Source of the DNA: a virus
Virus record (IMG/VR): IMGVR_UViG_3300028837_001591
Coordinates: 1-46,497 of that record
Length of the DNA: 46,497 bases
Reading direction: 5' to 3' (one strand)
Below are positions 1 through 46,497 of this stretch, in pieces; the first letter of the stretch is position 1; every line of letters starts with the position of its first letter. Position numbers and translations under genes: made by a program. The notes beneath the pieces were generated by a model that ran no database searches, was not told where the DNA came from, and worked only from the letters and a program-made list of their open reading frames with translations.

Positions 1-85
1 GGCGGCGGCGGCAAGGGCGGCAAGGGCGGCAGGGGCGGCAGCATGGGCGGCGACAGAAGCATGGGCGGCGGCAGATACGGCAGAA
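1..85. repeat. GGCGGC-rich low-complexity tract
   Basis: An imperfect GGCGGCRRN repeat that encodes the Ala/Arg/Trp-rich stretch of the partial gene at 2-154. It sits exactly at the window edge, which is a plausible reason for the assembly or linearisation breakpoint. Confidence 0.7.
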
Positions 86-154
86 TTGTCAAGAATAGCC
101 GACTTTGTAAGGTCGCATTATCCGGATGCTCCATTAGCAGAAGGCGGTGAATGA
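2..154 (+). CDS. C-terminal part of an Ala-rich repeat protein (gene cut by window start)
   Basis: Open in frame 2 from the window edge to TGA at 152. The first ~28 residues are almost only Ala with Arg, Trp, Gly and Glu, encoded by a GGCGGC-rich low-complexity tract. An ordinary tail follows (ELSRIADFVRSHYPDAPLAE) and the protein ends in Gly-Gly-Glu. This is the usual ending of a phage/bacterial protein type with an N-terminal 'CERGD..LWL' segment, Ala/Trp repeats and a final 'RIADIVR.HYP' motif. That N-terminal segment is present at the other window end (46299-46497). The last codons GGC-GGT-GAA double as the Shine-Dalgarno of the next ORF, which starts inside the stop (ATGA). Frame 1 would give a Gly-rich peptide, but it lacks this family-like ending. 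Molecular function is unknown. Confidence 0.6.
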   Translation, partial: AAAARAARAAGAAAWAATEAWAAADTAELSRIADFVRSHYPDAPLAEGGE

Positions 155-204
155 TGGATGAATATCGCTGTGAAATTGTTAGAAGGTTTGAAAGGATAAG
201 ATGA
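151..204 (+). CDS. 17-residue coupled mini-ORF
   Basis: ATG at 151 overlaps the stop of the Ala-rich gene (ATGA), and its own stop overlaps the ATG at 201. It is preceded by the strong SD-like AAGGCGGTGA. The peptide (MMDEYRCEIVRRFERIR) resembles nothing I recognise. It may be a real micro-protein, or a remnant of a longer gene kept because translation passes through it into the next gene. Confidence 0.35.
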   Translation: MMDEYRCEIVRRFERIR

Positions 205-506
205 TGGAATTGTGCTCTTATAACATGACTACCGGCGCCTCGCATTGGCCGCTAATAAACCAGGAGGTAGATATTATCGAATTGCCAAAGTTGGCAGGGC
301 GTTTTTACAAGTGTATTTTTGACCACGAAGAGTGCAAATATGATGCAGGTAAACCACATAAACACAAAATACTCAAAGCGATTTTAATTATGCCCAGTGT
401 GTGGGAGCACTGCAAGGACCACGCTTGTTATGGCATTGCTCTTGATGTTGAAAAAATACCTGGAACTGTTTTTACGGGAAACTATAAGCCCGAAAATATA
501 TGGTGA
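201..506 (+). CDS. Hypothetical protein, 101 aa
   Basis: Soluble acidic protein of unknown family. It starts at an ATGATG pair (201 or 204), coupled to the mini-ORF upstream, and ends by overlapping the ATG at 500. A Cys/His cluster lies in the middle (FDHEECKYDAGKPHKHK, then CKDHACY) and could bind a metal, but no known zinc-finger spacing is evident. It lies in the accessory early cluster beside a RusA fragment and a DNA methyltransferase. I cannot assign a function. Confidence 0.6.
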   Translation: MMELCSYNMTTGASHWPLINQEVDIIELPKLAGRFYKCIFDHEECKYDAGKPHKHKILKAILIMPSVWEHCKDHACYGIALDVEKIPGTVFTGNYKPENIW

Positions 507-562
507 AGCCGATAATTTTCAATTCTGATATGGTCAGGGCGATTAGCAGAAGGCGGTGGATA

Positions 563-907
563 ATGGCAGACAATTACGACTACAAGCTCGTAATCTACGG
601 AAACCCGAAAGCACAGGGCAGGCACAGAACGTACACCAAAGACCGCAACGGCAAGACGTTAAAATATGCGCGACAGGTCGATCCATCGGAGACAGACAAG
701 CGCAACCTTCAACTTGTCGTACAACAGCAAGCGCCTCCGAAACTGTTAGCGTGCCCCGTTTGCGTTGATATAAACTTTTACTTCCCACGCCCAAAGAGTC
801 ATTATCGTACCGGAAAATATGCCGGCCAGCTAAAAGAAAACGCACCGTCTTATCACACAAAAAAACCGGACCGGGAACCTAAAAATGAGCGATATAGTAA
901 TGGGTGA
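563..907 (+). pseudogene. rusA: RusA-like Holliday junction resolvase, C-terminally broken
   Basis: RusA enzymes are small Mg-dependent endonucleases that cut Holliday junctions. The N-terminal two thirds fit the family: a GNPKAQGRHR opening, then a FYFPRPKSHYR strand, then HTKKPD. The family then continues D-N-L-x-K...D-A-L with the catalytic acidic residues. Here the frame instead reads REPKNERYSNG and stops at 905-907, so the catalytic C-terminus is missing. A one-base shift gives PDR-NLKM, slightly more family-like, so a frameshift is possible. The best start is ATG 563 behind AGAAGGCGGTGG. The in-frame ATG at 500 adds 21 residues that resemble the start of the ASCH-like gene at 3405. Probably inactive unless frameshifting restores the end. 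Confidence 0.6.
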
Positions 908-1376
908 AAGATGGAATACCCAAGATTCGGTTGGGATGGGTATAGGGATCAGACGTGCACTGGCAAGCGTATTAGCTGGGACAGATGTTCCCTTTGAGTA
1001 TCTGGGTTCTTTAGAAATGGGAATAGAATTTTTGAATGAGGCAAAGGGAGGGGGCGCTTTGATCTCTGGACAATCCGAGGGGGTTGATTTTTTCCAAGGG
1101 ACATTTTCGCCTCTTTGCTTGGCAAATGATGTATACATAACCTTTGTGGGTCCTGAAATGGATCAGCACCAACGTCAGTATGATGAGGTGCGGGGGATAT
1201 TTACTAAATATGTAGAAACGTTGGAGAGAGTAAAGTCGGGGGAGCAAGTGATTAACACGGAAGGCGATTCTTTGAAAGAAATTGGTCGGTTCTTTAAGGT
1301 GCTGTGTGATTTGTTGCTTCGGCCTCAAGGCTATTTACCTTGTTTGGAAATCCTAGATAATTCTGATTTGAAATAA
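885..1376 (+). CDS. Hypothetical protein, 163 aa
   Basis: Starts inside the 3' end of the rusA remnant (ATG 885, alternative ATG 900) and has no strong SD. The protein is soluble with mixed alpha/beta character and no recognised motif. It contains a Gly-rich stretch (EAKGGGALISGQSEG) and a Leu-rich C-terminus. The overlap with the rusA end suggests that this gene replaced or fused onto the resolvase C-terminus by recombination. The next gene begins 12 bases later behind AAGGAG. Confidence 0.5.
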   Translation: MSDIVMGERWNTQDSVGMGIGIRRALASVLAGTDVPFEYLGSLEMGIEFLNEAKGGGALISGQSEGVDFFQGTFSPLCLANDVYITFVGPEMDQHQRQYDEVRGIFTKYVETLERVKSGEQVINTEGDSLKEIGRFFKVLCDLLLRPQGYLPCLEILDNSDLK

Positions 1377-1388
1377 GGAGCAAAAACC

Positions 1389-1811
1389 ATGAGTAATTGC
1401 CAAAAGTATAATTGCTATGGTGTATACGATACGTCTTTATGTTACGGTTGTGTTCACAATCAAGAGTCAGAAGAAAAAAAAGAAAAAGACAATTATATCA
1501 GTCAGCTCGACAAACTCGTAGTTCTGTTTGAATTTTTAACGGGAGAAAAATTACCGGAAGGCGTTACTTGTTCGATGCCGAAATTGCCCGCCAAAAAAGC
1601 GTTTTCTGTGATTTGGTTTTTACAGGAAATTATGCGATGTTTACCGGACAATATTGAGAAATGCGATGGGTGTGATGTTTTGTATGATGCCGACCAAGAA
1701 GGGTTTTGTTTGGACGACCAGTACATGCTTGACGGAAAGATGTTGCCCAAAAAATACTGGGGGCATTGGTGCGCGATATGTGTTCCGTGCGTTAATTTTA
1801 ATGTAGGTTGA
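1389..1811 (+). CDS. Cys-rich hypothetical protein, 140 aa
   Basis: SD AAGGAG at 1375-1380 supports ATG 1389. The protein begins with a Cys cluster (CQKYNCYGVYDTSLCYGC) and ends with further Cys pairs (CDGC, WCAICVPC) around a helical middle, which looks like two zinc-binding knuckles. Many small phage proteins in accessory early regions look like this and none has a firm function. The context is a run of short Cys-containing genes before the DNA methyltransferase. Confidence 0.6.
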   Translation: MSNCQKYNCYGVYDTSLCYGCVHNQESEEKKEKDNYISQLDKLVVLFEFLTGEKLPEGVTCSMPKLPAKKAFSVIWFLQEIMRCLPDNIEKCDGCDVLYDADQEGFCLDDQYMLDGKMLPKKYWGHWCAICVPCVNFNVG

Positions 1812-1823
1812 GGAGCAAAAGCA

Positions 1824-2021
1824 ATGACCCATGAAAAACCCGAAATGAAATGTTGTAATTGCAATAGGACATGGACTGGGCGCTGGGACGATGATTGTCC
1901 TCGGTGTGGAAATTCAAAAGCTGTTTGTTTGAACACAGATAAAGTGATAAAAAAACGAAAACGAGGCTTTTGGCGACGTGTGATTAAAAGGATTTTGAGA
2001 GATATACATGGAAGCACGTAA
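1824..2021 (+). CDS. Small zinc-ribbon protein, 65 aa
   Basis: Two CxxC pairs (CCNCNRTW and CPRCGNSK) form a classic zinc-ribbon. A strongly basic tail follows (KKRKRGFWRRVIKRILR), which could contact nucleic acid or membrane. SD 'gaggag' lies before ATG 1824. The 3' end overlaps the start of the next gene at 2008. A role as a nucleic-acid-binding accessory protein is an inference only. Confidence 0.6.
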   Translation: MTHEKPEMKCCNCNRTWTGRWDDDCPRCGNSKAVCLNTDKVIKKRKRGFWRRVIKRILRDIHGST

Positions 2022-2187
2022 AGTAATCTTTGATGGCGGTGACGCTGAAAAAAAAGAGGCCCGTCGTTTGTTGGATGAACTTGACAAGCACACCGGCCCG
2101 GGAAATCTGCCGAAATGGAATATAGAAGCTGTCGCGTTTTTAACATTTGCAGCAATTTCAACGATGAAAGATTTACATGCAACTTGA
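2008..2187 (+). CDS. Small hypothetical protein, 59 aa
   Basis: Complete ORF from ATG 2008 (weak SD GAGAG upstream) to TGA 2185-2187. It overlaps the end of the zinc-ribbon gene and the start of the methyltransferase gene (ATG 2177). The sequence is ordinary: an acidic/basic helix (AEKKEARRLLDELDKH), then a less polar end. Tight overlaps on both sides and normal composition support it being real. Function unknown. Confidence 0.55.
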   Translation: MEARKVIFDGGDAEKKEARRLLDELDKHTGPGNLPKWNIEAVAFLTFAAISTMKDLHAT

Positions 2188-2950
2188 CCGCATAATACAA
2201 GGCGACTGGCTGGACCAGATAATATGCGGTGACTGTCTTGAGGTAATGAAAGATTTGCCTGATAATTCGGTGGATTTGGTACTGACTGACCCACCGTATT
2301 TTTTACCTGTTCAACATTACGTAGGAACTCGCGAGGATGGTTTTAGTAAAAGGTCATTAGGAGACACTTCCGTTTTGTCGGGTTATTTTAAGACGGTGTT
2401 TATTGAGTTGGCAAGAATCACCAAACCTGAAGGGACTTGGTATGTTTTCTGTGACGGACAAAGCTATCCCATTTTCTATCGAGAGATGTTTCCGCATGTT
2501 AAGCATGTAAGGCCAATAATTTGGGACAAAATGGTATCTTACAATGGCTATACGTGGAGACATCAGCACGAACTTATCGCTTGGGGTGAGGGCGAGCAAG
2601 CTGAAAGAGTGCCAACGGGCGATGGAGATATAATTAAAATGCGAGGGGTGTTGCAAAGAGAACGCCAACATCCAGCCGAAAAACCTCTTGGTGTTGTTGG
2701 CAGGCTTGCACAAAAACACGATGCTAACCTCATTCTCGACCCCTTCTGTGGTTCAGGCACTACTTGTGTAGCAGCCAAGATGTTGGGCCGTCATTACATC
2801 GGCATAGACATATCCGAGAAATATTGCGAGATTGCCCGTAAGCGAGTCGAGGCCGCCGAGAAGGGCATCACAGTCAAGGAATTAGAGCAGGGTCAGGGAG
2901 TGCTGTTTCAAACAAAAGAATCGGCGAAGAAATACAAAAGTACGGTTTGA
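2177..2950 (+). CDS. Site-specific DNA methyltransferase (DPPY class, beta order)
   Basis: Transfers a methyl group from S-adenosylmethionine to an amino group in DNA. The catalytic motif IV TDPPY lies at residues 37-41. The HPAEKP motif is at 165-170, and the SAM-binding motif DPFCGSGTT at 188-196, followed by GIDIS. Catalytic before SAM motif is the beta order of N6-adenine or N4-cytosine enzymes, and DPPY favours N6-adenine. At 257 residues it is full length for a phage orphan enzyme. No restriction endonuclease is adjacent, so protection from host restriction or epigenetic control is the likely role. The target sequence cannot be read from the protein. Confidence 0.88.
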   Translation: MQLDRIIQGDWLDQIICGDCLEVMKDLPDNSVDLVLTDPPYFLPVQHYVGTREDGFSKRSLGDTSVLSGYFKTVFIELARITKPEGTWYVFCDGQSYPIFYREMFPHVKHVRPIIWDKMVSYNGYTWRHQHELIAWGEGEQAERVPTGDGDIIKMRGVLQRERQHPAEKPLGVVGRLAQKHDANLILDPFCGSGTTCVAAKMLGRHYIGIDISEKYCEIARKRVEAAEKGITVKELEQGQGVLFQTKESAKKYKSTV

Positions 2951-2966
2951 TTGAAAGGAAAATGAC

Positions 2967-3404
2967 ATGGCACATAGAATAATGACTGAGTACGAAAAAG
3001 AGTTATTAGGCAAAATCAAGCAACTCCAAGCCGAACTCAAAGTTACAGAGGATGCATTAAAAGAATACAGGGCCGCATTTGGCAATCAGGGTTTATTTAC
3101 CAAACTCCAAACCGAGAACGCACAACAGGTGATTTGCATAACAGCCCTTGAAAAAGTTAGGGACGAACTCCGAGCCGAGAATGAGAAACATCGCTGGATA
3201 CCTATAAGCGAACAACCTGATAATGACACTTACTATTTGGCGTTAATCGGAGATACGGGCGATGAATTTGGCAATACTATCGAATGGTTACGATTTGACG
3301 AAATATGGTTCTATGCAAAAACGAAAAAGCCATATCCAAGGGCAACGTTTATCATTCAATACAAAAAATCCTTACAAGAAAGCGAACCTAAAGGCGGTGA
3401 ATAA
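2967..3404 (+). CDS. Coiled-coil protein with DUF551-like C-terminus, 145 aa
   Basis: The N-terminal half is a predicted coiled coil (ELLGKIKQLQAELKVTEDAL). The C-terminal half starts with HRWIPISEQPDND, matching the usual DUF551 opening (W-I-P-V-S-E-x-x-P), and continues with a beta-rich WFY-containing stretch. DUF551 proteins are common, uncharacterised phage accessory proteins. The gene ends GGCGGTGAATAA, whose Gly-Gly-Glu codons act as the SD for the gene at 3405, a junction seen repeatedly in this genome. Confidence 0.6.
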   Translation: MAHRIMTEYEKELLGKIKQLQAELKVTEDALKEYRAAFGNQGLFTKLQTENAQQVICITALEKVRDELRAENEKHRWIPISEQPDNDTYYLALIGDTGDEFGNTIEWLRFDEIWFYAKTKKPYPRATFIIQYKKSLQESEPKGGE

Positions 3405-4100
3405 ATGAAAGAGCACCCGATACTCTTTAATAGTGAAATGGCAAGGGCTGTATTGGAAGGCAGAAAGACACAGACGCGGAGAGTGATAAAGAACCCTGAA
3501 CGGCTTGACTGGCTAATGCTGGATAGCGAAGCTTCTGGTTTGTGTCCCTACGGTCAAGTAGGTGACTTGCTTTGGGTAAAAGAAAATTACCAAATATTAC
3601 GAACATGGTACAAAAAGAAGGCGGTTGAAGGGGTTTACATAAATGACGACCCAACGCAAGTTGATGACTCGTTTAATGCTGATGGCAAAGCAATTAGGTT
3701 GTCAGACAAAGAATGGGATAGGTATTCTAAAAGGAAATGGCCTCACCGAAAAACACCTGCCCTATTTATGTATAAATCTCTTGCCCGCTTTTGGTACAAG
3801 ATAACAAATATCAGGGTCGAGCGGGTGCAGGATATAACACCAGAAGATATACTGGAGGAAGGTTTATGCGGCCTTGGATGGGACTACGCAGAGTCCTCTG
3901 ATGGTACTGGCGATATGTTTATGTATTGGGACGAACCAACAAAAGAGATGCCTGATTGGTGCCCAAGGAGTACATCTTCTTGCGAGTGCATAGAAGATGT
4001 TTGGAGGTGGTTTTGGGACTCCATAAACGAAAAGCGCGGTTACGGCTGGTCAGAGAACCCGTATGTTTGGGTCATAGAGTTTAAGAGAATTGAAAGGTAA
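3405..4100 (+). CDS. ASCH/PUA-like phage protein, 231 aa
   Basis: Opens with HPILFNSEMARAVLEGRKTQTRRV, the hallmark of a widespread phage protein group related in style to ASCH (PUA-fold) domains. A 'YGQVGDLLWVKENY' stretch follows, and the end is FWDSINEKRGYGWSENPYVWVIEF. Function is not established; ASCH domains are thought to bind RNA or nucleotides. Residues ~155-170 (LCGLGWDYAESSDGTGD) are encoded by a 48-bp segment repeated in the small gene at 4105, in the same reading frame. The segment looks inserted, because the group usually passes directly to the final 'DSIN.KRGYGW' block. Confidence 0.6.
   Translation: MKEHPILFNSEMARAVLEGRKTQTRRVIKNPERLDWLMLDSEASGLCPYGQVGDLLWVKENYQILRTWYKKKAVEGVYINDDPTQVDDSFNADGKAIRLSDKEWDRYSKRKWPHRKTPALFMYKSLARFWYKITNIRVERVQDITPEDILEEGLCGLGWDYAESSDGTGDMFMYWDEPTKEMPDWCPRSTSSCECIEDVWRWFWDSINEKRGYGWSENPYVWVIEFKRIER
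3866..3913 (+). repeat. 48-bp direct repeat, copy 1
   Basis: Identical at 47 of 48 bases to 4206-4253 (difference at 3873/4213). It lies inside the ASCH-like gene, in the same reading frame as copy 2. Confidence 0.95.
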
Positions 4101-4104
4101 ATAG

Positions 4105-4275
4105 ATGAACGATGCGGACCTGCAAAAAATAAAAGACGCATTACCATTGATTGCTGATTTGATTGAGGAGAACGAACTTCTATGCAGCTCTGAGCCGTGC
4201 CCGAAATGCGGCTTTGGATGGGACTACGCAGAGTCCTCTGATGGTACTGGCGAGGGGATGAGCCTCTACCAATGA
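4105..4275 (+). CDS. Small zinc-ribbon-like protein, 56 aa
   Basis: ATG 4105, preceded by GAAAGGTAAATAG, runs to TGA 4273-4275. The N-terminal helix (DLQKIKDALPLIADLIEEN) is followed by CSSEPCPKCGFGWDYAESSD, one CxxC knuckle and a tail. The tail from CG(F)GWDY to DGTG is encoded by copy 2 of the 48-bp repeat shared with the preceding gene. This gene probably donated the segment, since the CPKCG context is natural here. Function unknown. Confidence 0.5.
   Translation: MNDADLQKIKDALPLIADLIEENELLCSSEPCPKCGFGWDYAESSDGTGEGMSLYQ
4206..4253 (+). repeat. 48-bp direct repeat, copy 2
   Basis: Partner of 3866-3913, 47 of 48 bases identical. It lies within the 56-residue zinc-ribbon-like gene. Spacing between copies is 340 bases. 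Confidence 0.95.
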
Positions 4276-4280
4276 AAGAC

Positions 4281-4309
4281 TTGATTATTGTAAATATCGC
4301 GAGTATAAT
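4281..4309 (+). promoter_or_regulatory. Sigma70-type promoter driving the late (terminase/structural) genes
   Basis: -35 TTGATT (4281-4286), 17-base spacer, perfect -10 TATAAT (4304-4309). Transcription would begin near 4316, about 57 bases before the gene at 4373. It is the best promoter match seen on the plus strand and lies exactly between the accessory genes and the terminase operon. Confidence 0.7.
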
Positions 4310-4331
4310 GGTAAGTTGAGGTTATAATTGA

Positions 4332-4352
4332 TTTAGTTTAGTTTAGATTTAG
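4332..4352 (+). repeat. TTTAG pentamer repeat in the late leader
   Basis: Four TTTAG units (4332, 4337, 4342 and 4348, the last offset by one A) lie in the predicted 5' untranslated leader downstream of the promoter at 4281. A role in phage regulation is possible but not shown. Confidence 0.6.
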
Positions 4353-4372
4353 AATGAAAGCGAGGATGAAAG

Positions 4373-4594
4373 ATGATGGTAAAAGCCTTTGAAGAACGTA
4401 TTGCAAGGTTTTTGGAAAAAACAAGAGAATATGCGGAATGCATGGAACAAGTACATGGGGAGCTTGAGAATGATCCCAAACCTGATTCTTGGAATTTCAT
4501 CAAAGAAATACTAAACTTGTGCGAAAAATATGATAATATTTATCACCGGAAAGTTCTGGAGAAGTATGAAAAAGAAAGACAATTTATTCCATGA
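4373..4594 (+). CDS. Hypothetical protein upstream of terminase, 73 aa
   Basis: First gene behind the late promoter. It starts at the ATGATG pair at 4373/4376 behind GAGGATGAAAG and ends with ATGA overlap onto the small terminase gene. The protein is helical and charged (FEERIARFLEKTREYAECMEQ). No known domain was recognised. Coupling to terS suggests a packaging-related or accessory role, but this is positional inference only. Confidence 0.6.
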   Translation: MMVKAFEERIARFLEKTREYAECMEQVHGELENDPKPDSWNFIKEILNLCEKYDNIYHRKVLEKYEKERQFIP

Positions 4595-5154
4595 AAAAAG
4601 CCACTAAACAAAAGAAGAAAACCAAGGGAAGGCAAAAGAAAACACTTTCACCGCAACGGTTATGCTTTTGCAATGAGTATTTGGTAGATTTCAACGCAAC
4701 AAAGGCAGCAGAAAGGGCCAAATACAGCAAGAAAACTGCATATTCTCAGGGCCAGCGGTTGTTGAAAAATGTTGAGGTACAAAAAACATTAAAAAAGTTG
4801 ATTCAGAAGCAGACTACCAGGACACAGATAGACGCTGACAACATACTCATAGAGGCGGCAAGAGTAGCGTTAGCTGATGTTGGCGGGGCCTTTGAGGAAG
4901 ATGGCACAATCAAGAAGGTCCACGATATTCCGATTGATTTAAGACGAGCGATCTCCGGGCTGGAAGTAGTCGAGTTATTTGAGGGGACCGGTGAGAAGCG
5001 CAAATTGGTCGGTTATCTCAAAAAGATAAAATTCTGGTCGAAAGACAAGAACATTGAGGTATTGATGAGGCACTTAGGTTTGTTCGCGGAGGACCACAAA
5101 CAGGCCGGCCAGTCGCTGGCTATGGCGGTACATGAGGCTTTGACGAATAAATGA
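4591..5154 (+). CDS. terS: Terminase small subunit
   Basis: Recognises phage DNA and hands it to the large terminase for packaging. A Lys-rich N-terminus precedes a Terminase_2-like core: LSPQRLCFCNEYLVDFNATKAAERAKYS is the typical HTH region with the 'F..eYl.d.NAtkAA..AGYs' pattern. A QGQRLLKNVEVQKTLKKLI helix and an oligomerisation region follow. 187 residues is normal for the family. It overlaps by ATGA with the large subunit immediately downstream, the classical order. Confidence 0.9.
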   Translation: MKKATKQKKKTKGRQKKTLSPQRLCFCNEYLVDFNATKAAERAKYSKKTAYSQGQRLLKNVEVQKTLKKLIQKQTTRTQIDADNILIEAARVALADVGGAFEEDGTIKKVHDIPIDLRRAISGLEVVELFEGTGEKRKLVGYLKKIKFWSKDKNIEVLMRHLGLFAEDHKQAGQSLAMAVHEALTNK

Positions 5155-6581
5155 ACGAATACCTCGAACTAATTAAGAGAGGCCGGGCCGATTACGGCTG
5201 GTTTATGACACGCGCCTTAGACGTTAAGCCTGCCCACTACTGGTCTAAGATGAAAGAGGTGACAGATTCGGTCAGGGACAATCCAAATACGGCTGTCGGA
5301 GCCGGCCACGGAGTTTCTAAGACATACGGGGCTGCACGTATAGCCCTGGCGTTCCTGTACTGCCATGTGCCATCGACCGTAATAACCCTGGCCCCATCAG
5401 GCCATCAGGTCAAAAATCTGATGTGGCGAGAGATACGCACGGCACACGCTAACGCACAGGTCCCGTTGGGCGGCAAATTGACTATGATGATGTTAGATAT
5501 GCAGCAAGACACGGGGAGAAAATGGTTCGCAACGGGTATATCAACAATGCCGGACACTATCACGAAAGAGGCGACGAGGATACAGGGTATCCACAACGAT
5601 AGTGTTTTAGTGATACTGGACGAAGCGGCCGGTATCATGCAGGAGATATGGCGAGCAATACAGTACATCGGCGCACCGTTTAAGAGAATTCTGGCAATAG
5701 GCAATCCGACAAGTAAGTTCGGCGATTTCCCGGCAGCGCTGAAAGACCCGAAATGGACCCACATACAGATATCAGTTACCGACACACCCAATTTCAAGCA
5801 GGGCAAGCAGGTAATACCAGGCGTTTATGGCACAGAATTTGAGAGGGAGATAAGACTAAAGTACGGTACAGACTCGGACCAATACAGGGTAAGGGTATTG
5901 GGCGGCATTAGCGAGAAGGGCGCCGAGGGTGCGTATTACGGCCGCAAGATGTCTAAGCTCAACAAGGCAGGCCGTATATCAGACACTTTGGACTTTGACC
6001 CGAACTATCCGGTTTATATTATAGAAGATGTCGGCTACACAACCGCCATCGGAGTAATCCAAGTAATCGAGACAAATGTAAACTTTATCAGGGCACACGA
6101 GGATTCCGGGCTCGGTGTCGAAGAATACATCACGATGTTTCAGGAATGGGAAAAGCAATACGGATATCGAATAAATCAAATATATGTGCCGTGCGATATG
6201 GATTCAAACGCCACCAAGATAATTACCGGCCAAACCGCACTTTACACCATACGACAGTTTGGTTACAATGTAACTGCCCTGCCGCGTGAGCGCCGCGTGG
6301 AAGAAGGCATAAAACGCACCCTGAAGTTTTTAGACCGTTGCAGATTTCACAAGACAAACTGTGCCTGGCTTATAGAATGTCTGGAGGCGTACCACGAAAA
6401 GAAGAATAAGCAGATGAGCACGGAGGACAAGCCCGTATATACAGGAGTGCCGGAAAAGGACGGTTCGGATCACATGGCTGACATGGTAAGATATGCGTCG
6501 ATGGCTGTTTCGAAGATCGGCTCAGGTGGTATGACCGCCGAACAGTCGAGAGAACTGTGGCTGAAGCACATTTATAGATGA
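5151..6581 (+). CDS. terL: Terminase large subunit (packaging ATPase/nuclease)
   Basis: Motor that drives DNA into the prohead and cuts the concatemer. The Walker A position is GHGVSKTY at residues 52-59, a variant P-loop with Ser-Lys-Thr. Walker B is VLVILDEA at 152-159, with the catalytic Glu after Asp. The coupling motif AIGNPTS lies near 182-188. The C-terminal nuclease shows acidic residues at IEDVG (~292-293), VPCDMDSN (~349-351) and KDGSDHMAD near the end. 476 residues is full length for a terminase. The packaging mode (cos or pac) cannot be read from sequence here. Confidence 0.93.
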   Translation: MNEYLELIKRGRADYGWFMTRALDVKPAHYWSKMKEVTDSVRDNPNTAVGAGHGVSKTYGAARIALAFLYCHVPSTVITLAPSGHQVKNLMWREIRTAHANAQVPLGGKLTMMMLDMQQDTGRKWFATGISTMPDTITKEATRIQGIHNDSVLVILDEAAGIMQEIWRAIQYIGAPFKRILAIGNPTSKFGDFPAALKDPKWTHIQISVTDTPNFKQGKQVIPGVYGTEFEREIRLKYGTDSDQYRVRVLGGISEKGAEGAYYGRKMSKLNKAGRISDTLDFDPNYPVYIIEDVGYTTAIGVIQVIETNVNFIRAHEDSGLGVEEYITMFQEWEKQYGYRINQIYVPCDMDSNATKIITGQTALYTIRQFGYNVTALPRERRVEEGIKRTLKFLDRCRFHKTNCAWLIECLEAYHEKKNKQMSTEDKPVYTGVPEKDGSDHMADMVRYASMAVSKIGSGGMTAEQSRELWLKHIYR

Positions 6582-6591
6582 GGTTCATAAG

Positions 6592-6753
6592 ATGATGTTC
6601 ATAAATAACTGGCAAAGGCGGTATTTGGACAAAATCAGTCGAAGGAACTTAAATGTTGCTCAGACGAGGAAAGCTTTCTTCCATTTTATGCTACCGAAGC
6701 GCCCAATGCCTGTGCTAAAGAAAGACGAAGCTAATAACTCGAAAGGAGATTAA
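6592..6753 (+). CDS. Small basic hypothetical protein, 53 aa
   Basis: ATGATG at 6592/6595, running to TAA 6751-6753. It is rich in Arg/Lys and aromatic residues, with no recognised domain. The C-terminal coding segment (LPKRPMPVLKK..SKGD) resembles the end of the gene at 7053 (LPKPLMPLPKGD), and the DNA is similar too (6690-6720 versus 7379-7410). The final codons supply AAAGGAGAT, the SD for the next gene. The shared tail may be a recombination joint rather than a functional motif. Confidence 0.5.
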   Translation: MMFINNWQRRYLDKISRRNLNVAQTRKAFFHFMLPKRPMPVLKKDEANNSKGD

Positions 6754-6756
6754 GAA

Positions 6757-7053
6757 ATGAACGAAAAAGAAAGAATAGGAAGAGCAAAGCATAGCGCGGG
6801 CGTTTACCACGCAATCGCAGGCGGGTTCGCTACTGGCGCGATACCAATAGAGATATGCAGGTCATACGTTTATGATACAGGCGACGTTTGGAAAGCCGGC
6901 CGGGACAAAGGCGAGGCCATAAAAATCCAAGTGGGCAAACCTGGAAGCGTTGGGATTCACGTCGGCGATGCTGTATTCTTTTTGCAATACAATTCTGCAA
7001 GGAAACTGTTTGAGAAAGCGTTGCTGTTAATCAAGGATAAGGAGATTAAGTAA
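6757..7053 (+). CDS. Hypothetical protein, 98 aa
   Basis: Good SD (AAAGGAGATTAAGAA before ATG 6757). It starts with a polar helix (NEKERIGRAKHSAGVYHAIAGG), has a central mixed segment and ends with a Lys-rich helix. No motif recognised. The stop overlaps the next start. It is part of the accessory block between terminase and portal, where head-maturation genes would normally lie. Confidence 0.6.
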   Translation: MNEKERIGRAKHSAGVYHAIAGGFATGAIPIEICRSYVYDTGDVWKAGRDKGEAIKIQVGKPGSVGIHVGDAVFFLQYNSARKLFEKALLLIKDKEIK

Positions 7054-7418
7054 TGGTTGTAGAAATAACAGAAGAAGGCAAGTTCCCGAAAAATAGAACC
7101 TTTGACCAAGTCCCAAAGTTTGACCCAACACTCCAGTATTGTGACTTTATCGAAATTGTACCCCCGGGTATGCTCAGTGTTCACTGCGGTAGATTTGTTC
7201 GCTGTGACTGGAATTACGAGAATATCAAGACGGTTCAAGACAAGCTCGCGGCGGAATGGAAGGAGTTTGTACCAGAGCAATTTCACGACCACGTTAAAAT
7301 CATCATTCATAAACCCATCGGCAGTGGTTGCTTTTTCAATAGTACGGGGACGGTAGCCTGGAAAACTATTCCTGTGAAGCTACCGAAGCCCCTAATGCCT
7401 TTGCCGAAAGGAGATTAA
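7053..7418 (+). CDS. Hypothetical protein, 121 aa
   Basis: SD AAGGAGATTAAGTA precedes ATG 7053. The protein is beta-rich with two Cys residues and aromatic patches, and I recognise no family. It ends LPKPLMPLPKGD, a tail related to that of the 53-residue gene at 6592. Its last codons (GGA-GAT) form a strong SD for downstream translation. Function unknown. Confidence 0.6.
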   Translation: MVVEITEEGKFPKNRTFDQVPKFDPTLQYCDFIEIVPPGMLSVHCGRFVRCDWNYENIKTVQDKLAAEWKEFVPEQFHDHVKIIIHKPIGSGCFFNSTGTVAWKTIPVKLPKPLMPLPKGD

Positions 7419-7441
7419 CAAATGATAGTGAGGCAAAAAAC

Positions 7442-7651
7442 ATGGATGTTGACCAAAAAAAAGACTTGACAATCAGTTCAATACCTGTTATACAACCGAC
7501 AAATGATGAGATACGGATGCTCGAAAACCTTAGAATACAGGCGTCAAAATGGCCTCACGGTCGATTTGGGCCTGTTTTCTTCATTACACATGAAGGTGTA
7601 TTGAAATATGGTACTTTTCGGGAAACCGAGCACATAGAGACCAGAATATGA
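7442..7651 (+). CDS. Hypothetical protein, 69 aa
   Basis: ATG 7442 follows GTGAGGCAAAAAAC. AT-rich compared with the terminase genes. The C-terminus contains the motif HEGVLKYGTF, encoded by DNA identical over 25 bases (7588-7612) to 8141-8165 in the Tat-signal gene, where it reads HEGVLKYGVF. The stop overlaps the next start (ATGA). The function of the shared motif is unknown. Confidence 0.55.
   Translation: MDVDQKKDLTISSIPVIQPTNDEIRMLENLRIQASKWPHGRFGPVFFITHEGVLKYGTFRETEHIETRI
7588..7612 (+). repeat. 25-bp direct repeat, copy 1
   Basis: Perfectly identical to 8141-8165. Both copies are read in the frame that gives HEGVLKYG near a protein C-terminus. Confidence 0.95.
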
Positions 7652-7947
7652 AGAAATTCAGAAGATATCAACCCTTAAAGGTATCGACAGAGCCTATCAG
7701 TGGCGGTTGCAATGCTTCATATCACAATCGTGCTTTGTTGGAAGAAATAGACGCTTTGGGATTAAGCAGAGAGAGGGCATTGGTTTGCGATGAAGGTGGG
7801 GAACTCCACAAGGCCACTGATTGGGAATCACAAATACTGACAAAAGAAGAATCAGAAAGCATAGAACTTGAATATCAGGCATTTTTCAATGTTGACCACA
7901 GCAAAAGACTTTTTGATAATAATTTACCGATAGGTACGAGCGGATGA
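7648..7947 (+). CDS. Hypothetical protein, 99 aa
   Basis: Overlaps both neighbours by ATGA, so it is translationally coupled. Basic N-terminus (KKFRRYQPLK), then an acidic C-terminal half. No recognised motif. It belongs to an AT-richer three-gene block (7442-8237) that looks like a separate acquisition relative to the GC-richer terminase and portal genes. Confidence 0.55.
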   Translation: MKKFRRYQPLKVSTEPISGGCNASYHNRALLEEIDALGLSRERALVCDEGGELHKATDWESQILTKEESESIELEYQAFFNVDHSKRLFDNNLPIGTSG

Positions 7948-8237
7948 TAACAAGGCGAAAATTTATCAAGGGGTTTTCATTTGCTGGAACGGTTTGTTTA
8001 TTTGCTGCAATCGGTAAGGCGATAATTGCACCGACCGAAACAGTTATTTCCGAGACAACACCACCAGCACTGGACCTGAACAAAGACTGTAAAAAATCAA
8101 GAGATTCTTATTTCAAGGAAATGGATCGCCTAATCACTAAACATGAAGGTGTATTGAAATATGGTGTTTTCGAGCAAACTACGCCGCTTACAGAGGGTGT
8201 TGTACCGCCTCTAAAAAGGCCGCGTTATAGTTATTAG
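7944..8237 (+). CDS. Small exported protein with twin-arginine (Tat) signal, 97 aa
   Basis: The N-terminus is MITRRKFIKGFSFAGTVCLF. The TRRKFIKG sequence fits the Tat consensus (S/T-R-R-x-F-L/I-K), followed by an uncharged stretch (residues ~11-29) and a Pro/Thr-rich region suitable for cleavage. This predicts export of a ~65-residue folded domain by the host Tat pathway. The mature part has no known domain and carries the HEGVLKYGVF motif shared with the gene at 7442. It could be a lysogenic-conversion or lysis-related factor, which is inference. It is the last gene before the hairpins upstream of the portal. Confidence 0.6.
   Translation: MITRRKFIKGFSFAGTVCLFAAIGKAIIAPTETVISETTPPALDLNKDCKKSRDSYFKEMDRLITKHEGVLKYGVFEQTTPLTEGVVPPLKRPRYSY
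8141..8165 (+). repeat. 25-bp direct repeat, copy 2
   Basis: Partner of 7588-7612, located in the Tat-signal gene. Confidence 0.95.
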
Positions 8238-8258
8238 CTATTTTGACAATACAAATTC

Positions 8259-8275
8259 AGTAAGTCCGACTTACT
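8259..8275 (+). promoter_or_regulatory. Small perfect hairpin upstream of the portal
   Basis: AGTAAGT-CCG-ACTTACT: a 7-base-pair stem with a 3-base loop, 18 bases before the terminator-like hairpin. It follows a TTGACA (8243-8248) that has no acceptable -10 at the right distance. Confidence 0.5.
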
Positions 8276-8292
8276 CTCCACCATAAGAATAG

Positions 8293-8325
8293 CCGGCAAT
8301 CTGACAAGGATTGCGGGTTTTTTTT
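8293..8325 (+). terminator. Intrinsic-terminator-like hairpin abutting the portal start codon
   Basis: Stem CCGGCAATC (8293-8301) pairs with GATTGCGGG (8309-8317) with one internal G-G mismatch. It is followed by eight T residues (8318-8325), and the portal ATG is at 8326. The stem also contains the only purine-rich stretch able to serve as SD for the portal gene. It could therefore act as terminator, attenuator or translational lock. Confidence 0.75.
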
Positions 8326-10233
8326 ATGGAAATAAATACAGGCAAGACGGATGCGGAAAAAGATTTTCAGGATGCCTTCAATCAGGCATATGATTATTGG
8401 TTTCCCTGGATTGAGGCAGCTCACACCGATTTCAAGCACGCCATAGATAACCCCATATCCGAAACAGAACGGCAGAGGCTGAGAGATGAAAACCGTGAAG
8501 TCCTGCATTTCCCCGTTTTGCGTCGGATAGTATCGTTAATCACCGGATACGAGCGGCAAAACCGCTTAACACTCAAGATAGCCCCGGCTGAAGGCGAGGA
8601 TGACCAGGTGGCGAGCCAGCTCACCGGTGTAGTTATGCCGCTGATGGAGAATCATTGGGGCCATGAAGTTGTATCCGAAGCGTTCGAAAAGGGTTCTATG
8701 ATTACCGCCTCGAACCTGATTGAGCCGTACTTCGACCGCAATGGGGACATTCAATTCGCACGTAAATTTTACAACAAATTTCTTTTAGACCCGAACTTCA
8801 CACGCCGGGACTTAAAAGATTGTCGTTATATCATCATACATGAGCCGGACATGGACGCAGATTCTATAAAGAGTTTAATTCCCGGCGGTGAAAATAAGAT
8901 AGACGAAATCCTGAAATCGCCGGAATCCGGCACTAAGTTACCATACAGCTCTACATACAGCAGGGGCGAAGACGACAAAGGAACGCTGTCATTCTTCTGG
9001 GAGCGCACAACCAAGAGGGTAGATTTAATCGGCAACGCCCAGACCGGCAAATCGTTCATCTGGACCGGCAAAAAAGAGAGCCTCTACGAAATTCTTCAGC
9101 GATACCAGGGCAATTTACGTTCGTGGTCAGATTACATAGAGACCGTAAAGCTGTCTGTATTTGTGAACGGTTGGGAAGTATGGAAGGGCGGCGATCCTCA
9201 CAAGATAGACGATTACCCCTACGTCTGGATGGGCGGGTATTTCTATCCCGACTACGATGATGCAGCCGTTAAGCTGCAGGGTATCATCAGGCCGCTTAGG
9301 GATTGCGGTAGAGAATTAGACAGAAGGCTGTCAAAGATTCTCGACATTATCGACTCACAGGTACAGACTGGCTTAATGGCAGAGGAGAACGCACTGGTTA
9401 ACCCCGACATGATACACGCCTCCGGCCAGGGCAGGGGGATTGAAATAACAGAAGGGATGTGGGGGAAGGTTGAGAAAATACCATCAGGTGACATACCACC
9501 GGGCCTATTCCAGCTCAACAATGACCTGCAAAACTTAGTCAACCAAATAGCAGGCATAAATGAGTCGATGTTCGGCACAGAGGAAATCAATGCCCAGATG
9601 TCCGGCTACCTCTTAAAATTACGCCAGGGTGCCGGCTTGGTGTCATTACAGACCTTATTCGACAACCTTCGTTTCGCCAAAAAGCAGCTCGGCTTCAAGC
9701 TAATCAAGATGATACAGGCCAATTATTCACGGTCGAAGGTGCAGAGAATTCTAAACAAGCCGGTAGCGCCGGACTTCTACAAGCAGGATTTAGCACGCTA
9801 CGACATAACACCAGAGGAAGGCATACTCACCACTACACAGCGGCAAATGTTCTACACCGAATTAAGGCAACTCAAAGAGGCAGGCGCCCCGATCCCGTGG
9901 GACTTCATTTTGAAGCACTATCAATCGGCCTTACCGGATGAACTCCTGCAGGCTGTCAAACAGGCAGAGCAACAGCAAAGTCAGGCAGCACAGCAGGCGA
10001 TGGCAGAAAAGCAGAAACTCGACCAGATGCGCACCGCAAAGATTAACGCCGACAATGCCCGCGCAGCAGAGCGCGATGCACAGGTTGGCGAAAACAGGGC
10101 AGGGGCCGTTCTGGACAGGGTGAAAGCAATGAAGGTATTGCAGGGTATGGACTTCCAGCAACAGATGGACCTGTTGGATAGGGTCATAAAAATAGAGGAG
10201 ATAAACAAGAAAGCGAGTTTAACCAAACGATGA
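8326..10233 (+). CDS. Portal protein (P22-like)
   Basis: Forms the dodecameric ring at one capsid vertex through which DNA enters and leaves. The 635-residue protein fits the P22-type portal group: an N-terminal helical region with DNPISETERQRLRDE, then PVLRRIVSLITGYERQNRL, then FYNKFLLDP. A central NQIAGINESMFG lies near the clip/stem, and the C-terminal third is Gln/Ala-rich and helical, as in the barrel of podoviral portals. I chose ATG 8326 because upstream in-frame sequence is the terminator hairpin (a TTG at 8311 is the only alternative). It overlaps the next gene by ATGA. Confidence 0.88.
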   Translation: MEINTGKTDAEKDFQDAFNQAYDYWFPWIEAAHTDFKHAIDNPISETERQRLRDENREVLHFPVLRRIVSLITGYERQNRLTLKIAPAEGEDDQVASQLTGVVMPLMENHWGHEVVSEAFEKGSMITASNLIEPYFDRNGDIQFARKFYNKFLLDPNFTRRDLKDCRYIIIHEPDMDADSIKSLIPGGENKIDEILKSPESGTKLPYSSTYSRGEDDKGTLSFFWERTTKRVDLIGNAQTGKSFIWTGKKESLYEILQRYQGNLRSWSDYIETVKLSVFVNGWEVWKGGDPHKIDDYPYVWMGGYFYPDYDDAAVKLQGIIRPLRDCGRELDRRLSKILDIIDSQVQTGLMAEENALVNPDMIHASGQGRGIEITEGMWGKVEKIPSGDIPPGLFQLNNDLQNLVNQIAGINESMFGTEEINAQMSGYLLKLRQGAGLVSLQTLFDNLRFAKKQLGFKLIKMIQANYSRSKVQRILNKPVAPDFYKQDLARYDITPEEGILTTTQRQMFYTELRQLKEAGAPIPWDFILKHYQSALPDELLQAVKQAEQQQSQAAQQAMAEKQKLDQMRTAKINADNARAAERDAQVGENRAGAVLDRVKAMKVLQGMDFQQQMDLLDRVIKIEEINKKASLTKR

Positions 10234-10628
10234 GTGGAAAAATAACAAGTTTGGTAAAGAAGGATGAATATGGCCGGCGGCTGGTAGAGGTTGGAGAGCT
10301 TTTGCCGTCAATCGGCAAGGATTTTGTCGAAGGACTCAAAAAGTGCATTCAGGAACACAAGCACCGACGCGAACCGTACTGGATTTTACATCACGCTGAA
10401 TGGCGCTGGAACGGAATATGCGATGAGCTAAGACACACCTTTGCGCCTATGGGTATACGCCCGCCGAGAATGCTCAACACAATGTGCTGGTATGTGGACA
10501 ACAAAAGCGGACGGCTCGAGGTCTTATGGGTACTTCCGCCGGATGCACCGATACCGGACTTTGGTGAGACCGGCCAATTCGATGAGACCTTAATCAATAG
10601 CAGTAAAGGGATGCCAATTATTTACTAA
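10230..10628 (+). CDS. Hypothetical protein between portal and scaffold, 132 aa
   Basis: Coupled to the portal stop by ATGA. Soluble, Trp-rich (EPYWILHHAEWRWNG, MLNTMCWYVDN), with no recognised family. The position between portal and scaffold suggests a minor head or portal-associated protein, which is inference from gene order only. Confidence 0.6.
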   Translation: MSGKITSLVKKDEYGRRLVEVGELLPSIGKDFVEGLKKCIQEHKHRREPYWILHHAEWRWNGICDELRHTFAPMGIRPPRMLNTMCWYVDNKSGRLEVLWVLPPDAPIPDFGETGQFDETLINSSKGMPIIY

Positions 10629-10655
10629 ACCAAAAATTGAATTGGGAGTAAAGGC

Positions 10656-10874
10656 ATGGAAGGTTTGGATTGCAAAAAAGACAATTGCATACATTACGGC
10701 CACCTCGGTTGTCATGGTGGCGATGACCCGATGAATCAGACCGCCTGCCGACTCTCATTAGAAGAATTTGACGAATGTATCAATAACGATTTTTCAAGGT
10801 TCAAAGAAGCGGATACGTGCTATGCGTACAGGTCGGGGTCGCGCCCGGCAAGCAGGCCGAAGCTGGGCCTTTAG
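10656..10874 (+). CDS. Small Cys-rich hypothetical protein, 72 aa
   Basis: SD GGGAGTAAAGGC precedes ATG 10656. The N-terminus carries a Cys/His-rich patch (LDCKKDNCIHYGHLGCHGG) followed by two more Cys, possibly a metal-binding or disulfide-rich fold. The C-terminus is basic. No family recognised. Confidence 0.55.
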   Translation: MEGLDCKKDNCIHYGHLGCHGGDDPMNQTACRLSLEEFDECINNDFSRFKEADTCYAYRSGSRPASRPKLGL

Positions 10875-10901
10875 TTCGCAGAGACAAGAAAGGACTTTAT
10901 T

Positions 10902-11639
10902 ATGCCAGAAACTGAGCAAGAGCAGCAAACGGAGCAATCAGAAGCAACTGAGAACGTACAGACCGAACAGGACGAAAAGGTTGAAACGACCGAAAAGGTC
11001 GAAGAAACCGTCCCCAAGGCCCGGTTTGAGGAAGTTATGGCCGCAAAGAATGCCGCCGAGGAGAGGATAGACCTCTTAAATCAGCAGCAACAAGTAATCA
11101 TGGCCAACCAACAAAAGACCGAGCAGAAGCCGCCGTTTGACCCTTATTCAGCAGTCGGCGCAACAGATGATGATGAGGTGCTTACTGTAGGTCAGCAGAA
11201 AAGGATTGACAAGCACCGCATGACCGAAATCATGGCCGCTTTGTCTGAGGTTCAGTTTATGGCGTCCCACCCGAAGTTTGAAGAAATTGTTGGAACACCG
11301 GAACAGATAAGGGCGATGCAGTTTGCGCCGCCCTTAGCTAAAGCAATAAAACAAAATCCAGCCCTCATGCAAACGATTACCTTCAGTCCTAACCGGCGCG
11401 AAATCGCTTACCAGGTAGCCAAGTTGATGGTTGAAAACAAAACAGAAGCGAAACCACAACCGAAGCCTGAAGCAGAAGCCGGGGCGGTGATTGACGAGGC
11501 AATCCAGAACGCCAATACGGTGAAGTCATCGAGCAATGTAGCCGGAGGCAGCGGAGTGTTATCCGAAGAAGGCCGCTTGCTAAATATGTCTGATGAAGCC
11601 TTTGAAGATATGGCGCGCAAGAACGGGGCTGACATTTAG
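10902..11639 (+). CDS. Capsid scaffolding protein
   Basis: Directs capsid shell assembly and is then lost. The 245-residue protein has the typical scaffold composition: a very acidic Glu/Gln/Thr-rich N-terminus, a helix KARFEEVMAAKNAAEERIDLL, Gln runs, a middle domain and a short C-terminal helix (LNMSDEAFEDMARKNG) of the sort that binds the coat protein. It lies directly upstream of the major capsid gene, the standard position. Assignment rests on position and composition rather than a catalytic motif. Confidence 0.75.
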   Translation: MPETEQEQQTEQSEATENVQTEQDEKVETTEKVEETVPKARFEEVMAAKNAAEERIDLLNQQQQVIMANQQKTEQKPPFDPYSAVGATDDDEVLTVGQQKRIDKHRMTEIMAALSEVQFMASHPKFEEIVGTPEQIRAMQFAPPLAKAIKQNPALMQTITFSPNRREIAYQVAKLMVENKTEAKPQPKPEAEAGAVIDEAIQNANTVKSSSNVAGGSGVLSEEGRLLNMSDEAFEDMARKNGADI

Positions 11640-11650
11640 AAAGGAATAAC

Positions 11651-12619
11651 ATGGCTGACAATGTAACAACCACCGCCGTCATTACTCAGGTGGTAAACAC
11701 ATATCTCAACAGGATACTCCTGACGAAAAACAAACCGAAACTCATACATGAATTATTCGCCGATCGCTATACGATGAAGGCGAATAACGGCAATAACGTT
11801 TCATGGCGCCGTTACAACCAGTTGGCAACGGCTACCGCCGTCATTACAGAAGGCGTAACGCCGCCCGGAAAGCAACTGTCCAAACAGGATATTTCCGCAG
11901 AACTATCGCAGTACGGGGACTGGGTACACATCACCGATGTGCTGGAGTTCACCTGCGAAAACAAGATACTGAATGTTGCTACGAGCGAACTTAACGACCA
12001 AATGCACCGCACCCGTGACGAGTTAGTGAGAAATGTTCTTGTATCAAGTGCATCGGTTACGACCTGCTCGAAAGGTGATGTTGCCAAGACCGACTTCAAT
12101 GAGACCGACATCAATGCCATCACCCAAGCCCTGCAGAACGCCGACGCTCGTGAAGTTGCTCCTATGATTAAGGCAGGAACCGGACAGGGAACTAATCCCG
12201 TCTTGGCGAGCTACTGGATGCTTGCCAGTACAGAGCTTAACAGCGACTGGAAAAAGGTATCCGGCTGGCTCTCAATCGCCGAGTACGGCAACCAGAAGAC
12301 AGTATTGCCGGCCGAACGGTGCTCGATTGGTGAGGTTAGAATCCTTGCCAGTTCGGTGGCACACAAGGAAGGGAGTGCAACATCCGCCTTCCCGTCAAGC
12401 GCAGGGACGTATTATTACTGCCCGATACTTGCCAAGCACGCCTACGGAATAGTGGACTTCAAGGTAGCCAACGCCCATCTCATTATACACAAAAGAGGAT
12501 CGGGCGGCGTAAGCGATCCGCTAAACCAGCGGCAAACGGCAGCCTGGAAAGAAATGAACGTGTGCAGAATCTTGAACGATTACAACGTCGAGGTCCTGCG
12601 CGGCACGAAGATGTCTTAA
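11651..12619 (+). CDS. Major capsid protein, N4-gp56 family
   Basis: HK97-fold shell protein. The opening QVVNTYLNRILLTKNKPKLI and the blocks NNVSWRRYNQLATATAVITEG, GDWVHITDVLEF, 'RDELVRNVL' and the late 'HAYGIVDFK' plus 'LNQRQTAAWK' segments are characteristic of the N4-gp56 major capsid family. 322 residues fits that family, which is not cleaved like HK97 gp5. SD AAAGGAATAAC precedes ATG 11651. It follows the scaffold and precedes putative decoration proteins. Confidence 0.9.
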   Translation: MADNVTTTAVITQVVNTYLNRILLTKNKPKLIHELFADRYTMKANNGNNVSWRRYNQLATATAVITEGVTPPGKQLSKQDISAELSQYGDWVHITDVLEFTCENKILNVATSELNDQMHRTRDELVRNVLVSSASVTTCSKGDVAKTDFNETDINAITQALQNADAREVAPMIKAGTGQGTNPVLASYWMLASTELNSDWKKVSGWLSIAEYGNQKTVLPAERCSIGEVRILASSVAHKEGSATSAFPSSAGTYYYCPILAKHAYGIVDFKVANAHLIIHKRGSGGVSDPLNQRQTAAWKEMNVCRILNDYNVEVLRGTKMS

Positions 12620-12653
12620 TTGAAAGAAACGAAACTAATTTAAGGGATATACA

Positions 12654-13319
12654 ATGAAAGCAGTACAAATTCACGCAATAGCCGATGGCGGTGCCATGAA
12701 CTTTGATATTGGCTTCAAGCCCGATTACGTTGAAGCCTATTCCGCTTTGGGCGGGACAGAGCTTGGCTATAAGTATTTCCGAGTCCTTCAGGAAGCGGAA
12801 ACGTCAGGTCAGTATGGTTTGGCGATTGCAAACGCCGGCGATGTATCGGCATGCGCGAGCGCGGCAGAGGGCATCCAGACCTACGAAGAAGGCGACGATC
12901 TCGGTGTTATGATTCAGCACCCCGGAAGCGGCAAGATGGTGTTAGCTTCTGTGACCGACTGGGCTATCGGTACATCGTACTCGACCGGCGAACGCAGCGC
13001 GACGGCTATCGGCACAATCATCAGGCCACCTATTCATAACGGGTGTGTTTACGAACTGACGACAGATGTAGGTGACGGTACGTCCGAGCCGACCACATGG
13101 CCCACAACGCCCGGCGAAACATGCACTGACGGCGGGACCAACATCTGGACTTGTCGGAGAGAAATCGTCAAGAAGGCCGGCGGACAGGGCTTCACTATCG
13201 GAGCTACAATCAGCACCGACAGTGAAATATGGGTAATCAGGGCCGTTGGTGGTGATCGCATAAGTAATTTCGGGGACGTAGACGGATACGACCCGATTCG
13301 AGTCCACGATGATATTTAG
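12654..13319 (+). CDS. Putative capsid-decoration or minor virion protein, 221 aa
   Basis: Acidic beta-rich protein immediately after the major capsid gene. It contains a module around residues 140-165 (TWPTTPGETCTDGGTNIW) of the 'W..tpG.t..DG...W' type often seen in phage decoration and fibre proteins. No enzyme motif. Genes in this position commonly encode capsid decoration or head-stabilising proteins, so the call is by position and fold style. Confidence 0.5.
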   Translation: MKAVQIHAIADGGAMNFDIGFKPDYVEAYSALGGTELGYKYFRVLQEAETSGQYGLAIANAGDVSACASAAEGIQTYEEGDDLGVMIQHPGSGKMVLASVTDWAIGTSYSTGERSATAIGTIIRPPIHNGCVYELTTDVGDGTSEPTTWPTTPGETCTDGGTNIWTCRREIVKKAGGQGFTIGATISTDSEIWVIRAVGGDRISNFGDVDGYDPIRVHDDI

Positions 13320-13342
13320 TTAAATAGCAGAAAGGGATTGCC

Positions 13343-13756
13343 ATGAATGAAATTCATTTTTCCGACGGTCAGAAGCCTGCTTGTGGCGGGACCGGCCAAG
13401 CCGTACTTGACACGCAGAAGGTTACCTGCCCGAAATGTCAGGTAATAATCGAACGGGAGGCCCAGGCAAAGAACGACCCGATTGTAAGGTGTACTATCTT
13501 CAACCGGGACCTGAAGGAAGGCCAGGACTTCAATTTCAGATACGAAGGTGTCGATTATCACGGTATCTCAGGCGTTCCACACCGGATACCGAGGAGCGTA
13601 GCCGAACACCTCAACAGTCGGGAATATCCCATCAAAAGCTACAAGGAAAAACAGGAGTCCGGCCACAGCAACGTGGTAGTCGGGACGTATCGGCGATTCA
13701 TGGTTCAAATCCACGAGGTTTTAGATGCGCCCACGAAAGCGCCAAAAAAGACATAA
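13343..13756 (+). CDS. Hypothetical protein with zinc-knuckle-like Cys, 137 aa
   Basis: Near residues 14 and 29-32 there are Cys residues (PACGGTG, TCPKCQVI) that could form one knuckle. The rest is a beta-containing domain (GQDFNFRYEGVDYHG) and a basic C-terminus ending PTKAPKKT. SD AAAGGGATTGCC precedes ATG 13343. Virion-module position, function unknown. Confidence 0.55.
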   Translation: MNEIHFSDGQKPACGGTGQAVLDTQKVTCPKCQVIIEREAQAKNDPIVRCTIFNRDLKEGQDFNFRYEGVDYHGISGVPHRIPRSVAEHLNSREYPIKSYKEKQESGHSNVVVGTYRRFMVQIHEVLDAPTKAPKKT

Positions 13757-13773
13757 ATTTAAGGAATAAGAAT

Positions 13774-14034
13774 ATGAACCCTCCAACTTTACAGGAATGT
13801 AAGCTACCTCGGATGCTCCAGAGGTATCTCTCCATTATGGCGAGAAAAATCCCGGATGCAGCACCGAAGGTAGCTAAACCAACTCCAGAGCCCAAGGCAG
13901 AGCCCAAGGCAGAGCCCAAGGCAGAGCCCAAGGCAGAGCCCAAGGCGAAGCGTAAGGCAAAGCGTAAGGCGAAGCGTAAGGCAAAGCGTAAGGCGAAGCG
14001 TAAGGCAAAGCGTAAGGCTTACTTTCTTGCTTGA
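13774..14034 (+). CDS. Charged-repeat protein with EPKA then KRKA tail (histone-H1-like composition), 86 aa
   Basis: ATG 13774 follows AAGGAATAAGAAT. A ~35-residue amphipathic head (LQECKLPRMLQRYLSIMARK) is followed by five EPKA units (13888-13947), six KRKA units (13948-14019) and a final YFLA. The repeats switch from charge-balanced to strongly basic. Lys/Ala/Pro repeat tails resemble bacterial histone-H1-like DNA-binding tails, so packaged-DNA or RNA binding is a reasonable inference. Repeat number probably varies by slippage. An upstream extension in this frame to 13435 overlaps the previous gene and is unlikely. Confidence 0.6.
   Translation: MNPPTLQECKLPRMLQRYLSIMARKIPDAAPKVAKPTPEPKAEPKAEPKAEPKAEPKAKRKAKRKAKRKAKRKAKRKAKRKAYFLA
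13888..14019 (+). repeat. 12-bp tandem repeats encoding EPKA x5 and KRKA x6
   Basis: Five units of GAGCCCAAGGCA-type sequence are followed by six units of AAGCGTAAGGC(A/G). The two unit types share the AAGGC core, suggesting one array diverged from the other. Confidence 0.95.
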
Positions 14035-14047
14035 AAGGAAACGAACG

Positions 14048-17000
14048 ATGAAAAAATTGATAATATTTTTAATGATTGCCGTGATAGTATCTCCCTTGAT
14101 GGCCGTGCACAACCCTACTTTACGAGAGGCAGGCGGCAGTGGTCCCCACCAGCGGTACTTGAAGAAGCATCTCAACAGGATTGACCAGGCAATAGAAGAA
14201 GGTTCTGTTATTCCTAACATCGGGACCGGCGATATTTACTACGTCGATTCCGGTTCGGGACTTTCAGCTTCCGGCGCCGGTACATCGTGGAAAGGCGCCC
14301 TGCTTACTTTGGATGAGGCGTTTGACCTTACCACGGCCAACAACGGCGATATTGTCTATGTCGCCCAGAACCACGCCGAGTCCTTAGCCTCTGGTGACGA
14401 CGTTGACCACGATATAGACGGTGTTACTGTAATTGGTTTAGGCGTAGGTCTGGACCGGCCTACGTTTACATTTACCGGAACCGGCGGCGATTATGTCCTC
14501 GATTCGGCAAACGGTGTTGTGTGCAACCTGGTATTTCAATCGGGAATAGCCAATGTTGTCAACGGCATAGAGGTATCGGCAGACGCCGACGGAGCGGTAA
14601 TCGAGTTCTGCGAATTTCTTAGCGGTTCGACCGATGCTTATGAGTTTGTCGATTGTATTCAGGTTACTACCGGGGCCGACGACCTTATCATCCGATGGAA
14701 CAAGGCCACTGAAACGACCGCCGGTGCAAAGACATGGCTCGATTTGACGGCGGGTATCGTTGACAGTATCCAGGTCTACGGCAACAATGTTTACGGCGAC
14801 TATTCCGAAGCGGTCATCAACGGTGACAGCAAGGTACACACTTTGGGGTATTACGGCTGGAACACAACAACCAACCTCAACGCCGCTGATTACTCGTACA
14901 AGTTCACGGGTAACGCGACCGGTGTACTCGAATACAACAACGTATACGCCCTTGCCGAAGCGACTTCTATCGACGCCGGTGCGATGGCCTGTTTCGAGAA
15001 CTACGTTACTACCGCTACCCAGGTAAACGGGATGATATATCCCGCCACCGATAACGGCTCGACCCAGCTAAACGCAACCACCTGCAGCGCCATTGCTACG
15101 GCTGTAAACACATTGAGCGGTTATGCTATGTTGGCATCGTGCGATACCAATGCTTCTGCGGCTACGGTCGATTGTACGGCATTAGACGGATACGGAGACG
15201 ACTATTTCAATACGGGATGGTCGTTAGTTTGTATCCACGATCACGATGCACCCGGTACGCTGCAGGAAGGTGAAATCAGGGACATCGAAGATTACACCTC
15301 TACCGGTGGCGTCTTTACTGTTGACCCTGATTTTTCGGCGGCCATAACGGCGAATGATGATATTCTTGTCGTTCGGACAGAACACCTTAATCCCCACATG
15401 CCGGCCGCAGCCGGTTCCAGCAGCAAAAACATCTGGTACTGCGACGATGGCGGTTCGGCCGGTGACGGCAAGACATGGACAACCGCATCAATTACCTTGA
15501 AGGCCGCAGAGGCCCTTATGGCGGCAGGCGATGTTTGCTACATAGGTGCAAACCACACCGAGCACATATCCGCTGCCGATGCTGTTATTCTCAATTTGGC
15601 AGGCAGTCAGTTTATCGGCATGGGCGAAGGGACAACGAGGCCGCAGATGATAATGGAAGATACCGCTGGCGAGATCACACTTAGCGCCGCTGGTATCATC
15701 CTCAAGAACCTGCAAATAGTACCCGACGCCACCGTTACTGCAAGCGGCATTAGAGTTGAGGCTGCCGGTATCGGATGTACTATCGAGAACTGTGCTTTTG
15801 TTGACGGTTCAGATGACGACGATGAGTTTGTGGATTGTATCAGTGTCGCTGCATTGGCCTCGAATCTGACGGTCAAAAACTGCACATACGAAAACACCAA
15901 CCAGACGGCGGAGCATACCAACACATTCGTCAATCTCGACGAGACGACTATCGATAACCCCGCGATAATCGGGTGCTTTATTTATGGTGATTTCGCCGAG
16001 GCCGCGATTTGGAGCGATGACGTACCGACCAACGTACTAATTCAGGACAACGTGATTACCAATACCAACTCAGGTGATTGCTGCATCGAGTTTCAAAGTA
16101 CGGCGACCGGTATGTGTATCAACAATAAATTGTACGGCGATACGTTAGGGGCCATTCTCGATCCGGGCTCGATGTATTGTTACGGCAATACCGAGACCCT
16201 TGCTATCGACGAAGGCGGGCGGCCTCTCCCCGATATACCGCAAAAAATAGACTCGATTCACGGTACGGGCCAGGTTTTCTACGTTGACGCCTCCGGTTCA
16301 AACGGCGGCGGCAGGACGTGGGCGACGGCCAAGACTACACTTGATGCCGCTGTGGACTTATGTACGGATGACCGGGGCGATACTATTTACGTTGCCGCCG
16401 GCCATACTGAGACGGTTGTGGCTGATTTTGCGGACATCGACCAGGGCGGTATCACTGTAATCGGTTTAGGTAACGGTAAACTCCGACCCTATTTCGATTA
16501 TACAACCGGCGTAGGTTCTTCACTACTCGTTGAGGCCGATGACATTCTCATCAAAAATCTATGGTTCCACGCCAATATAAGTGCGATAGCCACGGCGATT
16601 GAGGTCAAAACAGGCTCGCTTGACGTTACTATCGAAGATTGCCTATTTACGTTTCAGGCGGCCAATGACGAATTTGAGATTTGCATTGACCACGCAGCTG
16701 GTAATCATGGTGCTGTTGTTAAAAACTGCGATTTCCAAATGGGAGCCGGCCAGGCGGTTTCAGCCATCCACTTCTTAGATGCCGACTATGCCGAAATTAT
16801 CGGTAATACAACTTCCGGTGATTACAGCACGGCGGTCATTCACAACGAGACTACAGCTTCCGATCATATCGTTATTGACGACAATATCGTGTTTAACGGT
16901 ACTATCGCCGGCGGCGAGGGCACCGAGCCTGGTATTGAACTGCTTGGTACGACCTCCGGTGTGATTTCCAATAATAACATCGTATGCCTTCTGGATGCTC

Positions 17001-17518
17001 CGGGTGAAGCGATTGTTGCTTTGGACTGTTATCTGTTTAACAACAAGTATAACGGCCTTGAATCGTCAAGCGGTGCTCGTGATATTGGCCTCACTGCCGG
17101 TAAGACATACGTAACAGCCAAATTAGACGGCGCTGCAGATGATGACGATTTGTTTGCTGTTGCCGGCGGCCCGATTCAGATAACCAAACTTTATGGTGTC
17201 TGCACGGTTGCGATTGGCGCTGCGTGTACCATAACTATCATTTGTGACAACGCACTTGCTGATGTTGAGTACACAGATGCAGTTGATATTAACACCCTGG
17301 ACCCAGGTGGGATTATATCGTTGACAGCAGCCAACCCGTCAGCAATAGCGGTCTTAAATCTGGGTGCAAACCTGGGTATGTCACTACTGATGGACCCCTG
17401 GTACTGTCCTGTAGGTGTGATTGAAATGGTTGATGATGGTGGCGGTACAACCGGAAACATTGAATGGTATATGACTTTTATACCGCTTGTTGATGGTGTA
17501 ACTGTAACGCCACAATAA
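14048..17518 (+). CDS. Large beta-helix virion adhesin/fibre-like protein with signal peptide, 1156 aa
   Basis: Begins with a Sec-type signal (MKKLIIFLMIAVIVSPLMA, then VHNP); ATG 14048 follows GAAAGGAAACG. The body has three related ~270-residue blocks. Each opens '.YYVDSGSG..W.GA..TLD.A' (residues ~61, ~458 and ~740) and continues with GDxxYV.A.H.E, 'VIGLG.G..RP' and short-turn repeats such as 'IENC.F.DGSDD.EFVDCI'. This is the pattern of a right-handed parallel beta-helix, as in tailspikes and pectate lyases. A distinct beta domain forms the last ~140 residues. No catalytic residues can be assigned. Position between capsid and adaptor genes suggests a surface fibre or decoration. Confidence 0.65.
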   Translation: MKKLIIFLMIAVIVSPLMAVHNPTLREAGGSGPHQRYLKKHLNRIDQAIEEGSVIPNIGTGDIYYVDSGSGLSASGAGTSWKGALLTLDEAFDLTTANNGDIVYVAQNHAESLASGDDVDHDIDGVTVIGLGVGLDRPTFTFTGTGGDYVLDSANGVVCNLVFQSGIANVVNGIEVSADADGAVIEFCEFLSGSTDAYEFVDCIQVTTGADDLIIRWNKATETTAGAKTWLDLTAGIVDSIQVYGNNVYGDYSEAVINGDSKVHTLGYYGWNTTTNLNAADYSYKFTGNATGVLEYNNVYALAEATSIDAGAMACFENYVTTATQVNGMIYPATDNGSTQLNATTCSAIATAVNTLSGYAMLASCDTNASAATVDCTALDGYGDDYFNTGWSLVCIHDHDAPGTLQEGEIRDIEDYTSTGGVFTVDPDFSAAITANDDILVVRTEHLNPHMPAAAGSSSKNIWYCDDGGSAGDGKTWTTASITLKAAEALMAAGDVCYIGANHTEHISAADAVILNLAGSQFIGMGEGTTRPQMIMEDTAGEITLSAAGIILKNLQIVPDATVTASGIRVEAAGIGCTIENCAFVDGSDDDDEFVDCISVAALASNLTVKNCTYENTNQTAEHTNTFVNLDETTIDNPAIIGCFIYGDFAEAAIWSDDVPTNVLIQDNVITNTNSGDCCIEFQSTATGMCINNKLYGDTLGAILDPGSMYCYGNTETLAIDEGGRPLPDIPQKIDSIHGTGQVFYVDASGSNGGGRTWATAKTTLDAAVDLCTDDRGDTIYVAAGHTETVVADFADIDQGGITVIGLGNGKLRPYFDYTTGVGSSLLVEADDILIKNLWFHANISAIATAIEVKTGSLDVTIEDCLFTFQAANDEFEICIDHAAGNHGAVVKNCDFQMGAGQAVSAIHFLDADYAEIIGNTTSGDYSTAVIHNETTASDHIVIDDNIVFNGTIAGGEGTEPGIELLGTTSGVISNNNIVCLLDAPGEAIVALDCYLFNNKYNGLESSSGARDIGLTAGKTYVTAKLDGAADDDDLFAVAGGPIQITKLYGVCTVAIGAACTITIICDNALADVEYTDAVDINTLDPGGIISLTAANPSAIAVLNLGANLGMSLLMDPWYCPVGVIEMVDDGGGTTGNIEWYMTFIPLVDGVTVTPQ

Positions 17519-17523
17519 CATTT

Positions 17524-17548
17524 AACGGGGCGCCCCGGGCGCCCCGTT
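17524..17548 (+). terminator. GC-rich perfect hairpin, terminator-like
   Basis: AACGGGGCGCC pairs with GGCGCCCCGTT, 11 base pairs with a 3-base loop, then ATTTCAT. It lies 6 bases after the fibre gene stop and 17 bases before the adaptor gene start. The weak T-tract suggests partial termination, mRNA 3'-end protection or processing rather than full termination. Confidence 0.6.
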
Positions 17549-17564
17549 ATTTCATAGGTGTAAC

Positions 17565-18584
17565 ATGGCTCAGACCTGGACCGGTACCGAAATAGTTACG
17601 AAATACAGGAACTTGACCGGCCTAAAAAGCACTTCTCAAAAGGCCGCGGCCACCGCTTTGGAAGAAATCAACGACTATTATCAGAACTATTTCCCGGTTG
17701 AGAGCAATTTAGAACGGTTCGAGACGGATTTTCAGCAGGCAATGGCAGTCGGGGATGATGGTAATTATGCAATTTGCGCGTCCTATCTGACGCTGCAGCC
17801 CCCCTATACCATTGATAATTTCACTGCAACGCTATTTACAGATAAGAGCAGGTTTGACAGCAAGTATCCTATCGAGACAAATCCATGCAACCTGACAGAC
17901 CCATCCTTAGTGATAGGTTCGAGTAGCACAACCGCTGTCGCCAACAGTGCCTTTTCGTATCGGACAGGCTCTTATTCGTATGCGAAAGCCGCAGCCGAAA
18001 CCGAATTATCCGGCGATACTATACCTCAGAACATGTACGGTGCCTACAGGCTGGAGATTGACTCAGATGGGACTATCTCAATCGTCGAGGCAGCCAATGG
18101 CACCGGATACAATTCGGCCGGAAAGGCCGTACAGGCCCTTGAGGCCGAAAGTGGTGATAACTGCTGTATGGGCTACCTGACTGTCATATCTACTGACAGC
18201 GGCGGTTTTGTGCCCGGAACAACCGGTCTTGACGATTCCGCCGTTACTGCGACCTATACAGACGGTTATCACTCCAATCGCGGGACGCCGACAGGGGTTT
18301 TGATTGACAGGCGCCGGTTGTGGTTTGGTCCGAAACCCGACGATATTCACGTATTCAAGGGTACGGCGATTGTCCGGCCGGACGCCCTGACCACTGCAAC
18401 GGCACCCCTCGATGTAGGGTGGGGTCTGGCTATCGCATACGGCGCGGCCGTTATCAGGAAAAGCGAAACAGATGATGACGAAGTTTTAGCAAATCTGATA
18501 CAAGCCAAAAACCATTTTATGAACTTAATCCGCCGGCCCGAACTAAGGCAAATGGCACAAACAAGGAGTACGCCAAGATGGTAG
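17565..18584 (+). CDS. Head-to-tail adaptor-like protein with inserted beta domain, 339 aa
   Basis: The N-terminal helices (TGTEIVTKYRNLTGLKSTSQ, ALEEINDYYQNYFP) and C-terminal helices (WGLAIAYGAAVIRKSETDDDE, NHFMNLIRRPELRQM) match the style of phage adaptor/tail-accessory proteins that dock on the portal. Between them lies a beta module (GAYRLEIDSDGTISIVEAAN, then FVPGTTGLD) typical of virion decoration domains. Absence of a signal peptide here contrasts with the neighbouring exported-type virion proteins. The assignment is by architecture and position ahead of the nozzle protein. Confidence 0.55.
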   Translation: MAQTWTGTEIVTKYRNLTGLKSTSQKAAATALEEINDYYQNYFPVESNLERFETDFQQAMAVGDDGNYAICASYLTLQPPYTIDNFTATLFTDKSRFDSKYPIETNPCNLTDPSLVIGSSSTTAVANSAFSYRTGSYSYAKAAAETELSGDTIPQNMYGAYRLEIDSDGTISIVEAANGTGYNSAGKAVQALEAESGDNCCMGYLTVISTDSGGFVPGTTGLDDSAVTATYTDGYHSNRGTPTGVLIDRRRLWFGPKPDDIHVFKGTAIVRPDALTTATAPLDVGWGLAIAYGAAVIRKSETDDDEVLANLIQAKNHFMNLIRRPELRQMAQTRSTPRW

Positions 18585-18594
18585 GGAACATGTA

Positions 18595-20286
18595 ATGGCT
18601 GCCAGTGTTAAATTTGGTATATTCGCTGATGTACATGTGGACCTGGTGCAAAGCGCCGCCACCTCTTTCGGCGATGCCATTTACAGCGGTTCACCTATCG
18701 GACATCGCATAGCAGGTTACCATACGACCTCGATGCCTCTGTTTAACGACAATGCTAACGCTGCCTCAGTGGATTTTTCGATATCCGTAGGCGACCTGGT
18801 TAATCCCGGTAGGTCGGACGCCGAGAGGATTACGCATTTTGCCGAATATGTGGAACATGTCGATGGAACAAAGAGCACTCAAAACGCAGATATGTATTAT
18901 GCTATCGGTCATTGGGACATGGGCGGTCCCGCAAACAATGCGGTGGACTGGAATAATTTCTTTGATAACACCAACGGTATCGGGTCGATAATACCTACCG
19001 CCGCCGCCGCTCCGGCCAACCCCTGGTGGCCTGACAGCCCCGCGGGAATAAGCGCTCAGTCACCTTGTGCTTACACATTTAACAAAAACAATATTATGAT
19101 GATTGTTCTATGCCTACCTTCGACCACGGTTAATATGGATTCAAGCGGTAAGTTCGGTGCCGGGTCTGTTGCCAAAACACAAAACGAATGGTTTCAGGAC
19201 CGCCTAAACGAGGCAGAGGCGGCCTCAGAGCCGGTAATAGTCTTTACCCATCAGACCTTAAAGGTGGATTATTGGCAGGGGACCGCACCTGCAGGCGCGG
19301 CAACGGCAATAACAGCAATGGAAAACCAGACAATTAAACCGATAGTATTTCAAGGCCACATACACTCATATCGGTTAATTGAAGAGTCGAATGGAATTGT
19401 TTACATCAATCTGACAGGTGACTTGTGGGGTGAAAACGAAACGGACACGGATCGGTTTTCCCACGCTATAGTTACGATTACCGGCCCTAATTACACGGAC
19501 GTGAACGGACAAAGATGTTCAATAGATTTGGTTGGTTATGGAAATCAAAGAAGCGAGGATATGACTATGGCACTTGTAGGGCATTGGAAACTAAACGAAA
19601 AAACGGGTACATCGGGCGCTAGTTCGATATTGGATTGCAGTGGAAATACATATCACGGCACACCCGCGACTTCGATTGTTGCCGTGAGCGCCCCTGTGGC
19701 CGGTGGCATAACATTTGATGGCACCAACGACTATATAAACGGGTCCGATACGATTATAAACGACTATCCCCTCTCTATTTCCTGTTGGGTCAGAGTTGCC
19801 GGCAATTTAGGAGCGGACGCATGTGTTGTATCGTTGGGAAATACTACAGCGGCCCGTCATCTATGCCTGTTAATCATTGCAAATGGAGCTGGTGTAAAGT
19901 GGGACGTTAAAACAACCATGTTAGCAACATACGCTTCTGGAGCGTTCGTCTGTAACGGGGTATGGCGACATATCGTAGGTGTTTCGGCGGCGAGCGATAA
20001 TCACAAAGTATATATTGACGGCAAACTCGGTTCGGGAGCAAGCACCACATCCAAGGCATTCAGCACAATGGATCAGTGGGCGATTGGTCGAAAGGAAGAT
20101 AATTCACCGGACAGCTTGTTTACCGGTGATATTAGTGACGTAAGAGTGTATTCCGGCGCCCTGACTGCCAATGACGTGGCGAATTTATTCTTACAGGGCG
20201 CCAACAGGATAAGAAGGTCAAGGTACAGCGGCATAAAGACCGCGAGTAAATCAAGGTTTCCAAGGAATCGATACAAAGGAGATTAA
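18595..20286 (+). CDS. Metallophosphoesterase-LamG lectin fusion, probable receptor-processing fibre, 563 aa
   Basis: The N-terminal calcineurin-like phosphoesterase domain has the full metal-binding set: D12-x-H14 (FADVH), D67 (VGDLV), H106 (IGHWD, the GNHD position with His for Asn), H219 (FTHQT) and H255-x-H257 (QGHIH). From about residue 325 a LamG/concanavalin-type jellyroll follows (VGHWKLNE..., GITFDGTNDYI, 'SISCWVRV', 'W.H.VGV', 'VYIDGK', 'ISDVRVYSGAL'). The pair implies binding a surface glycan and hydrolysing a phosphodiester or phosphomonoester on it. Asn-to-His in the GNHD motif could change activity. No signal peptide. Confidence 0.75.
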   Translation: MAASVKFGIFADVHVDLVQSAATSFGDAIYSGSPIGHRIAGYHTTSMPLFNDNANAASVDFSISVGDLVNPGRSDAERITHFAEYVEHVDGTKSTQNADMYYAIGHWDMGGPANNAVDWNNFFDNTNGIGSIIPTAAAAPANPWWPDSPAGISAQSPCAYTFNKNNIMMIVLCLPSTTVNMDSSGKFGAGSVAKTQNEWFQDRLNEAEAASEPVIVFTHQTLKVDYWQGTAPAGAATAITAMENQTIKPIVFQGHIHSYRLIEESNGIVYINLTGDLWGENETDTDRFSHAIVTITGPNYTDVNGQRCSIDLVGYGNQRSEDMTMALVGHWKLNEKTGTSGASSILDCSGNTYHGTPATSIVAVSAPVAGGITFDGTNDYINGSDTIINDYPLSISCWVRVAGNLGADACVVSLGNTTAARHLCLLIIANGAGVKWDVKTTMLATYASGAFVCNGVWRHIVGVSAASDNHKVYIDGKLGSGASTTSKAFSTMDQWAIGRKEDNSPDSLFTGDISDVRVYSGALTANDVANLFLQGANRIRRSRYSGIKTASKSRFPRNRYKGD

Positions 20287-20288
20287 GA

Positions 20289-21164
20289 ATGAAAAAAGTA
20301 ATGATTATTGTTTTACTGTTGATTGCGACAATGTTTACAGTCGGCGCCCGTACCATCACTCGAGTCAGGGAAGTGCACGGGCATATCCTTCACAGTTTAC
20401 AGGCCGGATGGGTAATTATCGATGAAACTACGAGTGCCGGAGACGAGGCGACGACCCTGGACGGCCTGCATGACGGATCGGCGGAAATGACCAAGGCGAA
20501 GGTAGAGGCGGCCATTGCGGCGGCTTCCAGCGGCGATGATGAGATAAGCACCTTCGTTATCCCTTCGGGTTGGAACGGGATACGGTTCAGAAGTGTTGGC
20601 ATAACCGAAGAAGACACACAAACCTACCAGGTATATTTAGGCTCGACGGGCGGCGGCGAAGATTGTGAATTGTCATACGCCGGGCAATTGGTATGGACCT
20701 CAGGCAGTCAATCTTCGGTATATTTTCAGATAACTTTCACATCGGGCGGCACTTACGTTCCGCAACCGGGTGACACTGTGACGGGCAATACTTCTGCTGA
20801 AACGGCTGTTGTCATGGCCACACCGACCGCGGCCACCGGCTCATTCGCCGCGGCGAACGCCACGGGTACTATTAAGTACAGGTCGAAATCCGGTACATTC
20901 ACAGGTTTGGAAACCGTAAAGATAGGTGATGGGAAGAATAACAAAGCCAACGTACTTACCCATGCGGACTCTGACCTGGTAGGTTTTGAATTGGCCGATT
21001 CGGTTGTGGTAACTGCGAAGTCATGGGGTTCGGCTTGGAGTACAACTTCGCCAGGGGATGATACGAATGCCGAGGCCGCACTTGACGTAAACGGAGCGGA
21101 TTATTTAGTGGTGTTAGCCAGCGAGACATCACACGACTGTAAATTGCTTGCGAAAGGATATTAA
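20289..21164 (+). CDS. Virion-associated beta protein with signal peptide, 291 aa
   Basis: SD AAAGGAGATTAAG precedes ATG 20289. N-terminus MKKVMIIVLLLIATMFTVGA is a clear Sec signal with a V-G-A cleavage site. The mature part is beta-rich, with a module 'GDTVTGNTSAETAVVMATPT' that is also found in the nozzle protein at 22675 ('GDTLTGATSNATATVI.IT'). The C-terminal 'VNGADYLVVLASETSHDCKL' resembles cell-surface/virion beta modules. Function likely structural. Confidence 0.55.
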   Translation: MKKVMIIVLLLIATMFTVGARTITRVREVHGHILHSLQAGWVIIDETTSAGDEATTLDGLHDGSAEMTKAKVEAAIAAASSGDDEISTFVIPSGWNGIRFRSVGITEEDTQTYQVYLGSTGGGEDCELSYAGQLVWTSGSQSSVYFQITFTSGGTYVPQPGDTVTGNTSAETAVVMATPTAATGSFAAANATGTIKYRSKSGTFTGLETVKIGDGKNNKANVLTHADSDLVGFELADSVVVTAKSWGSAWSTTSPGDDTNAEAALDVNGADYLVVLASETSHDCKLLAKGY

Positions 21165-21461
21165 ATGAGAATCAAACTTGCCTTAAAACCAGGCGAATTT
21201 AGTTACGACGGACACGACATTTATAACTCTGCCTGTGTTTTTCTGGAAGAAGCAGAGGCCGAAACAAAGAAAATCTTGGCAATGCTTAAAGAAGATGCAA
21301 AAAGAGTAATGCCTCGCAAACTGTTTAGAAAAGTGGCTTATTTTAGCCTGGATACTCTTGAGCGCAGAGTATTTATCTGGCGTTACGGTACAGACGAATG
21401 GATGTCTGAAGATGGAAGCAGTGAGGTATATTGTGAGTGCGGAAACAGGATTGATTATTAA
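21165..21461 (+). CDS. Hypothetical protein, 98 aa
   Basis: Starts directly after the stop of the previous gene. Polar helical middle (EEAEAETKKILAMLKEDAKR) and a C-terminal Cys pair (VYCECGNRIDY). It is AT-richer than the flanking virion genes and lacks a signal peptide, so it may be a later insertion between two exported-type virion genes. Function unknown. Confidence 0.55.
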   Translation: MRIKLALKPGEFSYDGHDIYNSACVFLEEAEAETKKILAMLKEDAKRVMPRKLFRKVAYFSLDTLERRVFIWRYGTDEWMSEDGSSEVYCECGNRIDY

Positions 21462-21479
21462 AAAGACAAGGAGTCAATA

Positions 21480-22472
21480 GTGGAAACTACAAAAAAAGTA
21501 TTGACGATAATTGCGATAGCGCTGATAATCAGTCCTGTTCTGTGGGGGGCATGGGACAAGACTAAGCCCGCGGCCGGTACGTCACTGCAAAGCTCAAACC
21601 CTGAGATATTAGCCAACTGGGCGGCTTTGGATACGAGTATAGATGCCGAGCATGATTTCGATACGGGCAGCCATACACCCGGATCGGCCAGGGCTTTTTT
21701 TCAGGACGCGGCACCTTCGACTCAGATTGACGGCGGTTCGTTTGCCGCAACGGATTTAGGGTCGTTATGGTTCGACACCAATTCTTCGATAGACAATACA
21801 TTTTACGTCCTTACCGCTACCACCCCGACATGGACCGCTGTAAACACAGAGATTATGGCGACCTTATTGGCGAGTGCCCGTGTGTTTGCGGGTACGTTAG
21901 GCGTTACAGGTGATTTAGCAGTCAATACAGACAAATTTACTGTAACGGCTACTTCCGGTAATACTCTTGTCGCGGGCACGTTCGACTCTACAGGAATCGC
22001 TACGCTCGGAGACGGTTCGCTTCTTAAAACTTCGGCGGCGCCTTCAACTGACGCGATGATATCCAACAAGAAATATGTAGATGACCAGTGCGATGCGCAT
22101 ATCGGGACCTCCGGTCAGTACCATAATTCAGGCACACAGGTATATGGCTCATCGGCGGCCGACGCCCCTTCTACATGGACAGATTTAGATTTGAGCGCTG
22201 TCGTAGGTTCAAATTATGCGATGGTGTTTCTGAAGATTATAGATACAGAGGGCGGAAATACTTTCCGAGTCCGCCCGAACGGAGATACATCCGATAGCGC
22301 CGACGGCTCACAGTCTTCTTCTGCCGGTTATGGAGCAAGTGCCGGTTATAACGGCGCGACAGGCAGGGCCGTCTATTTAATAGGGACTACAGATAGCAGT
22401 GGCGTCATAGAATGGGATGCTTATACGGCGGCAAGAGATACCGATGTTTGGGTAGTTGGCTACGTTATATGA
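21480..22472 (+). CDS. Fibre-like virion protein with signal peptide, 330 aa
   Basis: GTG start at 21480 behind AAGGAG. N-terminus METTKKVLTIIAIALIISPV then LWGAWDK is a signal peptide. The mature protein has fibre-type features: 'TKPAAGTSLQSSNPEILANW' (the 'P.~g.s...sp.i~.N~~al' opening of phage fibre proteins), 'HTPGSARAFFQDAAPSTQIDG', 'SLWFDTNSS' and a C-terminal beta domain ending 'DVWVVGYVI'. Likely a tail fibre or collar protein. Confidence 0.6.
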   Translation: METTKKVLTIIAIALIISPVLWGAWDKTKPAAGTSLQSSNPEILANWAALDTSIDAEHDFDTGSHTPGSARAFFQDAAPSTQIDGGSFAATDLGSLWFDTNSSIDNTFYVLTATTPTWTAVNTEIMATLLASARVFAGTLGVTGDLAVNTDKFTVTATSGNTLVAGTFDSTGIATLGDGSLLKTSAAPSTDAMISNKKYVDDQCDAHIGTSGQYHNSGTQVYGSSAADAPSTWTDLDLSAVVGSNYAMVFLKIIDTEGGNTFRVRPNGDTSDSADGSQSSSAGYGASAGYNGATGRAVYLIGTTDSSGVIEWDAYTAARDTDVWVVGYVI

Positions 22473-22507
22473 AAAAAACAAAGCTCATATAAAATGAAGG
22501 GAACAAG

Positions 22508-22678
22508 ATGGACGAACAAAAACCCAAAATCGAAGGTTGGCGCAAAATGGGTATAGCAATGGGTTCGATAACGGCCTTATCTTTACAAACCGGTATAGAT
22601 TTCAAGATAGCGGTCATCATAGGAGCGATTGCTATATACGGGATAACGGCGCAAGCGATTGTAGATTGGAAAAAATGA
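22508..22678 (+). CDS. Small membrane protein, holin-like candidate, 56 aa
   Basis: ATG 22508 runs to TGA 22676-22678, overlapping the nozzle gene ATG at 22675. A polar N-terminus (DEQKPKIEGWRK) is followed by a hydrophobic middle with one or two membrane segments (MGIAMGSITALSLQTG, then FKIAVIIGAIAIYGITAQA) and the charged end DWKK. Size and topology suit a small holin or membrane-associated accessory. It sits within the tail module rather than beside the lysis genes. Confidence 0.55.
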   Translation: MDEQKPKIEGWRKMGIAMGSITALSLQTGIDFKIAVIIGAIAIYGITAQAIVDWKK

Positions 22679-24831
22679 AACGCCTAATCGTATTTTTATT
22701 ATTATGTACGACTGTGTTCGGTGCCGATTACGAGCCGTACCCGATATATAATATGAAGGGGGGAATGGTCACAAGCCGGGAGCCGTGGTTATTGGCCAAG
22801 GACGAATTTGAACTCCTTGAGAACTGTCACTTGAAGGACGGGGTATTAGAGAAAAGAAGGGGATACACCGATTTCGGCCAGATGCTTGAGGCCGATACCG
22901 CGTCGAAAGACCCCTGCCTTTTATCTAATCCGATAATGGGGATATTCAACTGGTATTCCGGTGACACAGAGCAATTGATAATAATGAACCAGGACCGCGT
23001 GGCAAAGTATGAAACATCCCGTGTTCAACAAATAACTGTTACGAGTGTAGCCGATATCGCCGGCGGCGATGTAAGGTGTACTACCTCGACAACGCACGGA
23101 CTCGCTGTGGGCGATATGATAACCTACACTACAACATCCGGCAAAGACTTAGATGGCATTTATGACGTGACCGGGGTAAACGCCGGCAACAAGACCTTTG
23201 ATATTACGGCTACTTATAGCGGCACATCGGGAGGCACGTTGAACCAGGAGCCTTTTAACGACCTCACTACGTCAAAGATAAAATTCACATACCACAACGA
23301 TTATGATGACCCTACCAATAATACGGTCCAGGCCCACACACTTATTGTCGGCGACACACTGACGGGCGCTACATCGAACGCCACTGCTACGGTTATCACA
23401 ATAACCGTCGATACCGGTTCATGGGCGGCGAATACGGCTTGCGGCACGATTCACCTGTCCGATATCGACACCGGGTCAGACCAGACAGGGACGTTTGAAG
23501 ATGAAAACATAACGGACGGTTCGAATATAGTCGGTCATGTATGGGGCGATTCGGACGATGAGGAGTTTACCGGCGACAACACGGATTTTTTTTGGGTCGA
23601 GAACTGGAAAGAAATTTCGTACATAACAAACAACAACGATGCAATACAGAAGTATGACGGCGACTATAACACGCTCACACAATTAAATATAGACCTCGAT
23701 GTAGAGGGTGGCTCGTACAATGATATTACGAGATGCCGCTTAATCTTCGCCATAAAGAGCCGGCTCGTACTATTTGATATTGACGACACCGGCACTACTT
23801 ACAGGTCGAGGGCGAGATGGTGCGAAATAAATGACCCGTACACGTGGAAGAATGCAAGTTATATTGACGCCCCGACAGATGAATGGATAATCGCCGCCGA
23901 TTTTCTCGGTGATGATTTGATAGTCTTTTTTGAGCGGAGTATCTGGAAGTTTTCTTACACCGGCGACGCCGACTATCCGTTCCGGTGGGACAAGATAGAT
24001 GCGGTCGAAGGATGTTATGCCACGATGAGCCTTATCCCCTTTTCCGATGAGATTTTCGGGGTTGGCGCAACCAGGATGATAGGCACGGACGGACGCGAGG
24101 CATATACGGTAGACGACAAAATCCCTGAGTTCGTAATGGGTTGGGTAGCCGAATCCGCCCCTTACTGCTACGGTCTTGTCCTCGAAGAAGAAAGGCAGGC
24201 TTGGGTATCATATACATCCACAAGCGCCTCTGCGAACGCGGACGGCAATAAATATTCCGATAGCGCCCTTGTCCTGAATTACGAGGACAACTGTTTCGCT
24301 ACTTACACTTTACCCATCCACACGCTCGGCTATTCCAGCCTCGAATCCGATTTGACATGGAACGACGTTACGGACGCATGGGAAGATATCGACTGGGCCT
24401 GGAACGACAAAAGCATACAGGCCGGCTATCCAACTACATTGATGGGATCACAGGATGGCTTCGTATATAAATTAAATTTCAAAAGCAGCGACGACGGTTC
24501 GGATATTGAGTTTAACGCGACAACGGGCAGGTGGAACCCTTACCCGTTCGGGCAGTCACGTTTGGGATGGGTTGATTTTCTTGTCGATCGCGATTCGGGT
24601 GCCTCTTTCGATGTGAAATTCTATCTCAATTCCGAGGCCACGTCATACCAGACATCTTCTATAAGCTGTACGGAGTCCGGTACGTCGAGAGATAAAGTCT
24701 GGAAAAGGGCTAATTGCGGGGCTGTCGGAGACTTTCACCGTATTAACATAACAAACGATGCCTCAAATAACCGACCAAGGATTCATGCTATTGTGGCCTA
24801 TTTCAAGAAAGCGGGACACCTCGACTTATGA
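22675..24831 (+). CDS. Tail nozzle / DNA-stabilisation (gp10-like) protein with signal peptide, 718 aa
   Basis: N-terminus MKRLIVFLLLCTTVFGADY is a Sec signal. The mature protein then opens as expected for podoviral nozzle/stabilisation proteins: PIYNMKGGMVTSREPWLLAK, ENCHLKDGVLEKRRGYTDFG, then 'MGIFNW' and 'DRVAKY'. Later blocks (KEISYITNNNDAIQKYDG, RLVLFDIDD, NDPYTWKNASYID, 'VFFERSIWKF') also fit beta-propeller nozzle proteins. An inserted module around residues 130-280 shares the 'GDTLTGATSNATATVI' pattern with the 20289 protein. I chose ATG 22675 because the upstream in-frame extension overlaps the small membrane gene. Confidence 0.7.
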   Translation: MKRLIVFLLLCTTVFGADYEPYPIYNMKGGMVTSREPWLLAKDEFELLENCHLKDGVLEKRRGYTDFGQMLEADTASKDPCLLSNPIMGIFNWYSGDTEQLIIMNQDRVAKYETSRVQQITVTSVADIAGGDVRCTTSTTHGLAVGDMITYTTTSGKDLDGIYDVTGVNAGNKTFDITATYSGTSGGTLNQEPFNDLTTSKIKFTYHNDYDDPTNNTVQAHTLIVGDTLTGATSNATATVITITVDTGSWAANTACGTIHLSDIDTGSDQTGTFEDENITDGSNIVGHVWGDSDDEEFTGDNTDFFWVENWKEISYITNNNDAIQKYDGDYNTLTQLNIDLDVEGGSYNDITRCRLIFAIKSRLVLFDIDDTGTTYRSRARWCEINDPYTWKNASYIDAPTDEWIIAADFLGDDLIVFFERSIWKFSYTGDADYPFRWDKIDAVEGCYATMSLIPFSDEIFGVGATRMIGTDGREAYTVDDKIPEFVMGWVAESAPYCYGLVLEEERQAWVSYTSTSASANADGNKYSDSALVLNYEDNCFATYTLPIHTLGYSSLESDLTWNDVTDAWEDIDWAWNDKSIQAGYPTTLMGSQDGFVYKLNFKSSDDGSDIEFNATTGRWNPYPFGQSRLGWVDFLVDRDSGASFDVKFYLNSEATSYQTSSISCTESGTSRDKVWKRANCGAVGDFHRINITNDASNNRPRIHAIVAYFKKAGHLDL

Positions 24832-26414
24832 GAAAAACTATAATCATATTTCTGCTATTAACAGGTATCTGCCGGGCCACTTTGATTGAGAGGGTCAGGG
24901 AAACCGAGCGGTTCAAGACCTACGAAGATGAAGATGACCTCATAAAATATCTGAAGGACCTCGTTGTATGGAACGAAAAGACATATAGCGATGTTGCCGG
25001 ACGGGTCAACTGGCTTATTGACAGGGATGAATTTGGCGCCGGCGTTAAGCTCATAGGGGACGAAGAAAGCGTTATCTGGTATAACGGTGATTATACATGG
25101 GCGGAGAAAGCAAGTGGTTCACTTGCCGCAAGTTATGTAATAATCAAGCCCCCGGATATAGGGGCTACCGGCAAGCAATTAACTGTTTCGGTATCCGGGA
25201 CCACGGGTACAATGAGCTGGGAGGACCCCGGCGGTATCGGTGGTGTGGGCGATATCGATGCTGTGGGCGATGCAACATCCGGCTCTGCTTTTACCGTTAC
25301 AGGCGCGGGAAACAGTTTATGGTTTGAGGGTTCTACGGCCGATGGTATCGAAACGATTTTAACCGCAGCCGACCCTACCGGTACTGACAAGACAATTACC
25401 CTGCCGAACATAACGGGCACGGTCATACTTTCCGGTCATTCATTGACCGGTGATGTTACGGGGACTGCCGGGGCGGCGGCGACAACAGCGTTATCATTGA
25501 ACGGCGATTGTGTTGACGAAAACCATATCGCCGACAACGGTATTGATTCTGAGCACTACAACGACGACTCAATAGATGCCGAACACATAAACACTATTAC
25601 CTGCGGCACAAACTGCACATGGGACGCTGCGAACGACGAGGTTGATGTTGATGACGCCTTTGTAAAGAACAGTGAAGCCGATACTATGGCAGGCGACTTG
25701 ACTTTTGATAATACCGCAACCCAAGACTGGTTATGGACCGGAAGTTTCGCAAGTCTGGCTTTACAGGCCCAAAGCGCCGCAACTGCTGCGAGATTTCAAC
25801 TTTACTCTAAAGACGGTGATGAGACTGACGATATTCTGTACGAGGTTTACACGGATGGTGCACCTGGGGAGATTGATAACTCTCAGTGGATGCGACAGGG
25901 CTGGAACCAGACTGAGGGAGCGTTTCGGATTGAAGTAGGGAAAAGCGGGACCGGTTCGAATAAAAGCCTTGAAATAGTAACTACCAACGAGCTACGTTTA
26001 GAACCAGCAGCCATATTATATTTGAGTGGTGGAGCCGTATATTCAACGACTATCGAAGAAGATGAAACAGCCGAATCTGCGAATATGCACATCAGTAACG
26101 CCGGTAAAATATACAAAAGCGTATCAGGCCGCGGGTACAAAACAAATATAGTGTACCTGACAGAAGGGGAAGCGTCTTTTGTTCTCGACTTAAAGCCGCG
26201 CAAATTTAACAGTCGATGTGCAGGCGATGACAAGAAAAAAGACTTTTACGGGTTCATTGCCGATGAGGTAGCTGCTGTGTGTCCACAGGCGGCGAGATAT
26301 GACCCCAACGGTGTACCGGACGGCTACGATGACAGGTTTATTTTAGCTGCTCTTGTAAAAACAGTACAAGAGCAAGAGGCAAGAATAAGGATACTTGAAG
26401 AAAAGATAAAATGA
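24828..26414 (+). CDS. Tail fibre with signal peptide and C-terminal S74 self-cleaving chaperone domain, 528 aa
   Basis: The start overlaps the previous stop (ATGA). N-terminus MRKTIIIFLLLTGICRA is signal-like. The middle has fibre repeats typical of trimeric spikes ('TLPNITGTVILSGHSLTGDV', then 'AATTALSLNGDCVDENHIAD'). The last ~100 residues fit the intramolecular chaperone/peptidase S74 domain: SGRGYKTNIVYL in place of 'SD.RLKTNI', 'LKPRKFN', 'YGFIADEVAAVCPQ', 'DRFILAALVKTVQEQEARI' and a final coiled coil. Such domains trimerise the fibre and then cut themselves off. The phage receptor-binding role is inferred. Confidence 0.75.
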   Translation: MRKTIIIFLLLTGICRATLIERVRETERFKTYEDEDDLIKYLKDLVVWNEKTYSDVAGRVNWLIDRDEFGAGVKLIGDEESVIWYNGDYTWAEKASGSLAASYVIIKPPDIGATGKQLTVSVSGTTGTMSWEDPGGIGGVGDIDAVGDATSGSAFTVTGAGNSLWFEGSTADGIETILTAADPTGTDKTITLPNITGTVILSGHSLTGDVTGTAGAAATTALSLNGDCVDENHIADNGIDSEHYNDDSIDAEHINTITCGTNCTWDAANDEVDVDDAFVKNSEADTMAGDLTFDNTATQDWLWTGSFASLALQAQSAATAARFQLYSKDGDETDDILYEVYTDGAPGEIDNSQWMRQGWNQTEGAFRIEVGKSGTGSNKSLEIVTTNELRLEPAAILYLSGGAVYSTTIEEDETAESANMHISNAGKIYKSVSGRGYKTNIVYLTEGEASFVLDLKPRKFNSRCAGDDKKKDFYGFIADEVAAVCPQAARYDPNGVPDGYDDRFILAALVKTVQEQEARIRILEEKIK

Positions 26415-27745
26415 ACGTTAAAATTTTATTTATCTCGAACTCTGGAGAGGGGCTACCGATAGCATACAGGCTTCGCAGGGAAGGGGCCGATGCGCAGATA
26501 TACGTACACAATCCCCAATACCGGATAAATTACGAGGGCATTGTCCCGAAGGTCGGGATAAGCGGCTTGAAAAAGGCCGTCAAGTCGGCGGGAATAATCG
26601 TATTTGATATTACTCACCCGAACGAACGGAAGAAGCATGATATGGTCATGTTGAAGTTGTTCGGTATCAAGGCGAGTTCATCCTCTGTTTTCGGAGCGGT
26701 TGCGGACAAACTAAAGGAAAGCCACAAAGTAATAGGGGCGTCAAGAGTTACGGAGAGCCGCGAACTGGAACGGGAGACAGGGATAAAAATCGCCAAAAAG
26801 ATAGGTTTTGCGATACCGGAATACCACAAGTTTCGTTCATTGAACGAAGGTCTGAAATTTCTGAAAAGCCGTAAGGATTTATGGGTATTCAAGCCGGATA
26901 ACAACCAGGACCTGGATTTGACTTACGTAGAGAAATTCACCGGTGAACTTGCCATGAAGATGTCGGGCGAATGGCAGCAGAGGATAGGGGACGAATGCAA
27001 ATATATTTTGCAGCAGAAAATTGAAGGAGCCGAGGTATCTACAGAAGTATGGGTGGGGCCGAATGGGCCAGAACATTTCAATAGAACCATTGAGGATAAA
27101 AAGTTGATGACTGGCAATATCGGCCCCGCCATTGGTTCCCAATCGAACACTGTATGGACAGAGAACGATTTGGAATCTATCGGAATCCCCGAACTGATGA
27201 AAATGGCCGCATATTTGAAAGCAAACGACTATCTCGGACCCTGCGATGCCAACCTTATAATAAATAACAACACACCGTATTTTCTCGAATGGAGTCCGCG
27301 TTTCGGGTATGACGCTATCTACTGTTTGTTTGAACTCATAAAAGGAAAACTGACTGACTTTTTTGAAAAGGATTTCAATGTCGATTTTCACGCTGGGTAT
27401 GCAGCTTCGCAGAGATTGACCATCCCGCCGTTTCCTTACGCAAGCCCGAAACTCCGTTCTGAATTTGCCAAAGATGTCACTATCTTTGGCGACCTGGCCA
27501 AAATGCCGCGGTTCTGGGCTCAGGATGTTTACCAGAACGCCGGTCATTTGGCTTGTGCAGGGGCCGATGGAATTTTAGGGGTAGTATCCGGTCGTGGCGA
27601 TTCGTTAGGCAAAGCATGGGGTCAGGTGTACGGCGCCGTAGACAGGATGAAGGTATGCTCTTATCTCCAGTATCGCACCGATGGTTTCAAGTCCGCCGAG
27701 AAGCGGATGTCAATTTTTAATAAGCAAAGGAGAAAAAGTGCCTAA
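26411..27745 (+). CDS. ATP-grasp ligase related to phosphoribosylamine-glycine ligase, 444 aa
   Basis: Coupled to the fibre gene by ATGA. The fold elements resemble PurD-type ATP-grasp enzymes: N-terminal NVKILFISNSGEGLPIAYRL, ATP-binding Lys161 (WVFKPD), 'QQKIEGAEVSTEVWV' at 201-215, 'GNIGPAIGSQ' at ~236-244 (like GNTGGMG) and the metal-binding end LGPCDANLI...FLEWSPRFG, with Asp279, Glu293 and Ser295 where Asn is usual. PurD makes glycinamide ribonucleotide, but the tail-module setting and the divergence point instead to ligation of a small molecule or amino acid to a virion or host surface component. That substrate is inference. Confidence 0.7.
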   Translation: MNVKILFISNSGEGLPIAYRLRREGADAQIYVHNPQYRINYEGIVPKVGISGLKKAVKSAGIIVFDITHPNERKKHDMVMLKLFGIKASSSSVFGAVADKLKESHKVIGASRVTESRELERETGIKIAKKIGFAIPEYHKFRSLNEGLKFLKSRKDLWVFKPDNNQDLDLTYVEKFTGELAMKMSGEWQQRIGDECKYILQQKIEGAEVSTEVWVGPNGPEHFNRTIEDKKLMTGNIGPAIGSQSNTVWTENDLESIGIPELMKMAAYLKANDYLGPCDANLIINNNTPYFLEWSPRFGYDAIYCLFELIKGKLTDFFEKDFNVDFHAGYAASQRLTIPPFPYASPKLRSEFAKDVTIFGDLAKMPRFWAQDVYQNAGHLACAGADGILGVVSGRGDSLGKAWGQVYGAVDRMKVCSYLQYRTDGFKSAEKRMSIFNKQRRKSA

Positions 27746-28211
27746 ACCCGAAGAACTTAAATTTGTCCGAATGTTCGATTTTCGCTGCATACCACGCGGA
27801 TTATTTGAGCAGACCAAAGAATTGGAAGATGACGAGATTGACCGGATATACACATTCGGTTCGACTTTCGTAGCGAGTCCGCTCACCTTGCTTTATGTTC
27901 TTATCGACTCCACCAATATAATAAAAGGCGTTCTTTGGGCCGAAATCAATCTTATAAACGCAGTCATATTTATCAGGTTTTTTTCCGTCTATAAGGAATA
28001 TCAATCATCCAAAGGCGAATTGCTGAACAAGGCGAAAGACTTCTTGTTCGGGTTGAAAATGGGGTCGGGGCTGAAAAAAGAAATACATTTTTTAACTACG
28101 AGGCCGCAGGCTTATAAGAAAATAGGAGCAAGGCGCTCAAAAAACGTAAGAATGGAGATAGACAATGTTCAAATCCCTAAAGACAAGAGACCAGACGACA
28201 AAGATTCATAG
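27738..28211 (+). CDS. Putative GNAT-like internal/tail protein, 157 aa
   Basis: GTG start at 27738 with SD AAAGGAG, overlapping the ATP-grasp stop. The layout resembles small phage GNAT-like proteins found beside internal virion proteins: an N-terminal 'FVRMFDFRCIPRGLFEQ', a beta-hairpin stretch 'SPLTLLYVLIDSTNIIKGVLW', 'INAVIFIRFFSVYKEY' and a terminal 'FLTTRPQAYKKIGARRSKN', which is the kind of 'R..ay.r~G~' ending seen in acetyltransferase folds. No acetyl-CoA loop is obvious, so activity is doubtful. Confidence 0.45.
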   Translation: MPKPEELKFVRMFDFRCIPRGLFEQTKELEDDEIDRIYTFGSTFVASPLTLLYVLIDSTNIIKGVLWAEINLINAVIFIRFFSVYKEYQSSKGELLNKAKDFLFGLKMGSGLKKEIHFLTTRPQAYKKIGARRSKNVRMEIDNVQIPKDKRPDDKDS

Positions 28212-29166
28212 AGCCGGATATATTTTTCAGGTTGACCCTGGCAATCTTTTCGGTCGTTTCGACTTATTCGGCGGCGGCGGTTCAAGTAGTCCCCAACAGG
28301 TTCCGAGGTACACTCCCCAGCAAACGGAATTACTTCGTTCGCTCATCGGTGATATTCTTTTGCCACAAATGGGACAGGGGATAACACCTTACGGCGGCGA
28401 CCGTGTGGCCGGGATAAATCCCCTGCAGGAGCAATCCTACAATATGGCCGGCGGTTATGCGCCGGGGGTACAGGCCGGGCTGGAGGGGTTCGGCCAATAT
28501 GACCCTTCGCAAGCCGGTCAGATTATGGGAATGGGGCAGCAGGGCCTTAGTAATATAATGGAGCCCTTCGACCCGACAAGTACGCAGGAGGCGTGGCATG
28601 CCAATATGCGCCCGGCTTTCGACATGTGGAAAGACGAAATCGTGCCAGAAATTAAAGAACATGGCGTAGCTATGACGGGAACCGGTTCTGCCGGCGGAAT
28701 CGGCAGGGACATTGCAAGAAGCGGTAGTGACCTTGCAACGAGCCAGAACGCTATGCTTGCCAACGCATTGTACGGTGGAGAACAGGCCCACTTAGGCCGT
28801 CAGCAGACCGGTGTAAATCAGTCTATGGGTATGGCACAAATGCCCGGTCAAATTGCGTCCTTAAACCAGCAATTAGCTGCGATGGGTTTAGGGCAAATGG
28901 CGGGTATGGGTGGCGAGCAAAGGGGTATCGGGCAGCAATTCCTAACCGCCGACCAGCAAAGATGGGGCGAAGCACAGCCATATCAGAACCCGTGGTTACG
29001 ACACGTACCTACTGCATTAGGCGCTTCGGCGTTCGACACGGTTATCGGGCAGGAAGATCCGAGCATGATGAGCCAGATGGCTCCATATGCTATGGCCGCG
29101 GCTTTAGCTGGGCCGGGGGCGGCGGCAGGGGGGTCAAGTTTAATGGCGCTTTTGGCTGGTATATGA
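28165..29166 (+). CDS. Gly/Gln/Met-rich internal or tail protein, 333 aa
   Basis: Overlaps the end of the previous gene by 47 bases. The sequence is rich in Gly, Met, Gln and Ala (GGGGSSSPQQVPRYTPQQTE, MGMAQMPGQIASLNQQLAAMG) with amphipathic helices and a hydrophobic Ala/Gly-rich end. This composition is typical of podoviral internal virion/ejection proteins that lie upstream of the very large internal protein gene. No enzyme motif. Confidence 0.6.
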   Translation: MFKSLKTRDQTTKIHRAGYIFQVDPGNLFGRFDLFGGGGSSSPQQVPRYTPQQTELLRSLIGDILLPQMGQGITPYGGDRVAGINPLQEQSYNMAGGYAPGVQAGLEGFGQYDPSQAGQIMGMGQQGLSNIMEPFDPTSTQEAWHANMRPAFDMWKDEIVPEIKEHGVAMTGTGSAGGIGRDIARSGSDLATSQNAMLANALYGGEQAHLGRQQTGVNQSMGMAQMPGQIASLNQQLAAMGLGQMAGMGGEQRGIGQQFLTADQQRWGEAQPYQNPWLRHVPTALGASAFDTVIGQEDPSMMSQMAPYAMAAALAGPGAAAGGSSLMALLAGI

Positions 29167-29167
29167 T

Positions 29168-29515
29168 ATGGTTGCCGTAATTCTCATATTTTCAGGTATT
29201 GTAATTCGTTTGATTGCAATTAAGCAATTAAGGACAGATTTCAAACTTGAATTAACGCAACCTAATCGAATTGTAACAAGCGGGATTTTTAAGTTTATGA
29301 GACATCCTTCATATTTTGGCAGTTTATTGATTATCTTGGGATTGACCATCCTGAAACCTGTGTTTGGAATAATGGCATTAAGCATTTGGTTTTTTTTGTC
29401 TCGCATAGTTAATGAGGAACAGATACTACACAATTATCCCGAATACCAAAAGTATAAAAAGAAAGTCGGGATTTTTTGGCCGAAAAGGAGTAAGCGAAAT
29501 GGCGACAATAGTTGA
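29168..29515 (+). CDS. ICMT/PEMT-type membrane methyltransferase-like protein, 115 aa
   Basis: Shows the signature of the isoprenylcysteine carboxyl methyltransferase / phospholipid methyltransferase superfamily: SGIFKFMRHPSYFG at 38-51 (RHPxYxG) and NEEQILHNYPEYQKY at 82-96 (EE..L...Y..Y), with three hydrophobic segments around them. Members methylate carboxyls, lipids or small hydrophobic amines with SAM. It is shorter than usual, lacking the first membrane segments. The gene is markedly AT-rich next to GC-richer virion genes, so it looks like a recent host-derived insertion (moron). The substrate is unknown. Confidence 0.7.
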   Translation: MVAVILIFSGIVIRLIAIKQLRTDFKLELTQPNRIVTSGIFKFMRHPSYFGSLLIILGLTILKPVFGIMALSIWFFLSRIVNEEQILHNYPEYQKYKKKVGIFWPKRSKRNGDNS

Positions 29516-30269
29516 AACCAAAAGGGACGTAAATGCACAGAACATACAATATATGATGATGCTGGCGCGTGTATTGGGTGACAGGATGGATGCGGCGCAG
29601 CAGCAGAAAAATATGTCTGCGTTCGCCCAGAGCCTTGACCCCGAACCGACATCGACGATCAATGCACAGAGGCTTATGAGCGACCAGGGCTTCGATGCCT
29701 TGAGGAGTAATGTACTGGAAGGTACACCCGCCACGTTCGGCCAGCAACCCGGCCAACCATTGACAAGGATGCAGATGCTACAAAAAGCATTGTTACACGG
29801 AATACCACCAAGAGACGCTACAGGTATGATAAATGCAATGCAACCGGTATTAAAGAGCCCGAAAAAAGCAACCCTGTCTGACCATAAACTCAGGCTCATT
29901 GAAAAGAGGCTTGCAGCCAACCCGGACTTTGAAGGAACTCCCGAGCATTTGAGATTATTGGGGGTGTCCCCGCTAAAAGCAGAAACACCGGAAGAAAAGC
30001 TGAAAAGACTTCAAGCGCTTAGGAAATCAGCAGCAGGACAATACTACGGCATTGAGGGCGGTAACGCACAGCCACTTTTCCCCAAAGTTTACGAGTACAC
30101 CAACAAGGAGATTGCAAAACTCCCGATGTTCACAAACGAACCGGAAAAGATAGATATTAGACCGAAGGCTGGCCTTACCCCCACACCCAAAACACAAGGA
30201 GAATACGATGCCCTTCCAGTGGGCGCTGAGTTCATAGACACCGATGGGAAAAAGAAAAGGAAGCGATAA
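29499..30269 (+). CDS. Helical internal virion protein, 256 aa
   Basis: ATG 29499 behind AAAAGGAGTAAGCGAA; the upstream in-frame extension overlaps the methyltransferase and is not used. N-terminus NAQNIQYMMMLARVLGDRMD and Gln-rich helices, then Lys-rich helices around 'SDHKLRLIEKRLAANPDFEG', ending in a basic KKKRKR tail. Likely an ejection or internal core protein by composition and its place between two such genes. No enzymatic motif. Confidence 0.55.
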   Translation: MATIVETKRDVNAQNIQYMMMLARVLGDRMDAAQQQKNMSAFAQSLDPEPTSTINAQRLMSDQGFDALRSNVLEGTPATFGQQPGQPLTRMQMLQKALLHGIPPRDATGMINAMQPVLKSPKKATLSDHKLRLIEKRLAANPDFEGTPEHLRLLGVSPLKAETPEEKLKRLQALRKSAAGQYYGIEGGNAQPLFPKVYEYTNKEIAKLPMFTNEPEKIDIRPKAGLTPTPKTQGEYDALPVGAEFIDTDGKKKRKR

Positions 30270-33200
30270 TGCCGTTTCAAGTAGGCGGAGTAATCGAGAA
30301 GCCAAAACCTTTTCAGCCGGAACCCTTTCAGCTGGAACCCTTTCAGCCGGATGAGGTCCCTGAGCCTGTTGTGTTCCCGGCACAGACTGTCCTCGGCCAA
30401 AACAGGGTAGAAATGGGCGCATATCCTGAACTTATGATAACATCACAGTCTACCGATCCATCGGAGCCACCGAGACCTATCCGGCAAACCGAAGCCACCA
30501 TAAGCCCCCTTCCAAAAAAGGGACGAATGGCAAAAATGCTTTCGTGGTTCCAACCGTTTCCAGGAGCAACATCAACAAGAGAGGAACCCCTTGAGAAATT
30601 ACACCGTATTTTGAGTCCCGTCCAGAATGTCATAGAAAAATCGGTGACGGGTGCGCAAGTCCCCAAGCTGTTGTGGTATGGGATAAGCAAGGTACGTCCC
30701 GATTTGGCCGACAAGCCTTGGCAGCAAACATTAGATGAATTGTCCCCTCACGAGCAAAAAGGTGTCAGCAATGCGGTCGGTGAAGTAGCGGAATTTGTAA
30801 GCGAGATAAAGACGGCGGGTAAATTATTAAAAGCGGTGGGATGGAAGGCGCCTGCAGGCAAAAGGCTTATTAGCCGTATCGCCCGAAACGCCCCTGTCTG
30901 GATGACAAGCGGAGCGGTAAACGAATTGGTTAATGGAGTGGTAAACGAGAAGGATGCGCCGGAGATAGCAAAAGAAGTCGCAAAGCAAACCCTTATTAGA
31001 GGTGGGGAGTCTATTGTATGGAGTGGAGTAGGGTTTGGAGCCGGCAAGGCGTTTAATTGGGCTTTGACGAAATTCCCCCGATTCAGAACGGGCTGGCAGA
31101 GATGGGCCAAGGGCAAAAAGCCCACCGAAAAGAGGGCTGCGAGAAAAGAAGTTGATGAAGCCCTGCGGATATACAAGGAAACCGGAGACCGGACGCAATG
31201 GGATGCGGTCAGGATAAAATATGCGGGTATCACCCCTGAAGGTGTCGAGAGGATAAAAAGGAGAGGGATACCGTCAACAGAAGCAAAGGTCAAGGATTTT
31301 GGACAATATCCGATAATCAAGGCGATAAAGCCACCGAAAGCAGCTAAAATTTCGCCCGTAAAGGTAGCGCCAGAGGCCAAACGACCTGTCGAAGCACCCA
31401 CAGTACCCCCTGAAGCAGTAGAGGCGAAGGTGGAGCCCACGAAAGCAACAGAAGCGATTACAGAGGGATTGACTAAAGCAGAACAGGCATTGGGAGAAGT
31501 TGGGAATGCTCAGGTTCAGATAAGCAAGGCCATTAAAAAACACGGATACGGCGGGATAACAAAGGCCGAGCAACATCCAGAACTTGTCGAAGCAAGTGAG
31601 TACCGCAGAAAAAAAGAAAACGACTTATACAATACTCTCGGCCCTAAACACAAAATTGGCGATACGGTAACTTATCAAAGCTATACGCCCGCTGGAGCCT
31701 ACAAAGTTGCAACAAAACAAGCAGACGGTACTTTTAAGGAAACACCTGTTAAAGAAAAAACGGGAAAGCCTCAAAAACTTATTCTTAGACAGGCCGTATT
31801 TGATTTACAACAATCAGTTGAAACTGAGGCACAGACTGGTTTTCCTGCATCTTTTAAGCTACAAGGCATCGAGGGATTTAATCCTGAGACAGGTGAAACA
31901 ATTACTATTGGCCCACATGATATAGTCAATGGCAAATCGTTAATTAACACTATACAGCAGCAGCCCGAACAGGTTTTGCAAAGCATAGTACAAAAATTCA
32001 AGGGGGAAAAACCAAAACCTTCTGCCGAGTTAGCCCCCCCCACAGCGCCAGAGGGGATTGTGAAGCCCGGCTTCATAGACGTTACCCCCCTCGCAAAAGC
32101 GCAAAAAGCATTTATGGACACCGTCGAGCCTGCAAAGAAGGTCGAAATCAAATTAGGCAAGCCTGTTTACGCTACGGTTATCAGGGGTATTCACAAGCCC
32201 GAGGTGGCCCGTATAGAATTTAACGAGCAGGAGATTGACAACTTAGATAAAAACCTGGAAGGGTTCGCCGAAAAACTCAGCAGGTATTCTAATAAGGTTT
32301 TGGACAATTTAATGCTGACCCGGGGCAAGCCGAAGGACAAAGCAGCAATTTCAATCCAGAATGACGCCCTGAAGGAACTGGCTAAGGACAATCCCGAGCT
32401 TGTCGGCACACGCAAGATGATTCAGAGAATAGCCGACCTCAATTACAAGTACCTGCAAAGCGTTGTCGGCGATGACATAAAGTACATGGAGGACTATTTC
32501 TACGGTGTATATAAGAGCACACCACAGGCAAAGGTTGACGGATTCATAGACTATTGGAAAACCACTAAGAGATTCACGAAAGAGAAGAAACTCCCCACCT
32601 ACGCGGACGCCAAGGCATACGGGCTTCAAATACGCAACCCGAACCCCGTACATAACTTGATGAGTGAGTATATCGCCATTGCCCGGCTTGACGGCATGAT
32701 CCAGATGAAAGACGAACTTATGAGGACGGGCAAGGGCAAATATATATGGCCGGCAGAGGAAGCCCCCCCACACTCTGATAAAGTGCCTGAGCCTGTTTTC
32801 AAAGATGTTAGGATGGACCCGGACCTTGCCAAACTGATTAAAAATCTTATCTCCACTAATAAGGTTTACCGGCATTGGGGATTGAACACTTTAAGAAAAA
32901 TAAACAATGCCCTCCGCACGGCAAAGTTTGCTTTCAGCGCGTTTCATCAGCTTAATATCGCAAAGCAATCATTAGCTGATAACGGATATTTGACAGTCGA
33001 TAAGTCATCCACTCGCGGCATTACAACGGGTTTCAGGAAAAACGATCCTATATTCAAGACCAAGATGTATAAGGACTACATCGAGCACGGCGGCGGACAC
33101 AGGTACAGTATCGAATCTGAAGCGCAAAGGGCTTTTACGAACTTTGTCGAGAGTCTGGACAAGAAACTCGGCCTTGCTTTCAAGGTCGGCGCCCTGCCAA

Positions 33201-34486
33201 TAAGGATGCCCAAAACCTACGTTAAATGGATGTTCCAGAGTTATATACCGAAAGTGAAGTACGCTAAATACTGCGATGCAGTTTCAAAGAGGGATGAAAA
33301 ACTCGGACGCGAACTGACGAGCCCCGAAAAAATCGACATCATAAAAGAGCAGCAAAACTTTTACGGAATGATGAACGAAAGATTATTTGGCAGGTCGGGA
33401 ACTACCACGACCGTATTGAGGTTCTTTTTTATGGCTCCCGGGTATGGCGAAGGAAACTACCGGACTATCCTGAAGGCCGGCTTGCAGTGGGGAACTAAAG
33501 AGGGATTCAAGGCCAACAGGTCAAGGTCGAACATCGTCAATGCCCTTTTAATGTCAGCTACAGCCGCCACGGTTGGCACGCTGATAATGACCGGCAAACC
33601 ACCGAAAGCACCTCGGAGCATAGAGGATGTCCGGGACTTATTCAAGATCGATACCGGCAGAAAAGATTACAAGGGCCGGCGGATAATGATTGATATGCTG
33701 ACCTTTGATAAGGACTATTGGGATATTTACGGGAATATGTTGACCGGCCAGTTCGAAAAAGCCGCCAAAGCCCCCTGGAATCGCTTGACGAACATGAAGG
33801 CGACAACCATTGATTGGGCCGTTGACCTTGCAAATATCGCACAGGGCAAGGCGCTATACAACTGGCAGGGCGATAAGGTTGTAGAAGTAACAGACCCATT
33901 TGCACAGCAAGTCTTACAATTTTTAGTCCATGAAATCAAAAAGACCGAGCCTATATCGAGTAGTGTTTTCAGGCGGAGCAAGGCCCGCAAGCAATCTACC
34001 GCGTTGTCGGCGTTGACCGCCCTCTTTGGTTATCGACCTACACTGACCGAAAGGGACAAACGCCAGCAGGCCGAACTCCAAAGAATGTACGAATTAAAAG
34101 GCCGCCAGGAGGAACTTTATAATTACGTCACAAGCCTGCGCAACCCCCGGGCGTCAGTGGAACGATACAACCAGAAGGTCCGAAACGTGATTGATAATGT
34201 ATCTCCGAGACTTGCCGCCGAATGGAGGCCGAAACTCATCATTGACACCCAGAGGTATCTTGAGAACAAGGCTTATTATCTATCTCAGAAGAACCGAACA
34301 CCGAAAGAGATTGAGCGAACCCGCCATATTTTGAAATCTTTCGAGGTAACTCAGGCCGACTTACAGTTGTATTTACAGAGATATTGGCAACGTGAACGAA
34401 AAAAACCAGTCCGGTCGGTAGAAAGTATTCCGGTAATTGGCCGGAATATTAAGAAAAAACGAGCCATTGACAGATATCAGGATTAA
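30269..34486 (+). CDS. Large internal virion / ejection protein, 1405 aa
   Basis: The largest gene. The N-terminus has PFQPE-type repeats (PKPFQPEPFQLEPFQ; 15-bp DNA repeats from about 30307). A Pro-rich linker and a coiled-coil centre follow. The C-terminal third (TTTVLRFFFMAPGYGEGNY, 'NIVNALLMSATAATVGTLIM', 'FDKDYWDIYGNMLTGQFEKA') is typical of large podoviral polyvalent/internal proteins delivered with the DNA. One hydrophobic segment near residue ~1090 could insert in membrane. No lysozyme or lytic transglycosylase motif was found. Position after two internal-type genes and before lysis genes supports the call. Confidence 0.65.
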   Translation: MPFQVGGVIEKPKPFQPEPFQLEPFQPDEVPEPVVFPAQTVLGQNRVEMGAYPELMITSQSTDPSEPPRPIRQTEATISPLPKKGRMAKMLSWFQPFPGATSTREEPLEKLHRILSPVQNVIEKSVTGAQVPKLLWYGISKVRPDLADKPWQQTLDELSPHEQKGVSNAVGEVAEFVSEIKTAGKLLKAVGWKAPAGKRLISRIARNAPVWMTSGAVNELVNGVVNEKDAPEIAKEVAKQTLIRGGESIVWSGVGFGAGKAFNWALTKFPRFRTGWQRWAKGKKPTEKRAARKEVDEALRIYKETGDRTQWDAVRIKYAGITPEGVERIKRRGIPSTEAKVKDFGQYPIIKAIKPPKAAKISPVKVAPEAKRPVEAPTVPPEAVEAKVEPTKATEAITEGLTKAEQALGEVGNAQVQISKAIKKHGYGGITKAEQHPELVEASEYRRKKENDLYNTLGPKHKIGDTVTYQSYTPAGAYKVATKQADGTFKETPVKEKTGKPQKLILRQAVFDLQQSVETEAQTGFPASFKLQGIEGFNPETGETITIGPHDIVNGKSLINTIQQQPEQVLQSIVQKFKGEKPKPSAELAPPTAPEGIVKPGFIDVTPLAKAQKAFMDTVEPAKKVEIKLGKPVYATVIRGIHKPEVARIEFNEQEIDNLDKNLEGFAEKLSRYSNKVLDNLMLTRGKPKDKAAISIQNDALKELAKDNPELVGTRKMIQRIADLNYKYLQSVVGDDIKYMEDYFYGVYKSTPQAKVDGFIDYWKTTKRFTKEKKLPTYADAKAYGLQIRNPNPVHNLMSEYIAIARLDGMIQMKDELMRTGKGKYIWPAEEAPPHSDKVPEPVFKDVRMDPDLAKLIKNLISTNKVYRHWGLNTLRKINNALRTAKFAFSAFHQLNIAKQSLADNGYLTVDKSSTRGITTGFRKNDPIFKTKMYKDYIEHGGGHRYSIESEAQRAFTNFVESLDKKLGLAFKVGALPIRMPKTYVKWMFQSYIPKVKYAKYCDAVSKRDEKLGRELTSPEKIDIIKEQQNFYGMMNERLFGRSGTTTTVLRFFFMAPGYGEGNYRTILKAGLQWGTKEGFKANRSRSNIVNALLMSATAATVGTLIMTGKPPKAPRSIEDVRDLFKIDTGRKDYKGRRIMIDMLTFDKDYWDIYGNMLTGQFEKAAKAPWNRLTNMKATTIDWAVDLANIAQGKALYNWQGDKVVEVTDPFAQQVLQFLVHEIKKTEPISSSVFRRSKARKQSTALSALTALFGYRPTLTERDKRQQAELQRMYELKGRQEELYNYVTSLRNPRASVERYNQKVRNVIDNVSPRLAAEWRPKLIIDTQRYLENKAYYLSQKNRTPKEIERTRHILKSFEVTQADLQLYLQRYWQRERKKPVRSVESIPVIGRNIKKKRAIDRYQD

Positions 34487-34505
34487 GACAGGAAAGGCAA
34501 AAACA

Positions 34506-34718
34506 ATGGAACAGCCATGCGGAGCAAACACGGAAGCGATTGAAAATCTTAAAAAAAATAATGTTTGTCAGTGGTCGGAGATATCCAAACAGCGTTCCAG
34601 GCTGGATGAGCTTATGCGCAAATGGATACCTGTATGGGTTGCTCTTGTACTTACAACGATGGGAACCATAACAGGCAGCGCTTTGACAATAGCTGTAATG
34701 GCGGTGAAGATGAGATGA
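34506..34718 (+). CDS. Holin-like / XhlA-like one-TM protein, 70 aa
   Basis: ATG 34506 follows ACAGGAAAGGCAAAAACA. A polar helical head (TEAIENLKKNNVCQWSEISK) and linker precede one hydrophobic C-terminal segment (WVALVLTTMGTITGSALTIA) and a short basic end. This is the layout of XhlA-type haemolysin/holin helpers. It is the first of four genes coupled by ATGA overlaps (34506, 34715, 34864, 35163), a lysis-like operon. Confidence 0.6.
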   Translation: MEQPCGANTEAIENLKKNNVCQWSEISKQRSRLDELMRKWIPVWVALVLTTMGTITGSALTIAVMAVKMR

Positions 34719-34867
34719 GCAGCGCTGAATGTCCAATATTAGAAGAAAATCAGAAGCTCAGAAAAAAGATTAAAGAGCTTGAGGAACAGCTCACTACCGC
34801 TAATCTGAAAATATGTGAATTGTTATCGAATCAGAAGAATGGCGATGGCGGAAAGGGGTCAAAATGA
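34715..34867 (+). CDS. Small coiled-coil protein in the lysis operon, 50 aa
   Basis: ATGA overlaps on both sides. Almost entirely a heptad-style coiled coil (LEENQKLRKKIKELEEQLTT) with a Gly/Lys tail, no membrane segment and no signal. It could be a partner of the lipoprotein downstream, or a vestige of an inner-membrane spanin that lost its membrane segment. That is speculation from context. Confidence 0.55.
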   Translation: MSSAECPILEENQKLRKKIKELEEQLTTANLKICELLSNQKNGDGGKGSK

Positions 34868-35166
34868 GTACAGAACGGAAATTGAGTTATTTGATAGGTC
34901 TGCTGTTGGGCGCGATTATGCTGGCGCTGTTGTTGATGTCTGTCGGCTGCTCTCACACCACCTACAACCCGACTACCAAAGAAATTGTAGTTGACCGCTT
35001 CCTCAATGAGAACGAATTGAACGGCTTAGAGATTGTATTCCCGGACGGCAGCTACGTTCTCATCGACCAGGCATCGTCGAAGGTCAACCAAGAAGGGCTG
35101 GCGTTGTTGCAGTTGCTTATCAGAGCGGGTATGCTGAAGGCACCTACGCCGGGGATAGTGCCATGA
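34864..35166 (+). CDS. Lipoprotein, outer-spanin-like candidate, 100 aa
   Basis: N-terminal signal LSYLIGLLLGAIMLALLLMS then VGC with Cys29, an acceptable but not perfect lipobox (S-V-G-C). The mature part is ~71 residues, acidic, without obvious coiled coil. A small lipoprotein after a holin-like gene is the usual place for an outer-membrane spanin, but sequence does not prove this role. The stop overlaps the next start by ATGA. Confidence 0.6.
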   Translation: MSTERKLSYLIGLLLGAIMLALLLMSVGCSHTTYNPTTKEIVVDRFLNENELNGLEIVFPDGSYVLIDQASSKVNQEGLALLQLLIRAGMLKAPTPGIVP

Positions 35167-35531
35167 GTAGCTTTACAAGTCCATTAGTTGTTGAGTTTCT
35201 CGGCGAGGGCAAATGGAGGCTAAGACATGCCTTTGCATATCAACTGGAAGGCTCTGATAAGGTCGTAAAGGTGCCTGTGGGCTTCGTCACGGATTTTGCC
35301 AGCATCCCGAAGATATTCTGGTCTATTCTCTCGCCTTATGGTAAATACGGCAAGGCGGCGGTTGTCCACGATTGGTTATACCACCATAACAAAGAGTATG
35401 ACCGAAAGCAGGCGGACAACATTTTCAAAGAGGCCATGAAGGTATTAAAAGTTAATTGGCTTACGCGCGGGATTGTATACAATGCCGTCCGCTGGTTCGG
35501 TGGCTCAGCATGGAATAAACACAGAGAATAG
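35163..35531 (+). CDS. DUF1353 family protein, 122 aa
   Basis: Matches the DUF1353 layout: VPVGFVTDFASIPKIFWSI, then the conserved block AAVVHDWLYHH with a following 'RKQADNIFKEAM' helix. DUF1353 proteins are common phage proteins near lysis or tail genes and have no settled function. The conserved His-Asp in VVHDWLY could be catalytic. It ends the plus-strand late operon and faces the minus-strand lipoprotein gene. It occupies the place where an endolysin would be expected. Confidence 0.8.
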   Translation: MSSFTSPLVVEFLGEGKWRLRHAFAYQLEGSDKVVKVPVGFVTDFASIPKIFWSILSPYGKYGKAAVVHDWLYHHNKEYDRKQADNIFKEAMKVLKVNWLTRGIVYNAVRWFGGSAWNKHRE

Positions 35532-35544
35532 CCCGCTATGGGCT
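35530..35544. terminator. Short hairpin between convergent operons
   Basis: AGCCC-GCTAT-GGGCT, a 5-base-pair stem immediately after the DUF1353 stop and before the 3' end of the minus-strand lipoprotein gene. No T-tract is present. It may be a weak bidirectional 3' end. Confidence 0.35.
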
Positions 35545-35572
35545 GGACAAGGTTTACGAAATATGAAGCGGC

Positions 35573-35800
35573 TTAATAGACAAAACTCTCCGCTATGTCG
35601 TCCATCTCGGCCCTACGTTCCATATCTTCAATTTTTGTCCTAAGCCGGAACATATCTTCCTCTAAAGCCTCCATGCGCCATTGCCTTTCCCATTGGTCGT
35701 GTTCAGAAAAGTAATCGTCAGAGTAATATCCACCGTAATAACCTTCCCCACAACCAACGAGAGACAAAGCCAGAACAACAACAACAAGTAATTTTTTCAT
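35573..35800 (-). CDS. Small lipoprotein downstream of integrase, 75 aa
   Basis: Start chosen at 35800 (third codon after an earlier ATG at 35809) because the SD AGAAGGAG lies about 10 bases upstream of it. MKKLLVVVVLALSLVGC has a perfect lipobox L-V-G-C (Cys17). The mature part is Tyr/Gly-rich at first (GYYGGYYSDDYF), then a charged coiled coil. Transcribed with the integrase, so it could be expressed from the prophage. Small surface lipoproteins in such a place often alter phage receptors (superinfection exclusion). That role is inference. Confidence 0.7.
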   Translation of the reverse strand: MKKLLVVVVLALSLVGCGEGYYGGYYSDDYFSEHDQWERQWRMEALEEDMFRLRTKIEDMERRAEMDDIAESFVY

Positions 35801-35816
35801 AATAATCATTCTCCTT

Positions 35817-36815
35817 CTAACGGTGGCGACTGAGCCACTCTTTTACCGGAAACTGATTGACTTTCCACCTAAGTATTAGCTCTCTATCTGTGTAAAAGTC
35901 GGTAGTAGTAACGCTCGAATGGTGCTCTAATAACGCTTGTGCGGATGGCAGCGAGCCTATTTTCTGGATTAAAGTAGAGAATGTAGTCCGCAACTGCTGT
36001 CTTGTGATTTTGGTATTGCCTCGAATCCGCTCCCACTCCTTACGAACGTTTTGGTCTGCAAACAGTCTGGCCTGCCCTTTATTTAAGCCGTCAAGGTAGC
36101 TCTGTAGCACGCCTGTAGCCGAAGTCGGTATTGGCCTGCCGTAATATGCCTTATGTGTCTTTTGGCTCTCTGTGTCGATTGTGGCGGCTTTCAGGTTTAT
36201 GGCGGAGCGCGGCAGGTTGTCAATATCCGATTTACGCAGGCCGGTAACGAGAGAGAGCAGAATCCGCACTCGCCACGTGGGGCCGGTACACCGCGAGAAC
36301 AACCAGCGTATTTGTTTGGTAGTGAGTGCCTTGCGGCTTACAGGTGGAACCTTGATCCGGGGTAGCGTGATTTGACCGAAAGAATAGTGCTTTTCGGACA
36401 TCCAAGCCAGCATGGTTTTCAGTCTTTCAATATCTTTCTTGATTGTATAGGAGCTAAGGTGCTGTTTTCGGCGCTCCAGAAGGTAGAAATCAACAATACG
36501 CTGGTCTATAGAGGCGCTGGAGCGGGGCAGGGCTATCTTTTCGAAACGGTCAAGGAATAACCGGGCCTCTAATTTAGTGTTTTCGGCCAGGCCGAGAATG
36601 TCATATCGTTGCAAGAACTCTCGTTTGATATCCGGCCACGGCAGTTTGACCGGCGTTGCGAACACATCAAAGTTAAGCTGATGGTACTTGAGGTGCTTGA
36701 AGTGTTCAGCTAAGGCTTTGGTTGGCAATAGTTTTGTGCGTTGCCGGCCATTTTCATACCATGCCACATAGTAGCCTTTTCGGTTATTTCGCTGGTAGCT
36801 CCAAACCTTTTTCAC
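35817..36815 (-). CDS. int: Tyrosine-recombinase integrase, 332 aa
   Basis: Catalyses site-specific integration between attP and attB. It has an N-terminal arm-binding region, a SAM-like core-binding domain (residues ~60-150) and a C-terminal catalytic domain. Visible active-site residues are R194 (TGLRKSD), a Lys near 219-222 (QKTHK), R276 (QQLRTTF), H298 or H299 (LLEHHSS) and the nucleophile Y308 (DFYTD). The HxxR His is replaced by Gln273, a tolerated but less common variant. GTG start at 36815 behind AGGATTTGGGAA. The attP candidate lies 60-105 bases upstream, the usual int-att arrangement. Confidence 0.9.
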   Translation of the reverse strand: MKKVWSYQRNNRKGYYVAWYENGRQRTKLLPTKALAEHFKHLKYHQLNFDVFATPVKLPWPDIKREFLQRYDILGLAENTKLEARLFLDRFEKIALPRSSASIDQRIVDFYLLERRKQHLSSYTIKKDIERLKTMLAWMSEKHYSFGQITLPRIKVPPVSRKALTTKQIRWLFSRCTGPTWRVRILLSLVTGLRKSDIDNLPRSAINLKAATIDTESQKTHKAYYGRPIPTSATGVLQSYLDGLNKGQARLFADQNVRKEWERIRGNTKITRQQLRTTFSTLIQKIGSLPSAQALLEHHSSVTTTDFYTDRELILRWKVNQFPVKEWLSRHR

Positions 36816-36877
36816 TTCCCAAATCCTGACCTGTTTATATAAGTACTTGTAAAATATAGACTTATAGCGTTCTGCAT

Positions 36878-36918
36878 AGCTTTACGAAAGCTGTGCTCTA
36901 CCATTGAGCTACATCGGC
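36878..36918 (-). other. attP: attP core candidate: 5' half of a tRNA-Thr(CGT)-like gene
   Basis: Read on the minus strand this is GCCGATG-TA, D-arm GCTC-AATGGTA-GAGC, A, then anticodon stem-loop CAGCT-TTCGTAA-AGCT with anticodon CGT. Similarity ends inside the 3' strand of the anticodon stem, and no variable loop, T-arm or 3' acceptor follows, so this is half a tRNA. Tyrosine integrases often cross over in the anticodon loop. The phage probably integrates in a host tRNA-Thr gene and supplies its 5' half. Inferred, because no host junction is visible. Confidence 0.7.
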
Positions 36919-36920
36919 AT

Positions 36921-36951
36921 AAACGCATATTTTCAGCGATGACAAGCGTTT
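36921..36951. promoter_or_regulatory. Inverted repeat next to attP (AAACGC ... GCGTTT)
   Basis: AAACGC at 36921-36926 and GCGTTT at 36946-36951 flank ~19 bases adjacent to the tRNA half. It could be an integrase or excisionase binding site. Confidence 0.4.
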
Positions 36952-37001
36952 ACGCGATTATGAGACGGTTGCATAGTTAGCATAATTCGCATTATTGAAC
37001 G

Positions 37002-37023
37002 CCAAATGCTGACCAAATGCTGA
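37002..37023. repeat. Tandem 11-bp direct repeat, possible integrase arm sites
   Basis: CCAAATGCTGA occurs twice back to back (37002-37012 and 37013-37023), about 85 bases beyond the tRNA half. One-helical-turn spacing is typical of arm-type protein binding sites. Confidence 0.55.
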
Positions 37024-37106
37024 CCAACATCATCAGCGCCCCGATAATTCATCTAAGGGTCGGTAAAGCCCTTGCAGCCATATTATAATCAAAAATATTT
37101 AAATTT

Positions 37107-37229
37107 TCAATCAAAATTAAAGTCTTTGTCGAGCTTGCTTAACAATTGCCCGACCCCGATAAAAGGCAGAGCGAACACTAAAAGTACCCAAGCCATGATT
37201 TTTAATAAATACAAGACAAAAACTTTCAT
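37107..37229 (-). CDS. 40-residue membrane peptide
   Basis: Minus strand, ATG at 37229 with a good SD (GGAGAG, 5 bases before the start), ending TGA at 37107. Sequence MKVFVLYLLKIMAWVLLVFA, then LPFIGVGQLLSKLDKDFNFD: one membrane segment followed by a polar tail. It lies between attP and the control region, transcribed toward int. Tiny membrane proteins here may act in superinfection immunity. No family recognised. Confidence 0.5.
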   Translation of the reverse strand: MKVFVLYLLKIMAWVLLVFALPFIGVGQLLSKLDKDFNFD

Positions 37230-37427
37230 AATTCTCTCCAATTCCGATTTTCCTATAAATAATTAACAATTTTCCGTTTTTTTCATCAACATTTGCTGTT
37301 ATGATACGGCTACCATATAACCAACATCTTTTTTCAAGGGTAGCAAAAATGAAAATTCTATCTACAAGCACCGCCACTTCTGTCGCCAATACGAAAGAAG
37401 AGCTAATCAATGAATTAGCATGGATTC
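37230..37427. other. AT-rich region without a convincing gene
   Basis: Open frames exist on both strands here (plus from 37349, minus from 37410) but neither has a good SD and family-like sequence together. The plus frame would overlap the 3' end of the minus gene at 37428 by about 110 bases. I see no clear promoter or terminator. Confidence 0.4.
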
Positions 37428-37706
37428 TTAGGCATTACGCTTCCGCTGCTTACGTTTCCCGGCTTTTAGGGCTATGGCGTGATCGGCTTCAGCCATTTTG
37501 CGATCTGCCTCTATCTGCGCCTCGTCTTGTACGATGATACCGTTGGCCTCGTCAATAATCCGTTCTCTTTCTTGCGAATCGAGACGGTCCAGTAGCAATA
37601 GACCGGCTGATACGGCAAGTTTGCCACTATAGCGACCCGTGAGGCGCAAATAAGCCGTCCTTGCCACATCGGTTATCTGAATGGTTGTTTTCAATAGCTT
37701 TGACAT
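37428..37706 (-). CDS. Small putative regulator, 92 aa
   Basis: ATG 37706 (a TTG at 37715 is possible) behind GGGAATTGGGACG. Sequence begins SKLLKTTIQITDVARTAYLR, continues 'SGKLAVSAGLLLLDRL', and ends with a basic KRKQRKR tail. The short beta-like start followed by two helices is loosely like ribbon-helix-helix regulators, but no motif is decisive. It is transcribed away from the plus-strand regulator genes across a shared control region, where a phage repressor normally sits. No classical CI-type repressor is visible elsewhere. Confidence 0.5.
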   Translation of the reverse strand: MSKLLKTTIQITDVARTAYLRLTGRYSGKLAVSAGLLLLDRLDSQERERIIDEANGIIVQDEAQIEADRKMAEADHAIALKAGKRKQRKRNA

Positions 37707-37763
37707 TCGTCCCAATTCCCAAGTGTCACTTTTGGTAAAATTCCGCCCTTTTTAATATTATTC

Positions 37764-37783
37764 TGATTTTTACATAAAAATCA
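37764..37783. promoter_or_regulatory. Perfect 20-bp dyad, operator candidate
   Basis: TGATTTTTACATAAAAATCA is a perfect palindrome with 9-bp arms around CA. It lies in the divergent intergenic region 58 bases upstream of the minus-strand putative regulator and 98 bases before the -10 of the plus-strand promoter. Such dyads typically bind a dimeric repressor. Confidence 0.6.
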
Positions 37784-37846
37784 TCCATTGCAAACCCTTT
37801 TGTACAAACCGTTTATATAATATATGGCTGTACGTTTCATATTTTA

Positions 37847-37886
37847 CCGTTATTTGCCGTTTCTTTCCGTTATTGTGCCGTATAAT
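37847..37886 (+). promoter_or_regulatory. Early promoter with phased CCGTT repeats
   Basis: CCGTT at 37847, 37857 and 37867 (exactly 10 bases apart) and CCGTA at 37878 lead into a perfect -10 TATAAT (37881-37886). No good -35 hexamer exists at 16-18 bases, so the phased repeats may bind an activator or repressor. The start would be near 37893, with the gene at 37932 behind AAGGAG. Confidence 0.6.
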
Positions 37887-37931
37887 AAGATGTAACCTGG
37901 AAAAACTGATTTATAAGGAGTTAAAGAAAAA

Positions 37932-38129
37932 ATGAGCGAACCGATTAAGGCATTGTTGTTTGACAAGGCATACGATAACGAGGTTATCGAGTTATCAAAT
38001 AAATACGCCTCCTTGGCGAAACTTGGTACCAAATCTGCCATAAGGCAATTACTCCTCCAAGTGTTACCTCCCAGAATAGCAAAATACGGCACCGAAAGTC
38101 AAGGAAAAAATGAAAAAGAATCTGCCTAA
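37932..38129 (+). CDS. Small early regulator candidate, 65 aa
   Basis: First gene of the early plus-strand operon, with SD AAGGAGTTAAAG before ATG 37932. A helical protein (SEPIKALLFDKAYDNEVIEL, 'KLGTKSAIRQLLLQVLP') with a polar Lys/Glu tail. No HTH can be claimed with certainty. It overlaps the HTH gene at 38110. Likely a DNA-binding or antirepressor-type regulator by position. Confidence 0.5.
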   Translation: MSEPIKALLFDKAYDNEVIELSNKYASLAKLGTKSAIRQLLLQVLPPRIAKYGTESQGKNEKESA

Positions 38130-38304
38130 AGTTCTAACGCTGCAACAGGCGGCGGATAAGACCGGAATCCCGGTCGTAACGCTGCGAGGCTGGTTAAGGC
38201 GTTACGGGAATTTTCCGGCTAAAAGAATCAAAGGGCGGGTTTTTATCGATAGAAATGATTTCCGTGACTGGCTGGAAGTGAACAGCAAGTCAATCGCAGT
38301 ATAG
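38110..38304 (+). CDS. Excisionase / MerR-type HTH protein, 64 aa
   Basis: Sequence LTLQQAADKTGIPVVTLRGW then LRRYGNFPAKRIKGRVFIDR and a 'FRDWLEV' end is the standard small winged-helix HTH_17/excisionase pattern: helix-turn-helix, a wing with R.GR..I, and a closing W. Phage proteins of this size assist excision or repress promoters. It is encoded next to the control region and across from int and attP. Confidence 0.75.
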   Translation: MKKNLPKVLTLQQAADKTGIPVVTLRGWLRRYGNFPAKRIKGRVFIDRNDFRDWLEVNSKSIAV

Positions 38305-38357
38305 CTCCTTTTAATAATAACACGGGTCAGGTCAATAGGTGATGTCACCCTCCTCAC

Positions 38358-38389
38358 AACGGGCCGGTTTCGGATCAGGCCGGCCCGTT
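38358..38389 (+). terminator. Perfect 10-bp GC-rich hairpin
   Basis: AACGGGCCGG (38358-38367) pairs with CCGGCCCGTT (38380-38389) around a 12-base loop, followed by AAGATTTCTTGG. It follows the HTH gene. Without a proper T-tract it may attenuate or process the early transcript, or be an antitermination target. Confidence 0.5.
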
Positions 38390-38565
38390 AAGATTTCTTG
38401 GGAAGATAGAATGAAATATGCAAAACTAATATCATCAAGTATCGCAAGCATAGGAGTTATATTCGGGTTAGTCCCGGATTGTGATGGGGCCGTCTGTCGG
38501 GGGAAACGAGAGGAAAAGCCAAAACCACTATCACCGAGAGCAGGCTGCGCTGGCAAAAAGCAGGG

Positions 38566-38700
38566 ATGCCCTCCGATTTTGTCAGTTTTCTTGCCGACCG
38601 GTATTGCCCAAAGGAGTGCGATCCGGTCGGCAATTTGTACTGGAAAAGAAACGTAAGGCATTGGATTAAGAGGTTTAGGAATGGGCAGGAAAGAATTTGA
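38566..38700 (+). CDS. Small basic hypothetical protein, 44 aa (start uncertain)
   Basis: Frame ending at TGA 38698-38700 reads MPSDFVSFLADRYCPKECDP then VGNLYWKRNVRHWIKRFRNG, which looks like a true phage protein: one Cys pair, Trp and a basic helix. Upstream in frame to 38485 the sequence (KTTITESRLRWQKAG) is still protein-like but has only CTG as start, so the 5' end may be frameshifted or start unconventionally. Competing open frames from 38411 and 38481 are less convincing. It overlaps the next start. Confidence 0.4.
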   Translation: MPSDFVSFLADRYCPKECDPVGNLYWKRNVRHWIKRFRNGQERI

Positions 38701-39481
38701 AAACGGCAGTGTTTTGCTTACTGGCAATGATATGAGTGTCGCTTTAGAGGCTTTAATTAACCATCGAGGCGCATACGAAATAGACTGCTCTTTCTGCCAA
38801 CATGAAGGGTGCGATGATTATTGTGATGGTTGTACCATTGCCGACCACGAACATAGTTGTAGCTGTCATATAAACCCACCTTGCAGCAAATGTGTTGGTT
38901 CAAAATTTGAGGTTTCTCCCTACCTGATTAACTATATGCATCACGTACAAAACGGCAGAAAAAGATGGGAATGTTTCAAGGCCAACAAGGCCACATTTGA
39001 TAAGGTTGTTGCTATTGAAAGTTCCGGTTTGCACTTGTCAGCCGAAACAATAAGCACCAGAGAGATTGCTATGTATATCGGCGATGACATAGAAAAAGAT
39101 TATGAAATAGAAGTATGTAAACGAAGCGATTTCAAGAAGGTTATGTGTGAAATGATTGAGAAACATCAAGTGAGGTTTAGGAATGGTAACGAAATATTTG
39201 ACAAACCTAAAACTTTATCGGATTTCGAGAGGTACGACCGCGAGCACCCGGAAATCTGGAAACACTTTGTCGAGATTACATATCAACTCATAAGGAGTGG
39301 GAAAAAGCATTACGGAGCGAAAGCGGTTTTTGAGATTATCAGGTATCACAGATTTGTCAAGCACGGAGAAGATCTCAAGGTCAACAATAACTATACGGCA
39401 TATTATGCCAGAAAGTTCATGAAACAGTGCCCGGAACATGCCGGGTTTTTTGGAACGCGGAAAGCGAAAGTAAGTCTTTGA
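38681..39481 (+). CDS. Phage protein with Cys-rich N-terminus and conserved C-terminal domain, 266 aa
   Basis: Residues ~36-73 hold a dense Cys/His region (CSFCQHEGCDDYCDGC, then HEHSCSCHINPPCSKC), probably two or three zinc sites. The C-terminal ~85 residues (YDREHPEIWKHFVEITYQLI, 'SGKKHYGAKAVFEIIRYHRF', 'NNNYTAYYARKFM', 'PEHAGFF') match a domain I know as common in phage proteins of unknown function. That domain is normally fused to different N-termini, so this is a modular fusion. DNA binding is plausible. SD AGG before ATG 38681. Confidence 0.65.
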   Translation: MGRKEFENGSVLLTGNDMSVALEALINHRGAYEIDCSFCQHEGCDDYCDGCTIADHEHSCSCHINPPCSKCVGSKFEVSPYLINYMHHVQNGRKRWECFKANKATFDKVVAIESSGLHLSAETISTREIAMYIGDDIEKDYEIEVCKRSDFKKVMCEMIEKHQVRFRNGNEIFDKPKTLSDFERYDREHPEIWKHFVEITYQLIRSGKKHYGAKAVFEIIRYHRFVKHGEDLKVNNNYTAYYARKFMKQCPEHAGFFGTRKAKVSL

Positions 39482-39490
39482 AAAGTTAAT

Positions 39491-39655
39491 ATGCCAGCGG
39501 CGGTCATGACCGGCACAAAAATCCTGTTGTCGCAGGTGCAAGGATACTTGCATAAAATACAGATTAAAGTGAGGCTGACGAGCCAAGTGTTGGATAGCGA
39601 CCAACAAATCCTGCCCGCTGGCAGCAATTATAACTTTATTTTGAAAGGAATGTGA
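39491..39655 (+). CDS. Possible 54-residue protein, or structured RNA region
   Basis: Open frame from ATG 39491 to TGA 39653-39655 with protein-like content ('KILLSQVQGYLHKIQIKVRL', 'QQILPAGSNYNFIL'), but no SD before the ATG. The same DNA folds well on paper: an outer 9-bp stem (39492-39500 with 39615-39623) encloses five perfect hairpins at 501-512, 523-536, 537-552, 573-584 and 588-606. It may be coding, a structured leader for the next gene, or both. I cannot decide from sequence. Confidence 0.4.
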   Translation: MPAAVMTGTKILLSQVQGYLHKIQIKVRLTSQVLDSDQQILPAGSNYNFILKGM

Positions 39656-39656
39656 A

Positions 39657-40073
39657 ATGAAAGAAAGCAAAGTACAAGTACAAATAACAGATGATTTTGT
39701 AAAACCTATTATTCAGGCAAAAATTGAAGCTGCTATCGTTTCCTCGTTGAATGAGGAACAAGGTCTTGTGGAAAAAACCGTAGCAGCCGTATTGTCGGAA
39801 AGGGTCGACAGCGAAGGCAAAAATACAAGTTCGGATTATCATACTCACTCCCGAATTGAATATCTTTCGACCTCAATGATACAGCAGGCAGCGACAGAGG
39901 CTATACGAAGATGGGCGAAAGAAAACCAAAAACGGATTGAAGAGGCGATGTATAAGGAACTCAGGAAAAAGTCCCAAACATCAAAATTGGTAAAGTCAAT
40001 ACTGGCCGGCCTTGTGGAGGCAAGTAAAGCAGATTGGCATTTCAAAGTTTCGTTTAAGCCTTTGGGCGATTAA
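39657..40073 (+). CDS. Hypothetical early protein, 138 aa
   Basis: SD TTGAAAGGAATGTGAA precedes ATG 39657. Helical with a low-complexity-free core (DDFVKPIIQAKIEAAIVSSL, 'RRWAKENQKRIEEAMYKELR') and a basic C-terminal third. No domain recognised. It precedes the small Cys-rich gene and the recombination genes in the early operon. Confidence 0.6.
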   Translation: MKESKVQVQITDDFVKPIIQAKIEAAIVSSLNEEQGLVEKTVAAVLSERVDSEGKNTSSDYHTHSRIEYLSTSMIQQAATEAIRRWAKENQKRIEEAMYKELRKKSQTSKLVKSILAGLVEASKADWHFKVSFKPLGD

Positions 40074-40080
40074 CCGGTCT

Positions 40081-40099
40081 GGCCGTACCGCAAACGGCC
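40081..40099 (+). promoter_or_regulatory. Intergenic hairpin (GGCCGT / ACGGCC)
   Basis: A 6-bp stem with loop ACCGCAA, followed by TGCAATTATAAATCGAAAGGAG and the next start at 40128. Similar hairpin/AT-rich/SD layouts occur at 39615-39657 and 41414-41466. Confidence 0.5.
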
Positions 40100-40127
40100 T
40101 GCAATTATAAATCGAAAGGAGAAACAA

Positions 40128-40325
40128 ATGGATAAAGAAGAAGCTGAAAAAAAAGCGAAGGAAGCGAACGAAAAAAGTGCGAGATTGTTTTGCCCGATTT
40201 GTAATGGACCCTGCATGCCTTCCTGCGTGACGTATTACAAAGCAGTTTGCGTGAAAGACCGCAATGATGATTATACCGTTAGGGGTGGCTATTGTACCGC
40301 CTACTTGTTAGTCGGTGGGGAATAA
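40128..40325 (+). CDS. Small Cys-rich protein, 65 aa
   Basis: A polar Lys/Glu N-terminus is followed by CPICNGPCMPSC, then two further Cys (AVCVKD, GGYC), likely one zinc knuckle. SD AAAGGAGAAACAA before ATG 40128. It ends Gly-Gly-Glu with GGTGGGGAATAATG, the same type of junction used elsewhere in this genome to start the next gene. Confidence 0.6.
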   Translation: MDKEEAEKKAKEANEKSARLFCPICNGPCMPSCVTYYKAVCVKDRNDDYTVRGGYCTAYLLVGGE

Positions 40326-40465
40326 TGACAAAGCAATTATTCAGCGAACCTGAAAGTGAGGAAAGTTGTGGCGATATGCTTCTCGCCACGCCGCTTATTG
40401 AATTCATGTTGGAAGAACCAGGAGACGATTATGAAAAAGAAAATGGAAGAAATACAGCCGGTTGA
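40325..40465 (+). CDS. Small acidic hypothetical protein, 46 aa
   Basis: ATG 40325 overlaps the upstream stop (TAATG), behind GGTGGGGA. The protein is acidic (SEPESEESCGDMLLATPLIE) and runs 35 bases into the next gene, whose SD (GGAG) lies inside it. Real by coupling and SD, but short. Confidence 0.45.
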   Translation: MTKQLFSEPESEESCGDMLLATPLIEFMLEEPGDDYEKENGRNTAG

Positions 40466-41381
40466 GGCCGACCCTATCGCGGTAGAAGGGCCGAATACGG
40501 AATTAGGATCCATCATACAGGACAACCCGTTGGAAATGGTGGAGATGCTCGAAAAGACCGCCTCGTTAGCGCCCAGGATGATAGCGGCGAGAAACACGAT
40601 TTTAGCCGCCTGTACGTTTCCTAACGACTGGAAGGTCTTTGACAGTGGTGATAAAGCCACGGCTTGTTTATCGTCCGCAGGCGCAGAACGGGTTGGAGTC
40701 CACTTCGGGATAAAAATCTTCGAAGTGACGCATAAGAAAGAAAGCTGGGATGACGAGGCGGGCAAGGCTTACCGTTATGTCTTTGAAGGAAAGGCTGCTA
40801 TGGGCAGTAGGATAATCTATTGCACCGGTAGCTACAGCACGCGCGACAAATTTTTAGGCAAAGTTGATGGTGCGTTCAGGGACATAAAAGAGATTAACGA
40901 AAACCACATCAGAAACGCCGCGTATCACATATTTCAGGGTAATTGCGTCAAGGTCATGCTGGGTCTGCGGAATATCCCTGTTGGCGAGTACAACAAGATT
41001 ATGAATAGCACCGGCCAGGATGCGGATAAAACGACCGGCCACGGCTACGCTACCGGTTCGCAGGGAGACACATCGACCGGAGATACCGTAAAACAGATAG
41101 AATTAAGCAAATTGTTGCTCGAAATGGCTACCGCCAATTATGGCTTTGCGATAGACGAAAAGGGCAAGTACAGCATTATTGAGTTTCCTCTTGCCGGCGA
41201 CGATTTTCTCAAAGCGGCTCAGCTTTCGTGCTGGGCCCTGACATCGTTTTATAGCAAAAGAGACAAAAAAATCGTTGGCGGTTTTGACTCCGCCAAAAAG
41301 GCAAAGGGTAAGCGCCTTGAGATAGCCTTGAGCAATGCTAAGAAAATGTGGCCTGAATTTCAGGAGAGCTTCAACCAATAG
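40431..41381 (+). CDS. Recombination-associated protein, possible ssDNA-annealing protein, 316 aa
   Basis: ATG 40431 with SD AGGAG. Conserved-looking blocks: 'KTASLAPRMIAARNTILAAC', 'DWKVFDSGDKATACLSSAGA' with 'ERVGVHFGIKIFEV', then 'YCTGSYSTRDKFLG', 'DIKEINENHIRNAAYHIFQG' and 'VMLGLRNIPVGEY'. I recall such proteins next to phage RecB/Cas4-like nucleases, in the position of a RecT/Rad52-type annealing partner. That is supportive but not proof. A Gly/Thr-rich linker near residue 205 precedes a C-terminal domain. Confidence 0.5.
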   Translation: MKKKMEEIQPVEADPIAVEGPNTELGSIIQDNPLEMVEMLEKTASLAPRMIAARNTILAACTFPNDWKVFDSGDKATACLSSAGAERVGVHFGIKIFEVTHKKESWDDEAGKAYRYVFEGKAAMGSRIIYCTGSYSTRDKFLGKVDGAFRDIKEINENHIRNAAYHIFQGNCVKVMLGLRNIPVGEYNKIMNSTGQDADKTTGHGYATGSQGDTSTGDTVKQIELSKLLLEMATANYGFAIDEKGKYSIIEFPLAGDDFLKAAQLSCWALTSFYSKRDKKIVGGFDSAKKAKGKRLEIALSNAKKMWPEFQESFNQ

Positions 41382-41413
41382 CGGGCGATGCCGCTTAAAC
41401 AAGCGTGTGCTCT

Positions 41414-41439
41414 TGCCGGCGGAGCGAAAAACGCTGGCA
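41414..41439 (+). promoter_or_regulatory. Intergenic hairpin (TGCCGGCG / CGCTGGCA)
   Basis: An 8-bp stem with one G-U pair and loop GAGCGAAAAA, followed by TAATTTTAATTTAAGGAG and ATG 41466. Its arms match the outer stem of the 39492-39623 region (TGCCAGCGG / CCGCTGGCA). Confidence 0.55.
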
Positions 41440-41465
41440 TAATTTTAATTTAAGGAGCTAATTAG

Positions 41466-42185
41466 ATGACAACAGATTTAACAAAATTCGACAACGTTAG
41501 AGCGGAAATAGCCGAGTACAAGGAAAAGAACAAAAATCTTGTATTTGATTACCACTCCCCACAAGGCAACAAAGATGCTCGGAGCCATATATTCAAGCTG
41601 AGGAAAACAAAAACTTTAATAACTGATATACACAAAGAGGTCAAGGCGGATGCGTTGGCTGACTGCCAAGTTATTGATAAAGAAAAACGAACACTAATTG
41701 GTGATGTCGAGGAAATGATTGAAGTACACGCTGGGCCTATCCGTGCCATAGAGGAGCAGGAGAAGCAAGCGCGACTTGCTCAGGCCAAGGCCGAAGAAGA
41801 AGCAAGGCGGGCAGAGGAAGATAGTAAGCAAAAAGAGTTGGCTGATAGAGAAGCGGACGTTGCTCGCAGGGAGGCTGAGATAAAAGCCAAAGAAGCTGAA
41901 GCCGAGCGTGTCGATCGCGAGAAACAGATTGCAGAACAGGCCGCCAAAAAGGCTCGCCAAGAGGCCGAAGCCAAAGCCAAGGCAGAAGAAAATGCTCGCA
42001 TTGCCAAAGAAGCCGCTGCTGCTAAAGCAGAGACATTGCGGATTAACAACGAAAACCACCGAGCAGAAGTGAAGGCAACCATTATAAATGCCTTAACAGA
42101 AGGGCTTGGTGAAATGTTTACGGCAGAACAGGTGGTCGCATTTATCGACGAGGACCTTGTACCAAACATAACAATAAATTATTAA
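41466..42185 (+). CDS. Long coiled-coil protein of the recombination module, 239 aa
   Basis: A ~95-residue N-terminal domain is followed by a ~110-residue highly charged Ala/Glu/Lys/Arg coiled coil (residues ~95-205), then a short globular end. Such coiled-coil proteins commonly accompany phage annealing protein/nuclease pairs, sometimes as exonuclease-inhibitor-like or annotated as recombination-associated. SD TAAGGAG before ATG 41466. Exact function unknown. Confidence 0.6.
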   Translation: MTTDLTKFDNVRAEIAEYKEKNKNLVFDYHSPQGNKDARSHIFKLRKTKTLITDIHKEVKADALADCQVIDKEKRTLIGDVEEMIEVHAGPIRAIEEQEKQARLAQAKAEEEARRAEEDSKQKELADREADVARREAEIKAKEAEAERVDREKQIAEQAAKKARQEAEAKAKAEENARIAKEAAAAKAETLRINNENHRAEVKATIINALTEGLGEMFTAEQVVAFIDEDLVPNITINY

Positions 42186-42197
42186 AGGAAACAAGCA

Positions 42198-43145
42198 ATG
42201 GAGCTTAACGGCACACATTCTATTCTTGGCCGTGAAAAAAAGTTATTTCCCTGCCACGTCAACCGAATCAGCCAGATGGGGCACCCGTGTCTGAGGTATC
42301 TATATTATTGCCGCACAGCTTGGGACAAAGCCGCACCGACCGATGACGGTTTGCAGGGGGTCTTTATGACCGGGACCCTTTTGGAGCCGCAAATTGAAAA
42401 GATATTCACCGACATCGGAGCGGCCTGCGAGCCGCCATTGCGTATCGTAGGGACCCAAATCAGCACCAAAGACAAATTGCTCGATGAATATAAGATAAGC
42501 GGAACGATTGACGGTTTTCTGCAACAGAGAAACGGCAACGGCTGGGAAACGCTTGGCGTGGTTGACATAAAGACATCGTCGGTAAACATTTATAACGGCC
42601 TGCATGGGCCGGAATCTCTCGAAAAGTACCCCTGGACCCGAAGGTATAAAGCACAACTCATGCTATATGCCCTGGCGCATAACGTAGAGCGTTGTTACAT
42701 CTTGTTCGTAAACAAGAACAACCTGTATGACATGAAGGTTATTGAGTTTCCGGTTGACATGAGTTATGCCGAGTCGCTTTTGCAAAAAGCCGAAAAGGTG
42801 AACAATGCAGTTGTAGCAAAGGACCCACCTGCCAAGCTCAGCGAACCGGCGGAATGTACCCGTTGTAAATTCGCTTCGTTATGTTGTCCCGACATTGACG
42901 CCGGCGAAGGCATAACCGTTCGGGAATCCACCGAGCTTGCCGATGCACTTGATTTGTACGACGAGTTGCTACCTTTCAAAAAGGAATTTGATACCGTCGA
43001 TAAGCAGATTAAAGGGATGCTGACACCCGGACAATCGGTTATCGCAGGTGATTTTCTGATTACCTGGAAACTGACGAAAAGGAAATCATTCACCGTTGCC
43101 GCCAGCGATTATTTCAAACGTAAAATAGCTAAACTGAGCAAATAG
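42198..43145 (+). CDS. Cas4/RecB-like PD-(D/E)XK exonuclease with Fe-S cysteines, 315 aa
   Basis: 5'-end-processing nuclease for phage recombination. The PD-(D/E)XK core is visible: D105 (GTIDGF), D123-x-K125 (VVDIKTSS) and Q153-xxx-Y157 (KAQLMLYALA). Cys31 (GHPCLRY) plus a C-terminal cluster (CTRCKFASLCC, Cys220, 223, 229/230) gives the Cas4/AddB-type iron-sulfur arrangement. At 315 residues it is longer than minimal Cas4 and has a C-terminal extension. It sits two genes after the annealing-protein candidate, so the pair is a probable exonuclease/annealing system. No CRISPR array or cas gene is present, so a Cas role is unlikely. Confidence 0.82.
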   Translation: MELNGTHSILGREKKLFPCHVNRISQMGHPCLRYLYYCRTAWDKAAPTDDGLQGVFMTGTLLEPQIEKIFTDIGAACEPPLRIVGTQISTKDKLLDEYKISGTIDGFLQQRNGNGWETLGVVDIKTSSVNIYNGLHGPESLEKYPWTRRYKAQLMLYALAHNVERCYILFVNKNNLYDMKVIEFPVDMSYAESLLQKAEKVNNAVVAKDPPAKLSEPAECTRCKFASLCCPDIDAGEGITVRESTELADALDLYDELLPFKKEFDTVDKQIKGMLTPGQSVIAGDFLITWKLTKRKSFTVAASDYFKRKIAKLSK

Positions 43146-43148
43146 AAT

Positions 43149-43388
43149 ATGCCAGACGGATTCGACAACATGTTATATCACGAAGCGGAACAGGCCGCTT
43201 TACCGGTATGCAAGCCCGACCAACGCTGTGAATTGTGCGACGGCTTGTTCTACAGCTTGGAGGCGTGCGCCGGGTGCGGGGAGGTATGCGGTTGCAAATC
43301 CTGCATGATACAAGACCCGAACAGTTTAGATTGGTACTGCAGCGCGGAATGTATGGACGATAGATTGGAGAATCAAAATGATAGCTAA
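43149..43388 (+). CDS. Small zinc-binding protein, 79 aa
   Basis: A run of CxxC units (CELC, CAGC, CGCKSC, then YCSAEC) suggests two zinc sites of treble-clef style. Starts 3 bases after the nuclease stop and overlaps the YopX gene. Role unknown. Confidence 0.6.
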   Translation: MPDGFDNMLYHEAEQAALPVCKPDQRCELCDGLFYSLEACAGCGEVCGCKSCMIQDPNSLDWYCSAECMDDRLENQNDS

Positions 43389-43839
43389 ATATAGAGGCTT
43401 AACAAAAGATGGCAAGTGGGTGTATGGGTATTATTGTAAAGATGGAGACCGACATTATATTTCTGACGGCACAATACATCAATCAGGATTTTATGGAGGA
43501 AAACCAAGAATAAAATATGATACAGCGTATTGGTTTGAAGTCATCCCCGAAACAGTCGGTCAATTCACCGGCAAGAAGGACAAGAACGGGGTTGAGATAT
43601 ATGGGGGGGACGAAATATATTATTCGTCATCACAAACACAACATCACAGAGGGTATGTCTTTTACAAGCCTTGCCAATGGTTGATTGATGTTCGTTGGCA
43701 AAAGGTGGACCCCATCGGGAAAATTGTCCCAGGCTACGGCGAAATGAACCTCACAAAAGGCTTAGTGACTAACAGGCTTTCAGATGATTTATATGATATC
43801 GAAGTCATCGGCAAAAACCCCGGATTATTGGAGAAGTAA
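43378..43839 (+). CDS. YopX-family protein, 153 aa
   Basis: The opening AKYRGLTKDGKWVYGYYCKD, the middle 'VIPETVGQFTGKKDKNGVEI' with 'YGGDEI', and the final 'DIEVIGKNPGLLEK' are the YopX pattern. YopX proteins are frequent in phage early operons with unknown function. It is one of two tandem YopX genes. Confidence 0.75.
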   Translation: MIAKYRGLTKDGKWVYGYYCKDGDRHYISDGTIHQSGFYGGKPRIKYDTAYWFEVIPETVGQFTGKKDKNGVEIYGGDEIYYSSSQTQHHRGYVFYKPCQWLIDVRWQKVDPIGKIVPGYGEMNLTKGLVTNRLSDDLYDIEVIGKNPGLLEK

Positions 43840-43840
43840 A

Positions 43841-44308
43841 ATGATACATAAATTCAGAGCGTGGGACGAAGAAACAGAAGAAATGCTTTATTCTGATAAG
43901 GATTACGAAAGATGTACTTTCGTTTGCGAAAGCGAAGGCACTCTGAAGTGTTATGTACCCGAGGAAGTTCCAGCTACAAATGACGAACCAGCCCACACGA
44001 TTGGAAGGGAAATCTTTCCGATTATGCAATACACCGGCCTCAAGGACAAGAACGGGAAAAAGGAAATAGAAATATACGCTGGCGACAAAATAATTATTTC
44101 AGATGGCGATTCTGAAGCCATTGGACGTGTCATAATGTCTGGTGAAACAGGTCAATGGGTATGCGAAGTTATAGAAAAAGAAGATGCTTGCCTCACTGTT
44201 TACGTAGGAAAGGCAATACCTCTTTGGGAAGTTTTGAACAAACAATACCGATGGAAAGGCTGTTGGGTCGGCAACATCCACCAGCACCCCGAATTGTTGG
44301 AGAAGTAA
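43841..44308 (+). CDS. YopX-family protein, second copy, 155 aa
   Basis: Start at ATG 43841 because 'MIHKFRAWDEETEEML' is the typical YopX beginning, with SD GGAGAAGTAAA. Later 'PIMQYTGLKDKNGKKEIEIY' and 'AGDKIIISDG', ending 'WVGNIHQHPELLEK'. It differs strongly from its neighbour in sequence, so not a recent duplication. Function unknown. Confidence 0.75.
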   Translation: MIHKFRAWDEETEEMLYSDKDYERCTFVCESEGTLKCYVPEEVPATNDEPAHTIGREIFPIMQYTGLKDKNGKKEIEIYAGDKIIISDGDSEAIGRVIMSGETGQWVCEVIEKEDACLTVYVGKAIPLWEVLNKQYRWKGCWVGNIHQHPELLEK

Positions 44309-44367
44309 TAGAAAAAGACATGGATTGTCAATGCGATACAGTAAGGGCGAAACAATTTCTTCCCGTG

Positions 44368-44409
44368 CGAGCAGGCTTGTTTAGGCGTGTAACCTGGCAG
44401 GTCTGCTCG
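44368..44409 (+). promoter_or_regulatory. Nested hairpin upstream of 44435
   Basis: Outer CGAGCAG (44368-44374) with CTGCTCG (44403-44409), inner ACCT-GGC-AGGT (44392-44402), then an AT-rich stretch and the SD GAAAGG. It is another instance of the hairpin/AT-rich/SD leader layout of this operon. Confidence 0.5.
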
Positions 44410-44434
44410 TATATTTTATGAAAGGAACATAATC

Positions 44435-44719
44435 ATGACTGAAGCGGGCGAACAAATGGACTTAATTAACGTTGGGCCGGAACATTCTGACGAAATTATC
44501 GCGGCGGCAAAGGTGTATGTAAAATACCGAGACAAGCGTATAGAGGTAGGTAACACAGAGGTTGAAAAAAAGAAGATACTGCTTGGCCTTATCAAAGCGG
44601 AGAACCTGAAACCTCTTGAAGATGGCAAGATACGCTTAAAGTGTGTCAACTACTTCATATCAATAACGCCCACAGAGTATAAGCTAAAAGTTCAAGAAGA
44701 TGATGCAACGGAAGAATAG
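44435..44719 (+). CDS. Hypothetical early protein, 94 aa
   Basis: SD GAAAGGAACATAATC before ATG 44435. Helical N-terminal half (SDEIIAAAKVYVKYRDKRIE, 'VEKKKILLGLIKAENL') and a beta end 'KIRLKCVNYFISITPTEYKL'. It reminds me of small phage proteins near replication genes, but no family is certain. It lies 5 bases upstream of the replication protein gene. Confidence 0.55.
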   Translation: MTEAGEQMDLINVGPEHSDEIIAAAKVYVKYRDKRIEVGNTEVEKKKILLGLIKAENLKPLEDGKIRLKCVNYFISITPTEYKLKVQEDDATEE

Positions 44720-44724
44720 GCGGT

Positions 44725-45636
44725 ATGAGTAACAAGAGACCGTCAACACAATTTTATATAGGCGACTGGTGGCGAGCAGTTGACTTAAAGAAGTGCTGCA
44801 TGTCAACACAGGGCTGCTGGATCAACATGTTATTCGTTATGTGGGACGAAAAAGAGCAGGGCAAAATCACCGGCACGAAGCGCGAAATATGCCGGGTTGT
44901 CGGCTGCAATACAAAAGAACTTAACCGGTTCATTGCCGACAACAAAGAGCATATTTTCAGCGATGTTACAAATCGTTACGGCAAAGTTACAATCACAAAC
45001 AGGCGGATGAATAGGGCGTTTTTGGAGCGTGAGAGGGCAAAAACGGGCATGAGGAAGGTCCGAAAGAGCCGCAGTTACGAAAAAGTTACGCCCTATTCTT
45101 CTACTTCATCTTCTACTTCTAATAATATTAAGGTTTGTGTGTATACGTTAACACAGTGCATCGACGCCGCCCAGTTAGTCGGTCTTACTGAAAAGACCGC
45201 AACCAATTTCTTTAATTACTACGATGCGCAAGGTTGGAAATTCGGCAATCAGCTACCGATAGACAAGCTACCTTCGGCCTTGCAGCGGTGGAAGAACAAA
45301 CAGCACCAATTCAACAAACGATTCAATAAAACCGACAATCTTCCCACGAACCGAGACTATGACGGTCAATTCGAATACTTCTGGAAAGAATTCAAGGGCC
45401 GTTGGAACCCGGGAGACGGACACATCAAGGAAGGTAAGTTTATTGCCTGGCAACAATGGCAGCTGTTGAACCCGGAAGAAAAACGCAAAGCGGCGTCCAC
45501 AGTAATTTATGCCAAAGGACAGTATTTGCCAAACCCCGGCCGGTGGCTCGGAGATAAAAGGTTTGATGATAAATCTTATCGATTTACGGCAGAAGGAAAC
45601 GCTTATTTTGATTCATTACTGAAAGGTGGTGAATGA
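44725..45636 (+). CDS. Replication-initiation-like protein (DUF1376-like N-terminus), 303 aa
   Basis: The N-terminus STQFYIGDWWRAVDLKKCCM, 'GCWINMLFVMWDEKEQGKI' resembles the DUF1376/YdaU-type domain of phage replication proteins, a winged-helix style. It is joined by a Ser/Thr-rich linker to a C-terminal domain with 'FEYFWKEFKGRWNPGDGHIK' and 'NPEEKRKAASTVIYAKGQYL' plus 'PNPGRWL'. That C-terminal pattern is common in primosomal-type phage proteins. Origin binding is possible. It ends with Gly-Gly-Glu and overlaps the next start. Confidence 0.6.
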   Translation: MSNKRPSTQFYIGDWWRAVDLKKCCMSTQGCWINMLFVMWDEKEQGKITGTKREICRVVGCNTKELNRFIADNKEHIFSDVTNRYGKVTITNRRMNRAFLERERAKTGMRKVRKSRSYEKVTPYSSTSSSTSNNIKVCVYTLTQCIDAAQLVGLTEKTATNFFNYYDAQGWKFGNQLPIDKLPSALQRWKNKQHQFNKRFNKTDNLPTNRDYDGQFEYFWKEFKGRWNPGDGHIKEGKFIAWQQWQLLNPEEKRKAASTVIYAKGQYLPNPGRWLGDKRFDDKSYRFTAEGNAYFDSLLKGGE

Positions 45637-45821
45637 TGGCAGAAGGAAAACAATTTAAGCTCGTTGCTGTGTTTGATGGGCCGGTCAAGAATGCGGAAAT
45701 TATTTTGTGTCTGGAATATGACGACGAAATACATACCGAAATACCATGGCCGGATGACTGGCCTAAGAGAGTAACAACTAAATTTGTCAGAGATAGCGGC
45801 TTTGAAATAGTGAGACCCTGA
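45633..45821 (+). CDS. Hypothetical protein, 62 aa
   Basis: Starts at an ATGATG pair (45633/45636) in the GGTGGTGAATGATGG junction, overlapping the upstream stop. Beta-rich with 'EGKQFKLVAVFDGPVKNAEI' and an acidic middle. No family recognised. Confidence 0.5.
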   Translation: MMAEGKQFKLVAVFDGPVKNAEIILCLEYDDEIHTEIPWPDDWPKRVTTKFVRDSGFEIVRP

Positions 45822-45831
45822 AAGGCGGTTA

Positions 45832-46089
45832 ATGATGCAAACAAAATATAAATACATTCATTTTGAAATTATAGAGGAAAAACGAAAAACTCATGTATGG
45901 GGCTGTTTCAATAATAGGAGCGGCAAGCTTATCGGAGAAATCAAATGGTATTCAGCGTGGCGACAATATTGCTTTTTCCCTTATACCAGAAGCTTATTCA
46001 ATGATACTTGCCTTGACAATGTAAGCCATTTTTTAGGCCAACTCAGGGATGGCAGAAAACCAGAAAACAAAACAGAAGGCGGTGAATGA
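45832..46089 (+). CDS. Hypothetical protein, 85 aa
   Basis: ATGATG start at 45832/45835 behind AAAGGCGGTTA. Beta-strand rich and aromatic ('KYKYIHFEIIEEKRKTHVWG', 'IKWYSAWRQYCFFPYTRSL'). It ends TEGGE, with the GGCGGTGAATGATGG junction as SD for the next gene. Looks like the small DUF-type proteins usual in phage early operons. Function unknown. Confidence 0.55.
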   Translation: MMQTKYKYIHFEIIEEKRKTHVWGCFNNRSGKLIGEIKWYSAWRQYCFFPYTRSLFNDTCLDNVSHFLGQLRDGRKPENKTEGGE

Positions 46090-46286
46090 TGGCAAATATG
46101 ACACGCAGAGAATTTATCAGAGGAAAAAGGCGGTCGCTTAAAAAATTAAGGGCGGCCCTGAACGAAGTAAGTATGGGTTGTGCAATGCGCGAAATGTTTG
46201 ATGGGACACAAGATTTTTACTCTGCCTTCTTGGCTGCCGAGAAAGCTTATAAGAAGATGGATGAAATAACTAAGCCCTTAACCTGA
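46086..46286 (+). CDS. Basic hypothetical protein, 66 aa
   Basis: Starts in the GGCGGTGAATGATGG junction (ATG 46086 or 46089). A basic helical head (TRREFIRGKRRSLKKLRAAL) and an amphipathic tail. The TRREFIRG start recalls a Tat motif, but no hydrophobic stretch follows, so it is not exported. Function unknown. Confidence 0.5.
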   Translation: MMANMTRREFIRGKRRSLKKLRAALNEVSMGCAMREMFDGTQDFYSAFLAAEKAYKKMDEITKPLT

Positions 46287-46298
46287 AATCGGTGAATA

Positions 46299-46497
46299 AT
46301 GAAGCAAGAAATTCTTGATAAACTAAAAGAACTGAGCGCCTGCAAAAGAGCTATCGTATGGGCCAGACAATATGAGACTTTTCAGCAAGCCTGGAACGCC
46401 TGCGAAAGAGGCGATGACCTCTTGTGGCTTGTATTCAGGGAGACCGAGCCAGGCACAGCCGAACGGGCAAAGGCATGTTCTGTCTTGAGTGAAGTAT
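46299..46497 (+). CDS. N-terminal part of an Ala-rich repeat protein (gene cut by window end)
   Basis: ATG 46299 behind AATCGGTGAATA. The start KQEILDKLKELSACKRAIVW followed by 'FQQAWNACERGDDLLWLV' is typical of the phage protein type that continues into Ala/Trp/Arg repeats and ends RIADIVR-HYP, the segment seen at 2-154. Joining the two window ends directly is out of frame by one base, so repeat sequence must be missing or miscalled between them. Function unknown. Confidence 0.65.
   Translation, partial: MKQEILDKLKELSACKRAIVWARQYETFQQAWNACERGDDLLWLVFRETEPGTAERAKACSVLSEV

Follow-up and report, generated by a model that had tools for sequence, protein, structure and literature searches.

Tailed-phage virions are, to our knowledge, taken to assemble entirely in the cytoplasm. 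Fibres can be added late to finished heads, as seen for P22 tailspikes and T4 fibres, and P22 heads without gp10 lose their DNA, as this protein is needed to hold the packaged genome. Filamentous phages follow another route. The M13 coat proteins pIII and pVIII carry cleavable Sec signals and serve in the virion once they have crossed or entered the inner membrane; inoviruses have no tail and leave by extrusion through the envelope, with no lysis of the cell. Sec-exported or SAR endolysins demonstrate that proteins of tailed phages can also pass through Sec before lysis, with SAR domains being retained and not cut (PMC7143992). In addition, trimeric S74 fibres with signal peptides can reach the bacterial surface, as described for the MAT fibres of Bdellovibrio, which consist of a signal, a conserved N-terminal domain (~130 aa), a variable phage-like fibre, and an S74 chaperone (PMC10769870). 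The literature searched contained no description of a tailed phage with Sec signals on several of its virion proteins, subscription papers and preprints lying outside that search.

The window analysed here is the whole of a 46.5 kb metagenomic virus contig from IMG/VR, IMGVR_UViG_3300028837_001591, and the genes given here with start and end coordinates lie on its plus strand. As it encodes a P22-type portal (8326..10233, PF16510 E 5e-59), a major capsid protein (11651..12619, phrog_1357 E 1.5e-39), and a tyrosine integrase, the virus is probably a temperate P22-like podovirus. The combination of this portal with a short-tail module lacking a tape measure is that of P22-like podoviruses. Profiles of the nozzle and of the head-tail adaptor-like protein (17565..18584), a conserved family identified by position which served to find the clade, retrieved ~20 further contigs of uncultured P22-like phages from IMG/VR. 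Many of these are partial, and the adaptor-fibre-nozzle gene order is conserved among them. The window capsid, used as a single-sequence probe for relatives, found none. Two prophage scans for hosts with the nozzle and adaptor profiles gave no match in genomes of 84,980 species, and INPHARED contained no match to the window nozzle or to the family of the 21480 fibre described below.

Leaders on five proteins of the window

A preliminary description of the window proposed that five of its virion-module genes begin with Sec signal peptides, and direct reading finds signal-like N-termini on all five. The first is a long upstream fibre-like protein of 1156 aa (14048..17518) with the Sec-type leader MKKLIIFLMIAVIVSPLMA (14048-14104) and a predicted cut before VHN. 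A short appendage protein of 291 aa (20289..21164) carries MKKVMIIVLLLIATMFTVGA (20289-20348), predicted to be cut before RT. In the tail-fibre protein at 21480..22472, which has a GTG start, METTKKVLTIIAIALIISPVLWG (21480-21548) is followed by AWDKTKPA with the cut predicted before AWD. The tail nozzle protein of 718 aa (22675..24831) begins with MKRLIVFLLLCTTVFG (22675-22722) ahead of ADY, while a further fibre (24828..26414) combines MRKTIIIFLLLTGICRA (24828-24878), predicted to be cut before TL, with a TERF domain at its N-terminus and an S74 chaperone domain (PF13884 Peptidase_S74) at its C-terminus. Each leader has between one and three basic residues and a hydrophobic core, and ends in a small residue ahead of a polar mature start. 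All five thus display the anatomy of Sec/signal peptidase I substrates, with a basic n-region, a core of 8–16 residues, and small residues before the cut.

All five leaders lie at well-supported translation starts. Ribosome sites precede the ATG of 14048 (AAGGA), the ATG of 20289 (GGAG), and the GTG of 21480 (GGAG), and the starts of 22675 and 24828 sit in ATGA overlaps with the stop of the preceding gene. For the nozzle, this preceding gene encodes a small 56-aa membrane protein (22508..22678). Its TGA and the nozzle ATG overlap, which fixes where the nozzle begins; the relatives gave no homologue of this small gene. Wrong start codons are rejected by the ribosome sites, the ATGA coupling, and conservation. 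Lipoprotein signals for signal peptidase II are also rejected, as the lipobox [LVI][ASTVI][GAS]C occurs in none of the five leaders, and so are Tat signals, as no n-region contains a twin-arginine motif. Elsewhere in the window the lipobox does occur, in the genes at 34864 and 35573. The leaders share little DNA among themselves, which excludes a single duplicated leader, in agreement with the preliminary description.

Distribution across the clade and the nozzle exception

Signals were called with a rule-based caller written for the analysis, in place of SignalP. On a control set of 44 E. coli genes it called five of six known exported proteins, with flgH just below threshold, and no cytosolic proteins; the one false positive was the membrane-anchored MltG. 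The virion modules of six podovirus genomes (P22, Bjorn, BcepIL02, Pavtok, Mae-JY35, and a Manatee Spring phage) gave three calls among 104 ORFs, two on antisense ORFs and one on a small non-virion membrane gene, leaving no credible call on any virion gene of these genomes. As the caller overlooked obvious leaders within the clade (L048_9769, L050_4271, and L006_12595), the clade counts are conservative.

Calls within the clade separate appendages from core. Signals were called on 67 of 123 appendage-module ORFs, counting those of at least 120 aa, versus 1 of 141 core virion genes with the nozzle included (Fisher p ~5e-27, phylogeny ignored). The 20289 family is signal-positive in 8/8 members and the upstream fibre family of 14048 in 8/10. 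Conversely, the selective absence of signals noted earlier for portal, scaffold, capsid, and adaptor holds both in the window and in its relatives, with 0/13 calls for the portal, 0/18 for the scaffold-type protein (10902..11639, identified by position and composition), 0/17 for the capsid, and 0/20 for the adaptor. The 12654 family (0/18) and the ejection proteins (0/16) also gave no calls. A more distant outgroup sharing the nozzle family (L011-L015) carries no leader on any gene of the module.

The sole core call is the window nozzle. By itself, 22675 has no Pfam or PHROG match; however, its family profile matches the nozzle gp16 of Vibrio phage VP1 (hmmsearch, E 2e-10). Foldseek searches with an AlphaFold model of the protein (pLDDT 71) returned the SU10 nozzle (E 1.4e-27), P22 gp10 (4.4e-15), and also T7 gp12. 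By sequence family and modelled β-propeller fold, 22675 is a tail nozzle, as the preliminary description had it. Residues 1–16 of the model are disordered and outside the nozzle fold, and the first strand is at 20–24, just past the predicted cut. With a slash marking that cut, the window junction reads VFG/ADYEPYPI versus M[SPA]YTPFPI in leaderless relatives. The signal-type leader noted for this conserved gp10-type protein is real in the window, but it is confined to it: the leader is short (16 aa), occurs on one contig, and is found in 0/18 clade relatives and in none of the outgroups. In most of the 18 leaderless relatives, in-frame stops lie close upstream of the nozzle start.

Functional export of the window nozzle has an even chance. 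A serious alternative, with a probability somewhat below one half, is that the leader is non-functional or bypassed, with an internal start at the in-frame GTG 22714 or inefficient export yielding a cytoplasmic nozzle as in the relatives. This would fit the absence of the leader from all 18 relatives, the position of the GTG just ahead of the mature start, and the several relatives whose nozzle starts without a clear ribosome site. However, no ribosome site precedes GTG 22714, an ATG overlapping the upstream stop as ATGA is the usual coupled start in the operon, and the leader retains a clean n-h-c layout. Nozzle export is in turn hard to fit with stable heads before lysis because P22 gp10 holds the packaged DNA in the head. 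The two could be reconciled by another closure protein, by partial export, or by GTG 22714 supplying a cytoplasmic nozzle.

Repeated gain or loss of leaders in fibre families

The family of the 21480 fibre occurs in both states, with a leader in 18 phages and without one in 10, and the adaptor tree implies four or more switches of its leader state. The mature N-terminus is strongly conserved as an A[WF]DKxKPA...SNPEILANW domain, and leaderless proteins begin where the leader would be cut (M/A[WF]D versus G/A[WF]D). In nine of the ten leaderless starts, A[WF]D or A[WF]N follows straight after M (or GTG), and the tenth reads MTLWD. Removal of the Met and cleavage by signal peptidase would therefore leave the same N-terminus. 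In 16 leader-positive members the leader runs directly into the conserved domain, and their −1 residue is G in 13 cases, A in two, and S in one, so that a G, A, or S occupies this position in 16/16 (binomial p ~2e-10 against a 25% background, phylogeny ignored). Position −3 departs from the classic AxA pattern, with F in 5/16 and Q in 1/16.

In L002, the leaderless member has a Phage Tail Collar domain (PF07484 E 4e-26) at its C-terminus, and by this domain the family is a tail fibre. The conserved N-terminus of the window protein, AWDKTKPA, is a putative docking-type segment. The possibility that exported members contain more disulphides was rejected, as leader-positive and leaderless proteins of the family have 0.73 and 0.69 cysteines per 100 aa, respectively, which is no useful difference. 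One further contig, L077, carries a leader-positive 21480-type fibre with a good ribosome site beside a homologue of the central tail fibre J, and the leader habit may therefore extend beyond podoviruses.

Other families behave similarly. The DRR family toggles likewise, with ALA/ASFDRR versus M/ATLDRR, and so, for the window alone, does the nozzle at the junction given above. In the relatives, the TERF domain that opens 24828 is encoded by a leaderless gene of its own, and in the window it is fused to the S74 fibre and has a leader. The preliminary description had treated homologues starting downstream of the hydrophobic segment as evidence against export, and such starts are indeed found for the nozzle, the 24828 N-terminus, and 10/28 of the 21480 family. 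Since leader-bearing and leaderless proteins occur side by side and share one mature N-terminus, these downstream starts argue instead for an appended, removable signal. In eight orthologue pairs the leaders are 14–72% identical versus 85–96% for the adjoining 23–27 mature residues, and peak hydrophobicity is retained between the diverged leaders. Signal peptides evolve in this way, changing rapidly in sequence while their hydrophobicity is kept. The window nozzle leader also matches that of an unrelated L040 fibre gene (83% over 46 nt, E 2.5e-6 in a local set), which hints that leaders move between genes, with convergence as the alternative.

It is unlikely that these hydrophobic N-termini remain uncleaved, acting as inner-membrane assembly anchors or as virion-docking or membrane-penetrating peptides. 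A hydrophobic stretch alone does not separate a signal from an anchor, the caller also took MltG with its N-terminal anchor, and the F at −3 in some 21480-family leaders is compatible with a retained segment. Nonetheless, the small residue falls exactly at the junction in all 16 members of that family, and the ten phages with leaderless orthologues and the same mature start indicate that an anchor is unnecessary. In addition, the hydrophobic runs of the window leaders are short (~11–17 residues), and an extension of 18–24 residues would sit right on the docking domain. The preliminary description had offered periplasmic or membrane-anchored assembly, or export of virion parts. Of these, export stands as the best reading for the fibres, while anchoring is disfavoured since the signal peptidase I-like junction coincides with the leaderless start.

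There is a slim chance that the exported fibres act off the virion as secreted or surface adhesins, depolymerases, or receptor blockers during infection or lysogeny, serving superinfection exclusion or cell attachment. The surface-displayed MAT fibres of Bdellovibrio, with their signal peptide, fibre, and S74 (PMC10769870), provide a precedent, several clade fibres carry lectin-like LamG or β-helix domains, and the integrase makes the phages probably temperate. However, in every relative the genes belong to the virion operon, around the adaptor and the nozzle, and an extracellular role for the nozzle is not plausible. Moreover, ten phages have a 21480-family protein that works with no leader, so the family does not depend on export, and it is a virion part and not solely a secreted factor. 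Hydrophobic starts arising by chance, misassembly, or wrong start codons, which a metagenomic contig and a rule-based caller might invite, are highly improbable given ribosome sites, coupled starts, and clean control phages, and are refuted for the fibres by conservation of the same pattern across ~20 independent contigs.

Proposed late assembly and comparison with known systems

The preferred explanation, which is reasonably probable, is that the five leaders are cleavable Sec/signal peptidase I signals reflecting a clade-wide habit of tail appendages, coupled to late assembly. The signals would directly precede the N-terminal docking domain of the fibres, while head, portal, adaptor, nozzle, and ejection proteins would remain cytoplasmic across the clade. 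Heads would be assembled and filled in the cytoplasm. Late in infection, host Sec would translocate the fibres with removal of their leaders, and the mature fibres would fold and form trimers in the periplasm or, with a monoderm host, outside the cell. Attachment to heads would follow when lysis breaches the inner membrane. The window lineage would in addition have gained leaders on the nozzle and on the TERF domain of the S74 fusion fibre, such that the exported set there would include a tail-hub protein.

Translocation, cleavage, and the place and time of assembly are inferred from the observed anatomy, selectivity, conservation, and toggling of the leaders, and from the coincidence of cut and leaderless start. 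The parts of the explanation differ in strength. Leader cleavage is very likely and fibre export is likely, while the joining of fibres to heads after lysis has an even chance. A complete two-compartment assembly, in which cytoplasmic filled heads are joined at or after lysis by appendages and a window nozzle hub made from exported, cleaved subunits, is a tentative proposal with about one chance in three of holding in full.

If true, tail completion would be separable in space and time from head filling, in a clade that repeatedly fits receptor-binding appendages, and never the head, with removable export signals. Orthologues with and without a leader but with one shared mature N-terminus constitute a natural experiment. 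In practice, a different host expressing fibres of such phages would export or mis-sort them, and the leaders would be masked wherever an annotation pipeline trims or shifts starts.

Each of the known systems shares part of this arrangement. The window nozzle has the same fold and genomic place as those of P22, SU10, and T7 (gp10, gp12), which like the nozzles of all clade relatives are leaderless, whereas the window copy carries a signal peptide. The Sec route is predicted to be shared with Sec-exported and SAR endolysins; however, those are lysis enzymes while the proteins considered here are virion parts. The 24828 protein resembles Bdellovibrio MAT fibres in layout only, with a signal, N-terminal domain, fibre, and S74. 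MAT fibres are products of bacterial genes on the predator surface, while the fibres described here are encoded in a phage operon beside adaptor and nozzle and have some leaderless orthologues. Like the coat proteins of filamentous phages, they are virion proteins with cleavable, here predicted, Sec signals, but these signals are found on tail appendages, in a tailed phage of the P22-like kind that keeps its head proteins in the cytoplasm.

Leader DNA and neighbourhood of the nozzle gene

Over 46 nt, the DNA encoding the predicted Sec leader of the nozzle gene (22675-22720) shares 83% identity with positions 10922-10966 of another phage contig, L040, the leader-coding stretch of an unrelated fibre gene. 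This resemblance at the sequence level hints that leader cassettes may be shuffled between genes. Between fibre and nozzle lies a gene for a 56-residue membrane protein (22508-22678), an insertion at this junction found in the window only, whose product is possibly a holin. The nozzle (22675-24831) and the fibre at 20289-21164 have in common a repeat-like beta domain (VGDTLTGATS...GTFEDENI), which is sufficient to place both in one cluster during gene clustering.

Other genes and repeats

The first leader gene of the window is directly preceded by a low-complexity tandem coding repeat (KAEPKAEP...KRKAKRKAK, 13860-14034). An ATP-grasp-like gene adjoins the fibres and is kept in three phages, namely the window (26411-27745) and the related contigs L002 (4018) and L007 (14976). 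The phage late region also encodes an ICMT/PEMT-like membrane methyltransferase (29168-29515).

Twin-arginine, Tat-like N-termini (e.g., MITRRKFIKGF... and MKRRDFLKLVG...) occur on small proteins of ~80-170 residues encoded near portal or scaffold in the window (7944-8237) and at least six relatives, including L025 (16976), L035 (1529 and 3100), L038 (3247), L040 (27), L042 (3204), and L049 (3258).

Leaders in other fibre genes

The metallophosphatase and LamG lectin-like protein of the window (18595-20286) is leaderless, whereas the LamG fibres of the relatives L004 (4031) and L010 (12449) carry leaders. Clade member L047 (9420-13638) has no leader anywhere in its sequenced appendage module, making it a natural negative for comparison. 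Outside the podovirus clade, phage L077 encodes leader-positive fibres at 2941-3600 and 3627-4109 together with a homologue of the central tail fibre J.
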